Positions 1-64,000 of a stretch of DNA of 64,000 nucleotides are shown piece by piece. This stretch comes from Desulfosudis oleivorans. Its GTDB lineage: Bacteria; Desulfobacterota; Desulfobacteria; Desulfobacterales; SURF-7. The stretch covers positions 1-64,000 of the forward strand of contig DYJC01000014.1 in assembly GCA_020723305.1 (NCBI GenBank), in the 5' to 3' direction. The translations under genes and the position numbers were made by a program. Position 1 is the stretch's first letter. The number at the start of each line of letters is the position of its first letter. The notes under the pieces were generated by a model, which saw only the letters and a list, made by a program, of their open reading frames with translations, did not search any database and was not told where the DNA came from.

Positions 1-16
1 TTCGATGCATTCACTC

Positions 17-346
17 TCAGATGCCAGTTATTTTACACTTCGTGGCGCACCGCGGTTTTTTTGCGTCCACTGAATTTGGGTTCTGCTTGTGTGCTTCCAT
101 ATACATACGAAGGACGGCGTTAATTCTTGTCTGATAGCCAATTCCATAGGATTTAAACCATTCTAGTACATCCGGGTCTAATCGAATCGAAATACGGGGT
201 TTGGTTTTCGGCATTCGCAGCTTTCCATTTTTAAAAAAGGATTCACCGAGTTCGGGAATATCGGAGTAATTTATTTTTGAATCAGACTTACTATTTAACT
301 TGTCCCAATCGGTTTTTGATTTCTTCTTTGAAGTATCCGGTTTCAT
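17..346 (-). CDS. brnA: BrnA-like type II antitoxin
   Basis: Antitoxin of the BrnT/BrnA family. It should bind and neutralise the upstream-encoded BrnT RNase and repress the operon as a DNA-binding protein. About 109 residues. The C-terminal half carries the ribbon-helix-helix type core KPRISIRLDPDVLEWFKS followed by GYQTRINAVLRMYMEAHK, the recognisable BrnA signature (COG3514). The N-terminus is lysine-rich. I chose the ATG at 346 because AAGGAAGG lies about 8 nt upstream; an in-frame ATG at 412 lies far inside brnT and lacks such a site. The gene overlaps the 3' end of brnT by 56 nt, which suggests coupled translation. Family assignment is confident from sequence pattern; activity is not shown. 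Confidence 0.85.
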   Translation of the reverse strand: MKPDTSKKKSKTDWDKLNSKSDSKINYSDIPELGESFFKNGKLRMPKTKPRISIRLDPDVLEWFKSYGIGYQTRINAVLRMYMEAHKQNPNSVDAKKPRCATKCKITGI

Positions 347-587
347 TTTTATTCGCCTTCCTTGCTGAAATAATTCGAATGACATCAGCATTTTTTTCGA
401 TGAAAACGACAATTGTAATCATATTTTCCATAAAACCGACACCAATAAGCCGATCTTCGTTATAATCAAATCGATCATCAAAATTTACGATCATTAGCCC
501 TTGAAAAATTTCAACAACATCATTGAAATCGATTCTATGTTTTCGGATATTTTCTGAATTTTTGTTTTCATCCCATTCGAATTTCAT
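291..587 (-). CDS. brnT: BrnT-like type II toxin (ribonuclease)
   Basis: Toxin of the BrnT family (DUF497), a small RelE-fold ribonuclease that inhibits translation when free of BrnA. 98 residues, the usual length. Family features visible: N-terminal KFEWDENKNSENIRKH, the IFQG segment, and C-terminal IRIISARKANKNE, where the conserved R/K residues of the family lie. It is first in the operon and overlaps brnA, the usual toxin-first order of this family. A sigma-70-like promoter with a palindrome lies directly upstream at 595-623. No disruption is seen, so the pair is probably functional. Confidence 0.88.
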   Translation of the reverse strand: MKFEWDENKNSENIRKHRIDFNDVVEIFQGLMIVNFDDRFDYNEDRLIGVGFMENMITIVVFIEKNADVIRIISARKANKNETGYFKEEIKNRLGQVK

Positions 588-594
588 GTAATTT

Positions 595-623
595 ATTATA
601 TGTACATTTTGTGCATACGTTAA
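595..623 (-). promoter_or_regulatory. brnTA promoter with operator palindrome
   Basis: Read on the minus strand: a -35-like TTAACG at 618-623 and a perfect -10 TATAAT at 595-600, 17 nt apart. The spacer is filled by a near-perfect inverted repeat, ATGCACA-AAA-TGTACAT (600-616, one mismatch between arms). The brnT ATG follows at 587. A palindrome between -35 and -10 is what autorepression by BrnA would require; the binding itself is inference. Confidence 0.6.
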
Positions 624-684
624 GCAAATAATTTGAGCTGTTTTTTGTTTAAAAGTAATGAGGGCGGGGAAAAAGCAGAACGCC

Positions 685-727
685 CAGCATAAGGCGCGGC
701 GGCTTTTTGCCGTCGCTCTTAATGCTG
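685..727 (-). repeat. attC-like imperfect palindrome behind the toxin-antitoxin pair
   Basis: Two 19-nt arms (685-703 and 709-727) fold into an imperfect hairpin with a 5-nt loop; about 15 of 19 positions pair. Read on the minus strand, directly after the antidote gene, the flanks are ...CCAAC before and GTTCTGC after the hairpin. The layout (AAC - arm - loop - arm - GTT) resembles an integron attC site, and toxin-antitoxin cassettes are common cargo of chromosomal integrons. The R boxes deviate from the consensus and no integrase is in the window. It could instead be a terminator-like hairpin for the pair. Confidence 0.35.
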
Positions 728-760
728 TTGGAAAGCCGTTTACGGTTGAAACTATGCCCT

Positions 761-1039
761 TTACATAACAGCTATTTTACAGCCAAGGGCCTTTGTTACT
801 TTGCTGATTGTGATAAATTTTGGATTGCCATCTTCGGCAAGAGATTTATACAAACTTGCGCGGGTAACACCGGCTTTTTTAGCGACCTCGGTCATGCCTA
901 TCGCTCTGGCAGCGGTATTCAAGGCGTGAATGAAGTCGGATTCGTCGCCAGTGGCAGCAACCTCTTGCAGAAAACCACGAATTTCTTCAGGGGTGTTCAA
1001 ATGTTCGGCAATGTCAAAAGATTTTGTTTTAAGTTTCAT
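761..1039 (-). CDS. HigA-like addiction-module antidote (XRE/HTH)
   Basis: Antitoxin of the putative addiction-module antidote family (HigA-like DNA-binding protein, COG3636). 92 residues. A helix-turn-helix occupies roughly residues 47-75 (GMTEVAKKAGVTRASLYKSL), followed by the conserved tail FITISKVTKALGCKI, which is characteristic of the family. It starts 3 nt after the toxin stop codon, with GGAGG of the toxin's last codons serving as ribosome-binding site, so translation is coupled. It should bind the toxin encoded just upstream and repress the operon. Confidence in family is high; in vivo role is inferred. Confidence 0.85.
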   Translation of the reverse strand: MKLKTKSFDIAEHLNTPEEIRGFLQEVAATGDESDFIHALNTAARAIGMTEVAKKAGVTRASLYKSLAEDGNPKFITISKVTKALGCKIAVM

Positions 1040-1042
1040 GAT

Positions 1043-1342
1043 TCAATCCTCCAATTCTTTCAAAAGCTCAGTAACTATTTTAATATCTTTTTCCTGGCTG
1101 GACTTGTTACCACCCGCCAGAAGGAAGATCACCTTGTTGTTCTGGATGGTATAGTAAATCCTAAGACCTGCGCCAAAGAAAAAGCGCAACTCAAACAAAC
1201 CTGGGCTGATTTGCTTAAAATCTCCGAAGTTGCCGTTTTCAAGTCGATTGAGTCTAGCCAAAACCCTTATTTTTAACGTGGACTCTTTCAGCTTGGAAAA
1301 CCACTTGTCATATTGTTTTGTACTTCGGAGTTTATATTTCAT
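1043..1342 (-). CDS. RelE/HigB-like toxin (phage Gp49-like family)
   Basis: Toxin of the RelE superfamily, of the Gp49-like subfamily that pairs with COG3636 antidotes. 99 residues. The pattern matches the family: an N-terminal YDKWFSKL helix, the strand DFKQISPGLFELRFFFGAGLRI with the RxxxGxGxR-type arginines, then IYYTIQNNKVIFLLAGGNKSSQEKDI. The LLAGGNKSSQ segment is a hallmark. It probably cleaves mRNA on the ribosome. It precedes its antidote by 3 nt in the same operon. The sequence is intact. Confidence 0.87.
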   Translation of the reverse strand: MKYKLRSTKQYDKWFSKLKESTLKIRVLARLNRLENGNFGDFKQISPGLFELRFFFGAGLRIYYTIQNNKVIFLLAGGNKSSQEKDIKIVTELLKELED

Positions 1343-1400
1343 GCTTTAAAATGTATCTCACAGGATACAGATTGTCAAGATTTTTTTTGGGACTATGAAG

Positions 1401-1451
1401 CCCTTTATATTTTTACATTTGGAACATAAAAAAATATAAAAACGTAAAGGG
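1401..1451. repeat. Imperfect inverted repeat, AT-rich
   Basis: Arms CCCTTTATATTTTTA (1401-1415) and its near-complement at 1437-1451 match at 13 of 15 positions, with a 21-nt loop. It lies between the second toxin gene and the third toxin remnant. The right arm holds the 15-nt word AATATAAAAACGTAA (1433-1447), which recurs at 2431-2445. It may be a mobile repeat of the REP type or a bidirectional hairpin terminator. Confidence 0.45.
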
Positions 1452-1481
1452 CGTCCCCGACCGCCCTGCGCTGCGACTTGT

Positions 1482-1810
1482 TTATTTTATTGAATAGGCT
1501 TTGTCTTGAGGGCCGACAGTCAAAAACACAACTGTTTTATCAAGCAGGCCCTCACAGAAGCAAAATTCGCACTCTTGAATATTGCGGCACTCCTCGCAGA
1601 TAACAAAAATGACTCGAAAGTTCCGGTCAATGCGAGCGCTACGGCACCCGATTAAATTCAATTTTCCACTGACGTCACCAAGAAATTCCGTGTTGTGGTA
1701 TGGGTTTTCCAGAACCCGGTCGATTCGCCGCTTGATGGATTGTCGTTTTGATGAATATCGACGAAGGTTTTGAGTGAACCGATTTCATATACAGCGTCGT
1801 AATCACCCAC
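1482..1810 (-). pseudogene. Frameshifted RelE/ParE-family toxin
   Basis: Minus-strand translation shows a RelE-type toxin split across two frames. A GTG at 1810, overlapping the antitoxin stop by 8 nt, opens VGDYDAVYEI. The reading then shifts by one base near 1781-1783 into a frame giving RFTQNLRRYSSKRQSIKRR, then IDRVLENPYHNTEFLGDVSG, RIDRNFRVIFVICEEC and DKTVVFLTVGPQDKAY to a stop at 1482. Adding one base after YEI restores one continuous RelE-like protein of about 109 residues with the cysteine-containing tail typical of this subfamily. The downstream frame has no upstream ATG, so nothing full length can be made. It is either a true inactivating deletion or a sequencing error. Confidence 0.7.
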
Positions 1811-2027
1811 CCCAAACCTCGTCATGAGAATGTAGTTTGATATGCCCCTTCGCTTTTCTCTTCTTGATGTCTTTCATATCCTTGTAAAGCGGCATTTCCG
1901 GGGTAAGGTGGAATATGTTCGGTTCCTTTTGGGCGATCCTTGTCAGCTCCTCGCGAATAATCCGCCGGATAAGCGGTTCCAACGCCTTGGCGATCTCGTT
2001 TGCTGAAAATTGTTGGGGCTGGTTCAT
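1803..2027 (-). CDS. Antitoxin partner of the broken RelE-like toxin
   Basis: A 74-residue protein with an N-terminal helical region (ANEIAKALEPLIRRIIREEL) and a C-terminal segment LTPEMPLYKDMKDIKKRKAKG ending HSHDEVWGG. The PLY-D-DIKKRKAKG...LHSHDEVWG tail is recurrent in small antitoxins located just upstream of RelE-type toxins. An AGGAGA-type site precedes the ATG. It is intact although the toxin next to it is frameshifted, as expected when a toxin is lost first. No DNA-binding fold is obvious from sequence alone. Function is inferred from context and tail motif. Confidence 0.6.
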   Translation of the reverse strand: MNQPQQFSANEIAKALEPLIRRIIREELTRIAQKEPNIFHLTPEMPLYKDMKDIKKRKAKGHIKLHSHDEVWGG

Positions 2028-2862
2028 TTTATCTTCTCCTGTTATTAGGACGTATGGCCAAAATATTATTCTACAACAAATGCGCTGTCAAATTTACTGG
2101 TTGCAGCTGAAAAATAACCAAATTTCTGTCCGTGTATAGAAGAAAACTCAGGAAATACGCTTTAAATGCTATTTTGAAAAACGCTCAATCAGTTCACTGA
2201 TAGTTTTCACCTCCAGAATGACGGATCTGATCTGTTTCAACCGGCCGACATCCTGACTATTCTTCATAATCCTCAGCAGCTTCTTGCTTTCAGCAGCCGT
2301 TCCAAATTAGAGGATAAGTGTTATTATCAGATCTCCATTTATATCAAGTAAATATTGTTTAAAGATGAATTAGGTGTTGAATTTGATGATTGGTATAGGT
2401 TTTGAGATATAATGCAAGATGTTGTATTGAAATATAAAAACGTAACGAGCCCTTACTCCGCAATTACCTGTTCAAACGAAACAGGGACAGGTTCGAGTTG
2501 AGCGGAATTACATACCGGTCAAAAAGTTGATCTCAATGAAATTACGAATCACCGTAAAAAGAAATACGGGCAACCACAAGGGGAATACGGGCAACCACAA
2601 GGGTTTGCCCCTACGGGTTTAAAAAACGATCAACCGGGAGAATAGAGTACTCTGAACACTTTACTATTTATCTAAATAATTTTGAATGGAAAGAGTCGAT
2701 TTTTAAATTGGCTTATTATTTAAACGGTTACCGTCACGTTGCGGTGTTTTATTATTTTCACTTGGCATCGTCATGTGTTGAGTGTAATAAGTGTTTTCAG
2801 GCCGTCTGCAAAACGTCTGTATTCTGGGTTGAATCCGGATGTTTTTGGACATTTTTGAAAAT
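2028..2862. other. Intergenic stretch with small relic and repeats
   Basis: No convincing intact gene in about 830 bases. On the minus strand a short frame from about 2306 to 2169 encodes roughly 45 residues ending ISELIERFSK; it has no clear start and looks like the tail of a decayed gene. A 15-nt word at 2431-2445 repeats the one at 1433-1447. A tandem repeat lies at 2563-2603. The plus-strand frame at 2708-2890 has no ribosome-binding site and runs into the tRNA terminator, so I do not call it a gene. Confidence 0.5.
2563..2616. repeat. Tandem 21-nt repeat with GGGCAA hairpin
   Basis: AATACGGGCAACCACAAGGG occurs at 2563-2582 and again at 2584-2603 (period 21). The second copy can pair GGGCAA (2589-2594) with TTGCCC (2605-2610), and TACGGG-type sequence flanks both sides. 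Short dispersed palindromes of the kind GGGCAACCACAAGGG...TTGCCCCTACG are common in environmental genomes. Only two units are present, so this is not a CRISPR array. Confidence 0.6.
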
Positions 2863-2906
2863 AAAAAAAGGGATATCGAAAAAGCAATAACGATTCGATA
2901 TCCCTT
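2863..2906 (-). terminator. Rho-independent terminator of tRNA-Thr
   Basis: On the minus strand, just after the tRNA, AGGGATATCGAA (2894-2905 complement) pairs perfectly with its complement at 2869-2880 across a 13-nt loop, followed by a T tract (2863-2869 as A on the plus strand). It is positioned 10 nt past the tRNA 3' end, a standard intrinsic terminator. Confidence 0.85.
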
Positions 2907-2915
2907 GAAATTTCG

Positions 2916-2991
2916 TGGAGCCGACGCGCGGGATCGAACCGCGGGCCTGCTGATTACGAATCAGCTGCTCTACCATCTGAGCTACGTCGGC
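2916..2991 (-). tRNA. tRNA-Thr (anticodon CGU)
   Basis: 76 nt including an encoded CCA. On the minus strand the acceptor stem GCCGACG pairs with CGTCGGC, the D-arm reads AGCTCAGATGGTAGAGC, the anticodon loop is TTCGTAA with anticodon CGT, and the T-arm has the GGTTCGATCCC signature. The discriminator base is T. It decodes ACG. It lies divergently next to mfd, and its terminator follows immediately. Confidence 0.95.
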
Positions 2992-3014
2992 CTAACGAAA
3001 GTCCATTTACAGTG

Positions 3015-6000
3015 ATGAATGTGCAAAATCAAGAGAAAAAAGTGATCCCGTCATTTATCGATCCTTATTTCCGCTCCGGACATGGAGTTGAGTATTCCGG
3101 AATATCGGGTTCAGAACGGGCCTACCTGGTTGCAAAGCTGTATCAGCAGGTTAAAAAAACCATTGTTGTCATCCTTCCCGCTTCAGGTGATGCGGAAAAA
3201 TTTTTGGTGGATCTGCAATTTTTTCTTCAACTGGATGAAAACAGCCTGTTGATGTTTCCGGCATACAATATTCAGCCTTTTAAGCTGCTTTCCTACCACA
3301 ATGAAATCGCCTCCGCGAGAATGAATGTCCTGTACCGCATGATACAGGCGGATCAGCCGCTGATTGTTGTCACTACCGTGAGTGCGGTTTTGCACCGGTT
3401 GATTCCCAGAAAGGAATTGATTGATTTTTCCGAGCTTGTCATGGTGAATGAAGCCCTGGACCGGGACAGCCTTGTGAGCAAGATGATTGCAGGCGGATAT
3501 GTCCGTACCACCATTGTGGAAGAACCCGGCGATTTTGCCGTGCGGGGCGGGATCATGGATATTTTTTCCCCCATGTACTCTGAGCCGCTGCGGATCGAGC
3601 TGTTCGGGGATATTGTGGACTCCATCCGGTTTTTTTCAGCATCCAATCAAAGAAAGGTAAAAGTCGTCGGAGAGGCAATCATCCTGCCGGCCAGGGAGGC
3701 GGTTCTTCGAAAAGAGAACCTGAATCAGATCATCAACCGGATCCGGAAACAGGCTGCGGAACTTCATCTGCCGGTTACCCAGAGCCGGGAAATCATTGAC
3801 CGTATCCGGGAAGAAGGGGTGTTTCCCGGCATTGAAAGCCTTTTGCCGCTGGTCTATGAGGAGCCCGGATCGTTTTTTGATTATATCCCGGACCAAAGCC
3901 GGTTTGTATTGATTGAGCCTCAGGAACTGGCTGTCAGCGTCCAATCTGTTGAAGACCAGCTCCATGAAAATTTTGCAATCGCCAAAGAGGAAAAGCGGAT
4001 CCGGGTTGAACCGGAAACGATGATTCTTAAGTGGCCGGATGTTTCCCGGCAGATTGCAGAAACCCATCCGGTTTACATGAAAACGCTGCTGGTTGCAGGT
4101 TTGGAAAATACCGATCCGGTGGATCTAATTCCCTTGAATATTGAGCACAATTCCGCTGTTGTCGGGGCATTGAGAACTCCCCTGGATAAAGACCGGTTGC
4201 TGTCGCCCCTGACAGACTGGATTTTTGCATGTAAACAAAAGGGATATTCAGTTCTTATCATCTGTAATGGAAAACCGCAGGCGGATCGTCTTCAGGCTTT
4301 GCTGAAACCGTATGATATTTCTCCTTCTGTTCTGGAAGGCATACCGGATCTGCAACGCGGCAAAGGCCTGGTATACATCTGCCTTGGCCGGCTTTCCTCC
4401 GGATTCGTTTGGCCGGAGGAGTCGCTTGCGATTATTACCGAGGATGAGATTTTCGGTAAAAAACTTCATCGCCGGAAAAAAAGAGGACAGACAACCCGAA
4501 CCGAACTGCTGGCTCTTGAGGATTTGAAAAAGGGGGATCTTGTCGTACATGTGGATCATGGCATCGGTCAATATCAGGGTCTTTCCAAGCTGAATCTGAA
4601 CGGTGTCACCAATGATTTTCTGCTGGTACTTTACAAGGATGATGACAAACTTTACCTTCCGGTAGACCGGATGAGTATGGTAAAAAAATATATCGGCGTG
4701 AATGATGTGCTTCCGGTTCTGGATAAAATGGGAGGGAAATCGTGGATCAAGGCCAAGGGCAAAGCCAGGAAAGAGGTGGAGAAGATTGCCGGAGAACTCC
4801 TGAAACTCTATTCTGCAAGACGGGTAAAACAGGGCCATGCTTTTGGAGCGGCGGACAGTTACTTCAAGGATTTTGAAGCAGCGTTCCCCTATGAAGAGAC
4901 CACAGACCAGATGAACACCATTGACGAGGTGCTGAGCGACATGGAGTCCACTACTCCCATGGACAGGCTGGTATGCGGGGATGTGGGATATGGAAAGACC
5001 GAGGTGGCATTGCGCGCCTCTTTCAAAGCCATCAGCGACAGCAAGCAGGTTGCGGTTCTGGTTCCGACAACCGTGCTTGCGGAACAGCACTATAAAACCT
5101 TTCACCAGCGATTTGAACGGTATCCTGTCCGGATTGCGTGTCTGAACCGGTTCCGCTCCCCAAAGGAACAGCGGGCCATTGTCGATGACATGAAATCCGG
5201 AGCCATTGACATTGTGATCGGGACCCATAGGATGCTTCAGAAGGATATTGAATTCAAAGATCTGGGCTTGATTGTGCTGGATGAGGAGCAGCGGTTTGGT
5301 GTCAAGCACAAGGAAAAGCTGAAAAAACTCCGTACAACCGTGGATGTGCTGGCACTTACCGCAACCCCTATTCCACGAACGCTCCATATGTCCCTGATGG
5401 GGATAAGGGATATCAGCGTCATCTCCACCCCGCCGGAAGAGCGGCATGCCATCATTACCTATATTTCCGAATTCGATCATGGGGTGATAACCGATGCCAT
5501 CCACAAGGAGATCAATCGCGGGGGCCAGGTGTTTTTTATCCATAACAATATCCACTCCATCAACAAGATGGCAGACCTGGTCCGGAAACTGGTGCCGGAA
5601 GCAAAGATCGGCGTTGCTCATGGCCGTCTTTCCGAGGATGAACTTGAAAAAATCATGATCAGTTTTGTAAACCATGAGATGGATGTCCTGGTATGCACAA
5701 CCATTGTGGAGTCCGGCCTGGATATTCCGGCGGCCAATACCATTATCATCAACCGGGCGGACCGGTTCGGTCTTGCGCAGATTTATCAGCTTCGCGGCCG
5801 TGTCGGGCGTTCGGATGAACAGGCCTATGCCTATCTGTTCATCCCGGCGGAAACCGGTCTTGGAAAAGATGCGCAAAAACGGCTGAAGGTGCTGATGGAG
5901 CACAGTGATCTGGGCTCCGGCTTTCAGATTGCAATGAGCGATCTTCAGATCCGGGGCGGCGGATCCGCACTGGGTGTTTCCCAGTCCGGGCATATTGCCG

Positions 6001-6527
6001 CAGTGGGGTATGACATGTTTTTGCAGCTTATGGAGAACGCTGTGGCAGAGCTGAAAGGCGAACCCATAACCGATGCCCTCGAACCGGAAATCAACATCCC
6101 CATATCCGCGTTTATTCCGGAATCGTATGTTCCGGATATTGACCAGAGGCTTTCTGTCTATCGCCGTCTGGCAAGAATGACGGAACTGACGGAAATTTCG
6201 GCTATAAAAGAGGAGATGCTGGATCGATACGGTGTTCTCCCGGATGAGGCGGCCAATCTGTTGTTAAAAATCATGCTCAAGGTTCTTTCTGTAAAGGGAG
6301 GGGTAAAACGACTGGATATCACCGGAAGAAATCTGTCCCTGCAATTTTCAGAGATCCATCAGAAACATCCGTTTGGATTGGTGGATATGGTCACAGCCAG
6401 TCCGAAAAAATTTCAATTTACCATGGATCATGCATTAAAAGTGAAGCTGACCCAGTCCGGGATTCAGGGCGCTGTTATTGAAATTAAAAACATCTTGAAA
6501 GAAATTGCGATGCATGTTAACCGCTGA
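3015..6527 (+). CDS. mfd: Transcription-repair coupling factor Mfd
   Basis: ATP-dependent translocase that removes RNA polymerase stalled at DNA lesions and recruits UvrA. About 1170 residues, near the 1148 of the E. coli protein. Domains in order: a UvrB-like N-terminal module (VRGGIMDIFSP near residue 177), the RNA-polymerase-interacting CarD-like domain (HVDHGIGQYQGL near 517), the RecG-type helicase motor with Walker A GDVGYGKTE near 655, DEEQ box near 756, TATPIPRTL, and motif VI QLRGRVGRS near 930, then the C-terminal TRCF D7 domain. A GTG at 3012 is in frame immediately before the ATG; neither has a strong Shine-Dalgarno. First gene of a plus-strand housekeeping block. Confidence 0.97.
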   Translation: MNVQNQEKKVIPSFIDPYFRSGHGVEYSGISGSERAYLVAKLYQQVKKTIVVILPASGDAEKFLVDLQFFLQLDENSLLMFPAYNIQPFKLLSYHNEIASARMNVLYRMIQADQPLIVVTTVSAVLHRLIPRKELIDFSELVMVNEALDRDSLVSKMIAGGYVRTTIVEEPGDFAVRGGIMDIFSPMYSEPLRIELFGDIVDSIRFFSASNQRKVKVVGEAIILPAREAVLRKENLNQIINRIRKQAAELHLPVTQSREIIDRIREEGVFPGIESLLPLVYEEPGSFFDYIPDQSRFVLIEPQELAVSVQSVEDQLHENFAIAKEEKRIRVEPETMILKWPDVSRQIAETHPVYMKTLLVAGLENTDPVDLIPLNIEHNSAVVGALRTPLDKDRLLSPLTDWIFACKQKGYSVLIICNGKPQADRLQALLKPYDISPSVLEGIPDLQRGKGLVYICLGRLSSGFVWPEESLAIITEDEIFGKKLHRRKKRGQTTRTELLALEDLKKGDLVVHVDHGIGQYQGLSKLNLNGVTNDFLLVLYKDDDKLYLPVDRMSMVKKYIGVNDVLPVLDKMGGKSWIKAKGKARKEVEKIAGELLKLYSARRVKQGHAFGAADSYFKDFEAAFPYEETTDQMNTIDEVLSDMESTTPMDRLVCGDVGYGKTEVALRASFKAISDSKQVAVLVPTTVLAEQHYKTFHQRFERYPVRIACLNRFRSPKEQRAIVDDMKSGAIDIVIGTHRMLQKDIEFKDLGLIVLDEEQRFGVKHKEKLKKLRTTVDVLALTATPIPRTLHMSLMGIRDISVISTPPEERHAIITYISEFDHGVITDAIHKEINRGGQVFFIHNNIHSINKMADLVRKLVPEAKIGVAHGRLSEDELEKIMISFVNHEMDVLVCTTIVESGLDIPAANTIIINRADRFGLAQIYQLRGRVGRSDEQAYAYLFIPAETGLGKDAQKRLKVLMEHSDLGSGFQIAMSDLQIRGGGSALGVSQSGHIAAVGYDMFLQLMENAVAELKGEPITDALEPEINIPISAFIPESYVPDIDQRLSVYRRLARMTELTEISAIKEEMLDRYGVLPDEAANLLLKIMLKVLSVKGGVKRLDITGRNLSLQFSEIHQKHPFGLVDMVTASPKKFQFTMDHALKVKLTQSGIQGAVIEIKNILKEIAMHVNR

Positions 6528-6589
6528 GAGCTTCAGGGATTGAACTTCTTTTTATAGAAATCATCAAGTTTGCTTTTTTAGGCTGTGAT

Positions 6590-7285
6590 ATGGATATTGA
6601 AAAACAAGACCGGTTGATTTTCTATATATTGATTCTTTCATTCTTTTTAACAATTCCTGGGTGTTCAGGCCCGGGAACAGTCACAGAGGATGAGGCTCTC
6701 ATTCAGGTGGAAGATCAGGTGATGACCTCACTCGATTTTGCCAAAGCCCTGGAATTTTCAAGCACGGCCTACCCCCACAATGCGATTCAGGACAAAGGGT
6801 TAGTAAAAACCATTCGGCTGCGCCTGATGGATCAGCTTATTGAAGAGATGATTCTGGTACAAAAAGCCAAGGAGCTTCATATCGTGGTTTCGGAACCGGA
6901 GATCCAGGAAGCAATCGATGAGATTAAAAAGGATTATCCGGATGATCAATTTAAGGAAACATTTCTTGAAAATGCGGTTTCCTTTGAAACCTGGAAAAGC
7001 AGGCTGAAAATACGGATTCTCATGGAAAAGGTTATCCGTTCTGAGCTGGAGGATAAAATTAAGATAACCAAAGAGGATATTTCCGGGTACTATAAAGAAC
7101 ATGCTCCGGATGGCACACTAAATCCGGAAGCTTTTACCGGAGAATCTGAAATGAATGAGATGATTGTGAAGAGCATACGGAGAAAAAAAGCAGAAGAAAA
7201 TTATAAAGACTGGATAAAGAAACTTCGAAAAGAGTATAAGATTGAAATTAACAAGAAATTGTGGGAAAAAATCCTTGAATCATAA
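6590..7285 (+). CDS. SurA N-domain-like lipoprotein chaperone
   Basis: A 231-residue lipoprotein resembling the chaperone part of SurA/PrsA-type foldases without a peptidyl-prolyl isomerase domain. A hydrophobic signal (FYILILSFFLTIPGC) ends in a lipobox with Cys at about residue 25. The mature region has the SurA-N layout: an initial strand IQVEDQVMTSLDFAKAL, then helices RLMDQLIEEMILVQKAKEL and the acidic EPEIQEAIDEIKKDY. The C-terminus is a basic helix. It sits 20 nt before a full SurA homologue, so the two probably cooperate in outer-membrane protein biogenesis. Whether it is anchored to inner or outer membrane cannot be seen. Confidence 0.75.
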   Translation: MDIEKQDRLIFYILILSFFLTIPGCSGPGTVTEDEALIQVEDQVMTSLDFAKALEFSSTAYPHNAIQDKGLVKTIRLRLMDQLIEEMILVQKAKELHIVVSEPEIQEAIDEIKKDYPDDQFKETFLENAVSFETWKSRLKIRILMEKVIRSELEDKIKITKEDISGYYKEHAPDGTLNPEAFTGESEMNEMIVKSIRRKKAEENYKDWIKKLRKEYKIEINKKLWEKILES

Positions 7286-7305
7286 AAAAAGGAACTGAGG
7301 AATAA

Positions 7306-8304
7306 ATGAAATTTTTTCAAAGAATTAGATGGGTTGCCTTATGTATCGGCCTGTTTTTACATACCACCTTATCCCTCTCAATTGCTGAAACAGGGGATGC
7401 AATCGTCGTGGATCGAATTGTCGCGATTGTAAATGATGATATTGTAACACTCTCGGAACTGAACGAAATACTGGATCCATATGCTGAAAAAATCCGTGCA
7501 TACGGGTATTCTCCTGAAAAGGAAAAAGAGCTGCTTTTCAATGCCCGGGAAGAGATCGTGAATCAGCTTATCGAGAAGACACTGGCAGATCAGGAGATCG
7601 AGAAAGCAGAGATCGTTGTGAACGAGAGTGAGATCGATAGCGCTATCGAGCGGATTAAAAAGAAAAATTATTGGACAGATGAGGAGTTGCGGGAAAATCT
7701 GGCCAATGACGGGCTCACTCTGGAAAAATACCGCCAACGAATGAAAAAACAGATTCAGCGGTCCCGGCTTCTGGATTACAAGGTGAAATCAAAAATCATC
7801 GTGACCAACGAGGATATCGGTAAGTATTTTCAGGAACATCCGGAAAAATACTCCGGTATCGTCAAATACCATCTTCGGAATATCATTTTACAACAGCCCT
7901 CTGATTCTAGTGGAGAGGAGGAAGGTGATGTTCTGAACAGAATGAAAGTAATTCAGGAGCGGCTTAAACAAGGGGAATCCTTTGAAATGCTTGCCAGACT
8001 GTACTCTGAATCCACCCTTGCAGAAGGAGGCGGAGATCTTGGTTTGTTTCAACTCAAGGACCTTTCCGAATCCATCCAAAATGCAGTGAAAGATCTGAAG
8101 ACAGGACAATTTACAGATATATTGCAGACCGATAAAGGGTATCAGATTTTTTATATTGAAAATATCGTCACCATTCCGGGCAAAACACTGAAAGAGGCTT
8201 CCCCTGAAATCGAAGAGGAACTGTATAACGAAATGCTGGACAATGCTTTAAAATCATGGATTGATGATTTGAAAAAAGATTCGCACATTAAAAAAATATT
8301 ATAA
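7306..8304 (+). CDS. surA: SurA-like periplasmic peptidyl-prolyl isomerase
   Basis: Periplasmic chaperone/isomerase for outer-membrane proteins. 332 residues, shorter than E. coli SurA (428) because only one parvulin domain is present. A signal peptide spans residues 1-27 (LCIGLFLHTTLSLSIAE). The SurA N-domain begins VVDRIVAIVNDDIVTLSEL, the family signature. One parvulin domain covers roughly residues 185-290, with LRNIILQ, FEMLARLYSES and GGDLGLF motifs. A good ribosome-binding site (GGAACTGAGGA) precedes the ATG. It follows the SurA-N lipoprotein and precedes the RodZ-like gene, all co-oriented with short gaps. Single-parvulin SurA proteins are common in this group of bacteria. Confidence 0.88.
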   Translation: MKFFQRIRWVALCIGLFLHTTLSLSIAETGDAIVVDRIVAIVNDDIVTLSELNEILDPYAEKIRAYGYSPEKEKELLFNAREEIVNQLIEKTLADQEIEKAEIVVNESEIDSAIERIKKKNYWTDEELRENLANDGLTLEKYRQRMKKQIQRSRLLDYKVKSKIIVTNEDIGKYFQEHPEKYSGIVKYHLRNIILQQPSDSSGEEEGDVLNRMKVIQERLKQGESFEMLARLYSESTLAEGGGDLGLFQLKDLSESIQNAVKDLKTGQFTDILQTDKGYQIFYIENIVTIPGKTLKEASPEIEEELYNEMLDNALKSWIDDLKKDSHIKKIL

Positions 8305-8317
8305 TCGGGTAAATTTT

Positions 8318-9079
8318 TTGAAACAGAAATCAGCAGAAAATATAATCGCAAATATTGACTTGCCATCTTTCGGCAGCTACCTGAAAAATACGCGGCTTGA
8401 GAAAGGGATTGGTCTTGAGGAGGTTTCCGCGGCAACAAAAATATCCATGCATGTGCTTTCCCTGATTGAGAAAGAAGATCATCCACAACTGCCAAGCCAG
8501 GCTGTTGTAAGAGGTTTTTTGCGATTGTATGCGGATTTCATCGGTGTAGAAAAGGATATGCTGATCAATTTATACAGGGAAAACCTGGAAGAAAATGCCA
8601 TTGCATCCTCCGGCAGGAAAAGGATCGGCAGTCGTCTGAATTCCTGGTTCCGGCTTTTTCTGGTCTTTGGCCTTCTCACAGGGATTGTTCTTATTTCTGT
8701 CCATTATATATCGGATGTAACGATTCAGGAACCGTTGAGCGCACCGGAAAGCTCAAAAGGCAATATGGATTCAGCGGGGAAAACAGCAGATGCGAAAATG
8801 GCTGAAAAAGTTGAATTCCCGCCCATAGAAAAAGAGCATCCATCTAAAAAACATAGATTGCTTATTCAGGCGACCGATGATTCCTGGATAAAACTGATTA
8901 TTGATGGAAAAATGCCGGAAGAATATACCCTGTCTTCAGGGGATCGGCTGGAGCTGGAAGCCTTAAACCATTTTAATATTTTAATCGGAAATGCCAATGG
9001 CATTAAATTAGCCATGGATGAAAAATCGGTCCCGATATCCGGGAAAAAAGGGCAAATGGTATCATTGAAACTTCCGTAA
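8318..9079 (+). CDS. RodZ-like membrane HTH protein (HTH_25/DUF4115)
   Basis: 253 residues starting at a TTG 13 nt after surA. Residues about 15-85 form the HTH_25 cytoplasmic domain (FGSYLKNTRLEKGIGLEEVS, then GFLRLYADFIG) found in the cell-shape protein RodZ. A transmembrane segment FRLFLVFGLLTGIVLISV follows near residue 115. The periplasmic end (about 185-253) is a DUF4115 beta domain with HRLLIQATDDSWIKLIIDGK. This is the RodZ architecture: a membrane protein linking MreB to the elongation machinery. Assignment as the true rodZ versus a paralogue cannot be settled from the window. The TTG start has no strong ribosome-binding site and may be coupled to surA. Confidence 0.8.
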   Translation: MKQKSAENIIANIDLPSFGSYLKNTRLEKGIGLEEVSAATKISMHVLSLIEKEDHPQLPSQAVVRGFLRLYADFIGVEKDMLINLYRENLEENAIASSGRKRIGSRLNSWFRLFLVFGLLTGIVLISVHYISDVTIQEPLSAPESSKGNMDSAGKTADAKMAEKVEFPPIEKEHPSKKHRLLIQATDDSWIKLIIDGKMPEEYTLSSGDRLELEALNHFNILIGNANGIKLAMDEKSVPISGKKGQMVSLKLP

Positions 9080-9094
9080 AATGGATATCTGCAT

Positions 9095-10447
9095 ATGCTG
9101 AGCGAAAAAAATAAAATACTGGTGGAAAGCATCAAACGCCTGATCAGAAGGGGCGCAACTTCCCATTTACGGAAGATTGTCAATAAAACACATGCGGCAG
9201 ATCTGTCTGTAGTGTTTCGATCTCTTTCACTGAACAATCAAAAACAGTTGTTCAATATGATTGATGATATCGAAAACAAAGGCCTTCTGTTCTGCGAACT
9301 GGACAAGGATACTTTTCTGGAGATTGTTGAAGATATCGAGCTTGATTCACTGGTTGCCATCCTCAAAGAAATGCAGACCGATGATGTTGCCGATCTGATT
9401 GCAAAGCTTCCGGAAGAGAAAGCCAAAGCCGTTCTTGAAAAAATGGAAAAGGAGGATTCGGAAGAAGTAGAGGATCTGCTTCGATATGATGATGATACCG
9501 CAGGCGGTATCATGGTGCCTGAGTTTATTGCATTGAATCAGGAGATGACGGCAAAACAGGCAATCGAATCCATTCAGACAGAGCATCAGGATGTGGAGAT
9601 GCCGTTTTATCTCTATGTTACGGATGAGTATGGATGCCTGATGGGAGTGATTTCACTCCGTCAGCTAGTTGTCGTGGCACCTCAGAAACCGCTGAAAGAA
9701 TTCATGGCAAAAGAAGTGATTTCCGTCCTGCCGAGTGTTGATCAGGAGGAGGTTGCCAGGATCGTTGCCCGGTATGATATTCTGGCTGTTCCGGTTGTTG
9801 ATGAAAACAGACATCTGATCGGAATCGTTACCGTAGATGATGTAATTGACATTTTCAGACAGGAAGCCACAGAAGATATTTTAAAAATGGCTGGTGCGGG
9901 GGATGAGTTTATCGAAACTAAATCGGTGATACGGAGTACCAAGAGCCGTCTTCCATGGCTTTTTGTAAGCTGTATCGGTGGTATCCTGGCATCCTTGATT
10001 ATTGGTAGTTTTCAGGGAAGCCTTGTAAAATTTGCATATCTTGCTGCATTTATTCCTGTTATAGCGGGAATGGGGGGAAACATCGGTACCCAGTCCTCCA
10101 CCATTGTTGTTCGCGGACTGGCAACAGGCCGATTGAATATCCGGGACCTTTGGCCGGTTGTTTTGAAGGAGTTGACAGTGGGTATGATACTCGGCATTGT
10201 CTACGGCACGATGATCGGACTGGTTGCCCAGTTTCAATACAGCAGAGTGGCGCTGGCTGTTTCCGTATGTTCAGCGGTGGTTTCTTCCATGACCATTGCA
10301 GCACTGGTAGGCTCTCTGGTACCTATGGTTTTTGCCAGAATCAATATCGACCCTGCTGTGGCAACAGGTCCGTTTGTCACTACATCGATAGATATCATCA
10401 GTGTTTTTTTCTATTTTCAAATTGCTACAATCCTCCTGGGTGTGTAG
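9095..10447 (+). CDS. mgtE: Magnesium transporter MgtE
   Basis: Inner-membrane Mg2+ channel. 450 residues, the usual length. In order: an MgtE N-domain superhelix (about 20-130, with DVADLIAKLPEEKAKAVLEK and DTAGGIM), a CBS pair (about 135-255, MGVISLRQLV and GIVTVDDVIDIF), a plug helix, and five transmembrane helices from about 280. The pore signature GNIGTQSSTIVVRGLATG is present near residue 330. The cytoplasmic domains close the pore when Mg2+ is high. The stop lies 3 nt before the recO start, so recO is probably translationally coupled. Confidence 0.95.
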   Translation: MLSEKNKILVESIKRLIRRGATSHLRKIVNKTHAADLSVVFRSLSLNNQKQLFNMIDDIENKGLLFCELDKDTFLEIVEDIELDSLVAILKEMQTDDVADLIAKLPEEKAKAVLEKMEKEDSEEVEDLLRYDDDTAGGIMVPEFIALNQEMTAKQAIESIQTEHQDVEMPFYLYVTDEYGCLMGVISLRQLVVVAPQKPLKEFMAKEVISVLPSVDQEEVARIVARYDILAVPVVDENRHLIGIVTVDDVIDIFRQEATEDILKMAGAGDEFIETKSVIRSTKSRLPWLFVSCIGGILASLIIGSFQGSLVKFAYLAAFIPVIAGMGGNIGTQSSTIVVRGLATGRLNIRDLWPVVLKELTVGMILGIVYGTMIGLVAQFQYSRVALAVSVCSAVVSSMTIAALVGSLVPMVFARINIDPAVATGPFVTTSIDIISVFFYFQIATILLGV

Positions 10448-10450
10448 CAG

Positions 10451-11218
10451 ATGTCCGATTTTTCAGCCCGTGCGATTATACTTCGGCGCATTGATCATGG
10501 GGATTATGATCTGATTGTTACTCTGTTGACAAAGGAATATGGAAAGCTATCTCTGATCGCAAAAAATGCCAAGAAAAGCATAAAACGGTTTTCCGGGGTT
10601 CTTGAACTGTTTTCGGCCTTAGATATTATCGGGAAAAAAGGACGTGGAAAACTTCCTGTTTTAATGGAAGCCAGTCTGGTTCAACCCTATACCGGGATTC
10701 GGTGTGATATCTTGAAAACCGCATATGCGAGTTACTTCGCAGAAGTCGTAAACATCTGGGTGGAAGAAGGCAAGCCGCAGAAGAGTCTGTATTCTCTCCT
10801 GGAATATGTCTTTCATCTGCTGGATCAGAATTCTCTTTCCGGAGAAGAGTTGAGTATTATTTTCCAGATGCGTTTTCTGGCACTTTCCGGTCTGAGTCCA
10901 AACCTTGTGGAATGCGGTAAATGCCGGATTGACCTGGAACAGTTTGATGGCAACAGGATTTACATTGATTTTTCAAAAGGAGGGATTCTGTGTCAAAACT
11001 GCATAACTTCCATCCAGGAAAAGAGGCTGCTTTCCGTGGGGACAGTGAAGCAACTGCTGTGGGTCAATAATAGCGACTTGAAAAAGGCGGAGCGGATTCG
11101 TTTCACCCCCCGTGCTGTAATGGAGGGGCTGGATTTTCTGGAAAAATTTGTTTTTTTTCAGATGGGAAAAGAACCAAGAAGCCTGAAGTTTCTAAGAAAC
11201 ATTCGAATGGCCATGTAA
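10451..11218 (+). CDS. recO: DNA repair protein RecO
   Basis: Recombination mediator that anneals complementary strands and loads RecA together with RecR. 255 residues, typical. The N-terminal OB fold contains ARAIILRRIDHGDYDLIVTLLT and GKLSLIAKNAKKSIKRF. A four-cysteine zinc site is formed by CGKC near residue 154 and CQNC near 182. The C-terminal helical part ends RSLKFLRNI. It follows mgtE by 3 nt. No abnormality seen. Confidence 0.93.
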   Translation: MSDFSARAIILRRIDHGDYDLIVTLLTKEYGKLSLIAKNAKKSIKRFSGVLELFSALDIIGKKGRGKLPVLMEASLVQPYTGIRCDILKTAYASYFAEVVNIWVEEGKPQKSLYSLLEYVFHLLDQNSLSGEELSIIFQMRFLALSGLSPNLVECGKCRIDLEQFDGNRIYIDFSKGGILCQNCITSIQEKRLLSVGTVKQLLWVNNSDLKKAERIRFTPRAVMEGLDFLEKFVFFQMGKEPRSLKFLRNIRMAM

Positions 11219-11283
11219 TGGGCGACATTCCAGAGATCGAATCAATCAAATACAGATGAATCAATACGGATGTTAAATTGCCA

Positions 11284-12342
11284 ATGAACAACAAACTGCA
11301 AAAAATTCTTGAAAAAAAACCGGTTGAAGCCATAGCACCTTGCCGGATAGATTTGGGCGGAACACTGGATATCCGGACCTTTCACCTTCCGCTGAGACAC
11401 CTGTCTCCCTGTACGTTTAATATCGCCTTGGATATGAATACGCATGTCACGCTGCTTCCCTATCAAAATGATCGGATCCGGATCTCCTCCAGGGGATTCC
11501 CGGATGCTGAATTTCCGGCAGATGAGGCGCCTTTTGATCACCCCATGGGGCTGATGTTCGCCATTGCCACATATTTCAAGGCCAACGGGGTGCATGTCCG
11601 GATACATTCATCATCCCCTCCCAGAAGTGCGTTGGGCGGATCATCGGCAGCAGCCGTAGCGTTGGTTGCCGCTTTTTCATCGATATTGCAGGATCAGGGA
11701 AATGATGAGTTGTCCAGATCCGATACGGCCATTCTGGCGCATGCAATTGAAGAAAGTGTCGCCGGTGTTCCATGCGGGTTTCAGGACCAGCTTGCAGCCG
11801 TATACGGAGGAATCAATGCCTGGCATTGGCCTTGTCGGATTACGGAGCCCCTTTTCCGGAAAGAATCGGTTATTCCGGAACCGGAATACAAACAGTTTCG
11901 CAAGCATTTTATTGTGGCCTATTGCGGTATCCCGCACGTATCGGCCGATATCAACGGCAGGTGGGTCAAACAGTTTCTTGCCGGAAAATGCAGGCAGGAA
12001 TGGCGCGAAATTATTTCATGCACGAAAAATTTTATTGATTCACTCAGAGAACATAATTATAAAGGTGCATCCGAATTTATGCAAAAGGAAACATCGATCC
12101 GGATGAAAATGACCCCGGATGTTCTGGATGATATGGGAAAGAAGCTGACGGATGAAGCAGCCCGGAATCGATGTGGAGCCAGATTCACCGGAGCCGGCGG
12201 CGGGGGGTGTGTCTGGGCATTGGGAGAACAGGGTGATATTGAAAAACTGGAATCCGTCTGGCAGGAGATCCTGTCCGGCCGGAAGGATGCTTTTCTGCTG
12301 GATACAGCCGTCAACTCAACAGGATTGATGGTGAACAGATAG
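11284..12342 (+). CDS. GHMP-family sugar or mevalonate-type kinase
   Basis: ATP-dependent kinase of the GHMP superfamily, about 352 residues. Motif 1 region is [15 protein letters not shown]; motif 2, the glycine-rich phosphate loop, is [16 protein letters not shown] near residue 110; motif 3 is [16 protein letters not shown] near the C-terminus. The [16 protein letters not shown] segment matches the D-glycero-D-manno-heptose-kinase/galactokinase-like branch, which points to a sugar or heptose substrate rather than mevalonate, but this is weak. I start at ATG 11284; a TTG two codons earlier is possible. It sits between recO and glyQ and shares their orientation. Confidence 0.85.
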
Positions 12343-12373
12343 CGCTATTTATTTTGTAAAAAGGAAAATCAAC

Positions 12374-13246
12374 ATGTATTTTCAGGATGTCATACTTACA
12401 TTGCAGAAATTTTGGGCCAAAAAGGGGTGTGTGCTGGTTCAACCCTTTGATTCGGAGGTTGGAGCCGGAACATTTCATCCAACCACACTTCTTAGGGCGC
12501 TTGGACCGGAACCGTGGAATGTCGCTTATGTCCAGCCATCCAGGCGTCCTACGGACGGTAGATATGGCGAGAATCCGAACCGGCTCCAGCATTATTATCA
12601 GTTTCAGGTTATCCTGAAGCCATCCCCTGAAAATATTCAAGCTCTCTATCTTCAGAGCATTAAAGCTCTTGGTGTGGACCCGCTTGAGCACGATATCCGT
12701 TTTGTGGAAGATGACTGGGAATCCCCCACATTGGGTGCTTCCGGCCTGGGATGGGAGGTCTGGCTGGATGGAATGGAGATCACTCAATTCACCTATTTTC
12801 AGCAGGCAGGCAGTATCGAGCTCCATCCCATATCCGTGGAGATTACTTATGGTCTCGAAAGGATCACGATGTATCTGCAAGGAGTGGATAATGTGTATGA
12901 CCTGAAGTGGAATAAGAGTATCTGCTATGGCGATGTCCATCATCAACAGGAGGTGGAAGGGTCCACTTATAATTTCGAGATTGCAGATGTGGATATGCTG
13001 CATGACTTTTTTAAAAAATATGAAGCAGAAGCACTTCGGATCATTGAGAAGGGATTGGTTCTGCCGGCATACGAATACTGTTTGAAATGCTCACACAGTT
13101 TTAACCTTCTGGATGCCAGAGGAGCCATCAGCGTCACGGAGAGGACCGGATTTATCGGGCGTATCCGGAATATCGCAAGGGCATGCGCAGAAGGATATCT
13201 GAAGCAGCGTGAGAACATGGGATTTCCACTGATAAAGAAAATATGA
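12374..13246 (+). CDS. glyQ: Glycyl-tRNA synthetase alpha subunit
   Basis: Catalytic subunit of the bacterial heterotetrameric glycyl-tRNA synthetase. 290 residues. It opens with the conserved [18 protein letters not shown]. Other family landmarks are the GAGTFHPTT class II segment near residue 35, [19 protein letters not shown] near 55, and the motif 3-like [14 protein letters not shown] near 160. It charges tRNA-Gly with GlyS, encoded 93 nt downstream. A ribosome-binding site AAGGAAAA is present. The intergenic gap contains a short TGATCAT repeat but no terminator. Confidence 0.97.
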
Positions 13247-13339
13247 AGTGATCATTAACAGTGATCATCCTGAAAGCATTCCGGCTTGGTCGGTTTTTTA
13301 AACCAGACAGTCGTAAGCCGATGAAGAATAGAGGATATT

Positions 13340-15418
13340 ATGGAAAAATTGCTACTTGAGATCGGAACAGAAGAGATACCGGCAGGATATATTGAGCCTG
13401 CTTTGAAGGCATTATCTGCCGCCTTGTTAAAAAAACTGGATGATGCCCGTATTTCTCACGGAAATGCAAAGACTTATGGGACTCCCAGAAGACTTGCCGT
13501 TGAAGTGCCGGATGTGGCGGAAAAACAGGAACCCGTAACCAGTGAGGTTATGGGGCCTCCGGAACGAGTCGGATTTAATGAAACCGGTAACCCGACCGTT
13601 GCTGCGGTTAAATTTGCCGAAAAAGTGGGTATTCCGGTTTCAGCGATCAGGGTCTCCGAAACCCAGAAGGGACGTTACCTCATGGCCGTGAAAACGGAAA
13701 AAGGTATAGCCACAAAAACAATTTTAAAAACAATCCTGCCGGAAGTGATTGTTACGCTACCTTTTCCCAAATCCATGAAGTGGTCGGATATGAACATCCT
13801 GTTTGCCAGACCGATCCAGACTGTCCTGGCCTTGCTGGGAAAAGAAGTAATATCTTTTTCCATTGAAAGACTCAAGAGCGGCCGGTGTGCAATGGGGCAT
13901 CCGTTTATGGCACCGGGGAAAATTAATATTGAATCGCCGGACCATTATGTTGAAGCCCTTGAGGCTGTCTTTGTCTTTGCAGATAGTAAGAAAAGAAAAC
14001 AATCGATATTGAATGCCGTTGCATCTGTTGCTGAAAGCTTGGGAGGCCGTGTAGAACCAGACGAGGATCTGGCCGATATTGTTACCAATCTGGTTGAATT
14101 CCCGGTTCCGATCGCCGGTTCCTTTAATACAAAATTTCTGGAGTTGCCCAAAGAGGTTTTGATCATGGCCATGAGGGAACACCAGAAATATTTTGCCGTT
14201 GTAAATGATAGAAATCAGTTGAAACCCAATTTTATTGCTGTCAACAATACCCGTGCAAAGGATATGAGCCTTGTGGCAAAAGGACATGAAAGGGTGTTGA
14301 GAGCACGGCTTGAAGATGCCATGTTTTTCTATCGGTCAGATCTGAAAACAGATCTGGATCAAATGGTGGATAAGCTAAAGGGTGTGCTTTTTCAGGCAAA
14401 GCTGGGTTCTGTATATGAGAAGATAAAGCGGGTTCAAGAGCTGGGAGAATTCCTGGTTGAAAAGTCAGGCCAGGATGAGCCTGTGAGACTTGGTGTATCC
14501 AGGGCAGCATGGCTATGCAAGGCGGACCTGGTCAGTCGTATGGTGGTTGAATTTCCGAAGCTCCAGGGGATCATGGGACGGGTTTATGCAAAGCTTGCCG
14601 GTGAAAGCGATCCTGTGGTAATGGCTATCGAGGAGCATTACCGTCCGGTTTACTCCGGTGCGCCATTGCCGGAAACAAAGGTGGGATCTCTTCTGGCAAT
14701 CGCCGACAAGCTGGATTCGATCTGTGGGTGTTTTCATGCCGGATTAATCCCGACAGGTGCCTCTGATCCATATGCACTTCGGAGGCAGGGAATTGGAATT
14801 ATACAGATCATTCAGAAGATGAATTTCACTTTTTCCCTGAAAGAGGTTATTGAAAAAAGCGTCCGCCTTTTTGGAGGAGCGGATATTTCGAAAATCCAGG
14901 ATACTGCCGGACAGATTTATTCCTTTTTGCAGGATCGGATATCCAATATGCTTGCCGATGAAGGATTTCAAAAAGACGTGATTGCTGCGGTAACTTCGGT
15001 TTCTGTTGACAATATTCCGGATTTGCGAAAAAGGGTCAAGGCACTTGAAAGCATGAAGAACAAGCCGGATTTCGAACCCCTTGCCATCGCGTTTAAACGG
15101 GCGGTGAATATTTTAAAAAAAGCAGACAACTACCAGGGAGGTGAAATATCGGCATCTCTTTTTGAGGAGAGTTGTGAATCAGACCTATACAACGCCTGCA
15201 AGAGTGTTCGGCAAAAGGTTGCAGGGTGTCTTGCAGAAGGAAATTTTGACAGGGCTTTGATAGAGATTTCAGGATTGCGTGGTGTTGTGGATGCATTTTT
15301 TGACGGGGTAATGGTGATGGCGGATAATCCGGATGTGAAAAACAACCGGCTGGCCTTGTTGTCGGAGATTGCAGCCTTGTTCAAGGATATTGCGGATTTC
15401 TCCAGAATCTCTGTGTAG
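13340..15418 (+). CDS. glyS: Glycyl-tRNA synthetase beta subunit
   Basis: tRNA-binding subunit of glycyl-tRNA synthetase. 692 residues, standard. It begins with the conserved LLLEIGTEEIPAGYIEPAL. Further on are YGTPRRLAV, the VEFPVPIAGSF segment, the MREHQKYFAV element and the HD-like FPKLQGIMGRVYAKLAGE region near residue 405. The C-terminal DALR-type anticodon-binding region covers the last ~100 residues (YNACKSVRQKVAGCLAEGNF, then FFDGVMVMADN). It acts in the cytoplasm with GlyQ. Confidence 0.97.
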   Translation: MEKLLLEIGTEEIPAGYIEPALKALSAALLKKLDDARISHGNAKTYGTPRRLAVEVPDVAEKQEPVTSEVMGPPERVGFNETGNPTVAAVKFAEKVGIPVSAIRVSETQKGRYLMAVKTEKGIATKTILKTILPEVIVTLPFPKSMKWSDMNILFARPIQTVLALLGKEVISFSIERLKSGRCAMGHPFMAPGKINIESPDHYVEALEAVFVFADSKKRKQSILNAVASVAESLGGRVEPDEDLADIVTNLVEFPVPIAGSFNTKFLELPKEVLIMAMREHQKYFAVVNDRNQLKPNFIAVNNTRAKDMSLVAKGHERVLRARLEDAMFFYRSDLKTDLDQMVDKLKGVLFQAKLGSVYEKIKRVQELGEFLVEKSGQDEPVRLGVSRAAWLCKADLVSRMVVEFPKLQGIMGRVYAKLAGESDPVVMAIEEHYRPVYSGAPLPETKVGSLLAIADKLDSICGCFHAGLIPTGASDPYALRRQGIGIIQIIQKMNFTFSLKEVIEKSVRLFGGADISKIQDTAGQIYSFLQDRISNMLADEGFQKDVIAAVTSVSVDNIPDLRKRVKALESMKNKPDFEPLAIAFKRAVNILKKADNYQGGEISASLFEESCESDLYNACKSVRQKVAGCLAEGNFDRALIEISGLRGVVDAFFDGVMVMADNPDVKNNRLALLSEIAALFKDIADFSRISV

Positions 15419-15485
15419 TTCTTTGATAGTATTTGGGCTCCGGTAAAACCGGGTAATTTAAATTTATGATTTCAAGGAGAAGGAT

Positions 15486-15740
15486 ATGCCTTTTGATCCA
15501 GACCAGGATAAAAAGTTAAAAGAATGGAAATGTGAAGAAACCGGATTGATCGTTTCCATAAATCAATATGGGAATGCGCAGCCCAAGGTCCAGATCGGTC
15601 CCAGGATGCTGAAGAAAAAAGATGGAACCGATCGGGCTCCTGCAAAAGCAGGCCGGTTGAATATTGAAGATATGGAATTTCTTTATAGTATTATCGATGA
15701 AGTCAAGGAAGAACTTGAAAACCGGATAAAGCCCGAATAG
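15486..15740 (+). CDS. Small conserved-looking protein of unknown function
   Basis: 84 residues, preceded by an excellent ribosome-binding site (AAGGAGAAGG). I do not recognise the family. It is charged, with no membrane segment. The N-terminal half reads WKCEETGLIVSINQYGNAQPKVQIG, likely beta strands, and the C-terminal half is an acidic helix LNIEDMEFLYSIIDEVKEEL. The strand-rich basic middle (GPRMLKKKDGTDRAPAKAG) would suit nucleic-acid binding, but that is a guess. It lies 67 nt after glyS and 25 nt before the phosphorylase gene, all on one strand, so it is probably cotranscribed with them. Confidence 0.65.
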   Translation: MPFDPDQDKKLKEWKCEETGLIVSINQYGNAQPKVQIGPRMLKKKDGTDRAPAKAGRLNIEDMEFLYSIIDEVKEELENRIKPE

Positions 15741-15765
15741 CAGAGCATATGCATATAGCCGAAGA

Positions 15766-16512
15766 ATGAATTCCAATGAAGCCATTATCAATCCGATCCG
15801 GAGCCCAAGGTCTCCGGATCCCGGATCTCTGGTAATTCTGGTCTCATCCAGGAAGGATATGACAGCACTCTGTTCACTACTACAGATGAAACCGGATCAT
15901 TCTTTTGGTTTTATGATGAGCCGGATCTGCACTTCTATCAGTGAAAACCATCATTTTTCGGTGGTTGGACCGATGGTCGGGGCTCCGTATGCTGCGATCC
16001 TTTTTGAAAACCTGATTGCATGGGGAGCACGGAAGTTTATTTTTTTCGGACTTTGCGGGTCCATCTCTCCAAATGTTAAGATTGGAGACATCATTCTGCC
16101 GACTGGGTCTTTCGTACAGGAGGGCACCTCTCTGCATTATGGAAAGAAAACGGGAGAGGTTTCTTATTGTTCAAAAGATATCCTTTTACTGCTGAAAACG
16201 GCATTTGAAGAAGAACCACTTGTGTTTCAGGAAGGGCTTGTATGGACAACCGATGCGGTTTTTCGGGAAACAAAGGAACTGGTTTGCACCTATCAGGGGA
16301 AAAATGCCTTGGGTGTTGAAATGGAGCTTTCAGCCCTTTTCACCATCGGAAATTATCGTAGTGTAGACATTGGAGCTGCCCTTGTGGTATCGGACGAATT
16401 GTCCACCTTTCATTGGAAGCCAGGGTTTGGAGAAGTTTCTTTTAAGGAGCAATGCAAAGCAGTACAAAGGACGATTTCGAAGTTATGTCTGACATTTCAG
16501 CCAATGAAATAA
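15766..16512 (+). CDS. Nucleoside phosphorylase-like protein (PNP_UDP_1)
   Basis: Member of the purine/uridine phosphorylase family, 248 residues. Visible signatures: the phosphate-site region VGPMVGAPYAAILFENLIAWG, the strand-glycine segment FFGLCGSISPNVKIGDIILP near residue 90-110, and the nucleoside-binding NALGVEMELSALFTIG followed by LVVSDEL. The ME-ME/SD-EL pattern is the family's ribose and base site. The substrate (uridine, MTA or other) cannot be told. Its 3' end overlaps the ligase gene by 28 nt. The N-terminal ~20 residues are not conserved-looking, so a later start is possible. Confidence 0.75.
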   Translation: MNSNEAIINPIRSPRSPDPGSLVILVSSRKDMTALCSLLQMKPDHSFGFMMSRICTSISENHHFSVVGPMVGAPYAAILFENLIAWGARKFIFFGLCGSISPNVKIGDIILPTGSFVQEGTSLHYGKKTGEVSYCSKDILLLLKTAFEEEPLVFQEGLVWTTDAVFRETKELVCTYQGKNALGVEMELSALFTIGNYRSVDIGAALVVSDELSTFHWKPGFGEVSFKEQCKAVQRTISKLCLTFQPMK

Positions 16513-18344
16513 AACAGCTCCTCAATCAACTGGAGATTTATAATTCCGCCTATCGCAAGGGAAAGCCGTTGATCAGTGATGTTGAGTATGATCAGCTGGT
16601 AGAAAAGCTCCGGTCATTCAACCCATCCCATCCTTTTTTGAACAGAGTCGAACCGGAATCATTTGAGAGCAAAAAGGAGGTTCGACATCCTGTCCCCATG
16701 CTTTCCATTGAAAAAGCATATTCCCTGGAAGCCCTTGAACGATTTATCAATCGTGTACAAAAAGAAGCTTCGGAGATCGGAATATCGGATATTCGTTTCT
16801 TGGTAACTCCAAAGCTGGACGGGCTTGCCGGACGGGATGATGGAGAAATTTTTGCATCCAGGGGAAATGGCGAGGTCGGTTATGAGATCAGCAGTGCATT
16901 TGAGAAGGGAATTATTCCTCTTGGCGGCCGAGGCCGAGGGATCGGTGAAATCGTTATCAAGAAATCCTATTTTGAAGAGCATTTATCCGGCCATTTCGAA
17001 CACCCCCGGAACCTGGTGGTTGGAATCATCAATTCTGATAAATTGAATGAATTCGCAGTCAAGGCCATAGAAGACAAGGCTATATTTTTTGTGCCCTATG
17101 CGGAGTTGGAATCATGGATCGGAACCCCGGATGAGCTGCTGAATCAGATCGAAGAGGTAACCAGGATGCTTTCAGCCAAAACCGATTATCCTATGGATGG
17201 AATGGTTGCCGGCGTGACGGATGAGAAAGTTCGGGAGCATATGGGATCGACTGCACATCACTACCGATGGCAGATTGCCATTAAAACAAAAGGTGAAACC
17301 GCAGTCACCCGGGTGGAAAAGCTGGTCTGGCAGGTGGGGAGAACCGGCAATATAACGCCGGTGATGGAAGTTATGCCGATATTTCTTTCCGGTGCAACAA
17401 TCCGAAGGGTTACGGCACACAATGCCGGAAAAATAAGAGATGAAAAAATAGGCATAGGCGCGAAGATTGAGGTCATACGAAGCGGAGAGGTCATCCCCAA
17501 GCTGGAAAAAGTGATCTCGCCCTCTGATCAGATTGCGCTTCCAGGATGTTGCCCTTCCTGCAATTCATCCCTTGAATGGGATAATGATTTTTTAAAGTGT
17601 ATGGCCTCTTCTTGCCCGGCTCAGATAGAGCAAGGAATTATTCATTTTTTCAAAACTCTGGGAACCGCGGAATGGTTTGGTATCAAGACGGTTCAGAAGC
17701 TGGTGAAGGATGGATTTGACAGTCTTGTAAAAATCTATGCCATGACAGAGCAGGATTTTCTGGACATCGGATTTGGACCGGTGCAATCAAAAAATTTATG
17801 GAATGCCATACAGACAAGTATAAAAAAACCTGTAGAAGATTGGCGGTTTCTCGCAGCTTTCGGGGTTCCGGACCTGGGTACTGGGGATAGCCGGAAACTT
17901 TTATCCCATATCCGTCTGGAAGACCTTGGGAAAATCCGGAAAGAGGAACTTACTGAGATTCATGGCTTTGGTGAGAAGACCGGTGAATCCATACAAAAGG
18001 GAATTGAAAAGATATGGGACACCATAAAACATATGCTGAATATGGGCTTTACACTGGAAAAAACCCCCCTGGAAAATGAAAAAATAACAATAGGGAGCCC
18101 TATTGCCGGGAAAGGGATTGTGTTTACCGGTAAAATGAAAAAAGGCAGCCGGGAAGATATGCAGATTCATGCACGAAAGCTCGGTGCCAATGTTCAAACA
18201 ACGGTAAGTGGAAAAACGGATTATCTGGTATGTGGTGAAGATGTGGGGGATAGCAAGATCAGAAAGGCCCAGACGGTTAATGTGAAAATAATTACGGAAG
18301 AAGAATATTTTCAAATTGTTGGAAGATTGAATACCACTTCATAA
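16485..18344 (+). CDS. ligA: Divergent NAD-dependent DNA ligase (LigA family)
   Basis: About 619 residues from the ATG at 16485, a little shorter than typical LigA (~670). Domains: Ia (LISDVEYDQLVEKL, then HPVPMLSIEKAYSLEAL), adenylation domain with catalytic PKLDGLAG (Lys about 110), SRGNGEVGY, IGEIVI, HPRNLVVG, DGMVAGV; OB fold with WQVGRTGNITPVMEV and RSGEVIP; a four-Cys zinc finger near 354-380 (CCPSC...CMASSC); HhH domain; BRCT from about 540 (GKGIVFTGKM). The signatures are drifted: the position two before the catalytic Lys is Thr where E. coli has Glu113, and TRGDG is SRGNG. It may be a secondary ligase. An in-frame ATG at 16452 would lengthen the overlap with the previous gene. Confidence 0.85.
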   Translation: MSDISANEIKQLLNQLEIYNSAYRKGKPLISDVEYDQLVEKLRSFNPSHPFLNRVEPESFESKKEVRHPVPMLSIEKAYSLEALERFINRVQKEASEIGISDIRFLVTPKLDGLAGRDDGEIFASRGNGEVGYEISSAFEKGIIPLGGRGRGIGEIVIKKSYFEEHLSGHFEHPRNLVVGIINSDKLNEFAVKAIEDKAIFFVPYAELESWIGTPDELLNQIEEVTRMLSAKTDYPMDGMVAGVTDEKVREHMGSTAHHYRWQIAIKTKGETAVTRVEKLVWQVGRTGNITPVMEVMPIFLSGATIRRVTAHNAGKIRDEKIGIGAKIEVIRSGEVIPKLEKVISPSDQIALPGCCPSCNSSLEWDNDFLKCMASSCPAQIEQGIIHFFKTLGTAEWFGIKTVQKLVKDGFDSLVKIYAMTEQDFLDIGFGPVQSKNLWNAIQTSIKKPVEDWRFLAAFGVPDLGTGDSRKLLSHIRLEDLGKIRKEELTEIHGFGEKTGESIQKGIEKIWDTIKHMLNMGFTLEKTPLENEKITIGSPIAGKGIVFTGKMKKGSREDMQIHARKLGANVQTTVSGKTDYLVCGEDVGDSKIRKAQTVNVKIITEEEYFQIVGRLNTTS

Positions 18345-18851
18345 TCTATTTTTTGATCTAGACATTTTTCTATCCTTCGTTCTGCTGATGACAAACAAAG
18401 GATACTCGCGTCAATCGGACTCAGGTGTTCAGCGATCGCGGCTGTTGCCTCCTGTCCTCACTGTCTCTCCGTTCAATCCCCTGTCGTCGCTCCGGGATGT
18501 ATATATCATAGGATACACATCGTCGATCAATATTACTTCGTCTGCCTCCATTATCGGTAAGATTTGTTTTCAAAATATCTATCTCCCTTTCATATGAGAT
18601 GTTCGAGTTCCAAGCGATTTCAAAAGTCGCTGCGCTGTTCAGATGTATTATCCTGATCCATCAATTTAATTGTCCACTGTTTAAGCAAGCGCTGTACCAA
18701 TTATCAGAATTTTAAAAAAGCAAATGATAACAGTTTGTTTTAGAATTCAGGCTGTCCGGATTCAGTAAAATTTGTGGTATGAATGAAATAAAAACAGGCA
18801 AGATATTACCACTCGATAATATATGTAATACCTTGAAAGATAACAGAAGTG
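18345..18851. other. Intergenic stretch between convergent genes
   Basis: About 500 bases with no supported gene. A hairpin with arms TATCCTTCGTT (18371-18381) and AACAAAGGATA (18394-18404, one mismatch) lies just after ligA and may end its transcript, though no T tract follows. The GC-richer part around 18420-18500 and the ATATATCATAGGATAC segment near 18505 hold short frames only. The word GCGATTTCAAAAGTCGC near 18616-18632 is a small palindrome. Confidence 0.4.
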
Positions 18852-18856
18852 ATGAT

Positions 18857-18905
18857 GAAAAAAGAAAAAGAAATGCCCCCGTACATTGCTTGCGTGTACG
18901 AGGGC
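18857..18905 (-). terminator. Rho-independent terminator of the minus-strand acyl-CoA cluster
   Basis: Read on the minus strand, GCCCTCGTACA pairs with TGTACGGGGGC (18895-18905 with 18875-18885; one U-G wobble), a 9-nt loop, followed by ATTTCTTTTTCTTTTTT. It is located about 50 nt past the thiolase stop codon. Confidence 0.85.
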
Positions 18906-18955
18906 AAAAAAGGTTGGTTTTCAAACTGTACAATCAGAGCATACGAGGTAATGGG

Positions 18956-20164
18956 TTATTTATATCGTCCGACAATGGATATCGCATTTACATTGGAAAA
19001 CGGAAAACCCCCCAGATTGTGTGTCAGGCCAATGTTCGCGTTGCTAAGCTGCCTGTTCCCGGCTTTTCCCAAAAGCTGGAGATACATTTCGTAAAGCATT
19101 CGAAGTCCGGATGCGCCGATTGGGTGTCCAAAACATTTCAGGCCACCGTCAATCTGACAGGGAATCTTGCCATCTGCATTAAAAAAACCATCCATGACAT
19201 CTTTGGTTGCCCCACCTTCCGGAGAGATAAAAAGATCTTCATAGGTTACAAATTCGGTAATGGAGAAGCAGTCATGAACTTCAAACATGGAGATTTCTTC
19301 TCTTGGATTTTGAATGCCGGCCTCCTGATAGGCTCGTTTTGCCGCCTGTCTGGTTGTGGCAAAATAGGAACCATCCCAGTCTTTATATCCCTGCTCCTGA
19401 CCGTTACTGACAGCCAACTGAAGCGCTTTAACGGTGACCAGGTCTGTCTTGCCGAGACTTTTCGCAATTTCAGGAGTCGTCACGATAGCGCATGCAGAAC
19501 CATCACTTACCCCACAGCAATCAAAAAGCCCCAACGGATCAGCAATGATCGGAGAAGCCATAACCTGTTCAAGGGTTACCGGTTTCCTCAGATGTGCTTT
19601 GGGATTTTTTGCTCCATTTGCATGACTTTTCACAGAAACCATGGCGATCGCTTTTTTCAGGTCCTCATAACTGATGTTGAATTTGGCTCTGTAGGCACTG
19701 GCAAGTTGTGCAAAAGATCCGGGTGCGGAAATGTTCGGCATAACCTGCCCAACCAATGAACCACTGTTTACGCTGTCCATGGCCGGTAATCCGCCATAGC
19801 CGGTGTCTTTTAATTTTTCAACGCCCTGAGCAAGAGCAATATCGCAGGCTCCGGAAGCAACGGCATAAACCGCACCTCGAAAGGCTTCTGTTCCTGTAGC
19901 GCAGAAGTTTTCTACCCGGGTGACCGGAATGTATGGCAACCTAAGGGCAAATGGCAAGCCAAGCGCTCCTTTTCCAGTTCCGATTTCGTCGTAACATTGG
20001 CCAAACCAAGCTGCCTGGATTTCGCTTTTATCAATCCCTGCATCTGTTATGCATTCCTGAAAAGCTTCGACCATGAGTTGCTCCGGGCCGCAGTCCCACC
20101 GTTCACCAAACCGGCTACATCCCATTCCAAGAATTGCAACTTTATCTTTGATTCCATCAGCCAT
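18956..20164 (-). CDS. SCPx-type thiolase (acetyl-CoA acetyltransferase family)
   Basis: 402-residue thiolase-fold enzyme expected to cleave a 3-ketoacyl-CoA or condense acyl-CoAs. The nucleophile region is TRVENFCATGTEAF (Cys about 88). The C-terminal catalytic region is GGLKCFGHPIGASGLRM with the GHP histidine near residue 350 and the second cysteine K-C-F, and HDCFSITE lies near 295. The lack of the classical second CxGG motif places it in the SCPx/nondecarboxylating archaeal-like group. It starts 1 nt after the HMG-CoA-synthase-like/DUF35 gene, with AGGAGG before its ATG, so the two are almost certainly coexpressed and may form one complex. Last gene of the cluster; a terminator follows. 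Confidence 0.9.
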   Translation of the reverse strand: MADGIKDKVAILGMGCSRFGERWDCGPEQLMVEAFQECITDAGIDKSEIQAAWFGQCYDEIGTGKGALGLPFALRLPYIPVTRVENFCATGTEAFRGAVYAVASGACDIALAQGVEKLKDTGYGGLPAMDSVNSGSLVGQVMPNISAPGSFAQLASAYRAKFNISYEDLKKAIAMVSVKSHANGAKNPKAHLRKPVTLEQVMASPIIADPLGLFDCCGVSDGSACAIVTTPEIAKSLGKTDLVTVKALQLAVSNGQEQGYKDWDGSYFATTRQAAKRAYQEAGIQNPREEISMFEVHDCFSITEFVTYEDLFISPEGGATKDVMDGFFNADGKIPCQIDGGLKCFGHPIGASGLRMLYEMYLQLLGKAGNRQLSNANIGLTHNLGGFPFSNVNAISIVGRYK

Positions 20165-20165
20165 G

Positions 20166-21629
20166 TTATACCTCCTCTTTTGAAATTACCGGTTTTGCTT
20201 TCCAGTAATACTGTATAAAACCTCTAGGCTTATCAAAATTTCGAATTCGGAATACCATCTTGACTGGTAATCCGACTCTGATTTTTCCGGCCTCATAGTC
20301 TGTGAAATCGAACATGCCACGACCTTCGTTTTCAAAGGTGATCATGCCATAGTGCGCTGGAGGATCCAACGTATAGGTTAACAGGTCAGAGGTATAGGTT
20401 TTGATTGTTCCAGGCAGGTCTGAAAATTCACAGTCTTCCTGGGTTCCGATCTCTCCGCATTCCGGATTTACACACATCTCTGATTTTGGAAATTGGGCAG
20501 TACTACATTTTTTGCACTTTCCACCGACCATTCCCAGAATCATCTTACGGCTTCGGTAGAGGGTTGTGAGGGCGGTTTTATAATTTCCTTCCGCTCTCAT
20601 CATCCAATCCTGTTGAAGCATTCCCCGATGGGATAAAAATTTGATATAATTCAGTTCTGCTTTTTTATCCGCCAGACAGCCGGAGATTCCGTGTCTGGGA
20701 CTTAGATTTTTTATTTTGTCCGTTACCTCAAACAACATGGCAACCGCTCCCTGGCCGAAAGTTGCAACGAGCAGTTTGTCGCCTGGTGATGCTGTTTCAA
20801 GGGCCAGGGCCAGCATGACGATTGGATGCGCTGAACCGGTATCACCACAAACCTTGTGCATATTGTCGGATACTTTATCAGCGGTGATGCCGAAACCTGC
20901 TGCAATTTCCGAAGGTACGCGGCCAAAAACACAAGGCATGATGAAGCGGGAGATTTCCTTACCATCCACACCGGTTTTTTTGAGTACTCCCTGAATCGCC
21001 TTTGGCACCAGTTTGCCGATTCCTTCATCCTTGATCCAGCGCTCTTCCCAGTTGTAATCAAATTTTTCACCTTGTCCCCTGAAATGATCGATAAAATCAT
21101 CTGTGATGGTATACGCACCTTTAAACTCGGCGATTACATTTTCCCTTCCGATCAAAAGAGATGCAGCACCATCTCCTGCCCAGAGCTCATGTGAATAAGC
21201 CATTTTGGTAATTCGTCGGTCACCTGCGGCAACGAGTGAATTCCGATAGTCTCCGGTTTTTACCGCATTGATCCCTGCAATAACTGCCGATAATCCGGCC
21301 CGTGTAGACCCTGTAAAGTCGGCGGTTTCTATATCTTCTTTCAGGTTTAGTGCTGTGGCAAGAATTCCACCATTTTGTCTATCCTGAAACGGCATGTTGA
21401 GGGATGAAAAGTAGGTCGCATCAATCTTTATTTTGTCAAAGCCTGCAATGCAGTCTCTTGACGCCTCTACCGCCATTGTCAGACTATCTTCGTCCCAGTT
21501 GGCCATTGATTTTTCACCACCTGCGGAACCGATGAGTCCAGGTGCCATCCAGGCGTTTGCGCCATATATTGCGCCGCGGTTTAATCTTAATCTGGGGATA
21601 TATCCACCATAAGATGTGATACCAACCAT
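20166..21629 (-). CDS. HMG-CoA-synthase-like protein fused to a DUF35 OB-fold domain
   Basis: 487 residues. Residues about 1-330 resemble archaeal-type HMG-CoA synthase (GITSYGGYIPRLRLNR, WAGDGAASLLIG, GDTGSAHPIVMLALALE). Residues 370-487 are a DUF35 module: a zinc ribbon with Cys 372, 375, 386 and 391 followed by an OB fold (YTLDPPAHYGMITFENEGRG). Aligned by eye to archaeal HMG-CoA synthase (EFACKAGT), the nucleophilic cysteine position reads ADFTGSTRAG, with Gly107 in its place; the catalytic His segment reads FIMPCVFGRVP. So the synthase domain is probably not catalytic in the usual way. In archaea, thiolase, HMG-CoA synthase and DUF35 form one complex; here two of the three parts are one chain next to a thiolase gene. 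An accessory role for the thiolase is inferred. Confidence 0.8.
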   Translation of the reverse strand: MVGITSYGGYIPRLRLNRGAIYGANAWMAPGLIGSAGGEKSMANWDEDSLTMAVEASRDCIAGFDKIKIDATYFSSLNMPFQDRQNGGILATALNLKEDIETADFTGSTRAGLSAVIAGINAVKTGDYRNSLVAAGDRRITKMAYSHELWAGDGAASLLIGRENVIAEFKGAYTITDDFIDHFRGQGEKFDYNWEERWIKDEGIGKLVPKAIQGVLKKTGVDGKEISRFIMPCVFGRVPSEIAAGFGITADKVSDNMHKVCGDTGSAHPIVMLALALETASPGDKLLVATFGQGAVAMLFEVTDKIKNLSPRHGISGCLADKKAELNYIKFLSHRGMLQQDWMMRAEGNYKTALTTLYRSRKMILGMVGGKCKKCSTAQFPKSEMCVNPECGEIGTQEDCEFSDLPGTIKTYTSDLLTYTLDPPAHYGMITFENEGRGMFDFTDYEAGKIRVGLPVKMVFRIRNFDKPRGFIQYYWKAKPVISKEEV

Positions 21630-21673
21630 GATTGACCTCCGTGGTTTTTTTTGTGTAATTATTTTTTTAAAGG

Positions 21674-21833
21674 GGTTATCTCAAAAATAGTTACGTTTTT
21701 GAGGATAACCTATAGTGAATAACAAGTGCCGGCCTTGTGCTGTTTTTTCTTTTCTGCTTTGGCTTGGAGGAGATTCAAGCAAATTGATTGAAAAGTGATA
21801 ACATTCATTTCCGAGCTCGGCCGGCACTTGTTA
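21674..21833. repeat. Two inverted repeats upstream of the HMGS-like gene
   Basis: First, GGTTATCTCAAAAA (21674-21687) pairs with TTTTTGAGGATAACC (21696-21710). Second, a perfect 15-bp pair TAACAAGTGCCGGCC (21720-21734) and its complement at 21819-21833 encloses 84 nt. The outer layout TAACAAG...CTTGTTA with 114 bp total resembles a small MITE or an attC-type palindrome. It lies between the SDR gene and the HMGS-like gene, both on the minus strand, and may separate them transcriptionally. Confidence 0.55.
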
Positions 21834-21901
21834 AAGGTTATTATAAAATCAGGATGCGTAACAGTTCCTGGGTTGCTGTTCGACATCTATTTTTTTTAAC
21901 T

Positions 21902-22810
21902 TCAGGATAGTAACGGTCCTAAGTAGGCAAAGGATTCACCAACGCTGCCAAGACTCTTTGCTTTGTCCAGACTGGTGATTTTATCCCAGTTATTCTGAAT
22001 TTCTTCTGCTGTGATTTCTCTCTTCCCATCCCCGATACAGATTCCGGGTGCACAAACAATCTCTGTTCTGCTGAACCATCCAGCAGCACAGTTGAAAATC
22101 ATTTTGGTATCCTTGTTATCCTCTGATACAAGATACAATACTAGTGGCGTGATGAATTCGGGTTTTAGTTTTTTAAACAGATCCGGCGGCATAATATCTT
22201 CCGTGAGACGGGATGCTGCAATGGGGGCAATGGTATTGATTTTAATATTATATTTAGCACCTTCTATGGCGATGTTGTTCATCAAGCCAACCAGGCCCAT
22301 TTTGGCGGAACAGTAGTTGCTCTGTCCAAAATTGCCGTATAAACCTGCACCGGAAGCTGTATTTATAATTCGGCCATATCCGTTATCTTTCATGATTTTG
22401 AACGCCGGCTGGGTTACGCAATAAGCCCCTTTCAGATGAACAGCAAGTACCAGATCCCACTCCGCTTCCGTCATTTTCACAAGGCTTTTATCTCTCAGAA
22501 TACCCGCATTATTGATGACGATATCGATTTTACCAAAATTATCCACAGCGGTTTTCACAATGTTTTCTCCGCCTTCAACGGTTGCCACAGAGTCATAATT
22601 GGCAACAGCCATTCCGCCGGCTTTTTTTATTTCATCCACGACATTATCAGCGGCGCTATTGCTTTTCCCTGACCCATCCCGCGTACCACCTAAGTCATTT
22701 ACAACTACCTTCGCTCCTCTTTGAGCAAGGGCTAATGCATAAGTTCGACCAAGACCGGCACCGGCACCGGTAACAATAGCCACTCTGTTATCAAATCGGA
22801 TTTCTGCCAT
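21902..22810 (-). CDS. MFE-2-type (R)-3-hydroxyacyl-CoA dehydrogenase (SDR)
   Basis: 302-residue short-chain dehydrogenase that looks like the dehydrogenase domain of peroxisomal multifunctional enzyme type 2. It has the NAD-binding VTGAGAGLGRTYALALA, VVVNDLGG with the inserted GTRDGSG loop typical of MFE-2, IVINNAGILRDKSL, the catalytic Ser in IINTASGAGLYGN, and YCSAK with the catalytic Tyr and Lys near residue 170. The C-terminal extension past 230 is also MFE-2-like. Expected reaction: oxidation of (R)-3-hydroxyacyl-CoA to 3-ketoacyl-CoA with NAD. The matching hydratase 2 lies at 43.7 kb. A ribosome-binding site GAGGAGAAAA precedes the ATG. Confidence 0.88.
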   Translation of the reverse strand: MAEIRFDNRVAIVTGAGAGLGRTYALALAQRGAKVVVNDLGGTRDGSGKSNSAADNVVDEIKKAGGMAVANYDSVATVEGGENIVKTAVDNFGKIDIVINNAGILRDKSLVKMTEAEWDLVLAVHLKGAYCVTQPAFKIMKDNGYGRIINTASGAGLYGNFGQSNYCSAKMGLVGLMNNIAIEGAKYNIKINTIAPIAASRLTEDIMPPDLFKKLKPEFITPLVLYLVSEDNKDTKMIFNCAAGWFSRTEIVCAPGICIGDGKREITAEEIQNNWDKITSLDKAKSLGSVGESFAYLGPLLS

Positions 22811-22926
22811 GATTTTTCTCCTCTTGTATGATTGGGTAATTTATTTGAAGCGATCCACAAATGTTTAAAAACTTATTCTGAAGATCGTTTCCCTTTATAA
22901 CCATCGTGCACAAAAGTCATCAAATT

Positions 22927-24072
22927 TTATAACTGCATCAGTTTGGAGATGATAAATTTCATGATTTCATTTGTTCCGGCAAAAATTGAGGTAACTCTGG
23001 CATCCCGCCATCCCCGAGGAATCAAATTGGCTTCCACCATTCCGTCCTCTCCCATAATTTCAAGGGATTTCCCCAAAACACGATTTGTCATTTCCGTTGT
23101 CCAGAATTTTGCCATAGAGGTTTCTGTCTTGATATCTTTTTTTTCAATATGGTCGGCGATCAGTTTGTCTACAAATGTTCTGCCGATCTTGATATCGGCA
23201 GCCATTTCCACTAAGGCAAATTGAACTGCCTGGGATTTGGATAACGGTTTCCCAGTCCCATCTTTTTTTGTTTTACAATACGCAACAATCTGTTTCAGAC
23301 ATACTTCTGCGCCATATAACGCTCCCATTGAACAGACCAGCCTTTCCTGTTGAAGTTTTCCCATAAGCATGAGAAAGCCATATCCCTTTTCTCCCAGGAG
23401 GTTGGTTTTTGGAATCCGGCAGTTGTTGAAGAACAGTTCGGCGGTATCCTGACTATGCCAGCCCATTTTTTCGAGTTGTTTGCCTTTATCAAAACCAGGA
23501 GTTCCCGCTTCAACAACATACAGGGAAAGAGCCTGATAAGGGTCCTGAACTGCGGGATCTTTGGCCGCAACGATAACAATATCACAGAGAATACCGTTTG
23601 AGATGAATGTTTTTGAACCAGAGATAACGACCTCATCCCCATCTTCTATAGCAGTGGTTTGAAGGGAAGACAGATCACTTCCTGCACCTGGTTCCGTCAT
23701 GGCAACGGCCGTTACAACTTCTCCGGATACGCATCCGGGAAGATATTTCTTTTTCAGCTCCACAGATCCATATTCATCCAGATAGGGAACAACCACATCG
23801 CTATGGAGGGGTGCGGCAAGTCCGGTTTGGCCTGTTGCGGCCATTTCTTCACAAACGATTGCCGAATAGAGAAAATCTCCACCAAGGCCTCCGTACTCCT
23901 TGGAAACACTTGTGCATAAAAAACCATTTTTTCCCATTTTATTCCAGATCTCTCTGGGAACGATATGATCTTTTTCCCATTGATCTGAATAGGGTTTAAC
24001 TTCTTCTGCCAGAAAATTTCGAAGGCGTTGTCTGAAGTCATTGTGTTGTTCTGTATAGCGTAAAATATCCAT
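22927..24072 (-). CDS. Acyl-CoA dehydrogenase, long-chain-type active site
   Basis: 381-residue flavoenzyme of the acyl-CoA dehydrogenase family. Signatures: TEPGAGSDLSSLQTTA (FAD/substrate loop) near residue 128 and the C-terminal DARVTSIFAGTNEIMKFI. The usual catalytic Glu position in IYEGTNE is Ala here, as it is Gly in mammalian long-chain acyl-CoA dehydrogenase (IYGGTNEIMK). In that type the base lies on an inner helix after an LPQERL-like element; here LQQERLVCSMGALYGAEVCL fits, with Glu in GAEVC as the candidate base. So it is probably active, not broken. Electrons should go to EtfAB. It lies 33 nt downstream of a second acyl-CoA dehydrogenase gene. Confidence 0.9.
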   Translation of the reverse strand: MDILRYTEQHNDFRQRLRNFLAEEVKPYSDQWEKDHIVPREIWNKMGKNGFLCTSVSKEYGGLGGDFLYSAIVCEEMAATGQTGLAAPLHSDVVVPYLDEYGSVELKKKYLPGCVSGEVVTAVAMTEPGAGSDLSSLQTTAIEDGDEVVISGSKTFISNGILCDIVIVAAKDPAVQDPYQALSLYVVEAGTPGFDKGKQLEKMGWHSQDTAELFFNNCRIPKTNLLGEKGYGFLMLMGKLQQERLVCSMGALYGAEVCLKQIVAYCKTKKDGTGKPLSKSQAVQFALVEMAADIKIGRTFVDKLIADHIEKKDIKTETSMAKFWTTEMTNRVLGKSLEIMGEDGMVEANLIPRGWRDARVTSIFAGTNEIMKFIISKLMQL

Positions 24073-24105
24073 GATTGTCTTTCTCCTAAACCATCTTACC
24101 CCAAG

Positions 24106-25257
24106 CTATTTCAATTTTCCGATAGTTGTATTGGCGATAATATCTTTTAATACGGTAAAATTACCCTCTCTTATCTGTAATACCTTGGCATCACGATAGA
24201 AGTGTTCGATTTCGTATTCCGTCATATATCCATATCCACCCAAAAGCTGAACAGCTTCGTTGGTGACTTCCATTGCAGCATTGGTCGCCGCTATCTTGGT
24301 CAAGGCAGAAAATTTGGGATCTAATTTGCCGTTGTCGAATCTCTGAGCAGACTCATAGGTTAGTAATTTTGCGGACTCGATTTTAATACACATATCCGCT
24401 ATTTTGTGCCTTACAGATTGAAATGCAGCAATCGGTCTGTTGAATTGTTCTCTTCCTTTAATATACTCCAATGCTCGTTCATATGCGCCTTGAGCTGTTC
24501 CGATCGCCTGAGCTGCGAAAAGGATTCTGCTTTCGGTGAAAAATTTCTGAACATTATCATATCCTTTTCCTTCCTCACCGATCAGATTGGTTACAGGAAC
24601 TTTTACATTTTCAAATTTCAGATCAGTCATGCTCATCATATTGGTGCCGAGTTTGGTACCCTGATCTGCAGTTGACAGGCCATCTGTTTTCGCGTCCACC
24701 AAGATCAGGCTGGTACCATTTATCGGGATGGATGCATTGGGGTCGGTCTGGCAAAGAACAATATAAAAGTCTGCAGAACTGCCATTCAGGACAAAAGTTT
24801 TCTTCCCGTTGATCACCCAGGAGTCACCTTTCTTCACAGCAGTTGTAAAAATGCGGCAAAGGTCACTGTTTGAATCCGGCTCAATAAATGCTCCTCCGGA
24901 AAGAGACTCCCCTTCTGCAATTTTAGGAAGATATTTGCTTTTCAGCTCATCACTGCCAAATCGAAGAATACACTCAGATGCATATCCGGCCATGGTAATG
25001 GTAATCCCCATACTGGAATCTTTCCGGCATAGTTCTTCAGCAACAATAACATTTTCAAATATTCCCAGATTTGCACCCGAAAATTGTTCCGGATAGTGGA
25101 TACCAATAAATCCTAATTCAGCAGCCTTTTTCCAGATTTGTATTGGATATTCCCGATTTTTTTCAAATTCCTGGATCTGCTCTTTGTCGAATTCTCCTTT
25201 TGCAAATGCTTTGACGGCTTTCTGGATCTGTTGTTGTGATTTGTCAAATTCAAACAT
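24106..25257 (-). CDS. Acyl-CoA dehydrogenase, short/branched-chain type
   Basis: 383-residue acyl-CoA dehydrogenase. Visible: the N-terminal helical domain with LGFIGIHYPEQFSGAN, the AFIEPDSNSDL loop (variant of TEP.AGSD), WVINGKKTFVLNGSSADF, and the C-terminal AVQLLGGYGYMTEYEIEHF YRDAK block followed by IREGNFTVLKDI, in which the Glu of REGN occupies the catalytic-base position. Oxidises an acyl-CoA to the 2-enoyl-CoA with FAD. It is the first enzyme gene downstream of the TetR regulator and is co-oriented with the second dehydrogenase gene, 33 nt away. Confidence 0.92.
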   Translation of the reverse strand: MFEFDKSQQQIQKAVKAFAKGEFDKEQIQEFEKNREYPIQIWKKAAELGFIGIHYPEQFSGANLGIFENVIVAEELCRKDSSMGITITMAGYASECILRFGSDELKSKYLPKIAEGESLSGGAFIEPDSNSDLCRIFTTAVKKGDSWVINGKKTFVLNGSSADFYIVLCQTDPNASIPINGTSLILVDAKTDGLSTADQGTKLGTNMMSMTDLKFENVKVPVTNLIGEEGKGYDNVQKFFTESRILFAAQAIGTAQGAYERALEYIKGREQFNRPIAAFQSVRHKIADMCIKIESAKLLTYESAQRFDNGKLDPKFSALTKIAATNAAMEVTNEAVQLLGGYGYMTEYEIEHFYRDAKVLQIREGNFTVLKDIIANTTIGKLK

Positions 25258-25361
25258 TTTGTCTTACTCCTGAACCGTTGCCTTCCTTATCGGAAGTTCT
25301 TTGCTTTTGTTGTTGCTTCGTAATTTGGGTATAACATAACCGATATATTAATACCTACATT

Positions 25362-26003
25362 TTACGACTCTATTGCTTTTTTATCCTGAACAAATGCAGG
25401 TATCAGAATGAAATTTAAAGTTTCTTTTACAACGTTTAAATAGTCCTGGGACTCTGCACCTATTATTGGGCTTAAGTATTTTTTACCGGCAATAAAATTA
25501 AACAGGGATAGCATGACCACCATCACCCTGGCCTTTGCCTGTTTTGTAATTTTATCTTTATCCATGGCAAGTCCCATTGAAATCGCAATTCCGGTAATAA
25601 TATCAATAAAATGAAACTCAGCTATATCTTTTCCCTTTGGTTTGGTAAAATAATTTAAGAGAATCAGGTTTGTAATTTCTGAATTTTTATAAAGGAAGTC
25701 GCAGGATTCATTGATCGCAATTTCAAGGCGTTTGGGAAGAGGCTTTCCATGTATGACTCTTTCTATCCTTTTCAACTCTTGTTTTAACTCTTCCTGTGTA
25801 TCCATGAGTACTGCATTGTAAAGATCCGCTTTTTCACCCCAATGGTAGTATAGTGTGGAAATATCGATCCCCACTGCCTTGGCAATCATTCTGGTGGTTG
25901 TGCCTGAAAAACCGTTTTTGCTGAAGATTTTACGTGCGGAAGTCAGTATTTTGGCTTTCATTGAGTTTGGATCGCGCCGGGCCTTTTCAAGGGGTGTTGC
26001 CAT
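25362..26003 (-). CDS. TetR-family transcriptional regulator
   Basis: 213 residues. The N-terminal HTH is typical: ILTSARKIFSKNGFSGTTTR, then MIAKAVGIDISTLYYHWGEKADLYNAV. The rest is a helical ligand-binding domain with no recognisable subfamily. It sits upstream of and in line with the acyl-CoA dehydrogenase genes, so it probably senses an acyl-CoA and represses this cluster and its own promoter (26020-26091). No other TetR gene is in the window, so it is also the candidate regulator of the operon at 31-38 kb. Confidence 0.9.
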   Translation of the reverse strand: MATPLEKARRDPNSMKAKILTSARKIFSKNGFSGTTTRMIAKAVGIDISTLYYHWGEKADLYNAVLMDTQEELKQELKRIERVIHGKPLPKRLEIAINESCDFLYKNSEITNLILLNYFTKPKGKDIAEFHFIDIITGIAISMGLAMDKDKITKQAKARVMVVMLSLFNFIAGKKYLSPIIGAESQDYLNVVKETLNFILIPAFVQDKKAIES

Positions 26004-26019
26004 AAAGTATCGCCTTTTC

Positions 26020-26091
26020 CCATCAATTCTATCCCAAAATCTGCTTGCATCAATTGATGGAGAGACTACCCAATCTGTTCTTTGTTGTCAA
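26020..26091 (-). promoter_or_regulatory. TetR gene promoter with downstream inverted repeat
   Basis: Minus strand: -35 TTGACA at 26086-26091, a 17-nt spacer, and -10 TAGTCT at 26063-26068. Immediately downstream, CCATCAATT (26020-26028) and AATTGATGG (26052-26060) form a 9-bp inverted repeat over the expected transcription start, a plausible operator for autorepression. The -35 and spacing are close to consensus. Confidence 0.6.
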
Positions 26092-26287
26092 GTATAATTT
26101 GATATTTAAACTGATGTTCACAATTCTTTTCATATGCTTATGACCATTTTTTCATTTTTAAATATTTAACATATCGATATTTAAAGGTTGTTTTCTTCAG
26201 AATTTTTGGTAAAATGATTGAAAAAAATACAATTGCGGAAAACCAATTGAATGTGGAAAATCAGACTAAAAAATAAGGAATAATGAT

Positions 26288-28126
26288 ATGATGAAAAAAA
26301 AGATTTTTTTTGCTTTTTGTTTGATCATACTAACCGCACGAATGGTAGGTTCCGAAACATACAATGGTGTGGAAATTGAAAGCACTACAAGCTTTGCAGA
26401 TAGTGTCGTGAATTACACAGCAGGAGAAAACGTTGGGGCTCCGTACAATGAAGCTTCGGCTGCCCTTGGAGCTCCTGATTTTACAGATAACCATAATTTG
26501 CCGGACTATCAGGTCGCACCATTTCCATCGGTCAGTCTCGGCGATGCCGGAAGTCTTATCCTTCGTTTCACCAACAATTCCTTAACCACATCCGGCGACA
26601 GCGGGATTGATCTATGGTTCTTTGAGGTAGGAGACCAGATTGAGTCAACCGAGATTTCAATCAGTAAAAACGGCACAACATGGATACCGGTAGATACCAT
26701 TGGAGGAGCAACTTCCGGTATTGATATTGATGAATATCTGGATTCAGGAGTGGAGCTTTGGGGTAAATACTATTATGTCAAAATGACAGATCTGAATGAA
26801 AAAAAGTCCGGGTCCCCTTTTGCCGGAGCGGATATTGACGCGGTTGCTGCGCTGAGTAATGCGGTCACAGATGATATCAATGCCCCTGTGGCGGTAATCG
26901 GCCCGGATCAAACAGTGTCCCAAGGTGATACTGTTACTATGGATGCAACAGCTTCCTATGACCCGGATGGTGGTTCTTTTTCATACTTATGGACACAAAC
27001 CATAGGAACTGCAGTTGCATTATCAAACAGCACCGCTGTACAAGCAACCTTTACAGCTCCGACTGTTGCTCCAGGCGGGGAATCTCTTGTTTTTAAAATG
27101 ACCGTTACCGATTCCGGTGGGTTGAGCTCTTATGCAAATACAGTCATTACCGTGATCGGAAGTTCCGGGAATCTGCCACCGGTAGCGAATGCCGGCCCGG
27201 ATCAGGAAGGTATCGCTCAAGGTGATACAGTCATATTGAATGGATCCAATTCATATGATCCTGAGTCTGCTGGGCTTCAATCCTACTCATGGGTACAATT
27301 ATCAGGAACTCCTGTAAACCTTTCCAGTTCATCCGATGATAATCCAACTTTTACAGCACCGTTTGTCGGCACCAGCGGTGAAAACTTGGTGTTTGAATTG
27401 ACTGTTTCGGATAATAATGGTTTGCTCGGAAAAGACAAGTGTTCTGTTGCGATCACGGATAAAAATTTGCCACCATCAGCTGATGCAGGGGCGGATCAAT
27501 TATTTGGGTTAGGGGCTCTTGTTACACTGGATGGTTCTGGTTCTACTGACCCTGATATTGGTAAGGGAGATCAGATAAGTTATCATTGGAGACAATTATC
27601 TGGGACGGCTGTAATATTCTCCGACTATTCTGTAATTAGCCCCACATTTACAACACCTTCTTCTTTGCCCGGTGATGAAGTTTTTATCTTTGAACTTACT
27701 GTAACCGATTTAGCAGGGCTTAACTCGGTGGATACATGTATTGTAAATGTTGCCGTTGGATCAAATCATCCGCCGATCTCAGATGCAGGGCCGGCGACCG
27801 CCACTATGGTAGAAGGAGCATCCATTGATCTCGATGGATCCAACTCCAGCGATCCGGACGGTGATGTCATTACTTATCGGTGGACACAAAAAACAGGGCC
27901 TCCACTGACATTTTCAGATCCGTTGGCCATGCAACCCACTGTTACTTCATCAGATGTTACGGCCGATGAGGTCGCAGTTGTCGAGTTGACGGTTACGGAT
28001 ACTCGAGGACTTCAGGGAACCGATAAAATCAGTATTGCCATAGATGATACCGGGGCTACGGTGGAGGCAGCAACAACCGATGGTGGTGGTGGTGGTGGGT
28101 GTTTTATTTCTCATATAAATTATTAA
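26288..28126 (+). CDS. Secreted PKD/Ig-like repeat protein with CFI-box C-terminus
   Basis: 612 residues with a signal peptide (KKKIFFAFCLIILTARMVG). Residues about 25-200 form a beta-rich domain with LGAPDFTD, DLWFFEVGD and ADIDAVAAL, as in surface proteins that precede PKD repeats. Four PKD/Ig-like repeats follow, each with A.AGPDQ...G..V.LDGS.S.DPDG...Y.W.Q..G and a closing LVFELTVTD. The chain ends DGGGGGGCFISHINY: a glycine run and the CFI of the CFI-box C-terminal signal, but it stops five residues after CFI, much shorter than the usual tail. It is likely surface-exposed, perhaps for adhesion or polysaccharide binding. No catalytic domain seen. Own promoter region AT-rich. Confidence 0.8.
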   Translation: MMKKKIFFAFCLIILTARMVGSETYNGVEIESTTSFADSVVNYTAGENVGAPYNEASAALGAPDFTDNHNLPDYQVAPFPSVSLGDAGSLILRFTNNSLTTSGDSGIDLWFFEVGDQIESTEISISKNGTTWIPVDTIGGATSGIDIDEYLDSGVELWGKYYYVKMTDLNEKKSGSPFAGADIDAVAALSNAVTDDINAPVAVIGPDQTVSQGDTVTMDATASYDPDGGSFSYLWTQTIGTAVALSNSTAVQATFTAPTVAPGGESLVFKMTVTDSGGLSSYANTVITVIGSSGNLPPVANAGPDQEGIAQGDTVILNGSNSYDPESAGLQSYSWVQLSGTPVNLSSSSDDNPTFTAPFVGTSGENLVFELTVSDNNGLLGKDKCSVAITDKNLPPSADAGADQLFGLGALVTLDGSGSTDPDIGKGDQISYHWRQLSGTAVIFSDYSVISPTFTTPSSLPGDEVFIFELTVTDLAGLNSVDTCIVNVAVGSNHPPISDAGPATATMVEGASIDLDGSNSSDPDGDVITYRWTQKTGPPLTFSDPLAMQPTVTSSDVTADEVAVVELTVTDTRGLQGTDKISIAIDDTGATVEAATTDGGGGGGCFISHINY

Positions 28127-28687
28127 TTTTTAAAATTAAATTTGTATTGCCATTCAAGCGATGATGATTTAGACCATCAATCATCATCGCTGTTCATTAA
28201 AAAATTCCATCCTTCTCTTCTTTGCCTTCAAATAAAAAAATAAAACAGCATTTTATTTTTGAGTAATAGATATTCCAATTCGTTTACAAAGCATTTATAG
28301 TTTCTATTTGATGAATAATTTGACAAAATGAATTGGAATATATTATAATAATTAAAAATTTGTAATAAGGTTTGAATATTTTCACCAATAGATCTCACAT
28401 CTACTATATTTACTGTTTACAGAAAAATATTTTTTAAATACGTCATTTTTTATATCTTGATTTATCCGCAAGGACTCACTCATTCTTTTTTTCAATATCA
28501 TCATCCTTCTATTGGGTGCAATTTTAAAGGTATAAAAAAAGGAAACGCAGATAGCTGCTTTACATCGCAAATTATTGATATTAATCAAAATAGTATCGGC
28601 AAAGTAACTGTTTATCCCTTATAAGGTAGCCTGTTCTATCCTCTAAAAAAAACCTGGTAATTCATACTTTGTATTTGGAGAGATAAA
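28127..28687. other. AT-rich intergenic region with hairpins
   Basis: No supported gene. A 13-bp perfect hairpin AGCGATGATGATT (28157-28169) with its complement at 28179-28191 follows the PKD gene and may end its transcript, although only TGTTCATT follows. A 12-bp perfect inverted repeat ATATTCCAATTC (28270-28281) / GAATTGGAATAT (28330-28341) lies further on and could be an operator for the downstream fapA-like gene. The minus-strand frame at 28382-28588 lacks a ribosome-binding site and codon bias, so I reject it. Confidence 0.45.
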
Positions 28688-30859
28688 GTGATCGAAAAAA
28701 TAAACCGGTATGATCAAATTTTAACAAAAATTGCTTTCGCAAATAAATTGATCGATAAAATGCAACTCACAAAAGCATATTCAATCCAGAAGAAGCTTGA
28801 AAAATCTGGTGAAAACATTGCGATTGATGAAATATTTTTAAAATATAAAATGATACCAGAGGCGATGATAAAAGATCTTCAAACTGCAACAAAAAGAAGT
28901 ATTGGCAAAGGTTTTGGATCAAGAGCTTTAAAGAAAGGGTTTATTACGAAAAGCCAGATTGAAGTTGCACTGGGTCTGCAGGCGAAAGAATTTCAAAAAA
29001 CACACTCATGCAGATTTATTGGAGAGATCATGGTCGATCAGGGAATGATCACAGAAGAACAGCGTCAAATTGTTTTAAAAGAAATGGAACATATTGAAAA
29101 AAAAGAATCAGATCCGGTGAAATCCATGGTTTCGGGAGTTGAAGTCGAGGATAACCATAAACTCTCGGATAACAGACCAAAAAATGGATCTTTCCAACAA
29201 AATGGTACTTTAGATAATTCAATTATTGAGGAAGGCCAACCGGTAGCTTTCGATAGCACTATTGAAAGAGGGAAAATTCAGTTAATGGTCTCTACGAACA
29301 GACTGGAGGCTAAAATCGTTGCAACTGGGAATTTATCAACGCCCTTCACCATGGAAGAAGTTGATAATTTACTGGAAAATGCTGGAATCAATTATGAGTT
29401 GGTTGATAAAACAAAAGTAGATTTTTTTTTAAAAACAATATCAAATAAAAATAATGAACTGGTTGTTGCAAAAGGTGAAAATTCAACACCAGGTAAAGAT
29501 GCAGTCATAAAGTATTTTTTTAATTCAGATTATCTGAAGGCTTGTCGGATTAACGAAGATGGTACAGTTGATTATAAAGACAGGGGCGTTGTTCCACATG
29601 TAAATTCCGGTGATTTGATTGCGGAGAAAATTCCGGCTCAGGAAGGCAAGGATGGTTTCGATGTTTATGGGAGGCAGATTCCATTTATTGTGCCTGAAGA
29701 TAAAAATATAACATTCGAATCCGGGGTTGAGTTATCTAAAGATGGTCTTAAGGCATTTGCAAATGTTGACGGCCAACCCAACATAACTGTTACCGGCAAA
29801 CTTTCTGTTTTTGACGAGTTCAATGTAAAAGGCGACGTTGATTATAGAACCGGAAATATAGAATTTAACGGGAATATAAATGTGGACGGTGTTGTCAAGG
29901 ACGGATTTAGTGTCAGAGGTGGTAACCTCACAGTTAAAGAGATTCAAAAAGCAGAGATCTATTTAAAAGGAAATCTAACTGTGAATGGAGGGATTTTCGG
30001 AGCGGCTATTCAAACTGAAGGCCAGGTTATTGCAAAATATATAAAAGATGCCAATATAAAGTCATATGGGGATGTTGTTGTGGATAAGGAGGTTTTCAAT
30101 TCCAAGATACGAACAAGCGGTAAATGCGTAATTGAGCGGGGGAGAATAATTTCGTCTTTGGTCACCGCAAAAGAAGGTATTGAGGCAAAGGAAATTGGTA
30201 CAGATGTATCCTCTCCATGTACAATTAAAGTAGGTCAGGATGAACATATCAGAAAAGTAATTCAGGGGTTTGATTTTAAGATAAATCAAAGAAAAAAGGA
30301 ATTAGAGGGAGAACAGGCTCAATATGAAAAACTTCTTGAAGAACAGAAGGAACTGCATAATAAATTATCAGAATTGGCACAGATTCAAGATCGTGCTCAA
30401 ACTCTTGAAAAATCATTATTAGCGAAAATTGAAGAAGCAGAAGAACAAAAAGTGGAGCATGAGATATCAAAGATAAAAGTTGCAATTGATAAGATCAGAA
30501 AAAAATTAAAAGAAGTTGAAAAAGAGATCGGAGATATTTTTTCAAAACAAGAACGTTTTGTGGAGGATATTTCAACATCTTTGACGAAAATTGAAAATAG
30601 TATTAATGAAATTGAGAAGTTGAGTAAAGAGAAAATAGATGTCGTTGAATGGTCAAAAAAGGAGGTTGGAAACCCTGTGATTGTCGTAAAAGGATTAATC
30701 TATGGTGGCACGAAAATATTTGGACCGCATTCTATTGCCACGCTAAATGAGACAGAAAAAAATGTTACGATTAAGGAAGTGCAATATAGTGAAGTTGAAA
30801 AGAAGTGGAAAATTGAAATCTTAAAAGGAGGCGCAGTTTCTACATATAAAAAAGCTTGA
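28688..30859 (+). CDS. FapA-like (DUF342) protein
   Basis: 723 residues from a GTG preceded by GGAGAGA. The central part (about 200-500) is the FapA/DUF342 fold: DGTVDYKDRG, VNSGDLIAEKIPAQEGKDGFDVYGR and a parallel beta-helix section with repeated hydrophobic turns (GNIEFNGNINVDGVVKDGF, LKGNLTVNGGIFGA, IKSYGDVVVDKEV). Residues about 520-660 are a long coiled coil (KKELEGEQAQYEKLLEEQKE). The N-terminal ~140 residues hold two short helical repeats (FGSRALKKGFITKSQIEVAL, GEIMVDQGMITEEQRQIVL) resembling the N-terminal domain of type II secretion ATPases (MshEN). FapA members act in flagellar or surface polymer assembly; no flagellar gene is nearby, so the role is open. Confidence 0.8.
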   Translation: MIEKINRYDQILTKIAFANKLIDKMQLTKAYSIQKKLEKSGENIAIDEIFLKYKMIPEAMIKDLQTATKRSIGKGFGSRALKKGFITKSQIEVALGLQAKEFQKTHSCRFIGEIMVDQGMITEEQRQIVLKEMEHIEKKESDPVKSMVSGVEVEDNHKLSDNRPKNGSFQQNGTLDNSIIEEGQPVAFDSTIERGKIQLMVSTNRLEAKIVATGNLSTPFTMEEVDNLLENAGINYELVDKTKVDFFLKTISNKNNELVVAKGENSTPGKDAVIKYFFNSDYLKACRINEDGTVDYKDRGVVPHVNSGDLIAEKIPAQEGKDGFDVYGRQIPFIVPEDKNITFESGVELSKDGLKAFANVDGQPNITVTGKLSVFDEFNVKGDVDYRTGNIEFNGNINVDGVVKDGFSVRGGNLTVKEIQKAEIYLKGNLTVNGGIFGAAIQTEGQVIAKYIKDANIKSYGDVVVDKEVFNSKIRTSGKCVIERGRIISSLVTAKEGIEAKEIGTDVSSPCTIKVGQDEHIRKVIQGFDFKINQRKKELEGEQAQYEKLLEEQKELHNKLSELAQIQDRAQTLEKSLLAKIEEAEEQKVEHEISKIKVAIDKIRKKLKEVEKEIGDIFSKQERFVEDISTSLTKIENSINEIEKLSKEKIDVVEWSKKEVGNPVIVVKGLIYGGTKIFGPHSIATLNETEKNVTIKEVQYSEVEKKWKIEILKGGAVSTYKKA

Positions 30860-30920
30860 CAGTATAAAAAAATTTACATATAAACCGACCAGTCGTCCGG
30901 TTTTTAATCTAATTGGTCGG
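30856..30920 (+). promoter_or_regulatory. Strong sigma-70-like promoter with TetR-type operator
   Basis: TTGACA (30856-30861) overlaps the fapA stop codon; exactly 17 nt later comes TATAAA (30879-30884). Right after the -10, ACCGACCAGTCGTCCGGT (30884-30901) is a partial palindrome, and CCGACCA (30885-30891) forms a perfect inverted repeat with TGGTCGG (30914-30920). This covers the transcription start, so a repressor of the TetR type is expected. It drives the acyl-CoA operon starting at 31200. Confidence 0.7.
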
Positions 30921-31040
30921 AATGCATAGCAACCTATTTATTTTTTTAACTTTACTAAAATAACTCCTCATGATCTTCATTCACTTGATGAAACCATGGT
31001 CGCTATTACCGGACGCATTGTTTTTCATCTGGATTATAAA

Positions 31041-31154
31041 TTGACATAATATTTCCATTTAGGAAATGGGAGGCGGTATCATTCATTTCATCAAGATCCG
31101 TGAAAATGGTTCATTTGAAACCACGACAGGTGAAATGGTAATACCGCTTTTTTT
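31041..31154 (+). promoter_or_regulatory. Leader with terminator-like hairpin before the SCP2 operon
   Basis: The ~300-nt leader between the promoter and the first gene contains a long stem: GCGGTAT (31073-31079) pairs with ATACCGC (31141-31147), extended by CATTTCA/TGAAATG, and is followed directly by seven T residues (31148-31154). A small inner stem GGTTCA/TGAAACC can form inside. This is the layout of an intrinsic terminator located 45 nt before the SCP2 start. It may attenuate the operon or terminate fapA transcripts. A second TTGACA occurs at 31041-31046 with the palindrome ATTTCC/GGAAAT behind it. Confidence 0.5.
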
Positions 31155-31199
31155 GCAGCAATAGGGTTCAATCATATTCATTTTTGAAAGGAGAGGATT

Positions 31200-31616
31200 A
31201 TGGCAGTGTTTGAAAGCAGAGAAACAATGCATTCTGTATTGGGGGGGCTATTCGAGGCACTTGTTACTCATCCTGAGTTTGGTCCTAAGTTTGCAGCAAC
31301 TGGAATTGTCATCAAGTTTAATATCACTGACCCGAAAGATCAACTGTGGATCACACCTGGAGATGGTAAAACAGGACAAGTGATCTGGGGCGATACAGAT
31401 TCGAAAGCCACAGTTGAAATGACATTGAGTGGCGATACCTGCCATAGCTTCTGGTTAAAACATATCTCCATGCCGGTTGCCTTGGCAAAAGGCCTGATCA
31501 AGGCAAAAGGGCCGATGCCAAAGGTATTAAAACTACTGCCTCTGTTAAAACCTGCATATGAAATGTATCCAGAGCATGCAAAAAGTTTTGGTCTTTCAAT
31601 TGAGAAAGAAAAATAA
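31200..31616 (+). CDS. SCP2 sterol-carrier-domain protein
   Basis: 138-residue stand-alone SCP2 domain. The fold is recognisable from WITPGDGKTGQVIWGD, ATVEMTLSGDTCHSFWLKH and the amphipathic tail KVLKLLPLLKPAYEMYP. SCP2 domains bind hydrophobic acyl-CoAs or sterols; in peroxisomal MFE-2 and SCPx they are fused to the enzymes. Here it is the first gene of an operon with a CoA ligase, acyl-CoA dehydrogenase and thiolase, which suggests delivery of a poorly soluble acyl-CoA. Strong ribosome-binding site GAAAGGAGAGG. Confidence 0.85.
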   Translation: MAVFESRETMHSVLGGLFEALVTHPEFGPKFAATGIVIKFNITDPKDQLWITPGDGKTGQVIWGDTDSKATVEMTLSGDTCHSFWLKHISMPVALAKGLIKAKGPMPKVLKLLPLLKPAYEMYPEHAKSFGLSIEKEK

Positions 31617-31630
31617 CAGGAGGAAAATCG

Positions 31631-32302
31631 ATGGAGAGAAGTATTAAACAATTTGAAACCGACCGGTTGCTTGCAGCTCGAACAGCAGCAAGATTAATAC
31701 TGGCATCTGGCACAACCTCCCCAAGGGTCGGTGGTGTAGGAGAGTGCTCAATTCATATTCTGGATGATGAATGCGATATAGAGGATGTATGCCAGGAGAT
31801 GGAGAGGATGGCCCAAATCAAAAAAAGCTGGAATTTTTTCGGCAGGGATGCAGCAATGCTTCGTGATGCAGATGTTGTTCTGATTGCGACCTCTCTCCGG
31901 TGTGTCTCAGATCCTGCCGATATCAACTGCAATCTATGCGGGAAGCTAGTCTGTGAGTATTTAAAAAAAGAAGAAAAATTACCAGACGAACCGGATGTGG
32001 CTTTTCGGGGTCCCTTGTGCACTTTTCGGGCTACAAACATTGCCTATGCTATAGACGGCATGATTTCTCAGGCAAGAAATCTGGGGATCGACTATGGGGT
32101 CTTCTGGTCTGTAGGTGCAGCAGCAATGCGTATGAGCATTTTACCGCGGAACACAGGCTTTGCTCTTGCCGTGGGAATTTCCGTTACAGAGAAAAGTCCG
32201 TTCAGGGATGTTCCCAAACGATATGCTGAGATCAACCAACGAAGCATGAACGACCGGATGATTCAACGATTATGGCCTCAGTTTCGCTCGATTTACAGCT
32301 GA
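31631..32302 (+). CDS. DUF2148 ferredoxin-domain protein (first paralogue)
   Basis: 223 residues, DUF2148 family. A cysteine cluster C-x2-C-x4-C (CNLCGKLVC, about residues 97-105) and a later Cys in GPLCTFRATN suggest an iron-sulfur site. The conserved N-terminal AARTAARLILASGTTSPRVGG and the C-terminal hydrophobic LGIDYGVFWSVGAAAMRM belong to the family. No enzymatic activity is established for DUF2148. It is 14 nt after the SCP2 gene and followed by a diverged paralogue, so the two may form a heterodimer. An electron-transfer role with the acyl-CoA dehydrogenase of the operon is inferred. Confidence 0.82.
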   Translation: MERSIKQFETDRLLAARTAARLILASGTTSPRVGGVGECSIHILDDECDIEDVCQEMERMAQIKKSWNFFGRDAAMLRDADVVLIATSLRCVSDPADINCNLCGKLVCEYLKKEEKLPDEPDVAFRGPLCTFRATNIAYAIDGMISQARNLGIDYGVFWSVGAAAMRMSILPRNTGFALAVGISVTEKSPFRDVPKRYAEINQRSMNDRMIQRLWPQFRSIYS

Positions 32303-32420
32303 TCCGTGAGGGCGGGAAATATTTTAAATATCGTTTTTTTTGAAATACCAGCTTGTTATATACTACGAATGGATCATGACAAAGGACAAGTCACTGCAAA
32401 CGTCCTTTATGGAGGAGAAA

Positions 32421-33071
32421 ATGGCAATTAAAGAAATGTCTCAGCTTGTAAATGACGGATTAAGTCGTGCCGTTGAACTGATGGCGGTAGCGGCTCATAA
32501 CAGTTATCGATTTAACGATAGAAATACGGTTAAAATCATAACGGTTGAAGGAGAAGATCTTGAGCAAATAGCAGAATACTGTTTTTCTTTGGGAGATATG
32601 GCACCGCTGGCTGCCAGGGATGGAAGACATCTGGCGCAATTGATGAAAGAGCCATGTTCCTTAATGATTATTGGTGATAAAAGAAAATCGGATTTTAATT
32701 ACAACTGTGGCGCCTGTGGATATAGGACATGTGCAGAGTTGAACAAGGCGGAAGAAGTGGAATCGCTTACAGCCAATGGACCAAGTTGTATGTTTAAAAA
32801 TGTGAATTTAGGAATTGCCGCAAATGCTGCCGCCTCGATGGCACATCGATTGGGATTGCATTGCAGGGTCTTCAGTACTTTAGCTTTTAGTGCATTGGCT
32901 CTGAAAGTGATAACGGATGTGGATATTGTTATCAGCATTTCCGTCAGTGTTTCCAATAAAAATCCATATTTCGACCGCCATGAATTTTGGACCAAGGAAC
33001 ACTGGGATGAGATTTTTGCTAAAGAATTCCCAACATATAACCGTGGATTTATCGGAGCAGTTGAAGATTAG
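32421..33071 (+). CDS. DUF2148 ferredoxin-domain protein (second paralogue)
   Basis: About 216 residues from the ATG at 32421, which has GGAGGAG 5 nt upstream; an in-frame ATG at 32340 has none. The cysteine motif NCGACGYRTCAEL is close to the CGxCGxxxC pattern of four-iron ferredoxin-like domains, with a fourth Cys in GPSCMFKNVN. The rest parallels the preceding protein (VELMAVAAHNSY, LGLHCRVFSTLAFSALAL, VSVSNKNPYFDR), so the pair arose by duplication and then diverged strongly. Probably soluble and cytoplasmic. Function unknown. Confidence 0.82.
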   Translation: MAIKEMSQLVNDGLSRAVELMAVAAHNSYRFNDRNTVKIITVEGEDLEQIAEYCFSLGDMAPLAARDGRHLAQLMKEPCSLMIIGDKRKSDFNYNCGACGYRTCAELNKAEEVESLTANGPSCMFKNVNLGIAANAAASMAHRLGLHCRVFSTLAFSALALKVITDVDIVISISVSVSNKNPYFDRHEFWTKEHWDEIFAKEFPTYNRGFIGAVED

Positions 33072-33169
33072 TCATGAAAGCGATTTGCCTTTCGATCAGG
33101 CAATAGAAAACGTTTCATGATGGCATATGTCTCAATATCTTTTGGCAGGGTAGAAAGGGGAAATACAGT

Positions 33170-34783
33170 ATGAGTTCAAAAGCCCATTTGAATCAAGCCA
33201 TCGCTTCTCATCTTATCGAAATCAAGGCAGACGAAAAACCGGATAAAGAAGTTCTTATTTTTGAGAACGGAGATTATGATGACGAAATTATTACTTATAA
33301 GGATCTTTATGAAAATTCCAATAAAGTAGCCCGTCTTCTTTTGGATATCGGCCTGAGCAAAGGAGATACCTATGCGGTATTCATGAGGAATCATCCGGAA
33401 TTTGTTTATGCAATGCTTGCAGGACCGGTTATCGGTGCCATCATGGTTCCCATCGATCCGAGGAGTCGAGGGGATCGATTGCGGTTTCTTTTAGCAAACT
33501 CCAATGTAAAAGCGGTATTTGTTTCCGGAGAATTGATGGCCCAGCTAAACCAGGTAATTGGTCAATTGCCGAACATCAAGCTGGTTAGTGTGATCTATCG
33601 GCCGGAGCAGCAGATAACGGTTTCTAGGGATTATCCATCTCTGAATGAAATACTGGAAAAAGATTCCTGGGATTTGGTTACTCAACAGATCATGGATGTT
33701 CGCCATCCCATGCAGATTATCTATACCTCCGGTACAACAGGAGACCCAAAAGGAGTAATGATACGTAATAATCGTTTTGGACTTTATAATATTGCCACTC
33801 GTCTTGTCTGGCAATATAAGCCAAATGACATTCTGTATTCCGGGCTCTCTCTGACTCATGGAAACGCACAGGCTGTGACGTTGTTCCCAAGCCTGAGTAC
33901 CGGAACCAAGGCTGTTTTCAGTGCTCGTTTTTCCAAGAGCAGGATTTGGGACATCTGCAGAAAGTATGGTTGTACCTCTTTTTCTCTCCTGGGTGGAATG
34001 ATGGCCGGAATTTATAATCAGGAGAAAAAGGAGAACGATAAGGATAACCCGGTTCAAACGGTCATGAGTGCAGGCACTCCGACTTCAATTTGGGAAGATT
34101 TTGAGAGACGATTTGATGTGAGGATTCTGGAGTGGTATGCGGCTGTTGAAGGTGGGTTTGCTTATAAGCCTCCTGGCAAGGGGCCGATTGGATCTTTTGG
34201 TAAACCGCTACCCGGAATGATGGAGTTCAAGATCATTGATGAGAAAGACAATACGATTCCCGATGGGGAAACGGGTGAGCTGATTATCAAAATGACCCGT
34301 GGCGAAACCAAGGTAGACTATCATGACCTCCCCGACGCGTCAGAAAATAAAACACGTGGCGGATGGTTGCGAACCGGTGATATTGTGAAAAAAGATTCGG
34401 ATGGATGGTACTTTTTCGTATGCCGCAAGGGAAGCGAACTCAGAAGATCCGGAGACTTTATTCAACCCGATCATATCGAGAAGGTTATCGGTGAACATCC
34501 TGATGTGAGTGAAGTCTGCATCTATGGGATTCCAGCTTCTTCTGGAGCCCCTGGAGAAAGTGATCTTGTCGCTGCAATTTCTCCTGTACCCGGGAAATCG
34601 ATTGATCCGAAGACTATTTATGAAAAGTGCAAAGCCGACTTAGAACCAAATTTCATTCCATCATTTCTTCAGTTCGTTGAGGAAATCCCGAAAACCATAT
34701 CTGAAAAAGCTTTGGATAGAGTATTACGGGAACAGTTTACAGCAGATGCCGAAAATATTTTTAATTTTGAAAATTACAGATAA
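33170..34783 (+). CDS. Acyl-CoA ligase (AMP-forming, CaiC-like)
   Basis: 537-residue adenylate-forming enzyme. P-loop IIYTSGTTGDPKGVMI near residue 185, the AMP-binding EWYAAVEGGF near 320, and the hinge motif GWLRTGDIVKKDSDGWYFFV near 400 are present. The C-terminal subdomain has GDFIQPDHIEKVIGEHP, and the catalytic Lys should be in ISEKALDRVLR. Similarity by eye is to the crotonobetaine/carnitine-CoA-ligase branch. It activates a carboxylic acid to its CoA thioester. The substrate is not visible. Operon context with SCP2, acyl-CoA dehydrogenase and thiolase points to a hydrophobic acid. Confidence 0.9.
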   Translation: MSSKAHLNQAIASHLIEIKADEKPDKEVLIFENGDYDDEIITYKDLYENSNKVARLLLDIGLSKGDTYAVFMRNHPEFVYAMLAGPVIGAIMVPIDPRSRGDRLRFLLANSNVKAVFVSGELMAQLNQVIGQLPNIKLVSVIYRPEQQITVSRDYPSLNEILEKDSWDLVTQQIMDVRHPMQIIYTSGTTGDPKGVMIRNNRFGLYNIATRLVWQYKPNDILYSGLSLTHGNAQAVTLFPSLSTGTKAVFSARFSKSRIWDICRKYGCTSFSLLGGMMAGIYNQEKKENDKDNPVQTVMSAGTPTSIWEDFERRFDVRILEWYAAVEGGFAYKPPGKGPIGSFGKPLPGMMEFKIIDEKDNTIPDGETGELIIKMTRGETKVDYHDLPDASENKTRGGWLRTGDIVKKDSDGWYFFVCRKGSELRRSGDFIQPDHIEKVIGEHPDVSEVCIYGIPASSGAPGESDLVAAISPVPGKSIDPKTIYEKCKADLEPNFIPSFLQFVEEIPKTISEKALDRVLREQFTADAENIFNFENYR

Positions 34784-34848
34784 TGATATTTTTTCTGAAT
34801 AGTGCCAACCTATATTCCGATGCCTTTTTGGGACGAAAGGAGTAGATC

Positions 34849-36069
34849 ATGATTGGTTATAAAGAGTTGAATATTGAATTGACGGATGAGCAAAATGCGA
34901 TCAAGGAGGAAACGCATCGTTTTGCAAAGGAGGTTTTACGGCCTGCCAGTATTGAGCTTGACAAAAAAGCACCAGATGATGTTATAAAAAGTAAATTGTT
35001 CTGGGATACAATGAAAAAAGGATATGATTTGGGCTATCATACAATTTTCATTCCGGATACATACGGAGGATTGGCAACGGATCCTCTGGAAACGCATATT
35101 GTACTGGAAGAGCTTGCATGGGGAAGTGTGGATTTTGCCATTGGCTTGGGTGTCTCCTGTTTTCCTGCTTTTTTTGCATCCATGGTTCCTTCAGAACGTC
35201 TGATTGATGAAATTATTAAGCCGTTCTGTCAATGCAAGGATGCTTCCATCATTGGATGCTGGGGGATCACAGAACCGGAACATGGTACAGATACCCTTTG
35301 CCCCTATACACCTCAATTTACCGATCCAACGATTTCCGGACAGGTGACAGCCCGTCTTGACGGTGATGAATGGGTTATTGAAGGGCAGAAGTCAGCATGG
35401 GTTTCGAATGGCACGATTGCAACGCAGACCCTTGCATATTTGACAATCGATCCTTCAAAGGGCATGTCAGGAGGAGGAATCTGTATTATCCCCCTTGATC
35501 TTCCGGGTGTTCGAAGGGGAAAACCGCTTAACAAGATGGGGCAGCGCGCCCTCAACCAGGGTGAAATTTTTTTTGATCAGGTGCGGGTACCAAAGGAGTA
35601 CATGCTCGTAGATGAGGAAAGCTATGATTCAATGCTGGATATCACACTGTCGACGGCAAACGCCGGCATGGGAGCCATGTTTGTTGGTGTTGCAAGGGCA
35701 GCATATGAAGAAGCCCTTGCATACTCCAAACAGCGGATTCAAGGTGGAAAACCGTTATTTGAACATCAAATGATCAAACATAAACTGTTCAATATGTTTA
35801 TGAAGATTGAAGCGGCAAGAGCCTTGTCTCGTTCCGCCATGATTTACAACTACAATAACACGCCGCCAATGATTGAATACTCGATTGCTTCAAAAGTGTT
35901 TTGCACGAATGTATCACTGGAAGTTACCAGTGAAGCGATTCAGATTTTTGGCGGAAACGGTTTGAGTTGTGAATATCCGGTTGAGAAATTTTTCAGAGAC
36001 GCTCGTGCAGGCTTGATTGAAGATGGGGCAAATGACAGCCTGATGATTACAGGCGCGCATCATTTATAA
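34849..36069 (+). CDS. Acyl-CoA dehydrogenase
   Basis: 406-residue flavoenzyme. It has WGITEPEHGTDT, a variant of the TEPxxGSD loop, GQKSAWVSNGTIA, the QIFGGNGLSCEYPVEKFF RDARA block and a C-terminal IEDGANDSLMI with the Glu at the catalytic-base position. The N-terminus LTDEQNAIKEETHRFAKEVL is the standard first helix. The unusual EHGT and DGAND variants mark a subfamily different from the two dehydrogenases at 22.9-25.3 kb. Fourth enzyme-related gene of the operon; strong AAAGGAG upstream. Confidence 0.9.
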   Translation: MIGYKELNIELTDEQNAIKEETHRFAKEVLRPASIELDKKAPDDVIKSKLFWDTMKKGYDLGYHTIFIPDTYGGLATDPLETHIVLEELAWGSVDFAIGLGVSCFPAFFASMVPSERLIDEIIKPFCQCKDASIIGCWGITEPEHGTDTLCPYTPQFTDPTISGQVTARLDGDEWVIEGQKSAWVSNGTIATQTLAYLTIDPSKGMSGGGICIIPLDLPGVRRGKPLNKMGQRALNQGEIFFDQVRVPKEYMLVDEESYDSMLDITLSTANAGMGAMFVGVARAAYEEALAYSKQRIQGGKPLFEHQMIKHKLFNMFMKIEAARALSRSAMIYNYNNTPPMIEYSIASKVFCTNVSLEVTSEAIQIFGGNGLSCEYPVEKFFRDARAGLIEDGANDSLMITGAHHL

Positions 36070-36094
36070 TCCTATAATTGAAGGAAGGAAAAGA

Positions 36095-37333
36095 ATGGAG
36101 AATGTTTATATTATCGGACTTGGAATGATTCGGTTTAATAAGTATCCGGACCGTGGTGTCCGCGATATGTCTCATGAGGTTACACGGCTGGCTTTGGAAG
36201 ATGCAGGGCTGGAAAAAGAAGATTTACAAGCGGCATTTTTTTCCAATACATTCTGGGGAATGTTTGACAATCAGCATTCCATCAGAGGGGAAGTCGCACT
36301 CCGATCCATGGGGATTGAACGGATTCCGGTGACCAATGTGGAAAACGCCTGTGCCGGGGCATCTACTGCCCTTCATCTTGCATATACCGGTATACGAGCC
36401 GGGATGTACGATGTGGCTATCGCACTTGGGTCTGAAAAAATCACCAACCCCAATAAAGCCCTGTCTCTTTCCGCCTATGCCACATGTATGGATGTTGGAA
36501 ATTTTGAGAATCAATTAAAGAGAATGGAGGAGTTGAACAAAACATTTCAGGTAGAAATTCCGAAAGATCAGACTCAACCGGGAGAGGGTCGAAGTATTTT
36601 TATGGATGCATATGCTATGGGCGCGCGTTGGCATATGAGCACCTATGGATCTACGCAGAGGCAATTGGCTCTTATTTGTTCAAAAAATCATTGGCATGGG
36701 TCATTAAACCCCATGTCCCAATACCAGATGAATATGACGTTGGAAGAGGTTTTGGCGGACAAGCCGATTGCCTATCCTCTTACAAGGGCAATGTGTGCGC
36801 CGGTAGGCGATGGAGCTGCTGCCGCAATCATCTGTTCTGAGAGATACTTGAAAAAACTGGTTGGTGCCCGTCCGATCCGGATTCGAGCATCGGTTCTTGG
36901 AACCGGGTCTGATCGAACGTTAGATGGAGAAGATATCGGAGAACGTTTGGCGAAAGAGGCATATGAGATTGCTCAAGTAGGGCCATCTGATATCAGTCTG
37001 GCTGAACTCCATGATGCAACAGCATATGGGGAACTTCATCAAACCGAAGCAATGGGTTTTTGCCCGATCGGTGAAGGAGGGCCCTATGCTGAAACCGGTG
37101 CGACAAAGCTTGATGGCAAACAGCCTGTCAATACCAGTGGGGGGTTGGAGTGCCGTGGTCATCCGATTGGTGCTTCCGGCCTGGCCCAGATTTATGAGAT
37201 CGGTATTCAGTTGAGGGGTGAGGCTGGAAAACGTCAGGTTGAAGGGGCAAGACTGGGGCTTGCGGAAAATGGAGGCGGCAACATTGGAGTCGAGGAGGCG
37301 GCCATGTGTATTCATATTCTTGAAAAAGTATGA
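36095..37333 (+). CDS. SCPx-type thiolase
   Basis: 412-residue thiolase. The nucleophile segment is TNVENACAGASTALHLA (Cys near residue 86); the C-terminal catalytic block is GGLECRGHPIGASGLAQIYE with the GHP histidine near 350 and a cysteine two residues before it; LAELHDATAYGEL provides the His-Asp pair. Closest in layout to the thiolase at 18956-20164, so the window holds two SCPx-type thiolases in separate operons. It should cleave a 3-ketoacyl-CoA. Lies 25 nt after the dehydrogenase gene. Confidence 0.9.
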   Translation: MENVYIIGLGMIRFNKYPDRGVRDMSHEVTRLALEDAGLEKEDLQAAFFSNTFWGMFDNQHSIRGEVALRSMGIERIPVTNVENACAGASTALHLAYTGIRAGMYDVAIALGSEKITNPNKALSLSAYATCMDVGNFENQLKRMEELNKTFQVEIPKDQTQPGEGRSIFMDAYAMGARWHMSTYGSTQRQLALICSKNHWHGSLNPMSQYQMNMTLEEVLADKPIAYPLTRAMCAPVGDGAAAAIICSERYLKKLVGARPIRIRASVLGTGSDRTLDGEDIGERLAKEAYEIAQVGPSDISLAELHDATAYGELHQTEAMGFCPIGEGGPYAETGATKLDGKQPVNTSGGLECRGHPIGASGLAQIYEIGIQLRGEAGKRQVEGARLGLAENGGGNIGVEEAAMCIHILEKV

Positions 37334-37366
37334 TTTGAATTCGATCTGTTTCAGGAGAAATTTATT

Positions 37367-38167
37367 TTGAAAAAAAGTATTGCAATAACCGGCGCGGCTT
37401 CAGGAATTGGGAAAGCGACTGCTGAAATGTTTTTCAGTAAGGGGTGGTATGTTGGATTGTTTGATATCAATGAAAAGGATTTGACTTCTCTTTTTTCAAG
37501 GTTTGATGAAAAAAGTGCATGTATGAGAAAAATGGATGTCTCCGACCCTGAAAGCGTGAAAGATGCGATCCATTTTTTTTCTGAAAAAACAGATGGAAAA
37601 ATGAATGTCCTTTTCAATTGTGCCGGTATTCTCCAGATGGGGCATCATGAAAAGATTCCGCTGGAGATTCAAAAAAAAATTGTGGATGTCAACCTCATCG
37701 GTATTTTGAACTGTATTGATGCGAGTTTTACTATCCTGAAAAATACAGATGACAGCCGGATCATCAACATGTCTTCCGGGTCTGCAACCTATGGAACGCC
37801 TGAGTTGGCTGTTTATTCCAGTACCAAGTTCGCAGTTCGGGGTCTGACTGAAGCGCTGAATATTGAATTTGAAGATCAGGGAATCTGGGTGTGTGATATT
37901 ATGGCGCCATTCGTCAGTACACCCATGATCATGAATGCAGAGCAGAAAGCATCCAGTGTCAGAAAACTTGGCGTGTGGGTTTCACCCGATCAGGTTGCAG
38001 AGACAGCCTGGAAAGCTGCGCATGGCCGTAAAGTCCATTGGATCGTAAGTCTGCATTTGAAATTATTGATGATTCTGACCAAAATAGGGAACATGCATGT
38101 TACTCGATTTCTGGTAAAACTGTTGGCATTTTCATCCAGACAGGTCTCAAAAAAAATGAATCACTGA
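37367..38167 (+). CDS. Short-chain dehydrogenase/reductase
   Basis: 266 residues from a TTG with CAGGAGA upstream. Classical SDR: TGAASGIGKATAEMF, NCAGILQMG, the Ser in IINMSSGSATYG, and YSSTKFAVRG with catalytic Tyr and Lys near residue 150. The C-terminal hydrophobic stretch LHLKLLMILTKIGNMHVTRFLVKLLAF may be a membrane association. Probably oxidises or reduces a hydroxyl/keto group of the operon's substrate. Last gene before a strong terminator. Confidence 0.85.
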   Translation: MKKSIAITGAASGIGKATAEMFFSKGWYVGLFDINEKDLTSLFSRFDEKSACMRKMDVSDPESVKDAIHFFSEKTDGKMNVLFNCAGILQMGHHEKIPLEIQKKIVDVNLIGILNCIDASFTILKNTDDSRIINMSSGSATYGTPELAVYSSTKFAVRGLTEALNIEFEDQGIWVCDIMAPFVSTPMIMNAEQKASSVRKLGVWVSPDQVAETAWKAAHGRKVHWIVSLHLKLLMILTKIGNMHVTRFLVKLLAFSSRQVSKKMNH

Positions 38168-38220
38168 TTTTTACAGTGACACCTTGAGCCTCAAAACCAG
38201 TTGAGACTCCCTTTTGTAAC

Positions 38221-38277
38221 AGAAGCTATCTTAAAAATGGTTGAGAGAATTACCTTTTTGAGATAGCTTCTTTTTTT
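38221..38277 (+). terminator. Rho-independent terminator of the SCP2 operon
   Basis: AGAAGCTATCT (38221-38231) pairs perfectly with AGATAGCTTCT (38261-38271), with an inner AAAAATGGT/ACCTTTTT extension, followed by seven T residues. It lies 53 nt past the SDR stop codon. Confidence 0.9.
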
Positions 38278-38329
38278 AAAAACATCAGAGTACCGTTCTA
38301 CTTCAAAATTGATTGAAAATTAAATTCTT

Positions 38330-39331
38330 ATGAATATTTGCAATGTAAGCGTAGAAAGAAAAGATAATTCCTGTTTAAAAATTACCTGGAACGTAGAAGA
38401 TTCGAATCAGGTGATTACGATATATTCAGGAGATTCGCCGGATCATATCGACTACCTGAATCCAATTGCCAGAGTTACACATGGCAACGATTTTACTGTT
38501 CAGGATCACACGCCTGATTCTCGAAAATATTTCTCAATCATATCGGATAACAGCAAGGAAATTATTACATCGGAAAGATTGGTATGTATGGAAGGTACTC
38601 ATAATTTCAGAGATCTTGGGGGATATAAAACCCAATCGGGAAAGTATGTCAAATGGGGACAAATATTTCGATCTGACGCCCTTTCAAAGCTAACCAGCCG
38701 GGATCAGCAGCTGTTAACCCGCCTGGGTCTAAAAACCGTATGTGATTTTCGAAGCAAAGCCGAGGTGGAGAGGTCTCCAGATAATCTTCCGGGTGATGAT
38801 TCTATTGCATACCTTCATCTTCCGGTTTCGAGTCATAATTTTGATACGCTTTCCGCATTAGAAAGATTACAGAAAGGAGATACTGAATGGCTGACGGAGT
38901 CCTTTATGAGAGAAGGCTATATTACGAACATTGATCAATACGCTCAAACTTGGGGAAAGGTATTGACCTGTCTGTCTTTATCTGAAAATCGACCTCTGGT
39001 CTTTCACTGTACTGCTGGAAAAGACAGGACAGGTACCTGTGCAGCAATATTACTCCTTTTGCTAGGTGTGCCTGAGGAAACCGTTATTCTGGATCATGGT
39101 CTATCCAATCTTTTCCTTGCGAATTTTTTAGAAAAACTGTTTGTCTATTTTAAAGCTTTCGGTATTGAAAGAGAGAAGATCTCTCCATATCTCACTGCTC
39201 CCGAGGATGCAATTATCTCACTGCTGAATCATATTCGAAAAAAATATGGTTCTTCTGAAAAATATCTAATAAAAATGACAGGAATAAATCCAGAAACGAT
39301 TAATTGTTTGCGCAGGGATTTATTGGAATAG
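38330..39331 (+). CDS. Tyrosine/dual-specificity protein phosphatase
   Basis: 333 residues. Residues about 95-330 match the Y_phosphatase3 family: the entry motif GTHNFRDLGGYKTQSGKYVKWG, IFRSDALSKL, VCDFRSKAEVERSPD and the signature loop VFHCTAGKDRTGTCAA (Cys near 227) that forms the phosphocysteine intermediate. The N-terminal ~90 residues look like a beta-sandwich (fibronectin-like), LKITWNVEDSN...YFSIISDNSKEIITSERL, which is common in this family. No signal peptide, so cytoplasmic. The substrate is unknown and it stands alone between terminator and glnD. Confidence 0.88.
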   Translation: MNICNVSVERKDNSCLKITWNVEDSNQVITIYSGDSPDHIDYLNPIARVTHGNDFTVQDHTPDSRKYFSIISDNSKEIITSERLVCMEGTHNFRDLGGYKTQSGKYVKWGQIFRSDALSKLTSRDQQLLTRLGLKTVCDFRSKAEVERSPDNLPGDDSIAYLHLPVSSHNFDTLSALERLQKGDTEWLTESFMREGYITNIDQYAQTWGKVLTCLSLSENRPLVFHCTAGKDRTGTCAAILLLLLGVPEETVILDHGLSNLFLANFLEKLFVYFKAFGIEREKISPYLTAPEDAIISLLNHIRKKYGSSEKYLIKMTGINPETINCLRRDLLE

Positions 39332-39512
39332 TGTTCGTCATTCCGGAATTGACGGCTTTGAAAACACTCCGATTTCAAGTTGACTCCTCACTTTAAAAAA
39401 ACCGAATATGACGTTTTTGTTAAAAGTTAGAATTAATTACATAAATGTAAAAAAGTTTGAGGGGGCCGGTATTTAATATATTGAAATGGTAATGCAAAAT
39501 CCAAATTTCGTT

Positions 39513-39530
39513 TTGGCCTGTATGTTGCAT
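39513..39530 (+). promoter_or_regulatory. Candidate sigma-54 promoter of glnD
   Basis: TTGGCCTGTATGTTGCAT has the -24 GG (39515-39516) and -12 GC (39527-39528) exactly 10 nt apart, and the TTGCA half is perfect. It lies about 85 nt before the glnD ATG. A sigma-54 promoter for a nitrogen-signalling gene makes biological sense. No enhancer site was identified. Confidence 0.55.
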
Positions 39531-39612
39531 TAATTGATGTCTTTTATTGGAATGCTATCAAAAATGGATTCATTGACTTGTTCCGTAGTCATCAGTTATT
39601 CGTAATGTAAAA

Positions 39613-42219
39613 ATGGATACTCAATTATTAACAAATTTTCGAATAGAAAAAGAGGCACTTGTCGGACTTTTCTTAAAAGGCGAGAACCGGTCTTTTATTA
39701 AAAAACATACTGAGATTCTGGATCGATATTTTTACGAGAGCTTTGAATGCAGCCGAGTTGGCCCAGTAGTAAATATTTTTAAAAACCCCTATGCCATTAT
39801 TGCTCTTGGTGGATATGGGCGGGAAGAGCTGTGCCTGTGTTCAGATATTGACCTGTTGTTTCTTTTCAAGCACGACGTGCCTTCTGAAGCTGAAAAATTG
39901 ATTCAGGAGATTATCTATCCCCTTTGGGATCTTGGGTATGATGTCGGGCATTCAACCCGATCCATGAAAGAGTGCTTAAATTTAGCCTATGAAAATCTGG
40001 ATGTGTTTACATCACTTCTTGATGCTCGATTTCTGTGTGGCATATCAACCTTGTATTCTGAGTTAAAAGAAAAAATGAATACCTTGTTGATTCAGGGGCG
40101 ATCAAAAAAACTGGTCGCTGATCTAGTAGCAAAAAATATGGAACGGCATCATCGATTCGGAGATTCAACCTATCTCCTGGAACCGAATATCAAGGAAGGC
40201 CAAGGAGGACTCAGAGATTACCATACCATTCTTTGGATAACAAAAATCAAGTCGAAATTAAAGACACCAAGAGATCTTGAGTATTATGGGCATCTCTCCC
40301 ATGATGAATATGAAGCACTGAATCAGGCGCTATCTTTCATCTGGTTGGTTCGAAATCATTTACATCGGCTTTTTGGACGGAAATTAGATCAGCTTTCCTT
40401 TACCTACCAAGAAAAATTGTCAAAAATATTGGGTTTTAAAACTATAGGCAATCAGATGGCTGTTGAAAGATTTCTCGGACACCTTCACGGTCAGATGGAG
40501 TTGATAAAACAGTACAATCTTATGATTCTATTAGAGTTTGGATATTCATACAATAAAAAGCCAATGCGGAAACACACGGTTACAAAAAGCAAGGTCGATG
40601 GGTTAACAGTTTCAGGCAACATGCTCAAATTTTCTTCAATTCGGGCGCTTATGGCAAAACCAACGCTTCTCTTGAAAATTTTCGAGGAAAGCGCTCGACT
40701 GAAAATCCCTTTGAGTGCTGAAGCCAAAAGGGTAATCAAGGATTTTTCCCATTTGGTCAATAAACAATTTAGAAGTTCTCCTGAAAACGTAAAAATTTTT
40801 GAGCAGATTCTTATTAAGCCCGCTGTCCAATTTAATGTACTGAATGAAATGTTGAACACCGGATTTCTTCCGAATTTTATACCGGAGATTCAAAAGATCG
40901 TTAATCGAATTCAGTATAATACCTATCACTTATATCCGGTTGACAGGCATTCGCTTTTTACAGTCAGGACGATTAAAAGTTTTCCTTTGTGTAGTGATAA
41001 AGATGAATTTGATCTATGCCGGAAATTGTATAAAGAGATTGGCATGAAACGGATACTGCTTCTCTGGGCTGCGTTGTTGCATGATATCGGGAAAGGTGAA
41101 GACCATGGGAATCACTCTGAAATAGGTTCAGAGATTGTCATCAGAATCATGAAAAGATACGGTTATCGTGAAAAACAGATTGATACAATATCTTTTTTGG
41201 TCAGGGAGCACCTTTTTCTGATGAAAACCGCCACACGAAGAGATATTAATGATGAAGAGGCCATTATTGCCTGTGCCAGGAAGATAGGAAACATAGAAAG
41301 ATTAAAAATGCTTTATCTACTATCAGTTGGCGATTCTATGTCTACCGGCCCTAAAGCTTGGAATGAATGGACTGCTACACTGCTTCGCGATCTGTTTTTT
41401 AAAGTATTAAATATCCTTGAGAAAGGAGAATTTGCTACTTCTCAAGCAGTTGAGACTGTAAGGAAAAAGATGTCAGATACAGTCGGATTGGCAAAAAATA
41501 AGCATGAAAGAAGAGTGATCCAAGATCACTTTAACATATTATCACCTCGTTATATGCTTTATGTAAGCGCTATTGATATTTATTCACACTGGAATTTATT
41601 CCATACACTGGGCGCTCGTGAGTTTGTCTGGGAGATCTGGCATGACAAGAAATCTGATACAAGAAAAGTAACGGTGTGTGCCAAAGATCGGTCCGGGTTA
41701 TTTTCGAAAATTGCTGGTGTATTTACCATGAACAGTTTGGATATTCTGGATGCACAGGCCTATACTTGGAGGAATGGAATCGCTCTTGATATTTTTCGGG
41801 TAAAGCCACCGGCGGATCAGGTTTTTGAAAATGAAAAATGGGAAAAGGCGGAAAAAAATCTTGAGTCAGCCTTGGCCGGTGATCTTGACCTTGATTCTGA
41901 GGTGAAAAAGAAAAAAGTAATGCCTCCGTCCCTTCAATCCCTCTATGCAGGAAGGCCGAACCGCATTAATATCGATAATGAAAGCTCCAGCTTTTTCACA
42001 ATAATTGAGGTATTTACAAATGATTTTCCTGGCCTGCTCTATCGGATAACCGATGTTTTTTTCAAGAAAGGTTATAATGTCCATGTAGCAATCATAGCAA
42101 CAAAAGTAGACCAGGTAGTGGATATTTTCTATATTCGAAATGTTCTTGGAGAAAAAATTGATCACCCGGATGAGGTAAATGCCCTAAGAGCAGCTGTTGA
42201 TAAGGTATTGCTTGTATAG
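39613..42219 (+). CDS. glnD: Bifunctional uridylyltransferase/uridylyl-removing enzyme GlnD
   Basis: Primary nitrogen sensor that adds UMP to PII proteins under nitrogen limitation and removes it when glutamine is high. 868 residues, typical. Order of domains: nucleotidyltransferase with ALGGYGREELCLCSDIDLLF near residue 60; the UTase C-terminal helical domain with LEPNIKEGQGGLRDYH near 195; an HD hydrolase domain near 460-580 (LLWAALLHDIGKG, HS); two ACT domains at the end (VTVCAKDRSGLFSKIAGVF near 685; FTNDFPGLLYRITDVFF near 800) that bind glutamine. A candidate sigma-54 promoter precedes it. No PII gene is in the window. Confidence 0.96.
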   Translation: MDTQLLTNFRIEKEALVGLFLKGENRSFIKKHTEILDRYFYESFECSRVGPVVNIFKNPYAIIALGGYGREELCLCSDIDLLFLFKHDVPSEAEKLIQEIIYPLWDLGYDVGHSTRSMKECLNLAYENLDVFTSLLDARFLCGISTLYSELKEKMNTLLIQGRSKKLVADLVAKNMERHHRFGDSTYLLEPNIKEGQGGLRDYHTILWITKIKSKLKTPRDLEYYGHLSHDEYEALNQALSFIWLVRNHLHRLFGRKLDQLSFTYQEKLSKILGFKTIGNQMAVERFLGHLHGQMELIKQYNLMILLEFGYSYNKKPMRKHTVTKSKVDGLTVSGNMLKFSSIRALMAKPTLLLKIFEESARLKIPLSAEAKRVIKDFSHLVNKQFRSSPENVKIFEQILIKPAVQFNVLNEMLNTGFLPNFIPEIQKIVNRIQYNTYHLYPVDRHSLFTVRTIKSFPLCSDKDEFDLCRKLYKEIGMKRILLLWAALLHDIGKGEDHGNHSEIGSEIVIRIMKRYGYREKQIDTISFLVREHLFLMKTATRRDINDEEAIIACARKIGNIERLKMLYLLSVGDSMSTGPKAWNEWTATLLRDLFFKVLNILEKGEFATSQAVETVRKKMSDTVGLAKNKHERRVIQDHFNILSPRYMLYVSAIDIYSHWNLFHTLGAREFVWEIWHDKKSDTRKVTVCAKDRSGLFSKIAGVFTMNSLDILDAQAYTWRNGIALDIFRVKPPADQVFENEKWEKAEKNLESALAGDLDLDSEVKKKKVMPPSLQSLYAGRPNRINIDNESSSFFTIIEVFTNDFPGLLYRITDVFFKKGYNVHVAIIATKVDQVVDIFYIRNVLGEKIDHPDEVNALRAAVDKVLLV

Positions 42220-42323
42220 TCAAACTTTTTTCAAAATTGATCCAATTGACTTGGAAAGATTATTCCACCTAATATGCGTTAAAATTACCCCTCCTAGTAA
42301 GATTCTGAGCTTATAGCAAGACA

Positions 42324-42450
42324 TGACATTTTTTGTCACTTTTTTTTTACGATAATTGTCACTCAAACCCTTCATTTGCAGCAAATGATTAATTTAACAA
42401 TTTGATTTTATTTAAAAATTAATAAAACCATTTTTGGCACACATCTTGTT
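42324..42450 (+). promoter_or_regulatory. Candidate sigma-54 promoter and upstream palindrome of the TPR gene
   Basis: TTGGCAC (42434-42440) is followed by TTGTT (42446-42450), placing -24 GG and -12 GT 10 nt apart; only the C of the -12 GC is changed. About 100 nt upstream, TGACA-TTTTT-TGTCA (42324-42338) is a perfect palindrome where an enhancer-binding protein could sit, and a further TTGTCA follows near 42357. The gene starts at 42535. Confidence 0.5.
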
Positions 42451-42534
42451 AAGTCCCTATCATATAAGCTGTTAATTTTATATGGATTTCACTTCTGGTT
42501 GGTTTCTGTACTTCGATGGAAAAAAGGAGCTTGT

Positions 42535-43617
42535 ATGAAGGGATCTCAATCCGGTTGCCATTTCCCCAATTGTTATAACACAGTTCAGACAAAAAGTTTT
42601 TTTTCACCTGCTTTTCACTCCTACCAAATAGAATTGATCTCAATTTTGTTTCTTTTTGTAATCCTGATTTTTATGAATGGCTGTACACTGTCTCGTGGTA
42701 TTGTTGAACAGTCAGATACGGAAAAACGGCAACCCCGGACAGAGGAGTGGGTCTGGTATGGGAACTATAATACCATGCTTGGAAAATTTGATAAAGCGCT
42801 GGAGGGTTTTTCCAATGCAATTGAGATGCAGCCTGAAAAGTCAAAAACCTATTATCAAAGAGGCTGTGTTTATGAAAAAACAGGGGATATGAATTGTGCA
42901 TTATCCGATTTTTCAACAGCGATCTCTTTGGATCCTGAAAATTCAGACTTCTATTTCAGCCGGGGAAAAGTATTGGAACAAAGAGGAGAATTAAGACAGG
43001 CCGTAAAAGATTTTTCCATGGCGATAGATCTCAAACCATTATGTTACAATGCCTATCTTCATCGGGGTAATGTTTATAGTCAAATGGGAATATATCACCA
43101 GGCAATTCACGATTATCGAGAAGCGTTAACGATAAAACCCGAGCTGACGGAAGCTTACTTCAGACGAGGAGAAGCCTGGAAAATGATCGGGGAACTCGAT
43201 AATGCGATCATGGATTTTACAAAAGCTATTGAAATAAATCCATATCTGGCTGATGCATATTTTCATCAGGCAACCTATTGGAAAAAGAATGGAAAAATTT
43301 ATCAGGCAATAGAGGATTATAACAAGGCATTGGAAATATATTTATTGTATGTGGATGGTTATACGAACCGAGAAAAAACCTGGAGAATGAAGGGAGATAT
43401 TGTTCGGGCCGTTGAAGATCTGCAATCTAAAAGAAAATTAATACCAAGGCTAGCCGGTGTTTATTGTGACAGAGGAGATGCCTGGGGTCGAAAAGGAAAT
43501 CTGACTCGGGCTTATATCGATATTCAAAGTGCATTGGGTTACAGACCAGAGGACACCCGGTATCATTTATTATTGTCCAAGTTGGAAACGGAAATGAAAA
43601 ATCGACAATTGCGGTAA
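42535..43617 (+). CDS. TPR-repeat lipoprotein
   Basis: About 360 residues from the ATG at 42535, which has AAAGGAG 7 nt upstream. A hydrophobic segment LISILFLFVILIFMNGC near residue 35-51 ends in a lipobox cysteine, so it is probably an exported lipoprotein with an unusually long n-region of about 33 residues. The mature part is about eight tetratricopeptide repeats of 34 residues with the W/Y...G......A..DF..AI.L.P pattern (e.g. AYLHRGNVYSQMGIYHQAI). TPR arrays are protein-binding scaffolds; the partner is unknown. It follows glnD but has its own candidate sigma-54 promoter. Confidence 0.82.
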   Translation: MKGSQSGCHFPNCYNTVQTKSFFSPAFHSYQIELISILFLFVILIFMNGCTLSRGIVEQSDTEKRQPRTEEWVWYGNYNTMLGKFDKALEGFSNAIEMQPEKSKTYYQRGCVYEKTGDMNCALSDFSTAISLDPENSDFYFSRGKVLEQRGELRQAVKDFSMAIDLKPLCYNAYLHRGNVYSQMGIYHQAIHDYREALTIKPELTEAYFRRGEAWKMIGELDNAIMDFTKAIEINPYLADAYFHQATYWKKNGKIYQAIEDYNKALEIYLLYVDGYTNREKTWRMKGDIVRAVEDLQSKRKLIPRLAGVYCDRGDAWGRKGNLTRAYIDIQSALGYRPEDTRYHLLLSKLETEMKNRQLR

Positions 43618-43651
43618 ATCTGTTCGGATGACCGGATCTGAGAGAAGAGAA

Positions 43652-43724
43652 TGCCTATTGTAAAAAAACCGATTGTTTTTGGAGTTGCCATTTTTTAAAT
43701 CAATCAATTCAACAACAATAGGCA
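43652..43724. repeat. Inverted repeat between convergent genes
   Basis: TGCCTATTGT (43652-43661) and ACAATAGGCA (43715-43724) are a perfect 10-bp inverted repeat separated by 53 nt. It lies between the ends of the convergent TPR and hydratase genes and probably serves as a bidirectional transcription barrier, although no T tract is adjacent. Confidence 0.45.
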
Positions 43725-43736
43725 CGTATTCCTGAA

Positions 43737-44582
43737 CTAGGGCTGAAATGTTGTTTTTCCTTGACCCAGTATCACATTTCCTTTTTGTGTTTCCATCTGG
43801 AAAAGAGCTTCCCCATCTTCAGTCTTCCAAATTTTTGTGATCAGCGTATCACCCATGTATACCTGATCCGTAAACCGGCCTTGAATGCTTTTAAATTGTT
43901 TTGGCTCATTCTTGCAGAGTGTCTTCAGAATCGCCCGACAGCCGAATCCATATGAACACAGGCCATGAAGGAACGGTTTTTCAAAACCGGCAAGTGCAGC
44001 AAATTCAGGGTCAATATGGATGGGATTCGGATCTCCGGACAACCGGTAAATTGCGGCTTGCTGCGGAAGCGTAATATCTTTAACCGTATAGTCAGGCGTC
44101 CGTTGCGGTGGCACATTGAAATCCTTCGTGGAAGGGCCCCGATCACCACCAAACCCGCCAGCCCCGCGAATAAAAAGAGTGGATTTATTGGTAAAAATAG
44201 GACCGTCATCGTCTTCTACCGTGCCCTCAAGCCCAATGACAGCGGCTTTACCTTTATCCCAGACTTCGACGATCTTGGCAATACCTCGAGCGTTTGCATT
44301 TGGTGGAACCGGACGATGCAGGATTGTCATCTGTTCTCCATGCAGAAGGTTCATAAGGTTTATTTCAACCTTTCCAATAACTCCCAGCATCAGATTCAAT
44401 CCCGGGCAAACCCCAAAGGTTGGGATTACTTTCGGGCCTTTGGGCTCGTAGATATAATCCAGCTCATCATCAGGAGACGCCCCGACTCCCAATGCATAAA
44501 GAATTGTATCTTTTGAAGTCCATGAAACTTTAACAGGGTCAAACTGCATACCAACTATATCACTGTTTATTGTAAGTGGCAT
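43737..44582 (-). CDS. MaoC-like enoyl-CoA hydratase 2
   Basis: 281-residue double hot-dog protein of the MFE-2 hydratase-2 type. The N-terminal hot-dog half has TILYALGVGASPDDELDYIYE, and the C-terminal MaoC half has the hydratase-2 active-site motif YRLSGDPNPIHIDPEFAALA followed by GFEKPFLHGLCSYGF (Asp and His of the motif near residue 185). Expected reaction: hydration of trans-2-enoyl-CoA to (R)-3-hydroxyacyl-CoA. This is the stereochemical partner of the MFE-2-like dehydrogenase at 21902-22810. Monocistronic on the minus strand, next to a MITE-like element. Confidence 0.9.
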   Translation of the reverse strand: MPLTINSDIVGMQFDPVKVSWTSKDTILYALGVGASPDDELDYIYEPKGPKVIPTFGVCPGLNLMLGVIGKVEINLMNLLHGEQMTILHRPVPPNANARGIAKIVEVWDKGKAAVIGLEGTVEDDDGPIFTNKSTLFIRGAGGFGGDRGPSTKDFNVPPQRTPDYTVKDITLPQQAAIYRLSGDPNPIHIDPEFAALAGFEKPFLHGLCSYGFGCRAILKTLCKNEPKQFKSIQGRFTDQVYMGDTLITKIWKTEDGEALFQMETQKGNVILGQGKTTFQP

Positions 44583-44737
44583 TTTTTGTTTTCCTTATGG
44601 TTGGATGTTGATTGTTAGTTGAAAAGTTTCAGTATAACCTTCTTAATTGTTATGAAAATGATCTCAATAAAACGTTACCATCAAATGATGGATAAAAGTT
44701 ATTGGAATTCATTTTAAATGTCAAGCGGTTTTTCCAT

Positions 44738-44903
44738 GAGTCAATTTCAAAAGTCAGTTGTTGTCGTTCCGACGAAAACGAGACACGCAGTGCAGTTTTC
44801 CAAGCCGTCAGGCGCAACCGTAGCGCTATCCAGTATTTTCGGCTCTTTTCTGGGCACTGACCTTCGTCGGTGTGACGCATTAAAATCGTTTTGAAATTGG
44901 CTC
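44738..44903 (-). mobile_element. MITE-like element, copy A
   Basis: 166 bp bounded by terminal inverted repeats GAGTCAATTTCAAAA (44738-44752) and TTTTGAAATTGGCTC (44889-44903), 14 of 15 pairing. Read on the minus strand its interior contains ACCGACGAAGGTCAGTGCCC, then AGAAAAGAGCCGAAAATACTG, nearly identical to copy B at 50198-50319. It has no coding capacity. It is non-autonomous; no matching transposase is in the window. Confidence 0.8.
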
Positions 44904-44917
44904 GCAGTAGTGAAGGG

Positions 44918-45910
44918 TTAAGGGTTCTTTTTCCGGTCATCATACCGGGCAGCAAGTATGGGAAGAAATGATTGAAGGTCTTCAACCACGCCATAGTCTG
45001 CTATAGAAAAGATCGGTGCATTCGGGTCTTTGTTGATTGCAACGATGCAGCCTGACTTTTTCATGCCGGCAGTATGTTGCATTGTCCCGGAAATTCCACA
45101 AGCAATATACAGTTTGGGAGAAACCTGTTTTCCCGTTTCTCCAATTTGACACGCATAGGGTAACCATCCATGGTCACATACAATTCGAGAGCCCCCAATC
45201 GCAGCGTTAGAAAAGATGGATGCAATTTTTTTAATCAGGTCTATTCTTTCTTTTATTTCAATACCCATACCTGCGGATACGACCACATCTGCCTCTTCGA
45301 GCCGGTTATCTTTGCTTATGGTTTCAATGATTCTTATGGGTTTATACGCAGAGGCATTCTCATTGATTTTTATGATCTCTGTTTTTTCATGTTGAATTGT
45401 ACGATCCGGTGTGAACGAGCCGCAGAATGCTCCTGGAATAATGGTCAATATAAACTGGTCTGCTTTGCAAGTGGTTTTCCCGATTAATTTTCCATTAAAC
45501 ATCATCCGGGTAAAAACCGATCTTTCATTTTGGATTTCATAAGACTCAACACCTGTAATACATGGCCTATCGATTTGTATTGAGAGTGAAGCGGCTATCT
45601 GGCAGGTCCGGACATTATGCATCATGCAAATATTGGAAGGCATGTATTTCCGGATTACTTCAGGTAGTATTTTTTCAAGAAGATGAGGATTGGGATATCT
45701 CAAATCCTCATGTTCAACTGCAAGGGTATGAATGTTATTTTCTATGGCGATCTGCTCTGCCAGTTCTTTAATATTTTGACCTGGAATAATAAGCAGAATC
45801 CGGTTTTCACCATCAGGATGGATAGATGCTCCGAATCCAAGCAATTCTTTGTATGATGGAGATATTTGATTCTCAATTGTTTCCGTGATGAGGATCTGTT
45901 TTTTGTACAT
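44918..45910 (-). CDS. etfA: Electron transfer flavoprotein alpha subunit
   Basis: 330 residues. The N-terminal alpha/beta domain is diverged, and the C-terminal FAD domain is clear: VVSAGMGIEIKE, the GETGKQVSPKLYIACGISG signature near residue 255-275, TMQHTAGMKKSGCIVAINKD and PIFSIADYGVVEDL. With EtfB it accepts electrons from acyl-CoA dehydrogenases and passes them toward the quinone pool. It lies 8 nt after etfB. The four acyl-CoA operons of the window share this Etf pair as the only one visible. Confidence 0.93.
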   Translation of the reverse strand: MYKKQILITETIENQISPSYKELLGFGASIHPDGENRILLIIPGQNIKELAEQIAIENNIHTLAVEHEDLRYPNPHLLEKILPEVIRKYMPSNICMMHNVRTCQIAASLSIQIDRPCITGVESYEIQNERSVFTRMMFNGKLIGKTTCKADQFILTIIPGAFCGSFTPDRTIQHEKTEIIKINENASAYKPIRIIETISKDNRLEEADVVVSAGMGIEIKERIDLIKKIASIFSNAAIGGSRIVCDHGWLPYACQIGETGKQVSPKLYIACGISGTMQHTAGMKKSGCIVAINKDPNAPIFSIADYGVVEDLQSFLPILAARYDDRKKNP

Positions 45911-45918
45911 AAAAAATC

Positions 45919-46698
45919 CTATTTTAAAAGCGACTTGTTATGGAAGATGGTTAATAGCTGTTCTGCTTTTTCCTCTGCGGAACCTTCCAGTATGCATATT
46001 GTCGAAGATTTGGCAGGGTAGTCTATGGATAGCAGGAGCACTTTATCGGTTGGATCATCCTGAAAAGATTCCTGAACTACAATCAATTCCTGAGAATTCG
46101 CTCTTACTATATTGGAAAGAGACGGATACCTTGGCTGATTGATTCCGGTTTGAATCGTGAGCAGTGCAGGCAATGATAAAACTACTTCTTCCACCTTTCC
46201 ACTTTCCATTTCGCTTTGAACCGTGATGATCCGGTTGAGCATATCAATCTCTTCTTTAACCACAGACACAGCGCAGGGAATGGAAAGAAAAGCGGCTGTC
46301 ATCGGTCCGACCTGGCACAGCATATCGTCTTCAGCCATTACACCGGTTAGAATGAGATCGTATGACTGCTTCCCGGCATAGTCGGCAAGCTGTTGAGCGA
46401 TTTTTCGCGGAGGGCAATATCCCAACTCCTCATTCAAAATATGCACACCATTGTCAGCACCTTTGGACAACCCTTTTTTTATTACTTCTTTTACCCGATC
46501 CGGTCCGACAGACACAACATCAATGGTGACGTTGGGATTAGTCTCCTTGATGAGAAGGGCTTCTTCCAATGCATACTCATCAAAACGGTTCATTCGAAAT
46601 TCCGTTGAATCGGTTTCCTGAATCCATTTCCCGTCCGGATTCAATTTCAGAGAACTCTCTGAACAGACAACCTGTTTTATGCACACAAGAATTTTCAT
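45919..46698 (-). CDS. etfB: Electron transfer flavoprotein beta subunit
   Basis: 259 residues, normal length. Family features: N-terminal KILVCIKQVV, FDEYALEEALLIKE near residue 40, GLSKGADNGVHI near 75, and YDLILTGVMAEDDMLCQVGP near 110-130 that contacts AMP/FAD; then SMPCAVSV-like SIPCAVSVVKEEI. Forms the EtfAB heterodimer with the downstream gene. A sigma-70-like promoter precedes it (TTGATC at 46776-46781, TAAAGT at 46753-46758, 17 nt apart on the minus strand). Confidence 0.93.
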   Translation of the reverse strand: MKILVCIKQVVCSESSLKLNPDGKWIQETDSTEFRMNRFDEYALEEALLIKETNPNVTIDVVSVGPDRVKEVIKKGLSKGADNGVHILNEELGYCPPRKIAQQLADYAGKQSYDLILTGVMAEDDMLCQVGPMTAAFLSIPCAVSVVKEEIDMLNRIITVQSEMESGKVEEVVLSLPALLTIQTGINQPRYPSLSNIVRANSQELIVVQESFQDDPTDKVLLLSIDYPAKSSTICILEGSAEEKAEQLLTIFHNKSLLK

Positions 46699-46752
46699 AT
46701 TGTTTTACGATCAATCATTTTTTTAAAATTCAGCGTTTCTCTGTTTACAATA

Positions 46753-46841
46753 ACTTTACAGGAATGAAAAGTTTTGATCAAGTAAAAAATCGAGCGCTCG
46801 CTATATTTTTTTGTTTGACTTCACATTTTCATTTCTATTAT
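46753..46841. promoter_or_regulatory. Divergent promoters around a CGAGCGCTCG palindrome
   Basis: The 10-bp perfect palindrome CGAGCGCTCG lies at 46791-46800. On its left the minus-strand etfB promoter (TTGATC 46776-46781, 17 nt, TAAAGT 46753-46758) points away; on its right a plus-strand TTGACT (46815-46820) and TATTAT (46836-46841, 15-nt spacing) precede the patatin gene. The core GAGCGCTC recurs at 61226-61233 between two other divergent acyl-CoA transcription units. A common regulator is inferred. Confidence 0.5.
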
Positions 46842-46962
46842 GGTACAAAATGCTATTTGATGGTATTCGGATTTTTGCTTTGCATAAGGATAAACCAGAA
46901 GGGGAAGAGAGAAAAATGAGTCTTTTTCGGAACAAAACCGGAGTGATCTGGAAAGGGAATCT

Positions 46963-48042
46963 ATGAATCAGTCGCTTTCAATTTATGCCGGAGAAAAGGC
47001 GCTTTTGCATATTCGCGATCAAGGACTTTCTGAGGAAGATGTGAGTGTTATTGCCGGCGCAGCCGGAGGCCCAAAATGGCTTGTGTTGAACCATCTGGAT
47101 CGGATGATTTTTTCGTCCTGGCTGAGAAACAGAAAAAAGCCGCTATATTTACTGGGTTCATCCATTGGTTCATGGCGGTTTGCCGCAGTATCTCAAAAAG
47201 ACCCCATGGAAGCGATGGATCGATTCCAGTATTCCTATATCCATCAGACATATCAAACCAGACCCGGCCCCAAAGAGGTGTCCAGGATTATCAGTCAGAT
47301 CCTGGATGATTTTCTGGATGATAAAGCCATCCGGGAGATATTGGGTCATCCTTTTTTTCGTCTGAATATTATGGCTGTGAATTGTCGTCATATGCTGGCA
47401 AGCGACCATAAAGCCATTCTCGGACCAGGGATAGCGTTTGCCGCTTTATTCAATGTGATCCAACGCGACTTGTTGAAGTTTTTTTTCAAACGGGCTCTTT
47501 TTTATCATCCAGGAGAGACCCCCCCTTTTTTCAATATGAAAGGGTTTCCCATTGAAAAAACAGCATTGACACAGCAGAATCTCAGAAGTGCTTTGCTGGC
47601 ATCCGGTTCGATTCCATTGGTAATGACCGGCGTAACGGATATCCCCGGGAACCTTTCTGGCATGTATCGTGACGGTGGTATTCTGGATTATCATTTTGAT
47701 ATCGATTTTTCAGATCAAAACAGCGGTCTGGTTCTGTATCCCCACTATACGGATCGCATTATTCCAGGGTGGCTTGATAAAAAACTGTCATTCCGGAAAC
47801 CTCTTCCCAGGAACATGGAAAAAGTGATCCTGATTGCTCCTTCCAAAGAATTTGTGAACAAGCTTCCCTATCAAAAAATTCCGGACCGGAATGATTTTTT
47901 TCTTTTCAAGGGACGAGATAAGGCACGCATCTCCTATTGGCTGTCTGTGATCAATGAGAGCCGGCGCCTTTCCGATGATTTCCGGGATTTGGTTGAAAGC
48001 GGCCGGATACGGGAAAGGGTAAAGCCCATGCCCGGATCATGA
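46963..48042 (+). CDS. Patatin-like phospholipase
   Basis: 359-residue acyl hydrolase of the patatin family. Oxyanion-hole glycines VIAGAAGGPKW near residue 30, the nucleophile elbow LLGSSIGSWRF (Ser near 68) and the catalytic Asp in YRDGGILDYHF near residue 230 are all present, so the Ser-Asp dyad is intact. No signal peptide. It should release fatty acids from phospholipids or other esters inside the cell. It is transcribed divergently from etfBA, linking lipid hydrolysis to beta-oxidation. Confidence 0.88.
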   Translation: MNQSLSIYAGEKALLHIRDQGLSEEDVSVIAGAAGGPKWLVLNHLDRMIFSSWLRNRKKPLYLLGSSIGSWRFAAVSQKDPMEAMDRFQYSYIHQTYQTRPGPKEVSRIISQILDDFLDDKAIREILGHPFFRLNIMAVNCRHMLASDHKAILGPGIAFAALFNVIQRDLLKFFFKRALFYHPGETPPFFNMKGFPIEKTALTQQNLRSALLASGSIPLVMTGVTDIPGNLSGMYRDGGILDYHFDIDFSDQNSGLVLYPHYTDRIIPGWLDKKLSFRKPLPRNMEKVILIAPSKEFVNKLPYQKIPDRNDFFLFKGRDKARISYWLSVINESRRLSDDFRDLVESGRIRERVKPMPGS

Positions 48043-48068
48043 ATCCAGTCAAAAGGGAAATAAAAGCC

Positions 48069-48413
48069 TTATTCACCATAGACATGAATTGTGGAGGATG
48101 ACCAGATTCCCAGTACACTGTATATTTCCTGGTCTGCAAAATAGACTTTTTTGATTCCGTTCTGTTTTGCAATATCACCGATTGCATTGGAGTACATTTC
48201 CGTGTACAAGCCATATCCGGTGAACGGCTCTGTGATTCTGATTATTTTTTCTTGACCTGGAATCGGAGATTGAAATGCAGGTGTATGGTTTATGTTTCTG
48301 GTAAGGGGGATCGTAACGTGTGTATAAACAAATCCTCTCAGAAAATACTGCTGACAACTGGTCAGCAGGGATACAGAGAAGAAAAACATAAGCATTATAA
48401 ATCGATGTTTCAT
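48069..48413 (-). CDS. TRL-like lipoprotein (first copy)
   Basis: 114 residues. Signal peptide with lipobox LLTSC (Cys about 20). The mature part matches the TRL-like family: FVYTHVTIPLTRNINHTP near the start and GDIAKQNGIKKVYFADQEIY near the end, then IHVYGE. TRL-like proteins are small exported lipoproteins of unknown function, often in tandem. It is convergent with the patatin gene and 65 nt downstream of a second family member. Confidence 0.75.
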   Translation of the reverse strand: MKHRFIMLMFFFSVSLLTSCQQYFLRGFVYTHVTIPLTRNINHTPAFQSPIPGQEKIIRITEPFTGYGLYTEMYSNAIGDIAKQNGIKKVYFADQEIYSVLGIWSSSTIHVYGE

Positions 48414-48478
48414 ATTTGATCAGTGTATTTTCATATGGGGTTACGGGCAGATTTTACAATCAGCTGATGGCATCCAAA

Positions 48479-48790
48479 TTAATCTCCATACACAATAACC
48501 TTCCAGTGGGTGTAGCATCCGAAAAAAATCTGATGAATCTCCTGATCCGCATGCTTCATGACCCGTATATTGCCGTTTTCAGCAGCCTTTGCATATCCTG
48601 CGTCACCCCAGGCAAAAAGCCAAAGAATACAATAGGCTTCCGAAACCCCTTTTTTGGTTCCAAGATCGGTTTGATTCAGGTCAATATCAAATGGTGCTTT
48701 AATATCCACATACGCGCAGCCTGTGCAAAAAAACAGGATGAAGAAAAGAATCAGAATTTTTTTTGATTTCAATTTATCCCCCTTATTCAT
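48479..48790 (-). CDS. TRL-like lipoprotein (second copy)
   Basis: 103 residues. Signal peptide KKILILFFILFFCTGC with lipobox cysteine near residue 25. The mature protein shares the TRL layout: YVDIKAPFDIDLNQTDLGTK KGVSEAYCILWLFAWGD with a C-terminal HADQEIHQIFFGCYTHWKVIVYG that parallels the ADQEIYSVLGIW...IHVYG end of the neighbouring gene. A tandem duplicate that has diverged. It starts 4 nt after the stop of the adenylating-enzyme gene, so these are probably cotranscribed. Confidence 0.72.
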   Translation of the reverse strand: MNKGDKLKSKKILILFFILFFCTGCAYVDIKAPFDIDLNQTDLGTKKGVSEAYCILWLFAWGDAGYAKAAENGNIRVMKHADQEIHQIFFGCYTHWKVIVYGD

Positions 48791-48793
48791 GGG

Positions 48794-50176
48794 TCAGCGG
48801 AACAGTTTTCGGATCATTTCCATATTATATTTTCCCATGTTATTTCTGGGAATCCGGTCGACTACTTTTATACTCCTGGGTTGAGCATAGGGTTCCAGCT
48901 GCCTGGATAAATATTCCCGGACCTGTTTTGGATGGATTTTTCCTTCCAGAACTGCTGCAATTTCATTTTCTCTCCCTTTCTTACAGGGATTGGATAGTAT
49001 CATTGCATCGGTTACATCCGGGAGACAGAGGATTTTTTCCCGAATCTCTTCAAGATCAACTCTTTTTCCGCCGATTTTTACAATCCCGTCTGACCGGCCG
49101 TAAAGGATAAACCGATTGGAGTCAAATTTGCCTCCCCGATCACCGGTTTGAAAAAATCCATCTTTATCCCTTGCCAGATTTGGAGAGATATAGTCGGAAC
49201 GAACATGGATTTTTTCATCAATAATTTCCATATCCACGGTTTCAAACAGCGTAAGGGCTGCGTCATCTTCAGCCCTGCATCGACAGGCGATACCGCCTGT
49301 TTCAGTAGAACCGTATATTTCCGTGATTCCGATCCCGGTTTGTTTTGAAAAATTTTCACTGTCTGTTTTATCCAGTGCACCGGCAGAAGAAAACGCGATC
49401 CGTAAGGAATGATTTGGTATTGTTTTGTTTCCAAAGGTCCGGTAGTGCATGGGGACACTGACTAATACTGTGGCTTTTTGCAGGGTAATGGCGTTTATGA
49501 TTTCATGCGGAAAGGTCGGGGTTCCGGCCATTACACATGCAGATGAAACAAGGGGAATAAGGATGGAAAACAGAATTCCATAAATATGACAGGGAGGGAT
49601 AGTCGCAACGATTCGATCATCCGGGGAGAAGTGAAATTTTTTTGAGAGGTAAAACGCTTCGGAAAACAGATTTTTTATGGTTTTAGGCCATATTTTGGGC
49701 TTGCCTGTCGATCCCCCGGTAAAAAGGGACAGGAACTCAAAATCCAGATTCATATTGATTTTCCGGTGCAAATCAGAAGCGGGAAATGTTTCCGGTGCAA
49801 CGGTGATCCGTGAGATCTCATCGGGAAAATGCTGATGTTCATCGGCTATGGCTGTATCATATGGCACCTGCCGTCGTAATTCGTTCAAAACAATGTCTGA
49901 ATCCGAATAAGGAATGAGCAGATGAGACCCTTCACAGGAAAGAGCAGCTATCATTGCAGCGGCCATTACAGAATGGTCGTGAGTCGAAAGACAGACAGCC
50001 TTATTTTGTAAATCTGATGAGCGAAAACGCTCCTGAAGTTTCCACGCCATCCCGAAAATCTCTCCAAAAGTGCGGCCGGAAAAAAGAAACTCAGCATCAG
50101 GATTTTTCGGCCCCTTAAGAAATTTTTTTATTTTTTTCTGTAATGGATCATCGGAAGGGTCGAGGCGCATTTTCAT
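48794..50176 (-). CDS. Acyl-CoA synthetase-like adenylating enzyme
   Basis: 460 residues, short for the adenylate-forming family. Motifs present: LFTGGSTGKPKIWPKT (P-loop, near residue 152), ITEIYGSTETGGIAC near 285, FFQTGDRGGKF near 340, YGRSDGIVKIGGKRVDLEEI near 365 and a C-terminal PRNNMGKYNM with the catalytic Lys. The substrate is not predictable; the short size resembles enzymes that load acyl chains in lipid or polyene pathways. It lies between MITE-like copy B and the two TRL-like genes. Confidence 0.82.
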   Translation of the reverse strand: MKMRLDPSDDPLQKKIKKFLKGPKNPDAEFLFSGRTFGEIFGMAWKLQERFRSSDLQNKAVCLSTHDHSVMAAAMIAALSCEGSHLLIPYSDSDIVLNELRRQVPYDTAIADEHQHFPDEISRITVAPETFPASDLHRKINMNLDFEFLSLFTGGSTGKPKIWPKTIKNLFSEAFYLSKKFHFSPDDRIVATIPPCHIYGILFSILIPLVSSACVMAGTPTFPHEIINAITLQKATVLVSVPMHYRTFGNKTIPNHSLRIAFSSAGALDKTDSENFSKQTGIGITEIYGSTETGGIACRCRAEDDAALTLFETVDMEIIDEKIHVRSDYISPNLARDKDGFFQTGDRGGKFDSNRFILYGRSDGIVKIGGKRVDLEEIREKILCLPDVTDAMILSNPCKKGRENEIAAVLEGKIHPKQVREYLSRQLEPYAQPRSIKVVDRIPRNNMGKYNMEMIRKLFR

Positions 50177-50197
50177 TTTTTTCCAATCTATATATTT

Positions 50198-50319
50198 AAG
50201 CCAATTTCAAAACTATTATAAAACGTCCCACCGACGAAAGTCAGTGCCCAGAAAAAAGCCGAAAATACTGTATTCTATTTTTCACAGGAACTACAACAAC
50301 AGACTTTTGAAATTGGCTC
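50198..50319 (+). mobile_element. MITE-like element, copy B
   Basis: 122 bp with terminal inverted repeats AAGCCAATTTCAAAA (50198-50212) and TTTTGAAATTGGCTC (50305-50319). Its interior (ACCGACGAAAGTCAGTGCCC then AGAAAAAAGCCGAAAATACTG; CAACAACAGACTTTTGAAAT) matches copy A closely, but copy A has about 45 extra bases in the middle. It lies in inverted orientation to copy A, 5.3 kb away. No coding capacity. Confidence 0.8.
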
Positions 50320-50363
50320 ATTTTTTTTAGATTTTTTTACACATCAGTAAGAATGCTGATTTT

Positions 50364-50504
50364 TTACCGACCGGATTGAGCGATTGTAGGATGAGTCATC
50401 TCCGATGAACTCAATTTTGATGCAATGCTTGCCATGAATGACAACTTCAGCCAGGCTTGTTTCAATTCAACAGTTTCGCATTCCTGAAGCTGATTTTTAT
50501 CCAT
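50364..50504 (-). pseudogene. Short relic resembling an AlbA_2/Schlafen-type N-terminus
   Basis: A 46-codon minus-strand frame begins MDKNQLQECETVELKQAWLK, which recalls the start of AlbA_2-domain (RecG-like/Schlafen) proteins (ESETVEFKQ...), then loses similarity and stops. It lies between MITE-like copy B and the GMC oxidoreductase gene. It is probably the remnant of a decayed gene. Weak; only about 15 residues support the resemblance. Confidence 0.3.
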
Positions 50505-50562
50505 GCTGGTTTTCGCCAATAAGTATATATTTCACAGCCCAGCCCCTGTCCGTGTTTTCATT

Positions 50563-52164
50563 TTAGCTACCGCTGCCTAAAGAACGATCCGGTATCAGAC
50601 TCATCGCTCTTTCCGCCAGTGCCGTAATGGTCAGACTGGGATTAGCCCCGATATTGGCGGATACGGCAGAGCCGTCCACGATGTAAAGCCCTGGATAGCC
50701 GAATACTTCATGATTGGTATCAATCACCCCGTTTTCGGCAGAACTCCCCATATGGCATCCCCCCAGAATATGGGCGGTTGTTGCGGTGTTGCCGATGCTC
50801 TCGGTCAGAATGTTGAGCGGCTGTCCATTGCAGGCTTCTGCCAGCTTTTTGGCTGCTTCATTGGCCACCGGCAGAAATGTGGGTGCTTCCTTTCCTTTGA
50901 CAAGCCTCGATTTTAAACCTTTTCGAAAAAGGAAAGAGGCTTTTCTTCCATATTCCAGGGAAATCTGGTTGTCCAGATGCTGCATCACTGTCAATATCGT
51001 CACCCGCTTGTTCCAGTTTTTGGCTGTCCAGTTTTTCAAGAGAGATGACGGCCGGGTCATAATCATCCCCACTGTTTTCAACGACCGGATAACCGGATTG
51101 GGATGATCCACCAGGGGGCCGGTAAAAAATTTCATATAATCATATCCCTTTGGAAACCGGTTCTGTGTGATATGGGTATGTTCGTCCGGATAAAAATGGG
51201 AAGAAATGGCGGTACCGTAAGTAAGATCCAGATCCTCATCCGATGCCAGTGCTCCCACAATGGCCTCGCTGTTGGTTCGAACCACCTTGCCAAGCTGTCC
51301 GGATATTTTGGGAAGGGATTGGGTCACTTCCCGGCATCGGAACAGCAGCTCAAGGGTTCCCAGCACGCCGGCGGACAGTATCACTTTTTTGGCATGAATC
51401 GGCGGATATTTTCGAAGCGGGTTAATGGGATGTTTGATCTGAAGCAGATATCCGCCGTTTTCCTGGGGCAGGATATTGGTCACCTTTCGAAACGGAAGTA
51501 TCGAAGCGCCCAGGCCCTGCGCAAGGTAGAGATAGTTTTTATCCAGGGTGTTTTTGGATCCATGAGGACAGCCGGTCAGGCACCTTCCGCATAAATGGCA
51601 TCCAGGCCGGTGAGGCCCCTTGCCGTTGAAAAAAGGGTCCGGTGACATGACTTCCGGGGTTCCGAAATAGATGCCGTTTGGTGTTGGGCCATAGGTATCT
51701 GCAGCGCCCATTTTCTCGGCTGTCGTGCGTAAAAATTCATCCTGTTTATCCTTGTTGGGATTGTTGACCACTCCCAACATGGTTGAAGCCGTCGCATAAT
51801 GTTGTGCAAGTTCCTCTTTCCAGTTGATTCCCAATGATGACCATGCCGGATCTTTGTAGAAATCATCTTTGGGCTTCAGAAGAACCGCGGCATACACATG
51901 GCTGCCACCGCCTACGCCAACACCGCGCACCAAGGTGACATGCTGAAAAAAATCCTGGGAAAAATACCCGGACAGACCTAGAGCAGGCATCCAGGTTAAA
52001 CGGTTGATGCTGTTATCACCCTCTTCCATATCTTCAGAAGTAACCTGCCTGCCCTGCTCCAGCACAACAACCTTATATCCTTTTTCAGACAACCGGAGTG
52101 CGGCTACGCTCCCCCCAAATCCGCTTCCGATGATCGCGTAATCATAATTCATGGTCTGCTCCAT
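50563..52164 (-). CDS. GMC-family oxidoreductase (cholesterol-oxidase-like)
   Basis: 533-residue FAD enzyme. The N-terminal dinucleotide fold is IIGSGFGGSVAALRLSEKGY with VVVLEQG. GVGVGGGSHVYAAVL near residue 85 and the C-terminal GGCHMGSSAENGVID plus YIVDGSAVSANIGANPSLTITALAERA are the GMC signatures. Residues near 190-206 hold CHLCGRCLTGCPHG, a C-x2-C-x2-C-x3-C pattern seen in this branch, possibly an iron-sulfur site. It should oxidise an alcohol, for example a sterol-like one; in an anaerobe it would act as a dehydrogenase. Last gene of the Liv cluster, 12 nt after the CoA ligase. Confidence 0.87.
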   Translation of the reverse strand: MEQTMNYDYAIIGSGFGGSVAALRLSEKGYKVVVLEQGRQVTSEDMEEGDNSINRLTWMPALGLSGYFSQDFFQHVTLVRGVGVGGGSHVYAAVLLKPKDDFYKDPAWSSLGINWKEELAQHYATASTMLGVVNNPNKDKQDEFLRTTAEKMGAADTYGPTPNGIYFGTPEVMSPDPFFNGKGPHRPGCHLCGRCLTGCPHGSKNTLDKNYLYLAQGLGASILPFRKVTNILPQENGGYLLQIKHPINPLRKYPPIHAKKVILSAGVLGTLELLFRCREVTQSLPKISGQLGKVVRTNSEAIVGALASDEDLDLTYGTAISSHFYPDEHTHITQNRFPKGYDYMKFFTGPLVDHPNPVIRSLKTVGMIMTRPSSLLKNWTAKNWNKRVTILTVMQHLDNQISLEYGRKASFLFRKGLKSRLVKGKEAPTFLPVANEAAKKLAEACNGQPLNILTESIGNTATTAHILGGCHMGSSAENGVIDTNHEVFGYPGLYIVDGSAVSANIGANPSLTITALAERAMSLIPDRSLGSGS

Positions 52165-52176
52165 ATTAAAAAGTTA

Positions 52177-53463
52177 CTATTCCCACTTTCGCAGGTCATT
52201 GATTTTGGAATATTTCTCCGGCAGGGCTTTGCGTTCAATAAATTCAACCTTACCGCGAACACGCATGCTTCCGGGGATGGCGGATTCAATCTGTTTTGCG
52301 AGATCATCTGAGGGGGTGACACCATCTGCGAGAACTACCTTAAAGGTCATCTGATCCACATGGCCTTCCCTTGTGACCACGACCTGACACTCTTTAATCT
52401 CTTCAAACCTGGCAGCCACCTCTTCCACATTGCCCGGATGGATGAACATGCCTTTTACCTTTGTGACCTGATCCAAACGCCCCAGAATTTTCACAAGACG
52501 ACCTGAGGTTCGGCCGCAGTCACAGGGCTCATCCGTATAATAAGAAAGATCACCGGTTCCAAAGCGAATCATGGGATAGGCTTCATCAAATACAGTCGTA
52601 ACAATTTCTCCGGTTTCACCCGGTCCGAGCTGCTTTCCGGTTTCCGGGTCCACAATTTCAACAATGCAGTTATACGGAAAATGCATTCCGTTTTTATGAT
52701 AACATTCAAATCCCATGCACCCCACGTCAGCCGTGCCATATCCCTGGCGGATCACCATCCCAAAGGTCTCCTCCAGCTCAGACCGCAGGGATTCAGGAAG
52801 CATTTCTCCGGAAACAAAACCCACTTCCAGCGCAAGATCGTTTTTGGGATCATATCCTAATTCCTGTGCTTTCTTGGCAACCGCCATGAGAAAGCTGGGT
52901 GTGCCGATATACCCGGTCACTTTCAGATCGTGCATCATTTTCACCTGCTGTTCGGTGTTTCCTACACCGCCGGGTGTTGCAATGCAGCCGAGCCGGTGAA
53001 GTGCATCCTCAAACCAGAAAGCCGGCGGAACCAGATGATAACTGAAGGTGACTTGGCCGATATCCCCTTTCCGAAATCCGGCAGCAAAAAATGCCTGGGT
53101 CCACCGGTCATTTTTACTTTCCGTATCCTCTGGTTCATAAATCGGCCCCGGCGACATGCAGATCCGTTTCAGCCGTTGCATCGGAACCCCTAAAAATCCA
53201 CCAAAGGGAGGATCTTCTTTCTGAAGGGATGCCAGTTCATGCTTGTGTGTGATGGGGAGTTTTTCAAGATCCTTTACACTACGGACATCTCCGGGTTTCA
53301 AGCCGGCAGACGCAAACTTCTTCCGGATGGCCGAAGCATTCTGACAGGCGTGGGTAACTATCTTTCGAAGTTCTTCGGAAAGAAATGTTTCTCTTTTTCC
53401 AGGAGACAGGGTTTCAAGGGTCTGATGATAAAAACCAGTGGTACGATCTCTTTCCGATGCCAT
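52177..53463 (-). CDS. Phenylacetate-CoA ligase-like enzyme
   Basis: 428 residues, the size of PaaK. Features: LPITHKHELASLQ near residue 70, TFSYHLVPPAFWFEDALHRLG, the RQGYGTADVGCMGFEC acceptor region near 240, PGETGEIVTTVFDEAYPMIRFGTGD near 295, CDCGRTSGR with three cysteines and KVKGMFIHPGNVEE near 345. PaaK-type enzymes activate aryl-acetic or benzoic acids to CoA thioesters. The P-loop is not the canonical one: the YVTSGTTG-type motif is not visible and MSPGPIYEP occupies that area, so the substrate may differ. In the Liv cluster, 52 nt after the usp gene. Confidence 0.85.
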   Translation of the reverse strand: MASERDRTTGFYHQTLETLSPGKRETFLSEELRKIVTHACQNASAIRKKFASAGLKPGDVRSVKDLEKLPITHKHELASLQKEDPPFGGFLGVPMQRLKRICMSPGPIYEPEDTESKNDRWTQAFFAAGFRKGDIGQVTFSYHLVPPAFWFEDALHRLGCIATPGGVGNTEQQVKMMHDLKVTGYIGTPSFLMAVAKKAQELGYDPKNDLALEVGFVSGEMLPESLRSELEETFGMVIRQGYGTADVGCMGFECYHKNGMHFPYNCIVEIVDPETGKQLGPGETGEIVTTVFDEAYPMIRFGTGDLSYYTDEPCDCGRTSGRLVKILGRLDQVTKVKGMFIHPGNVEEVAARFEEIKECQVVVTREGHVDQMTFKVVLADGVTPSDDLAKQIESAIPGSMRVRGKVEFIERKALPEKYSKINDLRKWE

Positions 53464-53515
53464 AAAAAAACAATCTCCTGTGCCTTGTTTTATAATAATT
53501 CCTGCCGGATCTTTT

Positions 53516-53908
53516 TTATTTTGTTGTCGTTACCGGGCAGGGAGCCTTGAGAATTATAAATTGAGCAGTAGATCCCATCAGGAGTTTCTGCGTTTTTGAT
53601 TTTTTCTCAATCCCTGCGAAGATATGGTCTACTGCTTTATCCTTGGCAAACTTCACCAGATCTTCGCCGGGAGTCATCCCTCTTACCATTTGATGGATTT
53701 CGCATTCCAGGCCTTCTGCAATCAGTTTTTTCCGGGCTGCCTCCAGGTATTCTTCGGCTTTACGTACCTCATCGATCTTTTCCCGGCTTCCGCCTTCCAT
53801 GGAGGTTACAAGGTACACCTTTGCATGAAAAGCTTTAGCGTAGTCCTTGGCCAGATCCAGAGCTGCATTTGAAGCAGCAGATCCGTTGTATCCAACCAGT
53901 ATTTTCAT
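53516..53908 (-). CDS. Universal stress protein (UspA family)
   Basis: 130 residues from the ATG at 53908, which has GGGAG upstream; an in-frame GTG at 53935 is less likely. It has the Usp fold: MKILVGYNGSAASNAALDLA, VYLVTSME, HQMVRGMTPGEDLVKFAKDK, DHIFAGIEKKSKTQKLLMGS and TAQFIILKAPCPVTTTK. The ATP-binding GxxGxxxxxxxxGS motif is imperfect (G-I-E-K-K). Usp genes often accompany uptake and CoA-ligase genes in anaerobes. Role unknown. Confidence 0.88.
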   Translation of the reverse strand: MKILVGYNGSAASNAALDLAKDYAKAFHAKVYLVTSMEGGSREKIDEVRKAEEYLEAARKKLIAEGLECEIHQMVRGMTPGEDLVKFAKDKAVDHIFAGIEKKSKTQKLLMGSTAQFIILKAPCPVTTTK

Positions 53909-53965
53909 AATTTTCTCCCTGTCAGAGGTCTTCACCTCATCGTTCCGCCATTTTTTATATTGAGC

Positions 53966-54787
53966 CTACATCCAACGTTTACGGCGTTTGTAGGACTTGA
54001 TTTCTTTGAATGATTTCCTGCCGCCTCCCTGGGTCACCCCCAGGTAAAACTCTTTTACATCCGGATTGTTTTTCAACTCTTCGGCTGTGCCTTCCAGCAC
54101 GATCTTTCCGGATTCCATGATATAGGCATAATCTGCGATTCCAAGTGCGATCTTTGCATTCTGTTCAACAACAAGAATACTGGTGTCCAGTTCCCGGTTT
54201 ATGGTACGGATATTATCGAAAATTTCCTTGACCAAAAGCGGTGCCAGACCAAGAGACGGTTCATCCAGCATCAACATGATCGGTGCTGCCATAAGTGCTC
54301 TTGCAATGGCAATCATCTGCTGTTCTCCGCCGGAACAATACCCGGCCATACGGTTGGTGATCTTTGACAGTCGCGGAAAATGATCATACATAAGCTTATG
54401 ATCCGCTTTGATCTTTTGTGATCCGTCCTTGCGGGTAATGGAGCCGACCCGTATGTTTTCATCCACGGTAAGATGTTTGAAAACCCTCCGGCCTTCGGGA
54501 ACCATGACCGCTCCGAACCGGACAACATGAGTACCAATAAGATTCGTGATATCTTTTCCCTGGAAGGTAATCTTTCCATCTTTGATAAACCCGTTCTCCG
54601 GTTTTAAAAGACCGCTGATCGCACGGAGGGTAGTTGTTTTTCCAGCTCCATTGGTACCCAGGAGCGCTACGATACTCCCGGTCTTAACGTTGAGACTCAC
54701 TCCCCGCAGCACCTGAACAATGTCATTATAGACCACTTCTATATTGTTAACATCCAGCAGAAGCACATCTGTATTTTTCTTTGTCAT
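53966..54787 (-). CDS. livF: Branched-chain-type ABC transporter ATPase LivF
   Basis: 273-residue ATPase. Walker A LLGTNGAGKTTTLRAISGL near residue 43, Q-loop, signature CSGGEQQMIAIARALMAAP near 155, Walker B LMLDEPSLGLAP near 175 and switch His region VVEQNAK. The C-terminal ELKNNPDVKEFYLGV is typical of LivF and is followed by an extra basic tail. Works with LivG, LivH, LivM and the binding protein LivK in the same cluster; a 13-bp hairpin lies between livK and livF. Confidence 0.93.
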   Translation of the reverse strand: MTKKNTDVLLLDVNNIEVVYNDIVQVLRGVSLNVKTGSIVALLGTNGAGKTTTLRAISGLLKPENGFIKDGKITFQGKDITNLIGTHVVRFGAVMVPEGRRVFKHLTVDENIRVGSITRKDGSQKIKADHKLMYDHFPRLSKITNRMAGYCSGGEQQMIAIARALMAAPIMLMLDEPSLGLAPLLVKEIFDNIRTINRELDTSILVVEQNAKIALGIADYAYIMESGKIVLEGTAEELKNNPDVKEFYLGVTQGGGRKSFKEIKSYKRRKRWM

Positions 54788-54818
54788 TTTTTCCTTTCCA
54801 AAGAAAGTGGAAACGGAG

Positions 54819-54851
54819 GGGATTGGGCTTTACAATTGAAAGCCCAATCCC
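54819..54851 (-). repeat. Intra-operon hairpin between livK and livF
   Basis: GGGATTGGGCTTT (54819-54831) and AAAGCCCAATCCC (54839-54851) form a perfect 13-bp stem with a 7-nt loop. On the minus strand it is about 90 nt past the livK stop and is not followed by a T tract, so it is more likely an mRNA-stabilising or processing hairpin than a terminator. Confidence 0.65.
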
Positions 54852-54942
54852 TGTCAAACCATTGTTACGAAACAAGTACCATCGTGATGATCTGCTTCAG
54901 CCTTGTCTGAAATGACTGATTCAGCCGATTACCGGATGGATG

Positions 54943-56169
54943 CTATTTGATCTTCTTAATATATTCTGATGAAAACGGCACACCGACAGATCTAAAAACG
55001 CCACCATCTACACGGTAGAGTTGCAGAACGTCAACACCGGCATGGTCGGTTTTCGAATAGGTAACCGGACCTACGGTTGTGTCGGCCTGGAAAGCCTTTG
55101 CACCGTTCATCTGGTTCAATTCTTCATAAAGACTGCTCCGGGTCACTTTCTCACCTTTTTCCTTGACACGCTTGATGGCTTCGGTTGCCACCTGGGCTAC
55201 CATGATTCCATTGGTATAGTTATGGGAGTTTGCCGCTTTATCATCACGCCCATATTTCTTGGCAAGTGCAAGCTGAGCATCGGCTCCTGCTGATTTTTCA
55301 GATGTTAGCCTGTAGGAAGTGGTCCAGAAGAAATTTTCTGCGGCTGCGCCGGATAGAGCAATCAGATCGTTACCACCGGTATAGTGAGCGCCCATGAAGG
55401 TAATCTTGCCGGCTTCTCCAAACGACTTTGCCGCATATCCAAGGCTGTTCGCATCTTTTATCATGGTAGCAACCGGGGATTGTACGGTCTGGCAGAGAAC
55501 ATATTGAACTTCTTTGCTTTTGAGTCTTTTCAGCATGGCGGTATTATCCAGATCCTGTCCATGTTCCACAACCTCAACAATCTCAATATTCAACCCGGCC
55601 TTGACCGCCTTGGTCAGGTCCTCCACCGGTCCCCTTCCAAACGCAGAAGGATGAATAAACAATGCAATCTTGGCTTTGCCTCCCTTATGATTTTTAGCGA
55701 CATACTCTGCCAGTCCGATAATCTGCTCTGAATAGGAAGCAATGGGAAGAAAAATATAATTGGAGTCAATCAGGTTTCCTGCATGAAAAGAAGCCGGAAT
55801 CACCGGAATTTTTTCTTCTTCAAAATCCCTTTTCAACCCCATGGTGCTTCCGGTGGAATAGTTCAGGTACAAAACGATTCCCTGATCCAGAAAATCCTCA
55901 AAATTCCGTTTGGTCACATCGTTGTTATACTGATCATCCCGGATGGTGCATTCAATCGTGTCATTGCCCAGCAGTTTAGTATCATTCACAAATCGAAAAT
56001 AATCCTCTACTCCCTTTGCATAGGGATTCCCAGCATCGGATGTGGGTCCGGTAATGGCAAGAGAAAGAGCCAGCTTATAAACTTCCCCGGCCTGGATACT
56101 GGTTGCAAAGGACAAAACAACAACAAAACTCATCAGAATTCGAAAAAACAACATTTTGTGCTTCTTCAT
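54943..56169 (-). CDS. livK: Periplasmic substrate-binding protein LivK-type
   Basis: About 408 residues from the ATG at 56169, preceded by GGGGGAAAT. A signal peptide FFRILMSFVVVLSFATSIQAG is cut near residue 27. The mature protein opens LALSLAITGPTSDAGNPYAKGVEDYFRFVN, the Peripla_BP_6 start. The rest fits the family (ALFIHPSAFGRGPVEDL, FMGAHYTGGNDL). The ligand may be an aromatic or aliphatic carboxylate rather than an amino acid, given the CoA ligases in the cluster; this is inference. Confidence 0.9.
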   Translation of the reverse strand: MKKHKMLFFRILMSFVVVLSFATSIQAGEVYKLALSLAITGPTSDAGNPYAKGVEDYFRFVNDTKLLGNDTIECTIRDDQYNNDVTKRNFEDFLDQGIVLYLNYSTGSTMGLKRDFEEEKIPVIPASFHAGNLIDSNYIFLPIASYSEQIIGLAEYVAKNHKGGKAKIALFIHPSAFGRGPVEDLTKAVKAGLNIEIVEVVEHGQDLDNTAMLKRLKSKEVQYVLCQTVQSPVATMIKDANSLGYAAKSFGEAGKITFMGAHYTGGNDLIALSGAAAENFFWTTSYRLTSEKSAGADAQLALAKKYGRDDKAANSHNYTNGIMVAQVATEAIKRVKEKGEKVTRSSLYEELNQMNGAKAFQADTTVGPVTYSKTDHAGVDVLQLYRVDGGVFRSVGVPFSSEYIKKIK

Positions 56170-56263
56170 ATTTCCCCCTTTTTTAGTAGTTGTGTTTCCC
56201 AAAATACAAAAAGCAGTTTTCCTCTCTGCTTTCCGTCTTTATCCGATCGGCAGCAATCCTGCA

Positions 56264-57358
56264 TCAGTATCGAAATGGCCATAATTTAAAATAAGAGCGT
56301 GTGATTCGCCACCAGTTGGCGATCCCGCGCGGCTCAAACATCAAAAAAAGAACAATCACCAGACCAAAAGACAACGGCCTCAGTGCAGTAGCCAGATTTG
56401 TGCTGGCCGGAAAAATTTCCCCGGCATGCTCTGCAATTTTTTCAACCTGGAGTTCAAGTATTTTAATTGCCATAGGCCCCCAGAAAGAACCGTTTAAGGT
56501 GCCGAGCCCTCCTACAATAGCCATGGCAAGGTAAGTAATGGAATGATGCAGGGTAAAGGATTCAACCCCGACACCCCGGTACAGGTATGCATGAAGGGCT
56601 CCGGCAACTCCGGCAAAGAAACCGGCCAGTCCGAATGCATAGACTTTTGTCAACCCCGGATGCATACCCATTGCATCAGCAGCCCGGTCATTATCACGAA
56701 CCGCAATCAAACATCGTCCGAATCTCGTCCGAAGGATGTTCCGCACCATAAATCCCATAAGAACCAAAATGACCAGTATCACATAATACCAGAATATATA
56801 ATGTTCATTTCGGCCCACTTCACCGGTAAACCAGAAAGCACGACCCACATAAATGGTCTGTCCCTGATTGAAAAATTCCATAAAATTGATTGCCCATTGG
56901 AAAATCATCTGGAAAGAAAGGGTAGCGATCGCCAGATACAGATGTTTCAGGCGAAAGGCCGGCAGTCCGACCATTGCTCCGAAAACAGCGCCGATAAAAC
57001 CGGAAAGCAGAATCATCAAAGGCCAGGCATGTGTCAGGAAAATATAGTCATTGCCCATTACCCGTGAAACAGAAGCCACCGCATAGGCCCCCACACCGAC
57101 AAAAGCAGCATGGCCGATGGAAATCAGTCCGGCAAAACCGGTAACCATATTCAGACCCAGAACCGCAATCATTGCAATCAATATGTTGTCAACAACCAGC
57201 ATATACTTATTGTTTGTTTCAAAGACCAAAGGCCAGACAAAAACGCATACCAGAAAAAAGGAGAAGATCAGACGATCGGTGTGGGTAAAAAAGATCCGCT
57301 GTTCTTCTTTGTAGGTGGCAAAATAGTTGCCGGTTGCTAACCAACGATTTGCTGACAT
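56264..57358 (-). CDS. livM: ABC transporter permease LivM-type
   Basis: 364-residue inner-membrane permease with about ten hydrophobic segments. The family core is FAGLISIGHAAFVGVGAYAVA near residue 75, GAVFGAMVGLPAFRLKHLYLAIATL, and the EAA-like RFGRCLIAVRDNDRAADAMG near 215. The N-terminal ~28 residues before the first membrane segment are cytoplasmic. It pairs with LivH, whose stop codon lies 3 nt upstream of its start. Confidence 0.93.
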   Translation of the reverse strand: MSANRWLATGNYFATYKEEQRIFFTHTDRLIFSFFLVCVFVWPLVFETNNKYMLVVDNILIAMIAVLGLNMVTGFAGLISIGHAAFVGVGAYAVASVSRVMGNDYIFLTHAWPLMILLSGFIGAVFGAMVGLPAFRLKHLYLAIATLSFQMIFQWAINFMEFFNQGQTIYVGRAFWFTGEVGRNEHYIFWYYVILVILVLMGFMVRNILRTRFGRCLIAVRDNDRAADAMGMHPGLTKVYAFGLAGFFAGVAGALHAYLYRGVGVESFTLHHSITYLAMAIVGGLGTLNGSFWGPMAIKILELQVEKIAEHAGEIFPASTNLATALRPLSFGLVIVLFLMFEPRGIANWWRITRSYFKLWPFRY

Positions 57359-57361
57359 AAG

Positions 57362-58255
57362 TTACACCCGTTCAATTTCATGTATTCCAAAAAGTCCGTG
57401 CGGCTTGAACAGAAGAATGATCAACAGGATAATATACGGAAGTACTACACCTGTCCCGTTGAGTCCCCAGTTGCCATCCAGATATCCGCCTGCAAACTGC
57501 TGAATCAATCCCATGATAATTCCTGCCACAACCGCACCCAGGATGGAATCCAGTCCTCCCAGAATCACTACAGGGAAAACCGTAATCCCGAATGCATGGA
57601 GTGTGTCAAAGTTCAGTCCAGTGGTGTTGCCGATAATTCCACCGGCAGCTGCGGCACTCAAACCCGCTGTTGCCCAGGCAAGACCGAACACCCTGGGAAC
57701 CGAAATCCCAATGGACATGGAAGCGAGCTGATCATCGGAAACCGCCCGCATGGATATTCCAATTGTTGATTTTTTAAAAAACCAGGAAAAAGCGCCGATC
57801 AGGGCAAAGGTAATGATCACCCCCACCAGCTGGGTCCAGGACATGGACAATCCGGCCATTGAAATGGGTTCCTTGGGAAGGAAAAGAGGAAACGAAAAAT
57901 TTTCCGAACCAAAAGGTGTAAGATAGATCAGGCCGTCCAGAATGGACATCAGACCGATGGTAACCATAATAACGGAAATAATGGGTTCTCCGATCAAACG
58001 ACGCAAAAAAATCCTCTCCACACTCATGGTCAGGATAAAGGTGATCAACAGACTGATAAAGAAAGAGATGTAAATCGGTATCCCTACCCAGACCGTCAGC
58101 GCATAGGTGATGAATGCACCGGTTGCGATGAGCTGTCCGTGAGCGATATTCAGCACACGGCTGGATTTATAAATCAACACAAAACCTAAGGCAGACAGGG
58201 CATAGATGGAACCAACAACGATTCCGCTGAGTACCAACTGAAAAAAATAGGTCAT
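57362..58255 (-). CDS. livH: ABC transporter permease LivH-type
   Basis: 297-residue permease with eight or nine membrane segments. LivH landmarks: GIVVGSIYALSALGFVLIYKSSRVLNIAHGQLIATGAF-type start (residues 10-48), ISMRAVSDDQLASMSIGISVPRVF near 180 (the EAA loop), and GGLDSILGAVVAGIIMGLIQ near 245. Its ATG overlaps the acyl-CoA synthetase stop by 4 nt, so translation of importer and ligase is coupled. Confidence 0.93.
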   Translation of the reverse strand: MTYFFQLVLSGIVVGSIYALSALGFVLIYKSSRVLNIAHGQLIATGAFITYALTVWVGIPIYISFFISLLITFILTMSVERIFLRRLIGEPIISVIMVTIGLMSILDGLIYLTPFGSENFSFPLFLPKEPISMAGLSMSWTQLVGVIITFALIGAFSWFFKKSTIGISMRAVSDDQLASMSIGISVPRVFGLAWATAGLSAAAAGGIIGNTTGLNFDTLHAFGITVFPVVILGGLDSILGAVVAGIIMGLIQQFAGGYLDGNWGLNGTGVVLPYIILLIILLFKPHGLFGIHEIERV

Positions 58256-60180
58256 GACACCCCTTCCATTGTATAAAATGAAATTCTGGTTTTCACAGTG
58301 GCTGTCTGGCCATCCTGATATTGAAAAAATGCCTCCACCTCTTTCTCTTTTACTCCCTCATCGTACAATGCCTCGTAGAGATCCTGATATTTTTCCCGGA
58401 CAAACTTCCTCCGGATTTTTCCGGTCTTGGTCAACTCGCCGTCATCCGTATCCAGCAGTTTATACAGGATGGCATACCGCTTGATGCGGAAATGTTTTTT
58501 TTCCGCATTTTGATTAATTTTGACGATCTCCTCCCGGATCAGTTCCGCAATTTCCGATTTTGCAGACAAATCCATAAAGGTGGTATAGGAGATTCCGCGG
58601 TCTTCCGCCCATTTTCCAACAACAACCGGGTCAATATTTACTAGGGCTGCAACAAAATCCTGCTGATCTCCGAAAATCACCGCCTCCTTGATATAGGGGC
58701 TGAATTTCAGTTTATTCTCCAGAAACATGGGGCTGAACATCTCGCCCTTCCGGTTATGCATCACATCCGACACCCGATCGATCACGACCAGATGACCGTT
58801 TTCATCAATATAACCGGCATCGCCCGAGTGAAGCCACCCCCCTTCCAGAAGCTCTTCCGTTTTATCCGGAAGCTTATAATACCCGGCGCATACGGAAGGA
58901 GACCTGGATAAAATCTCGCCTTTTTCAGAAATCCTGCATTCAGTTTCCGGAAGGGGCTTACCCACTGTGTCCGGGCGGACATCACCATCCCGATGCATAT
59001 AGGCAATTCCGACAATTTCCGTTTGTCCGTAAATCTGTTTCAGATTCACTCCAATAGCCTGATAAAAAGTAAACAACTGGGGTCCGAGAGCCGCTCCGCC
59101 GGTATAGGCTCTTCTCAGCCTCAGAAATCCGATCTGGTTGATCAGCGGCCGGGTGACCAACACCTTTCCCAGCCAGGCAAGAATTCCCAAACCAAGGGGC
59201 ATTTTTTTCCCGGTCATGCGATACTGGGCAGCCCGTTCTCCTACCTTGATAAAATATTCATAAAAAAACCGGTTCAACCGATACGATTCATCGATCTTAA
59301 GCCAGATCTGGGAACGGATATTCTCATATATGCGAGGAGCCCCGAACATGAAATGGGGTCCGATCTCTTTCAGATCCTCCATGGTGGTTTCCACCGATTC
59401 CGGAAAGTTGATGGTAATTCCGGTTGCCATGGCCACACCAAAGGAGTTCATCTGTTCACCGATCCATGCAAACGGAAGAAAGGAGAGGTATTCGTCCGTA
59501 GTTTCCAGAGGGTCCACCTTTGTGAGCTGAATTCCCATATTGATAAAATTCTTATGGGTAAGCATGGTTCCTTTGGGAAGACCGGTCGTACCGGAAGTAA
59601 GACAGAGGTGACAGATATCGTCTGGTTTTCCTTGATCAATCAACTTCTCATAGTAATCCGGATCCTCATTTTCCTTCTCTTCTCCCAATTTATAGAGATC
59701 CTCAATGCACATGAACCAGTCATCTTTCCGGTAACTGCGCATGCCCCTCGGATCTTCATAAATCACCTTGATTACATGGGGTATCTTCTGCCTGACTTCA
59801 ATCAGTTTGTCCACCTGCTCCTGGTCATCACAGAACACAATCCGGACATTCATATAATTGATGATATCTGCGATCTCATCCGGGAGACTGGTCTGATAAA
59901 TTGCGGCTGAATATGCACCGATCGACTGTGTACCGATTGCCATGAACAGCATCTCCGGAATATTATCACCGATAAGTGCAAGAACATCCTCCTTGACCAG
60001 TCCGATCTTTTCCAGACCCAACGCAATTTTTCGGACAAAAGAAAAATACCGGCTCCAGGTAATGCTTTGCCAGCGCCCGAAATCCTTTTCCCGAAGGGCT
60101 ACTTTTTCAGGGGTTTTCCGTGTTCGCCATCGAAGCAATTGGGGAATGGTATAATGAAGTAACGGGTCTGTATTTTCCAT
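58252..60180 (-). CDS. Long-chain-type acyl-CoA synthetase
   Basis: 642-residue AMP-forming ligase similar in length and motifs to long-chain fatty acyl-CoA synthetases of the FadD15 kind. P-loop CLTSGTTGLPKGTMLTHKNF near residue 195, KQIYGQTEIVGIAY near 395, WLHSGDAGYIDENGHLVVIDR near 455 and the C-terminal ELTKTGKIRRKFV with the catalytic Lys near 590. It lies between livG and livH, in the middle of the transporter operon, and overlaps livH by 4 nt. Import and activation are therefore coupled, a vectorial-acylation-like arrangement. Confidence 0.92.
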   Translation of the reverse strand: MENTDPLLHYTIPQLLRWRTRKTPEKVALREKDFGRWQSITWSRYFSFVRKIALGLEKIGLVKEDVLALIGDNIPEMLFMAIGTQSIGAYSAAIYQTSLPDEIADIINYMNVRIVFCDDQEQVDKLIEVRQKIPHVIKVIYEDPRGMRSYRKDDWFMCIEDLYKLGEEKENEDPDYYEKLIDQGKPDDICHLCLTSGTTGLPKGTMLTHKNFINMGIQLTKVDPLETTDEYLSFLPFAWIGEQMNSFGVAMATGITINFPESVETTMEDLKEIGPHFMFGAPRIYENIRSQIWLKIDESYRLNRFFYEYFIKVGERAAQYRMTGKKMPLGLGILAWLGKVLVTRPLINQIGFLRLRRAYTGGAALGPQLFTFYQAIGVNLKQIYGQTEIVGIAYMHRDGDVRPDTVGKPLPETECRISEKGEILSRSPSVCAGYYKLPDKTEELLEGGWLHSGDAGYIDENGHLVVIDRVSDVMHNRKGEMFSPMFLENKLKFSPYIKEAVIFGDQQDFVAALVNIDPVVVGKWAEDRGISYTTFMDLSAKSEIAELIREEIVKINQNAEKKHFRIKRYAILYKLLDTDDGELTKTGKIRRKFVREKYQDLYEALYDEGVKEKEVEAFFQYQDGQTATVKTRISFYTMEGVS

Positions 60181-60186
60181 TGAGAT

Positions 60187-60948
60187 CTATTCTTCTCCGA
60201 TATAGGCTTCAATTACCTTTGGATTGGAAGCAACTTCTTCCGGCGTTCCTGAACCGATCAGTTCTCCGAAATCCAGCACATAAATCTGATTTGAGATATC
60301 CATGACAACACCCAGGTCATGTTCGACGAGCACTACGGTTATATTTCGCTCATTCTGAATATCCATAATAAACCGGACAATATCCTCCTTCTCCTCGATA
60401 TTCATACCGGCCATAGGTTCATCCAGCAGCAGCACCTTTGGGGAAAGCGTCAAAGCCCTTGCTACCTCTACCCTTTTCTGAACACCATAGCTGAGATTGC
60501 CGACCAGTCTCTTCCGATAGGGTTCAAGCTCCATAAAGTCAATCACTTCTTCCACATACTGCCGGTTCTCCGCTTCGACCCGGGAAGCCTTGCCGGCATA
60601 AATAACGGCCTGAAAGAAGTTATATTTCAAATCTTTGTGACGGGCCAGAAGAAGATTGTCCAGTACCGATAACCCTCTGAAAAGCTCAAGATTCTGAAAC
60701 GCCCTTGCAATGCCCATTTTTGAAACCTGGTGAGGGGATGCATGTGTAAGCCGCTGGCCGCCAAAATGAATTTCTCCGGATGAAGGGTGATAAAACCCGG
60801 AAACACAATTCAATAAGCTGGTCTTCCCTGCGCCGTTGGGTCCGATGATTGAAGTAATCAGATTGGGTTGGATTTTCAGATTAACGTTGGATAAAGCTTT
60901 CAAACCGCCAAAGGAGAGGGTTACATCAGAGACTGTTAGATAGGTCAT
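60187..60948 (-). CDS. livG: Branched-chain-type ABC transporter ATPase LivG
   Basis: About 253 residues from the ATG at 60948. Walker A IIGPNGAGKTSLLNCVSGF, signature LSYGVQKRVEVARALTLSP, Walker B VLLLDEPMAGMN and switch VVLVEHDLGVVMDIS are present. LivG-specific are FGGLKALSNVN and LDFGELIGSGTPEEV. In-frame ATGs at 60960 and 60975 exist; the last falls inside a hairpin (60968-61000), so I prefer the internal one. First structural gene of the cluster. Confidence 0.92.
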   Translation of the reverse strand: MTYLTVSDVTLSFGGLKALSNVNLKIQPNLITSIIGPNGAGKTSLLNCVSGFYHPSSGEIHFGGQRLTHASPHQVSKMGIARAFQNLELFRGLSVLDNLLLARHKDLKYNFFQAVIYAGKASRVEAENRQYVEEVIDFMELEPYRKRLVGNLSYGVQKRVEVARALTLSPKVLLLDEPMAGMNIEEKEDIVRFIMDIQNERNITVVLVEHDLGVVMDISNQIYVLDFGELIGSGTPEEVASNPKVIEAYIGEE

Positions 60949-60967
60949 AGAAAATCCCATATCAGCA

Positions 60968-61000
60968 GAAAACAATCCGGTTCATACCCGGATTGTTTTC
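60968..61000 (-). promoter_or_regulatory. Hairpin in the livG leader
   Basis: GAAAACAATCCGG (60968-60980) and CCGGATTGTTTTC (60988-61000) form a perfect 13-bp stem with a 7-nt loop, 20-30 nt before the livG ATG. The stem ends in TTTT on either strand, so it may act as a weak bidirectional terminator or attenuator. Confidence 0.5.
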
Positions 61001-61185
61001 ATGTGTGAAGCAAAAATCCCTGCAAAATCGGACCGGAAGTCATCCCGGTATGATCCGGGAAGATAAAAAATCAAAGAAAACCACTTCATGGCCGGACATC
61101 GCATAATATAATTCAAATCAAACATTCCTAAAACTACTTTACGAACTCTGTCATCAGGATTCTCTGTTGCCGAATGCCTGGGAAA
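61001..61185. other. Leader region upstream of livG, no supported gene
   Basis: Part of the 368-nt stretch between the divergent livG and CoA-transferase genes. A minus-strand frame 61206-60982 could encode 74 residues (MMKNQYQFPRHSATENP...) starting about 29 nt after the predicted livG transcription start. It has no ribosome-binding site and overlaps the leader hairpin, so I do not call it a gene; a leader peptide is possible. Confidence 0.35.
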
Positions 61186-61270
61186 TTGATATTGATTTTT
61201 CATCATGCATATAATGGGTTTGATTGAGCGCTCGTTCGTAACAATTACTATGCGGACTTTTCTTTGTCAA
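61186..61270. promoter_or_regulatory. Divergent promoters sharing one GAGCGCTC operator
   Basis: Plus strand: TTGATA (61186-61191), 18 nt, TATAAT (61210-61215), start near 61222, serving the CoA-transferase gene. Minus strand: TTGACA (61265-61270), 17 nt, TAATTG (61242-61247), start near 61235, serving the Liv cluster. The palindrome GAGCGCTC (61226-61233) lies between the two start sites, placed to block both. The same core occurs at the etfBA/patatin divergent promoters. Confidence 0.6.
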
Positions 61271-61343
61271 GCTTTTTTCAAACCCTTTATCAAACCTGCA
61301 TGACACATAGTAGCAGAGCAAAAAAGGAAGCAAGGAGCCATCC

Positions 61344-63221
61344 ATGGGAACAGCAAAATACTGGCCGGATAATTATATTGAAAAGAAAAAATCCGTTTCC
61401 GAAGCGATCCGCCTGATCCATCCCGGCCAGCGCGTTTTCATCGGCTCTTCCTGCGGTGAACCCCAGCACCTGGTCAAGGAAATCTTCAAGGCTGCATCCG
61501 ATTTTACCGATATTGAAATTGTCCGTCTTCTCAGCCTGGAAACAATACCCCTTACGCTGATTGCCAATGAAACCAGAAGCCAGAATCTGAATGTGCGGTC
61601 TTTTTACTCCGGTTCGGCAGCCTCAAAAGAACTGGTAAAAAACATACGGTTTATCACTCCGATCAACCTTTCTGCAATCCCGGGTTTATTTAAAACCGGC
61701 CGTTTGCCGATCCATGTTGCCTTAATCCAGGTTACGCCTCCGGATGATTTCGGATGGATGAGCCTTGGTGTTTCCGTTGATGTCACACAGGCCGCGGCTG
61801 CGGCAGCGGATATTGTCATTGCCCAGGTGAATGAAAGGATGCCCCGTGTTCTTGGCAGAAGTTTCATCCATGTGGATGATGTGGATGTGATTATTGAACA
61901 CAACGAAGAAATCCTCTCCATCAGGGAATATCCGGAACTTGAATCAGATGCAACAATTGCACGACATATTGCCAGACTGGTCGATGACGGCTCCACGATC
62001 CAGATCAGCCTGGGTGCTACACCAAACGCTACCCTGCTCGGCCTTGCCGATAAAAACGATCTGGGCGTCCATACCTATTTTTTAACGGACGGAATCATGA
62101 ACCTGTTTGCACGGGGTGTGATCACCAACCGGAAAAAGGGTTTTAATGAAAATAAAATCGTTGCCAGCAGTGCAGTGGGTACCCGATCCCTTTATGATTT
62201 CATGGACAACAACCCTGCCATTGAATTCCATCCTTCCGATTATGTGAATCGACCATCCATTATCGCAAGGCATAACAAGATGGTGTCCATGAATATTGCC
62301 ATGACCATGGATCTGACCGGCCAGGCAGCGATGGACGCGCTTCCATACAACCTTTTTTCCGGGGTTACCGGAATAATGGACTTTGTCCGCGGAGCTTCGG
62401 AATCCAACGGGGGAAAATCCATCCTGATGCTGCCATCAACCGGTATGCACGGGAAAAAAAGTCGTATCGTACCCATCCTTGACAACATGGGAGTCGTGGT
62501 TCCAAGGAGTGATGTCCAGTATGTGGTTACGGAATATGGTTCGGTAAATCTTGCAGGAAAGAGCATTCAGGAGAGGGCCATGGCCATGATCAGTATTGCA
62601 CATCCGGATTTTCGGGATGAGCTTTTTGATCAAGCCAAAGAAAGGGGGCTGCTCGGCCCGGAAAGGACCCTGACTGAATCGATTCACGGTATCTATCCGG
62701 TAAACCTGGAAGAGGTAATCACCATTGATAACCAATCCGTTACCATAAGGCCGGCAAAACCGGTTGATGAGAGAAGGATTCAGGAGCACTTCTACAGTCT
62801 GGACAGGGATGACATCGTTGCCCGATTTTTTCACAAAAAAACCAGCTTTGTCCATGATGAGGTAAAAGGTATCTCACAAATCGACTATATCAAAGATCTT
62901 ACCATCCTGGCCGTTGTGGGAGAGATCGGTTTTGGCCGCGTGATCGCCATCGGCGAATGCCTGCTGAACCAGTCCAACAATATGGCTGAAATCGCCTTCT
63001 CCGTAAGCAAGGCATACCAGGGAAAAGGGCTGGGACGAATGATACTGAAAAAACTGACCGATTCCGCACGGGAAAACGGGATATCCGGTTTCTTTGCCTA
63101 TACATCGTCACAGAACAAGGGGATGGTAAATCTATTCAAGACACTGCCATACAAAATAAAAATCATACTGGAAGATGATATGCTTCATTTAAGCTGCAAA
63201 TTTGAGGATCCGGTTTCTTAA
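61344..63221 (+). CDS. Acetyl-CoA hydrolase/transferase fused to a GNAT domain
   Basis: 625 residues. Residues about 1-450 are the acetyl-CoA hydrolase/CoA-transferase family: VFIGSSCGEPQHLV near the N-terminus, PPDDFGWMSLGVSVD, the glycine loop SLGATPNATLLGL, and VVTEYGSVNLAGKSIQERA with the Glu that forms the CoA-thioester intermediate (near residue 400). Residues about 470-620 are a GNAT acetyltransferase with motif A AFSVSKAYQGKGLGRMIL. The fusion is known among sulfate reducers. It probably exchanges CoA between acetyl-CoA and another acid; the GNAT part may acetylate a protein or regulate the transferase. Strong GGAGCCAT context at start. Confidence 0.88.
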   Translation: MGTAKYWPDNYIEKKKSVSEAIRLIHPGQRVFIGSSCGEPQHLVKEIFKAASDFTDIEIVRLLSLETIPLTLIANETRSQNLNVRSFYSGSAASKELVKNIRFITPINLSAIPGLFKTGRLPIHVALIQVTPPDDFGWMSLGVSVDVTQAAAAAADIVIAQVNERMPRVLGRSFIHVDDVDVIIEHNEEILSIREYPELESDATIARHIARLVDDGSTIQISLGATPNATLLGLADKNDLGVHTYFLTDGIMNLFARGVITNRKKGFNENKIVASSAVGTRSLYDFMDNNPAIEFHPSDYVNRPSIIARHNKMVSMNIAMTMDLTGQAAMDALPYNLFSGVTGIMDFVRGASESNGGKSILMLPSTGMHGKKSRIVPILDNMGVVVPRSDVQYVVTEYGSVNLAGKSIQERAMAMISIAHPDFRDELFDQAKERGLLGPERTLTESIHGIYPVNLEEVITIDNQSVTIRPAKPVDERRIQEHFYSLDRDDIVARFFHKKTSFVHDEVKGISQIDYIKDLTILAVVGEIGFGRVIAIGECLLNQSNNMAEIAFSVSKAYQGKGLGRMILKKLTDSARENGISGFFAYTSSQNKGMVNLFKTLPYKIKIILEDDMLHLSCKFEDPVS

Positions 63222-63263
63222 CCTGGAAAAGCGGCCCGAAATGTTTTACAAATCTTTTAAATC

Positions 63264-64000
63264 TTATTTTTCCAGCGCTTTCTGGATGGCATCTGAAATC
63301 TCCTGCCGGACAAAAGGCTTCATGATATAAGCCTGAATGCCGATTTCCAAAGCTTTTTCCGATGAAATCAGTTCACTGAATCCTGTACAGACGATAATGG
63401 GAATATCCGGTCTGACGGCAAGAATCTCTTTGGAGAGTTCGATCCCTGTCATGTTCGGCATGGTGGTATCGGTTATCACAAGATCAAACGTTTCCGGGTC
63501 TGCCTGAAACAATTCAAGGGCAGCCATGCCGCTTTCCGCTGTAACCACTTCATGGCCCAACCTCCGGAGCATCCGATTTCCCGCATCAATCAGAGCCGGC
63601 TCATCGTCCACAAACAGAATCTTCCCGCTTGCAGCAGCTTGGCCTTTCTTTTTCTTCTCCATGGGTTTTTCCATCTCTTCCACCCTTGGGAAACAAACTG
63701 TAAATACAGTGCCTTTGCCTTTTGCATTTTCTACACTGATGAATCCGTTATTCACCGAAATAATGCCATGTACTACGGAAAGTCCCAAACCTGTCCGATT
63801 CTCCGACTTTCGAGTGGTAAAAAATGGATCGAAGATTCGTTTCAGATTTTTGGGCAATATCCCCTTACCTGTGTCTTTAATTTTAAGTTGAATATAGTCG
63901 CCCGGTTCTGCATCAAAACCAGGAGGGATCTCCTCCACGTAGACTTGATCAAGTGTGATTTCAAGATTACCCCCGCTTTCCTTCATGGCATCCACTGCAT
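63264..64000 (-). CDS. Hybrid histidine kinase/response regulator, C-terminal part (cut by window edge)
   Basis: The frame runs off the right edge, so the sensor and the phospho-accepting His are not seen. The visible ~245 residues start in the N-box (AVDAMKESGGNLEI), continue with G1 DTGKGILPKN, F-box IFDPFFTTRKSE and G2 GTGLGLSVVHG, as N/G1/F/G2 of the HATPase domain, then a linker EKPMEKKKKGQ. A receiver domain follows: acidic FVDDEPAL, phospho-Asp in LVITDTTMPNMTG, Thr/Ser in IIVCTGFSE and the Lys in YIMKPF. Convergent with the CoA-transferase gene. Input signal unknown. Confidence 0.88.
   Translation of the reverse strand, partial: AVDAMKESGGNLEITLDQVYVEEIPPGFDAEPGDYIQLKIKDTGKGILPKNLKRIFDPFFTTRKSENRTGLGLSVVHGIISVNNGFISVENAKGKGTVFTVCFPRVEEMEKPMEKKKKGQAAASGKILFVDDEPALIDAGNRMLRRLGHEVVTAESGMAALELFQADPETFDLVITDTTMPNMTGIELSKEILAVRPDIPIIVCTGFSELISSEKALEIGIQAYIMKPFVRQEISDAIQKALEK

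Follow-up and report, generated by a model that had tools for sequence, protein, structure and literature searches.

The closest described relatives of the gene pair reported here are multi-component complexes in which a thiolase-fold enzyme is joined to other subunits by a DUF35 protein. In the 2,4-diacetylphloroglucinol acyltransferase PhlACB (PpATase; PDB 5M3K/5MG5), which acetylates phenols, the HMG-CoA-synthase (HMGCS)-like subunit PhlA has Gly115 in place of the nucleophilic cysteine and Cys83 in place of the catalytic glutamate, and is held by PhlB, a DUF35 protein with a Cys4 site, to the thiolase-like PhlC, which carries the active cysteine (available portion of PMC6392133). The same portion of that paper describes PpATase as being without the CoA-binding residues of the archaeal thiolase/HMGCS/DUF35 complex (6ESQ), whose active synthase (Cys114, Glu82) produces HMG-CoA (PMC6392133 and PMC12329534, each as far as its available text goes). 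A third such complex, MucABC from Streptococcus macacae (PDB 9VBO/9VBT), is named an acyltransferase complex in its entry title; its HMGCS-like subunit is also devoid of the cysteine but has a glutamate at the corresponding column. Finally, BbsAB (PDB 7PXP), the benzoylsuccinyl-CoA thiolase, is a degradative thiolase with a DUF35 subunit, as proposed for the pair described here, although to our knowledge it has no HMGCS-like module. Elsewhere, the OB-fold protein IpfE is said to pair with IpfD in the available part of a paper on ibuprofen.

The locus that we analyzed lies in a 64,000-nt stretch of DNA from Desulfosudis oleivorans (hereafter, the window), and contains the three modules of the archaeal complex, which is also the best structural match, but with the synthase triad lost and two of the modules fused (Table 1). 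As in PhlACB, an HMGCS-like part without cysteine and glutamate and a Cys4 DUF35 domain accompany a thiolase-fold subunit with an active cysteine, Cys88. While PhlACB consists of three separate proteins, the HMGCS-like and DUF35 parts are here a single 487-aa chain, and while PhlACB is biosynthetic (in the text of PMC6392133 available to us), the thiolase here belongs to NF004810 and is encoded beside two acyl-CoA dehydrogenases and an SDR. We consider it probable, at roughly three chances in four, that the fusion protein is a non-catalytic docking subunit of a β-oxidation thiolase and that both genes encode one enzyme, a reading that draws on sequence comparison and on analogy with the solved complexes. 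Since PhlA provides a precedent, the scaffold idea is not new in itself; the novelty lies in the joining of two modules into one chain, the catabolic context, the wide distribution and a likely answer for an unassigned "HMG-CoA synthase" of estrogen degradation. A literature search covering few subscription papers found no description of the fusion as a thiolase scaffold.

Table 1. Features of the window that are discussed in the text
Feature	Position	Strand	Basis
HMGCS-like/DUF35 fusion protein, 487 aa	20166..21629	(-)	ORF, domain and fold searches, AF2 model
HMGCS-like domain, residues 1-341 (putative pseudoenzyme)	20607..21629	(-)	PRK04262 over 1-339 below cut-off; 6esq_I Z 46.8
Leu77, column of catalytic Glu (6ESQ Glu82)	21399..21401	(-)	alignment; acidic in 0/162
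Thr109, column of nucleophilic Cys (6ESQ Cys114)	21303..21305	(-)	alignment; Cys in 0/162 relatives
Pro232, column of catalytic His (HQPNGK His)	20934..20936	(-)	alignment; His in 1/162
DUF35 domain (zinc ribbon and OB fold), residues 352-487	20169..20576	(-)	domain searches, AF2 model, profile match
Zinc-ribbon cysteines 372, 375, 386, 391	20457..20516	(-)	all four kept in 160/162 relatives
Thiolase ribosome-binding site AAGAGGAGGT, within 3' end of fusion gene	20170..20179	(-)	sequence
Thiolase, 402 aa, NCBIfam NF004810/PRK06157	18956..20164	(-)	688 bits, cut-off 403
Thiolase catalytic Cys88	19901-19903	(-)	aligned relatives
Thiolase catalytic His297	19274-19276	(-)	aligned relatives
Thiolase His347 of GHP	19124-19126	(-)	aligned relatives
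SDR, 3-hydroxyacyl-CoA dehydrogenase candidate	21902..22810	(-)	domain search, neighbor comparison
Acyl-CoA dehydrogenase	22927..24072	(-)	domain search
Acyl-CoA dehydrogenase	24106..25257	(-)	domain search
TetR-family regulator heading the cluster	25362..26003	(-)	domain search
SCP2 protein, free-standing; putative counterpart of last domain of long relatives	31200..31616	(+)	link inferred
MFE-2-type MaoC hydratase, candidate hydratase of same pathway, outside operon	43737..44582	(-)	pathway link inferred

The AF2 model of the fusion protein (pLDDT 88.4, pTM 0.91) comprises two domains separated by a likely flexible linker (residues 342-351, pLDDT <50). Its top fold match is the archaeal synthase chain 6esq_I (rmsd of 1.9 Å over 337 residues), so the synthase fold is present, and the matches with Z scores of 42-47, that is, 6esq_I, PhlA-type chains of two enzymes and MucA (24-25% identity), are HMGCS-like subunits from solved multi-component complexes, the other rows listed scoring at most 39.0. 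These matches concern the synthase-like domain, the DUF35 assignment being based on sequence: Pfam places a ChsH2-type zinc ribbon and OB fold at residues 368-461, both slightly below cut-off when the single protein is searched (21.8 vs 23.2 and 26.7 vs 27.1 bits), with the OB part above cut-off, at 31 bits, in a search of the whole genome, and 6esq_E, the DUF35 chain of the archaeal complex, is hit by the family profile at E 1.4e-17, as is PhlB at E 1.4e-8. As for the HMGCS-like domain, it stays under the HMGCS equivalog cut-offs (185 bits vs 244 for PRK04262, 121 vs 353 for TIGR00748, 27.5 vs 360 for TIGR01835), and in the genome that contains the window, the cut-off of PRK04262 is not reached by any protein.

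The original prediction had reported a synthase fold without its nucleophile, reading ADFTGSTRAG (from residue 103) at the nucleophile and FIMPCVFGRVP (from residue 229) at the histidine; these letters, the cysteine numbers and the gene spacing were all correct on rechecking. Alignment with 6esq_I, which gave the same result when recomputed, places other residues at all three triad positions (Table 1), and the Cys-His-Glu triad is intact neither in the window protein nor in any of 162 relatives or 39 further frames. The 162 are distinct by exact letters and come from survey loci and loci returned directly by two homologue searches, after a fragment (L013) and copies of the window sequence were dropped. 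Their nucleophile column holds Leu (59), Gln (53), Ile (16), Thr (10) and others, including Met and Val, and their His column Pro (119), Asp, Tyr, Ala and others; the 39 frames have neither Cys nor His at the respective columns, one Asp at the Glu column and three gaps at the nucleophile column. We rejected the possibility that misalignment masks an intact triad, the register being anchored by AD...(K/R)AG flanking both sides. Since the fold is kept despite the loss of the triad, with many invariant residues and a mean pairwise identity of 43% (106 paired loci), selection appears to act on something other than HMGCS chemistry.

That something might be a new, non-cysteine chemistry, such as CoA-ester hydrolysis or an acyl shift, at a step adjoining that of the thiolase. 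Conserved positions are not lacking: Glu195 and Arg197 occur in 160/162 relatives and Trp194 in 154, the Glu column is Thr in 142, and Arg84 and Asn86 are found in 87% and 90% of 61 non-redundant sequences, and one homologue has no thiolase nearby. The frequent Thr and Pro residues at the Glu and His columns, respectively, together with a Cys one residue ahead of the nucleophile column in 15/162, leave room for such a chemistry. Nevertheless, the nucleophile and His columns are too varied, with no consistent catalytic set, and the near relative PhlA contributes no residues to the reaction (available portion of PMC6392133), which makes an enzymatic role unlikely.

A non-catalytic partner would leave the chemistry to the thiolase, whose gene begins one base (20165) after the stop codon of the upstream fusion gene. 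Its active site is retained, with Cys88 and His297 in 117/117 relatives and His347 in 46/46 aligned. The best matches are 7yvy_A (5e-59), 6esq_A (1.7e-49) and the SCP2 thiolase 6hsj (1.7e-44), and the BbsB equivalog cut-off is missed (145 bits vs 750). Could the pair instead act in biosynthesis, as a C-acyltransferase of the PhlACB or MucABC type? The three modules are the same, and both PhlA and MucA rank among the top matches in sequence and fold, but the thiolase belongs to NF004810 (688 bits) and matches PhlC-type chains (4.5e-18 to 6.6e-17, the latter for 5m3k_C) far worse than the three chains just named, the window cluster has two acyl-CoA dehydrogenases and an SDR, and relatives lie beside β-oxidation-type genes, including a cluster of the estrogen-degradation type. 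We therefore regard an acyltransferase as very improbable.

The neighborhood fits a docking subunit of a probably degradative thiolase. Relatives are surrounded by acyl-CoA dehydrogenases, SDR, MaoC, ligases or ETF, and several also by a TetR gene. In 28 of 125 loci, the fusion has a long form that runs on into an SDR domain, of the kind encoded separately in the window, mostly followed by SCP2 and usually near a MaoC-SDR protein; the MaoC hydratase of the window shares 37-41% identity with the MaoC portion of the MaoC-SDR(-SCP2) proteins found near these long relatives. Around the 97 short forms, similarity search found SDR at 43 loci, acyl-CoA dehydrogenase at 25, ligase at 19 and MaoC at 16, counts that do not establish a β-oxidation setting for each locus.

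Pairing of the two genes is nearly constant in both directions. We surveyed 125 fusion loci, consisting of 100 chosen by hand to spread over identity among the matches listed (139 of 389 and 110 of 395 genomes with a match), 13 from a further search and 12 of 52 plasmid records. Of these loci, 122 have a thiolase as immediate neighbor; they span Desulfobacterota, SAR324, Alpha- and Betaproteobacteria, Actinomycetota and haloarchaea. The thiolase lies downstream in 120, on the strand of the fusion and no more than 268 nt away (many overlap on paper, as gaps were measured between stop-to-stop frames), and upstream in two, both haloarchaeal. The other three loci are incomplete: L013 stops at a contig end, and the genes of L059 and L117 contain or end in stretches of N. 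The genome of L117 (G221) encodes a 72%-identical thiolase at another place, and in that of L059 (G267) the sole thiolase at E <1e-60 adjoins a second fusion. Conversely, 148 genomes have 83 places above the NF004810 cut-off, of which 82 were examined (contig C101 of G463, at a contig start, was left out) and 81 were informative (the 82 minus one at a contig start). Of the 81, 77 have a fusion upstream and two its SDR-SCP2 tail, with one of these 79 at a distance of 1.6 kb; the forward and converse tests have many loci in common. The NF004810 model also gives a match in the control genome, that of Caulobacter vibrioides. Chance adjacency was rejected, as seven thiolase-like places in a 5.4-Mb genome correspond to about 1 in 700 per gene, assuming about one gene per kb. 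Mirror-tree correlations (r of 0.84 and 0.87) were not used because shared ancestry alone yields such values.

Exceptions to the pairing occur. Eight places with thiolases under the NF004810 cut-off include four with a distant fusion, two with a DUF35 protein alone and two with neither. The four fusions of G478 and its four thiolases form two adjacent pairs and one separated pair, with the thiolase 5.9 kb downstream of a distant homologue; contig C5 of this genome bears a fusion homologue, 34% identical, that lacks a thiolase in the 8 kb to each side, and its contig C1 a thiolase with no fusion within 8 kb. In G423, the thiolase is 1.6 kb downstream of a distant homologue. Thus, the expectation that the fusion always neighbors a thiolase holds for every intact surveyed locus but not for these three distant homologues, and the proposal of a synthase fold turned non-catalytic partner of a thiolase is, with such rare exceptions, well supported by triad loss and pairing. 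Adjacency is also compatible with two enzymes of one pathway. A decaying, functionless leftover of an HMGCS/thiolase operon, which the disappearance of every catalytic residue might evoke, is hardly credible given mostly intact frames, a zinc site in 160/162, a fold conserved across phyla and pairing in nearly all informative cases.

If the fusion protein is indeed a docking subunit, the thiolase would be the catalytic subunit, cleaving 3-ketoacyl-CoA at Cys88, and its 487-aa partner a pseudo-HMGCS equipped with a DUF35 arm. Judging from the archaeal complex and PhlACB, the DUF35 domain would dock on the thiolase and tether it to a non-catalytic synthase-like dimer, which probably walls off or shapes the CoA/substrate tunnel of the thiolase. 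In long relatives, the dimer would also bear the SDR dehydrogenase and mostly an SCP2 lipid carrier, bringing the last two steps of β-oxidation into one particle. Rather more doubtful is the extension to a widespread catabolic machine in which the pseudo-synthase has retained the CoA site shared within the archaeal complex to hold 3-ketoacyl-CoA, which, once made by the attached or neighboring SDR, would swing into the thiolase unreleased. With MaoC-SDR-SCP2 proteins, such a machine would combine hydration, oxidation and thiolysis in one peroxisome-like β-oxidation particle in anaerobic and steroid-degrading bacteria. CoA holding or channeling should not be assumed, because PpATase is reported to be without the archaeal CoA-binding residues and a Shy-Sal assay revealed no significant channeling. 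The fusion-thiolase pair makes the choice between scaffold and channel directly testable. After losing its synthase chemistry, the archaeal complex may have been recruited for docking on more than one occasion, and, were the docking role true, pathway reconstructions would be corrected.

A docking role would also offer an answer for the estrogen-degradation (edc) cluster of Novosphingobium tardaugens, which contains an unassigned "HMG-CoA synthase," EGO55_13555, and belongs to aerobic steroid degradation, unlike the window setting (available portion of PMC7793797). The neighbors of EGO55_13555 given there match, in order, those of a family member (L113) in Novosphingobium sp. ES2-1: acyl-CoA dehydrogenase, dehydrogenase, fusion gene, thiolase, hydratases, lipid-transfer protein, OB-fold/ChsH2-like protein and P450. 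EGO55_13555 is thus likely a member of the fusion family, judging from gene order. Compared with the edc cluster as presented in that portion, the ES2-1 cluster has one small gene more, and its fusion protein is 27% identical to that of the window.

The fusion gene lies on the minus strand in a run of genes that all point in one direction, from position 26003 down to 18956, in the order TetR, acyl-CoA dehydrogenase (ACD), ACD, SDR, fusion and thiolase. Only a single base separates the last two genes, and the fusion gene carries the ribosome site of the thiolase at its 3' end, a layout typical for two co-made subunits. Judging by its sequence, the synthase fold of the fusion is CATALYTICALLY empty. 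The original observation of a synthase-fold/DUF35 fusion devoid of its nucleophile beside a thiolase was right: in the alignment with 6esq_I, a chain of the archaeal thiolase/HMG-CoA synthase (HMGCS)/DUF35 complex, Thr109 stands at Cys114, Leu77 at Glu82 and Pro232 at the His of HQPNGK. The fusion misses the NCBIfam HMGCS cut-offs, and no protein of the window's genome passes that of PRK04262. Its top PDB-sequence matches (phmmer), 9skh_A (1.4e-28), 6esq_I (7.2e-26) and 5m3k_A (1.4e-24), are archaeal HMGCS and chains of the PhlA type, PhlA being the HMGCS-like subunit of the acyltransferase complex PhlACB (PpATase). An AF2 model, computed from an alignment of 49 rows, reached a pLDDT of 88.4 and a pTM of 0.91, with low confidence for residues 342-351 between the domains. 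Its best fold match is again 6esq_I (Z 46.8, 1.9 Å across 337 residues), followed by PhlA-type chains (44.5-45.6) and MucA (42.3-42.4), the rest of the best 50 listed scoring 39.0 or less. By this ranking, the solved structures nearest to the predicted fold are HMGCS-like subunits of multi-component complexes.

Features of the window, with strand where assigned
Feature	Coordinates	Strand
Fusion gene	20166-21629	minus
Thiolase gene	18956-20164	minus
Trp-Glu-x-Arg-Trp motif of the fusion	21036-21050	
MFE-2-type MaoC	43737-44582	
SCP2	31200-31616	
Divergent NAD-dependent DNA ligase	16452-18344	
Second cluster	31200-38167	
GMC oxidoreductase	50563-52164	
Acetyl-CoA hydrolase/transferase-GNAT fusion	61344-63221	

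The loss is family-wide. Among 162 distinct sequences (137 from whole genomes, 12 from genome contigs, 12 from plasmid records and the window itself), none has Cys at the nucleophile column, which holds Leu (59), Gln (53), Ile (16), Thr (10), Met (6), Val (6), Ser (3), Ala (3) or single others; for comparison, MucA has Glu there and PhlA Gly. The Glu column is Thr in 142/162 and never Glu or Asp, while the His column is mostly Pro (119), then Asp (13), Tyr (11) and others, with His in a single Sphingopyxis sequence. A Cys one position ahead of the nucleophile column, found in 15/162, was not counted as a nucleophile since the flanking residues fix the alignment register. In 39 additional frames there was no Cys at the nucleophile column (three gaps), no His at the His column and one Asp at the Glu column. 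The zinc Cys4 of DUF35 is whole in 160/162, and a Trp-Glu-x-Arg-Trp motif (residues 194-198) is nearly invariant, position 198 holding Trp (129/162) or, less often, Phe (29/162); as such, the motif is absent from 6ESQ (Arg only), PhlA and MucA. The partner thiolases keep Cys88 and His297 in 117/117 and His347 in 46/46, and across 106 paired loci their mean pairwise identity is 59%, versus 43-45% for the fusions.

A thiolase directly adjoins the fusion in 122 of 125 loci, downstream on the same strand within 268 nt in 120 and upstream in two haloarchaeal ones; the remaining three are a contig end (L013) and genes cut by N runs (L059, L117). Twelve annotated plasmid loci among them show the pair in Sphingomonas, Variovorax, Azoarcus, Novosphingobium (two), Sphingobium, Sphingopyxis, Rhodococcus (two), Mycobacterium avium, Natrialba and Haloferax. 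Conversely, a search of 148 genomes of the phylum, 53 of them with a match at E 1e-100, listed 83 places above the NF004810 cut-off, of which 82 were examined and 81 remained once one at a contig start (L248) was set aside. A fusion lies upstream of the thiolase in 79 of these 81, at 1.6 kb in genome G423 (L277/L295) and visible in two only as the SDR-SCP2 tail of a long form. Both exceptions belong to genome G478, where one thiolase (L293) has its fusion 5.9 kb upstream and another (L294) has none inside 8 kb on either side; on another contig, a fusion (L296) has no thiolase inside 8 kb. The pairing rule is thus strong, not absolute, and the expectation that the fused form always adjoins a thiolase stood at 122/125 loci but failed for this one distant homologue (34% identity). 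G478, with four fusions, four NF004810 thiolases and two adjacent pairs, is a natural example of partners partly apart. Eight thiolases under the cut-off were accompanied by a distant fusion (four), a lone DUF35 protein (two) or neither (two).

A precedent for a scaffold-type pseudo-synthase is already known. In the archaeal complex, as described in the cited accounts, DUF35 joins the thiolase to an active synthase, with CoA at the three-way meeting point (PMC6392133, PMC12329534). PhlACB is reported to keep this plan with a PhlA devoid of the Cys and Glu, to transfer acyl groups through PhlC residues only, to enclose one continuous cavity lined by PhlA, PhlB and PhlC, and to show no activity when its proteins are expressed singly and then mixed (PMC6392133). 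The window fusion probably unites counterparts of PhlA and PhlB in one chain that assists a thiolase of catabolism: its DUF35 arm would dock onto the thiolase, and the pseudo-synthase dimer would complete or guard the thiolase tunnel. That the synthase fold may have turned into a thiolase scaffold, as originally proposed, is well supported by the comparative evidence, the neighborhood exceptions being rare. Channelling is reported for the archaeal complex, PpATase is described as lacking that complex's CoA-binding residues (PMC6392133), and in a Shy-Sal assay an outside enzyme could reportedly reach 93% of the intermediate (PMC12329534).

In 28/125 loci the frame runs on into an SDR domain, followed by SCP2 in 24, giving HMGCS-like-DUF35-SDR(-SCP2) proteins of ~800-970 aa (for example L054, L055, L058 and L060). 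Pfam found SDR and SCP2 in three of four long proteins, the fourth (L042) being an N-cut gene. The stretches fetched around these 28 loci carry a fused MaoC-SDR in 23 and MaoC-SDR-SCP2 in 18; in Desulfobacterota, two multidomain proteins of beta-oxidation are thus usually encoded near each other. The architecture is akin to that of peroxisomal MFE-2 and SCPx. Around the 97 short-form loci, a similarity search found SDR (43), ACD (25), ligase (19) and MaoC (16). The window holds the same pieces separately, with SDR upstream of the fusion, MaoC and SCP2, and these may work together. Its second cluster comprises SCP2, two DUF2148 ferredoxin-domain proteins, ligase, ACD, thiolase and SDR, with no DUF35 gene seen beside that thiolase.

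The window's genome has seven thiolase-like and three DUF35 places. Besides the fusion locus, one (contig C41, 1393-3029; L052) is a BbsAB-like pair of a 145-aa DUF35 protein and a thiolase. Another (contig C1, 158-2655; L051) encodes a thiolase-like protein in which Tyr replaces His297, directly followed by a 438-aa protein that joins an N-terminal DUF35 to a C-terminal part resembling, by eye, an enoyl-CoA hydratase; it is reminiscent of Ltp2/Sal aldolase-hydratase pairs, although the hydratase is crotonase-type here and MaoC-type there. The genome therefore holds several DUF35 arrangements, only one of which includes a pseudo-synthase.

The family probably extends to estrogen degradation. 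The edc cluster of Novosphingobium tardaugens is described as having an unassigned "HMG-CoA synthase" adjoining a thiolase, a dehydrogenase and an acyl-CoA dehydrogenase (PMC7793797). A family member from Novosphingobium sp. ES2-1 (L113) lies among genes arranged in the matching order. It carries Leu where the nucleophile would stand, and the thiolase beside it scores above the NF004810 cut-off (415 vs 403); from gene order, we infer that the tardaugens protein is the same as this fusion.

Elsewhere in the window, the divergent DNA ligase (630 aa) has an adenylation domain recognizable only as two separate Pfam-matching stretches. Near the GMC oxidoreductase lie genes resembling acyl ligases and an operon for ABC-type uptake, the substrate of which may be hydrophobic, and a further gene joins a GNAT acetyltransferase domain to an acetyl-CoA hydrolase/transferase.
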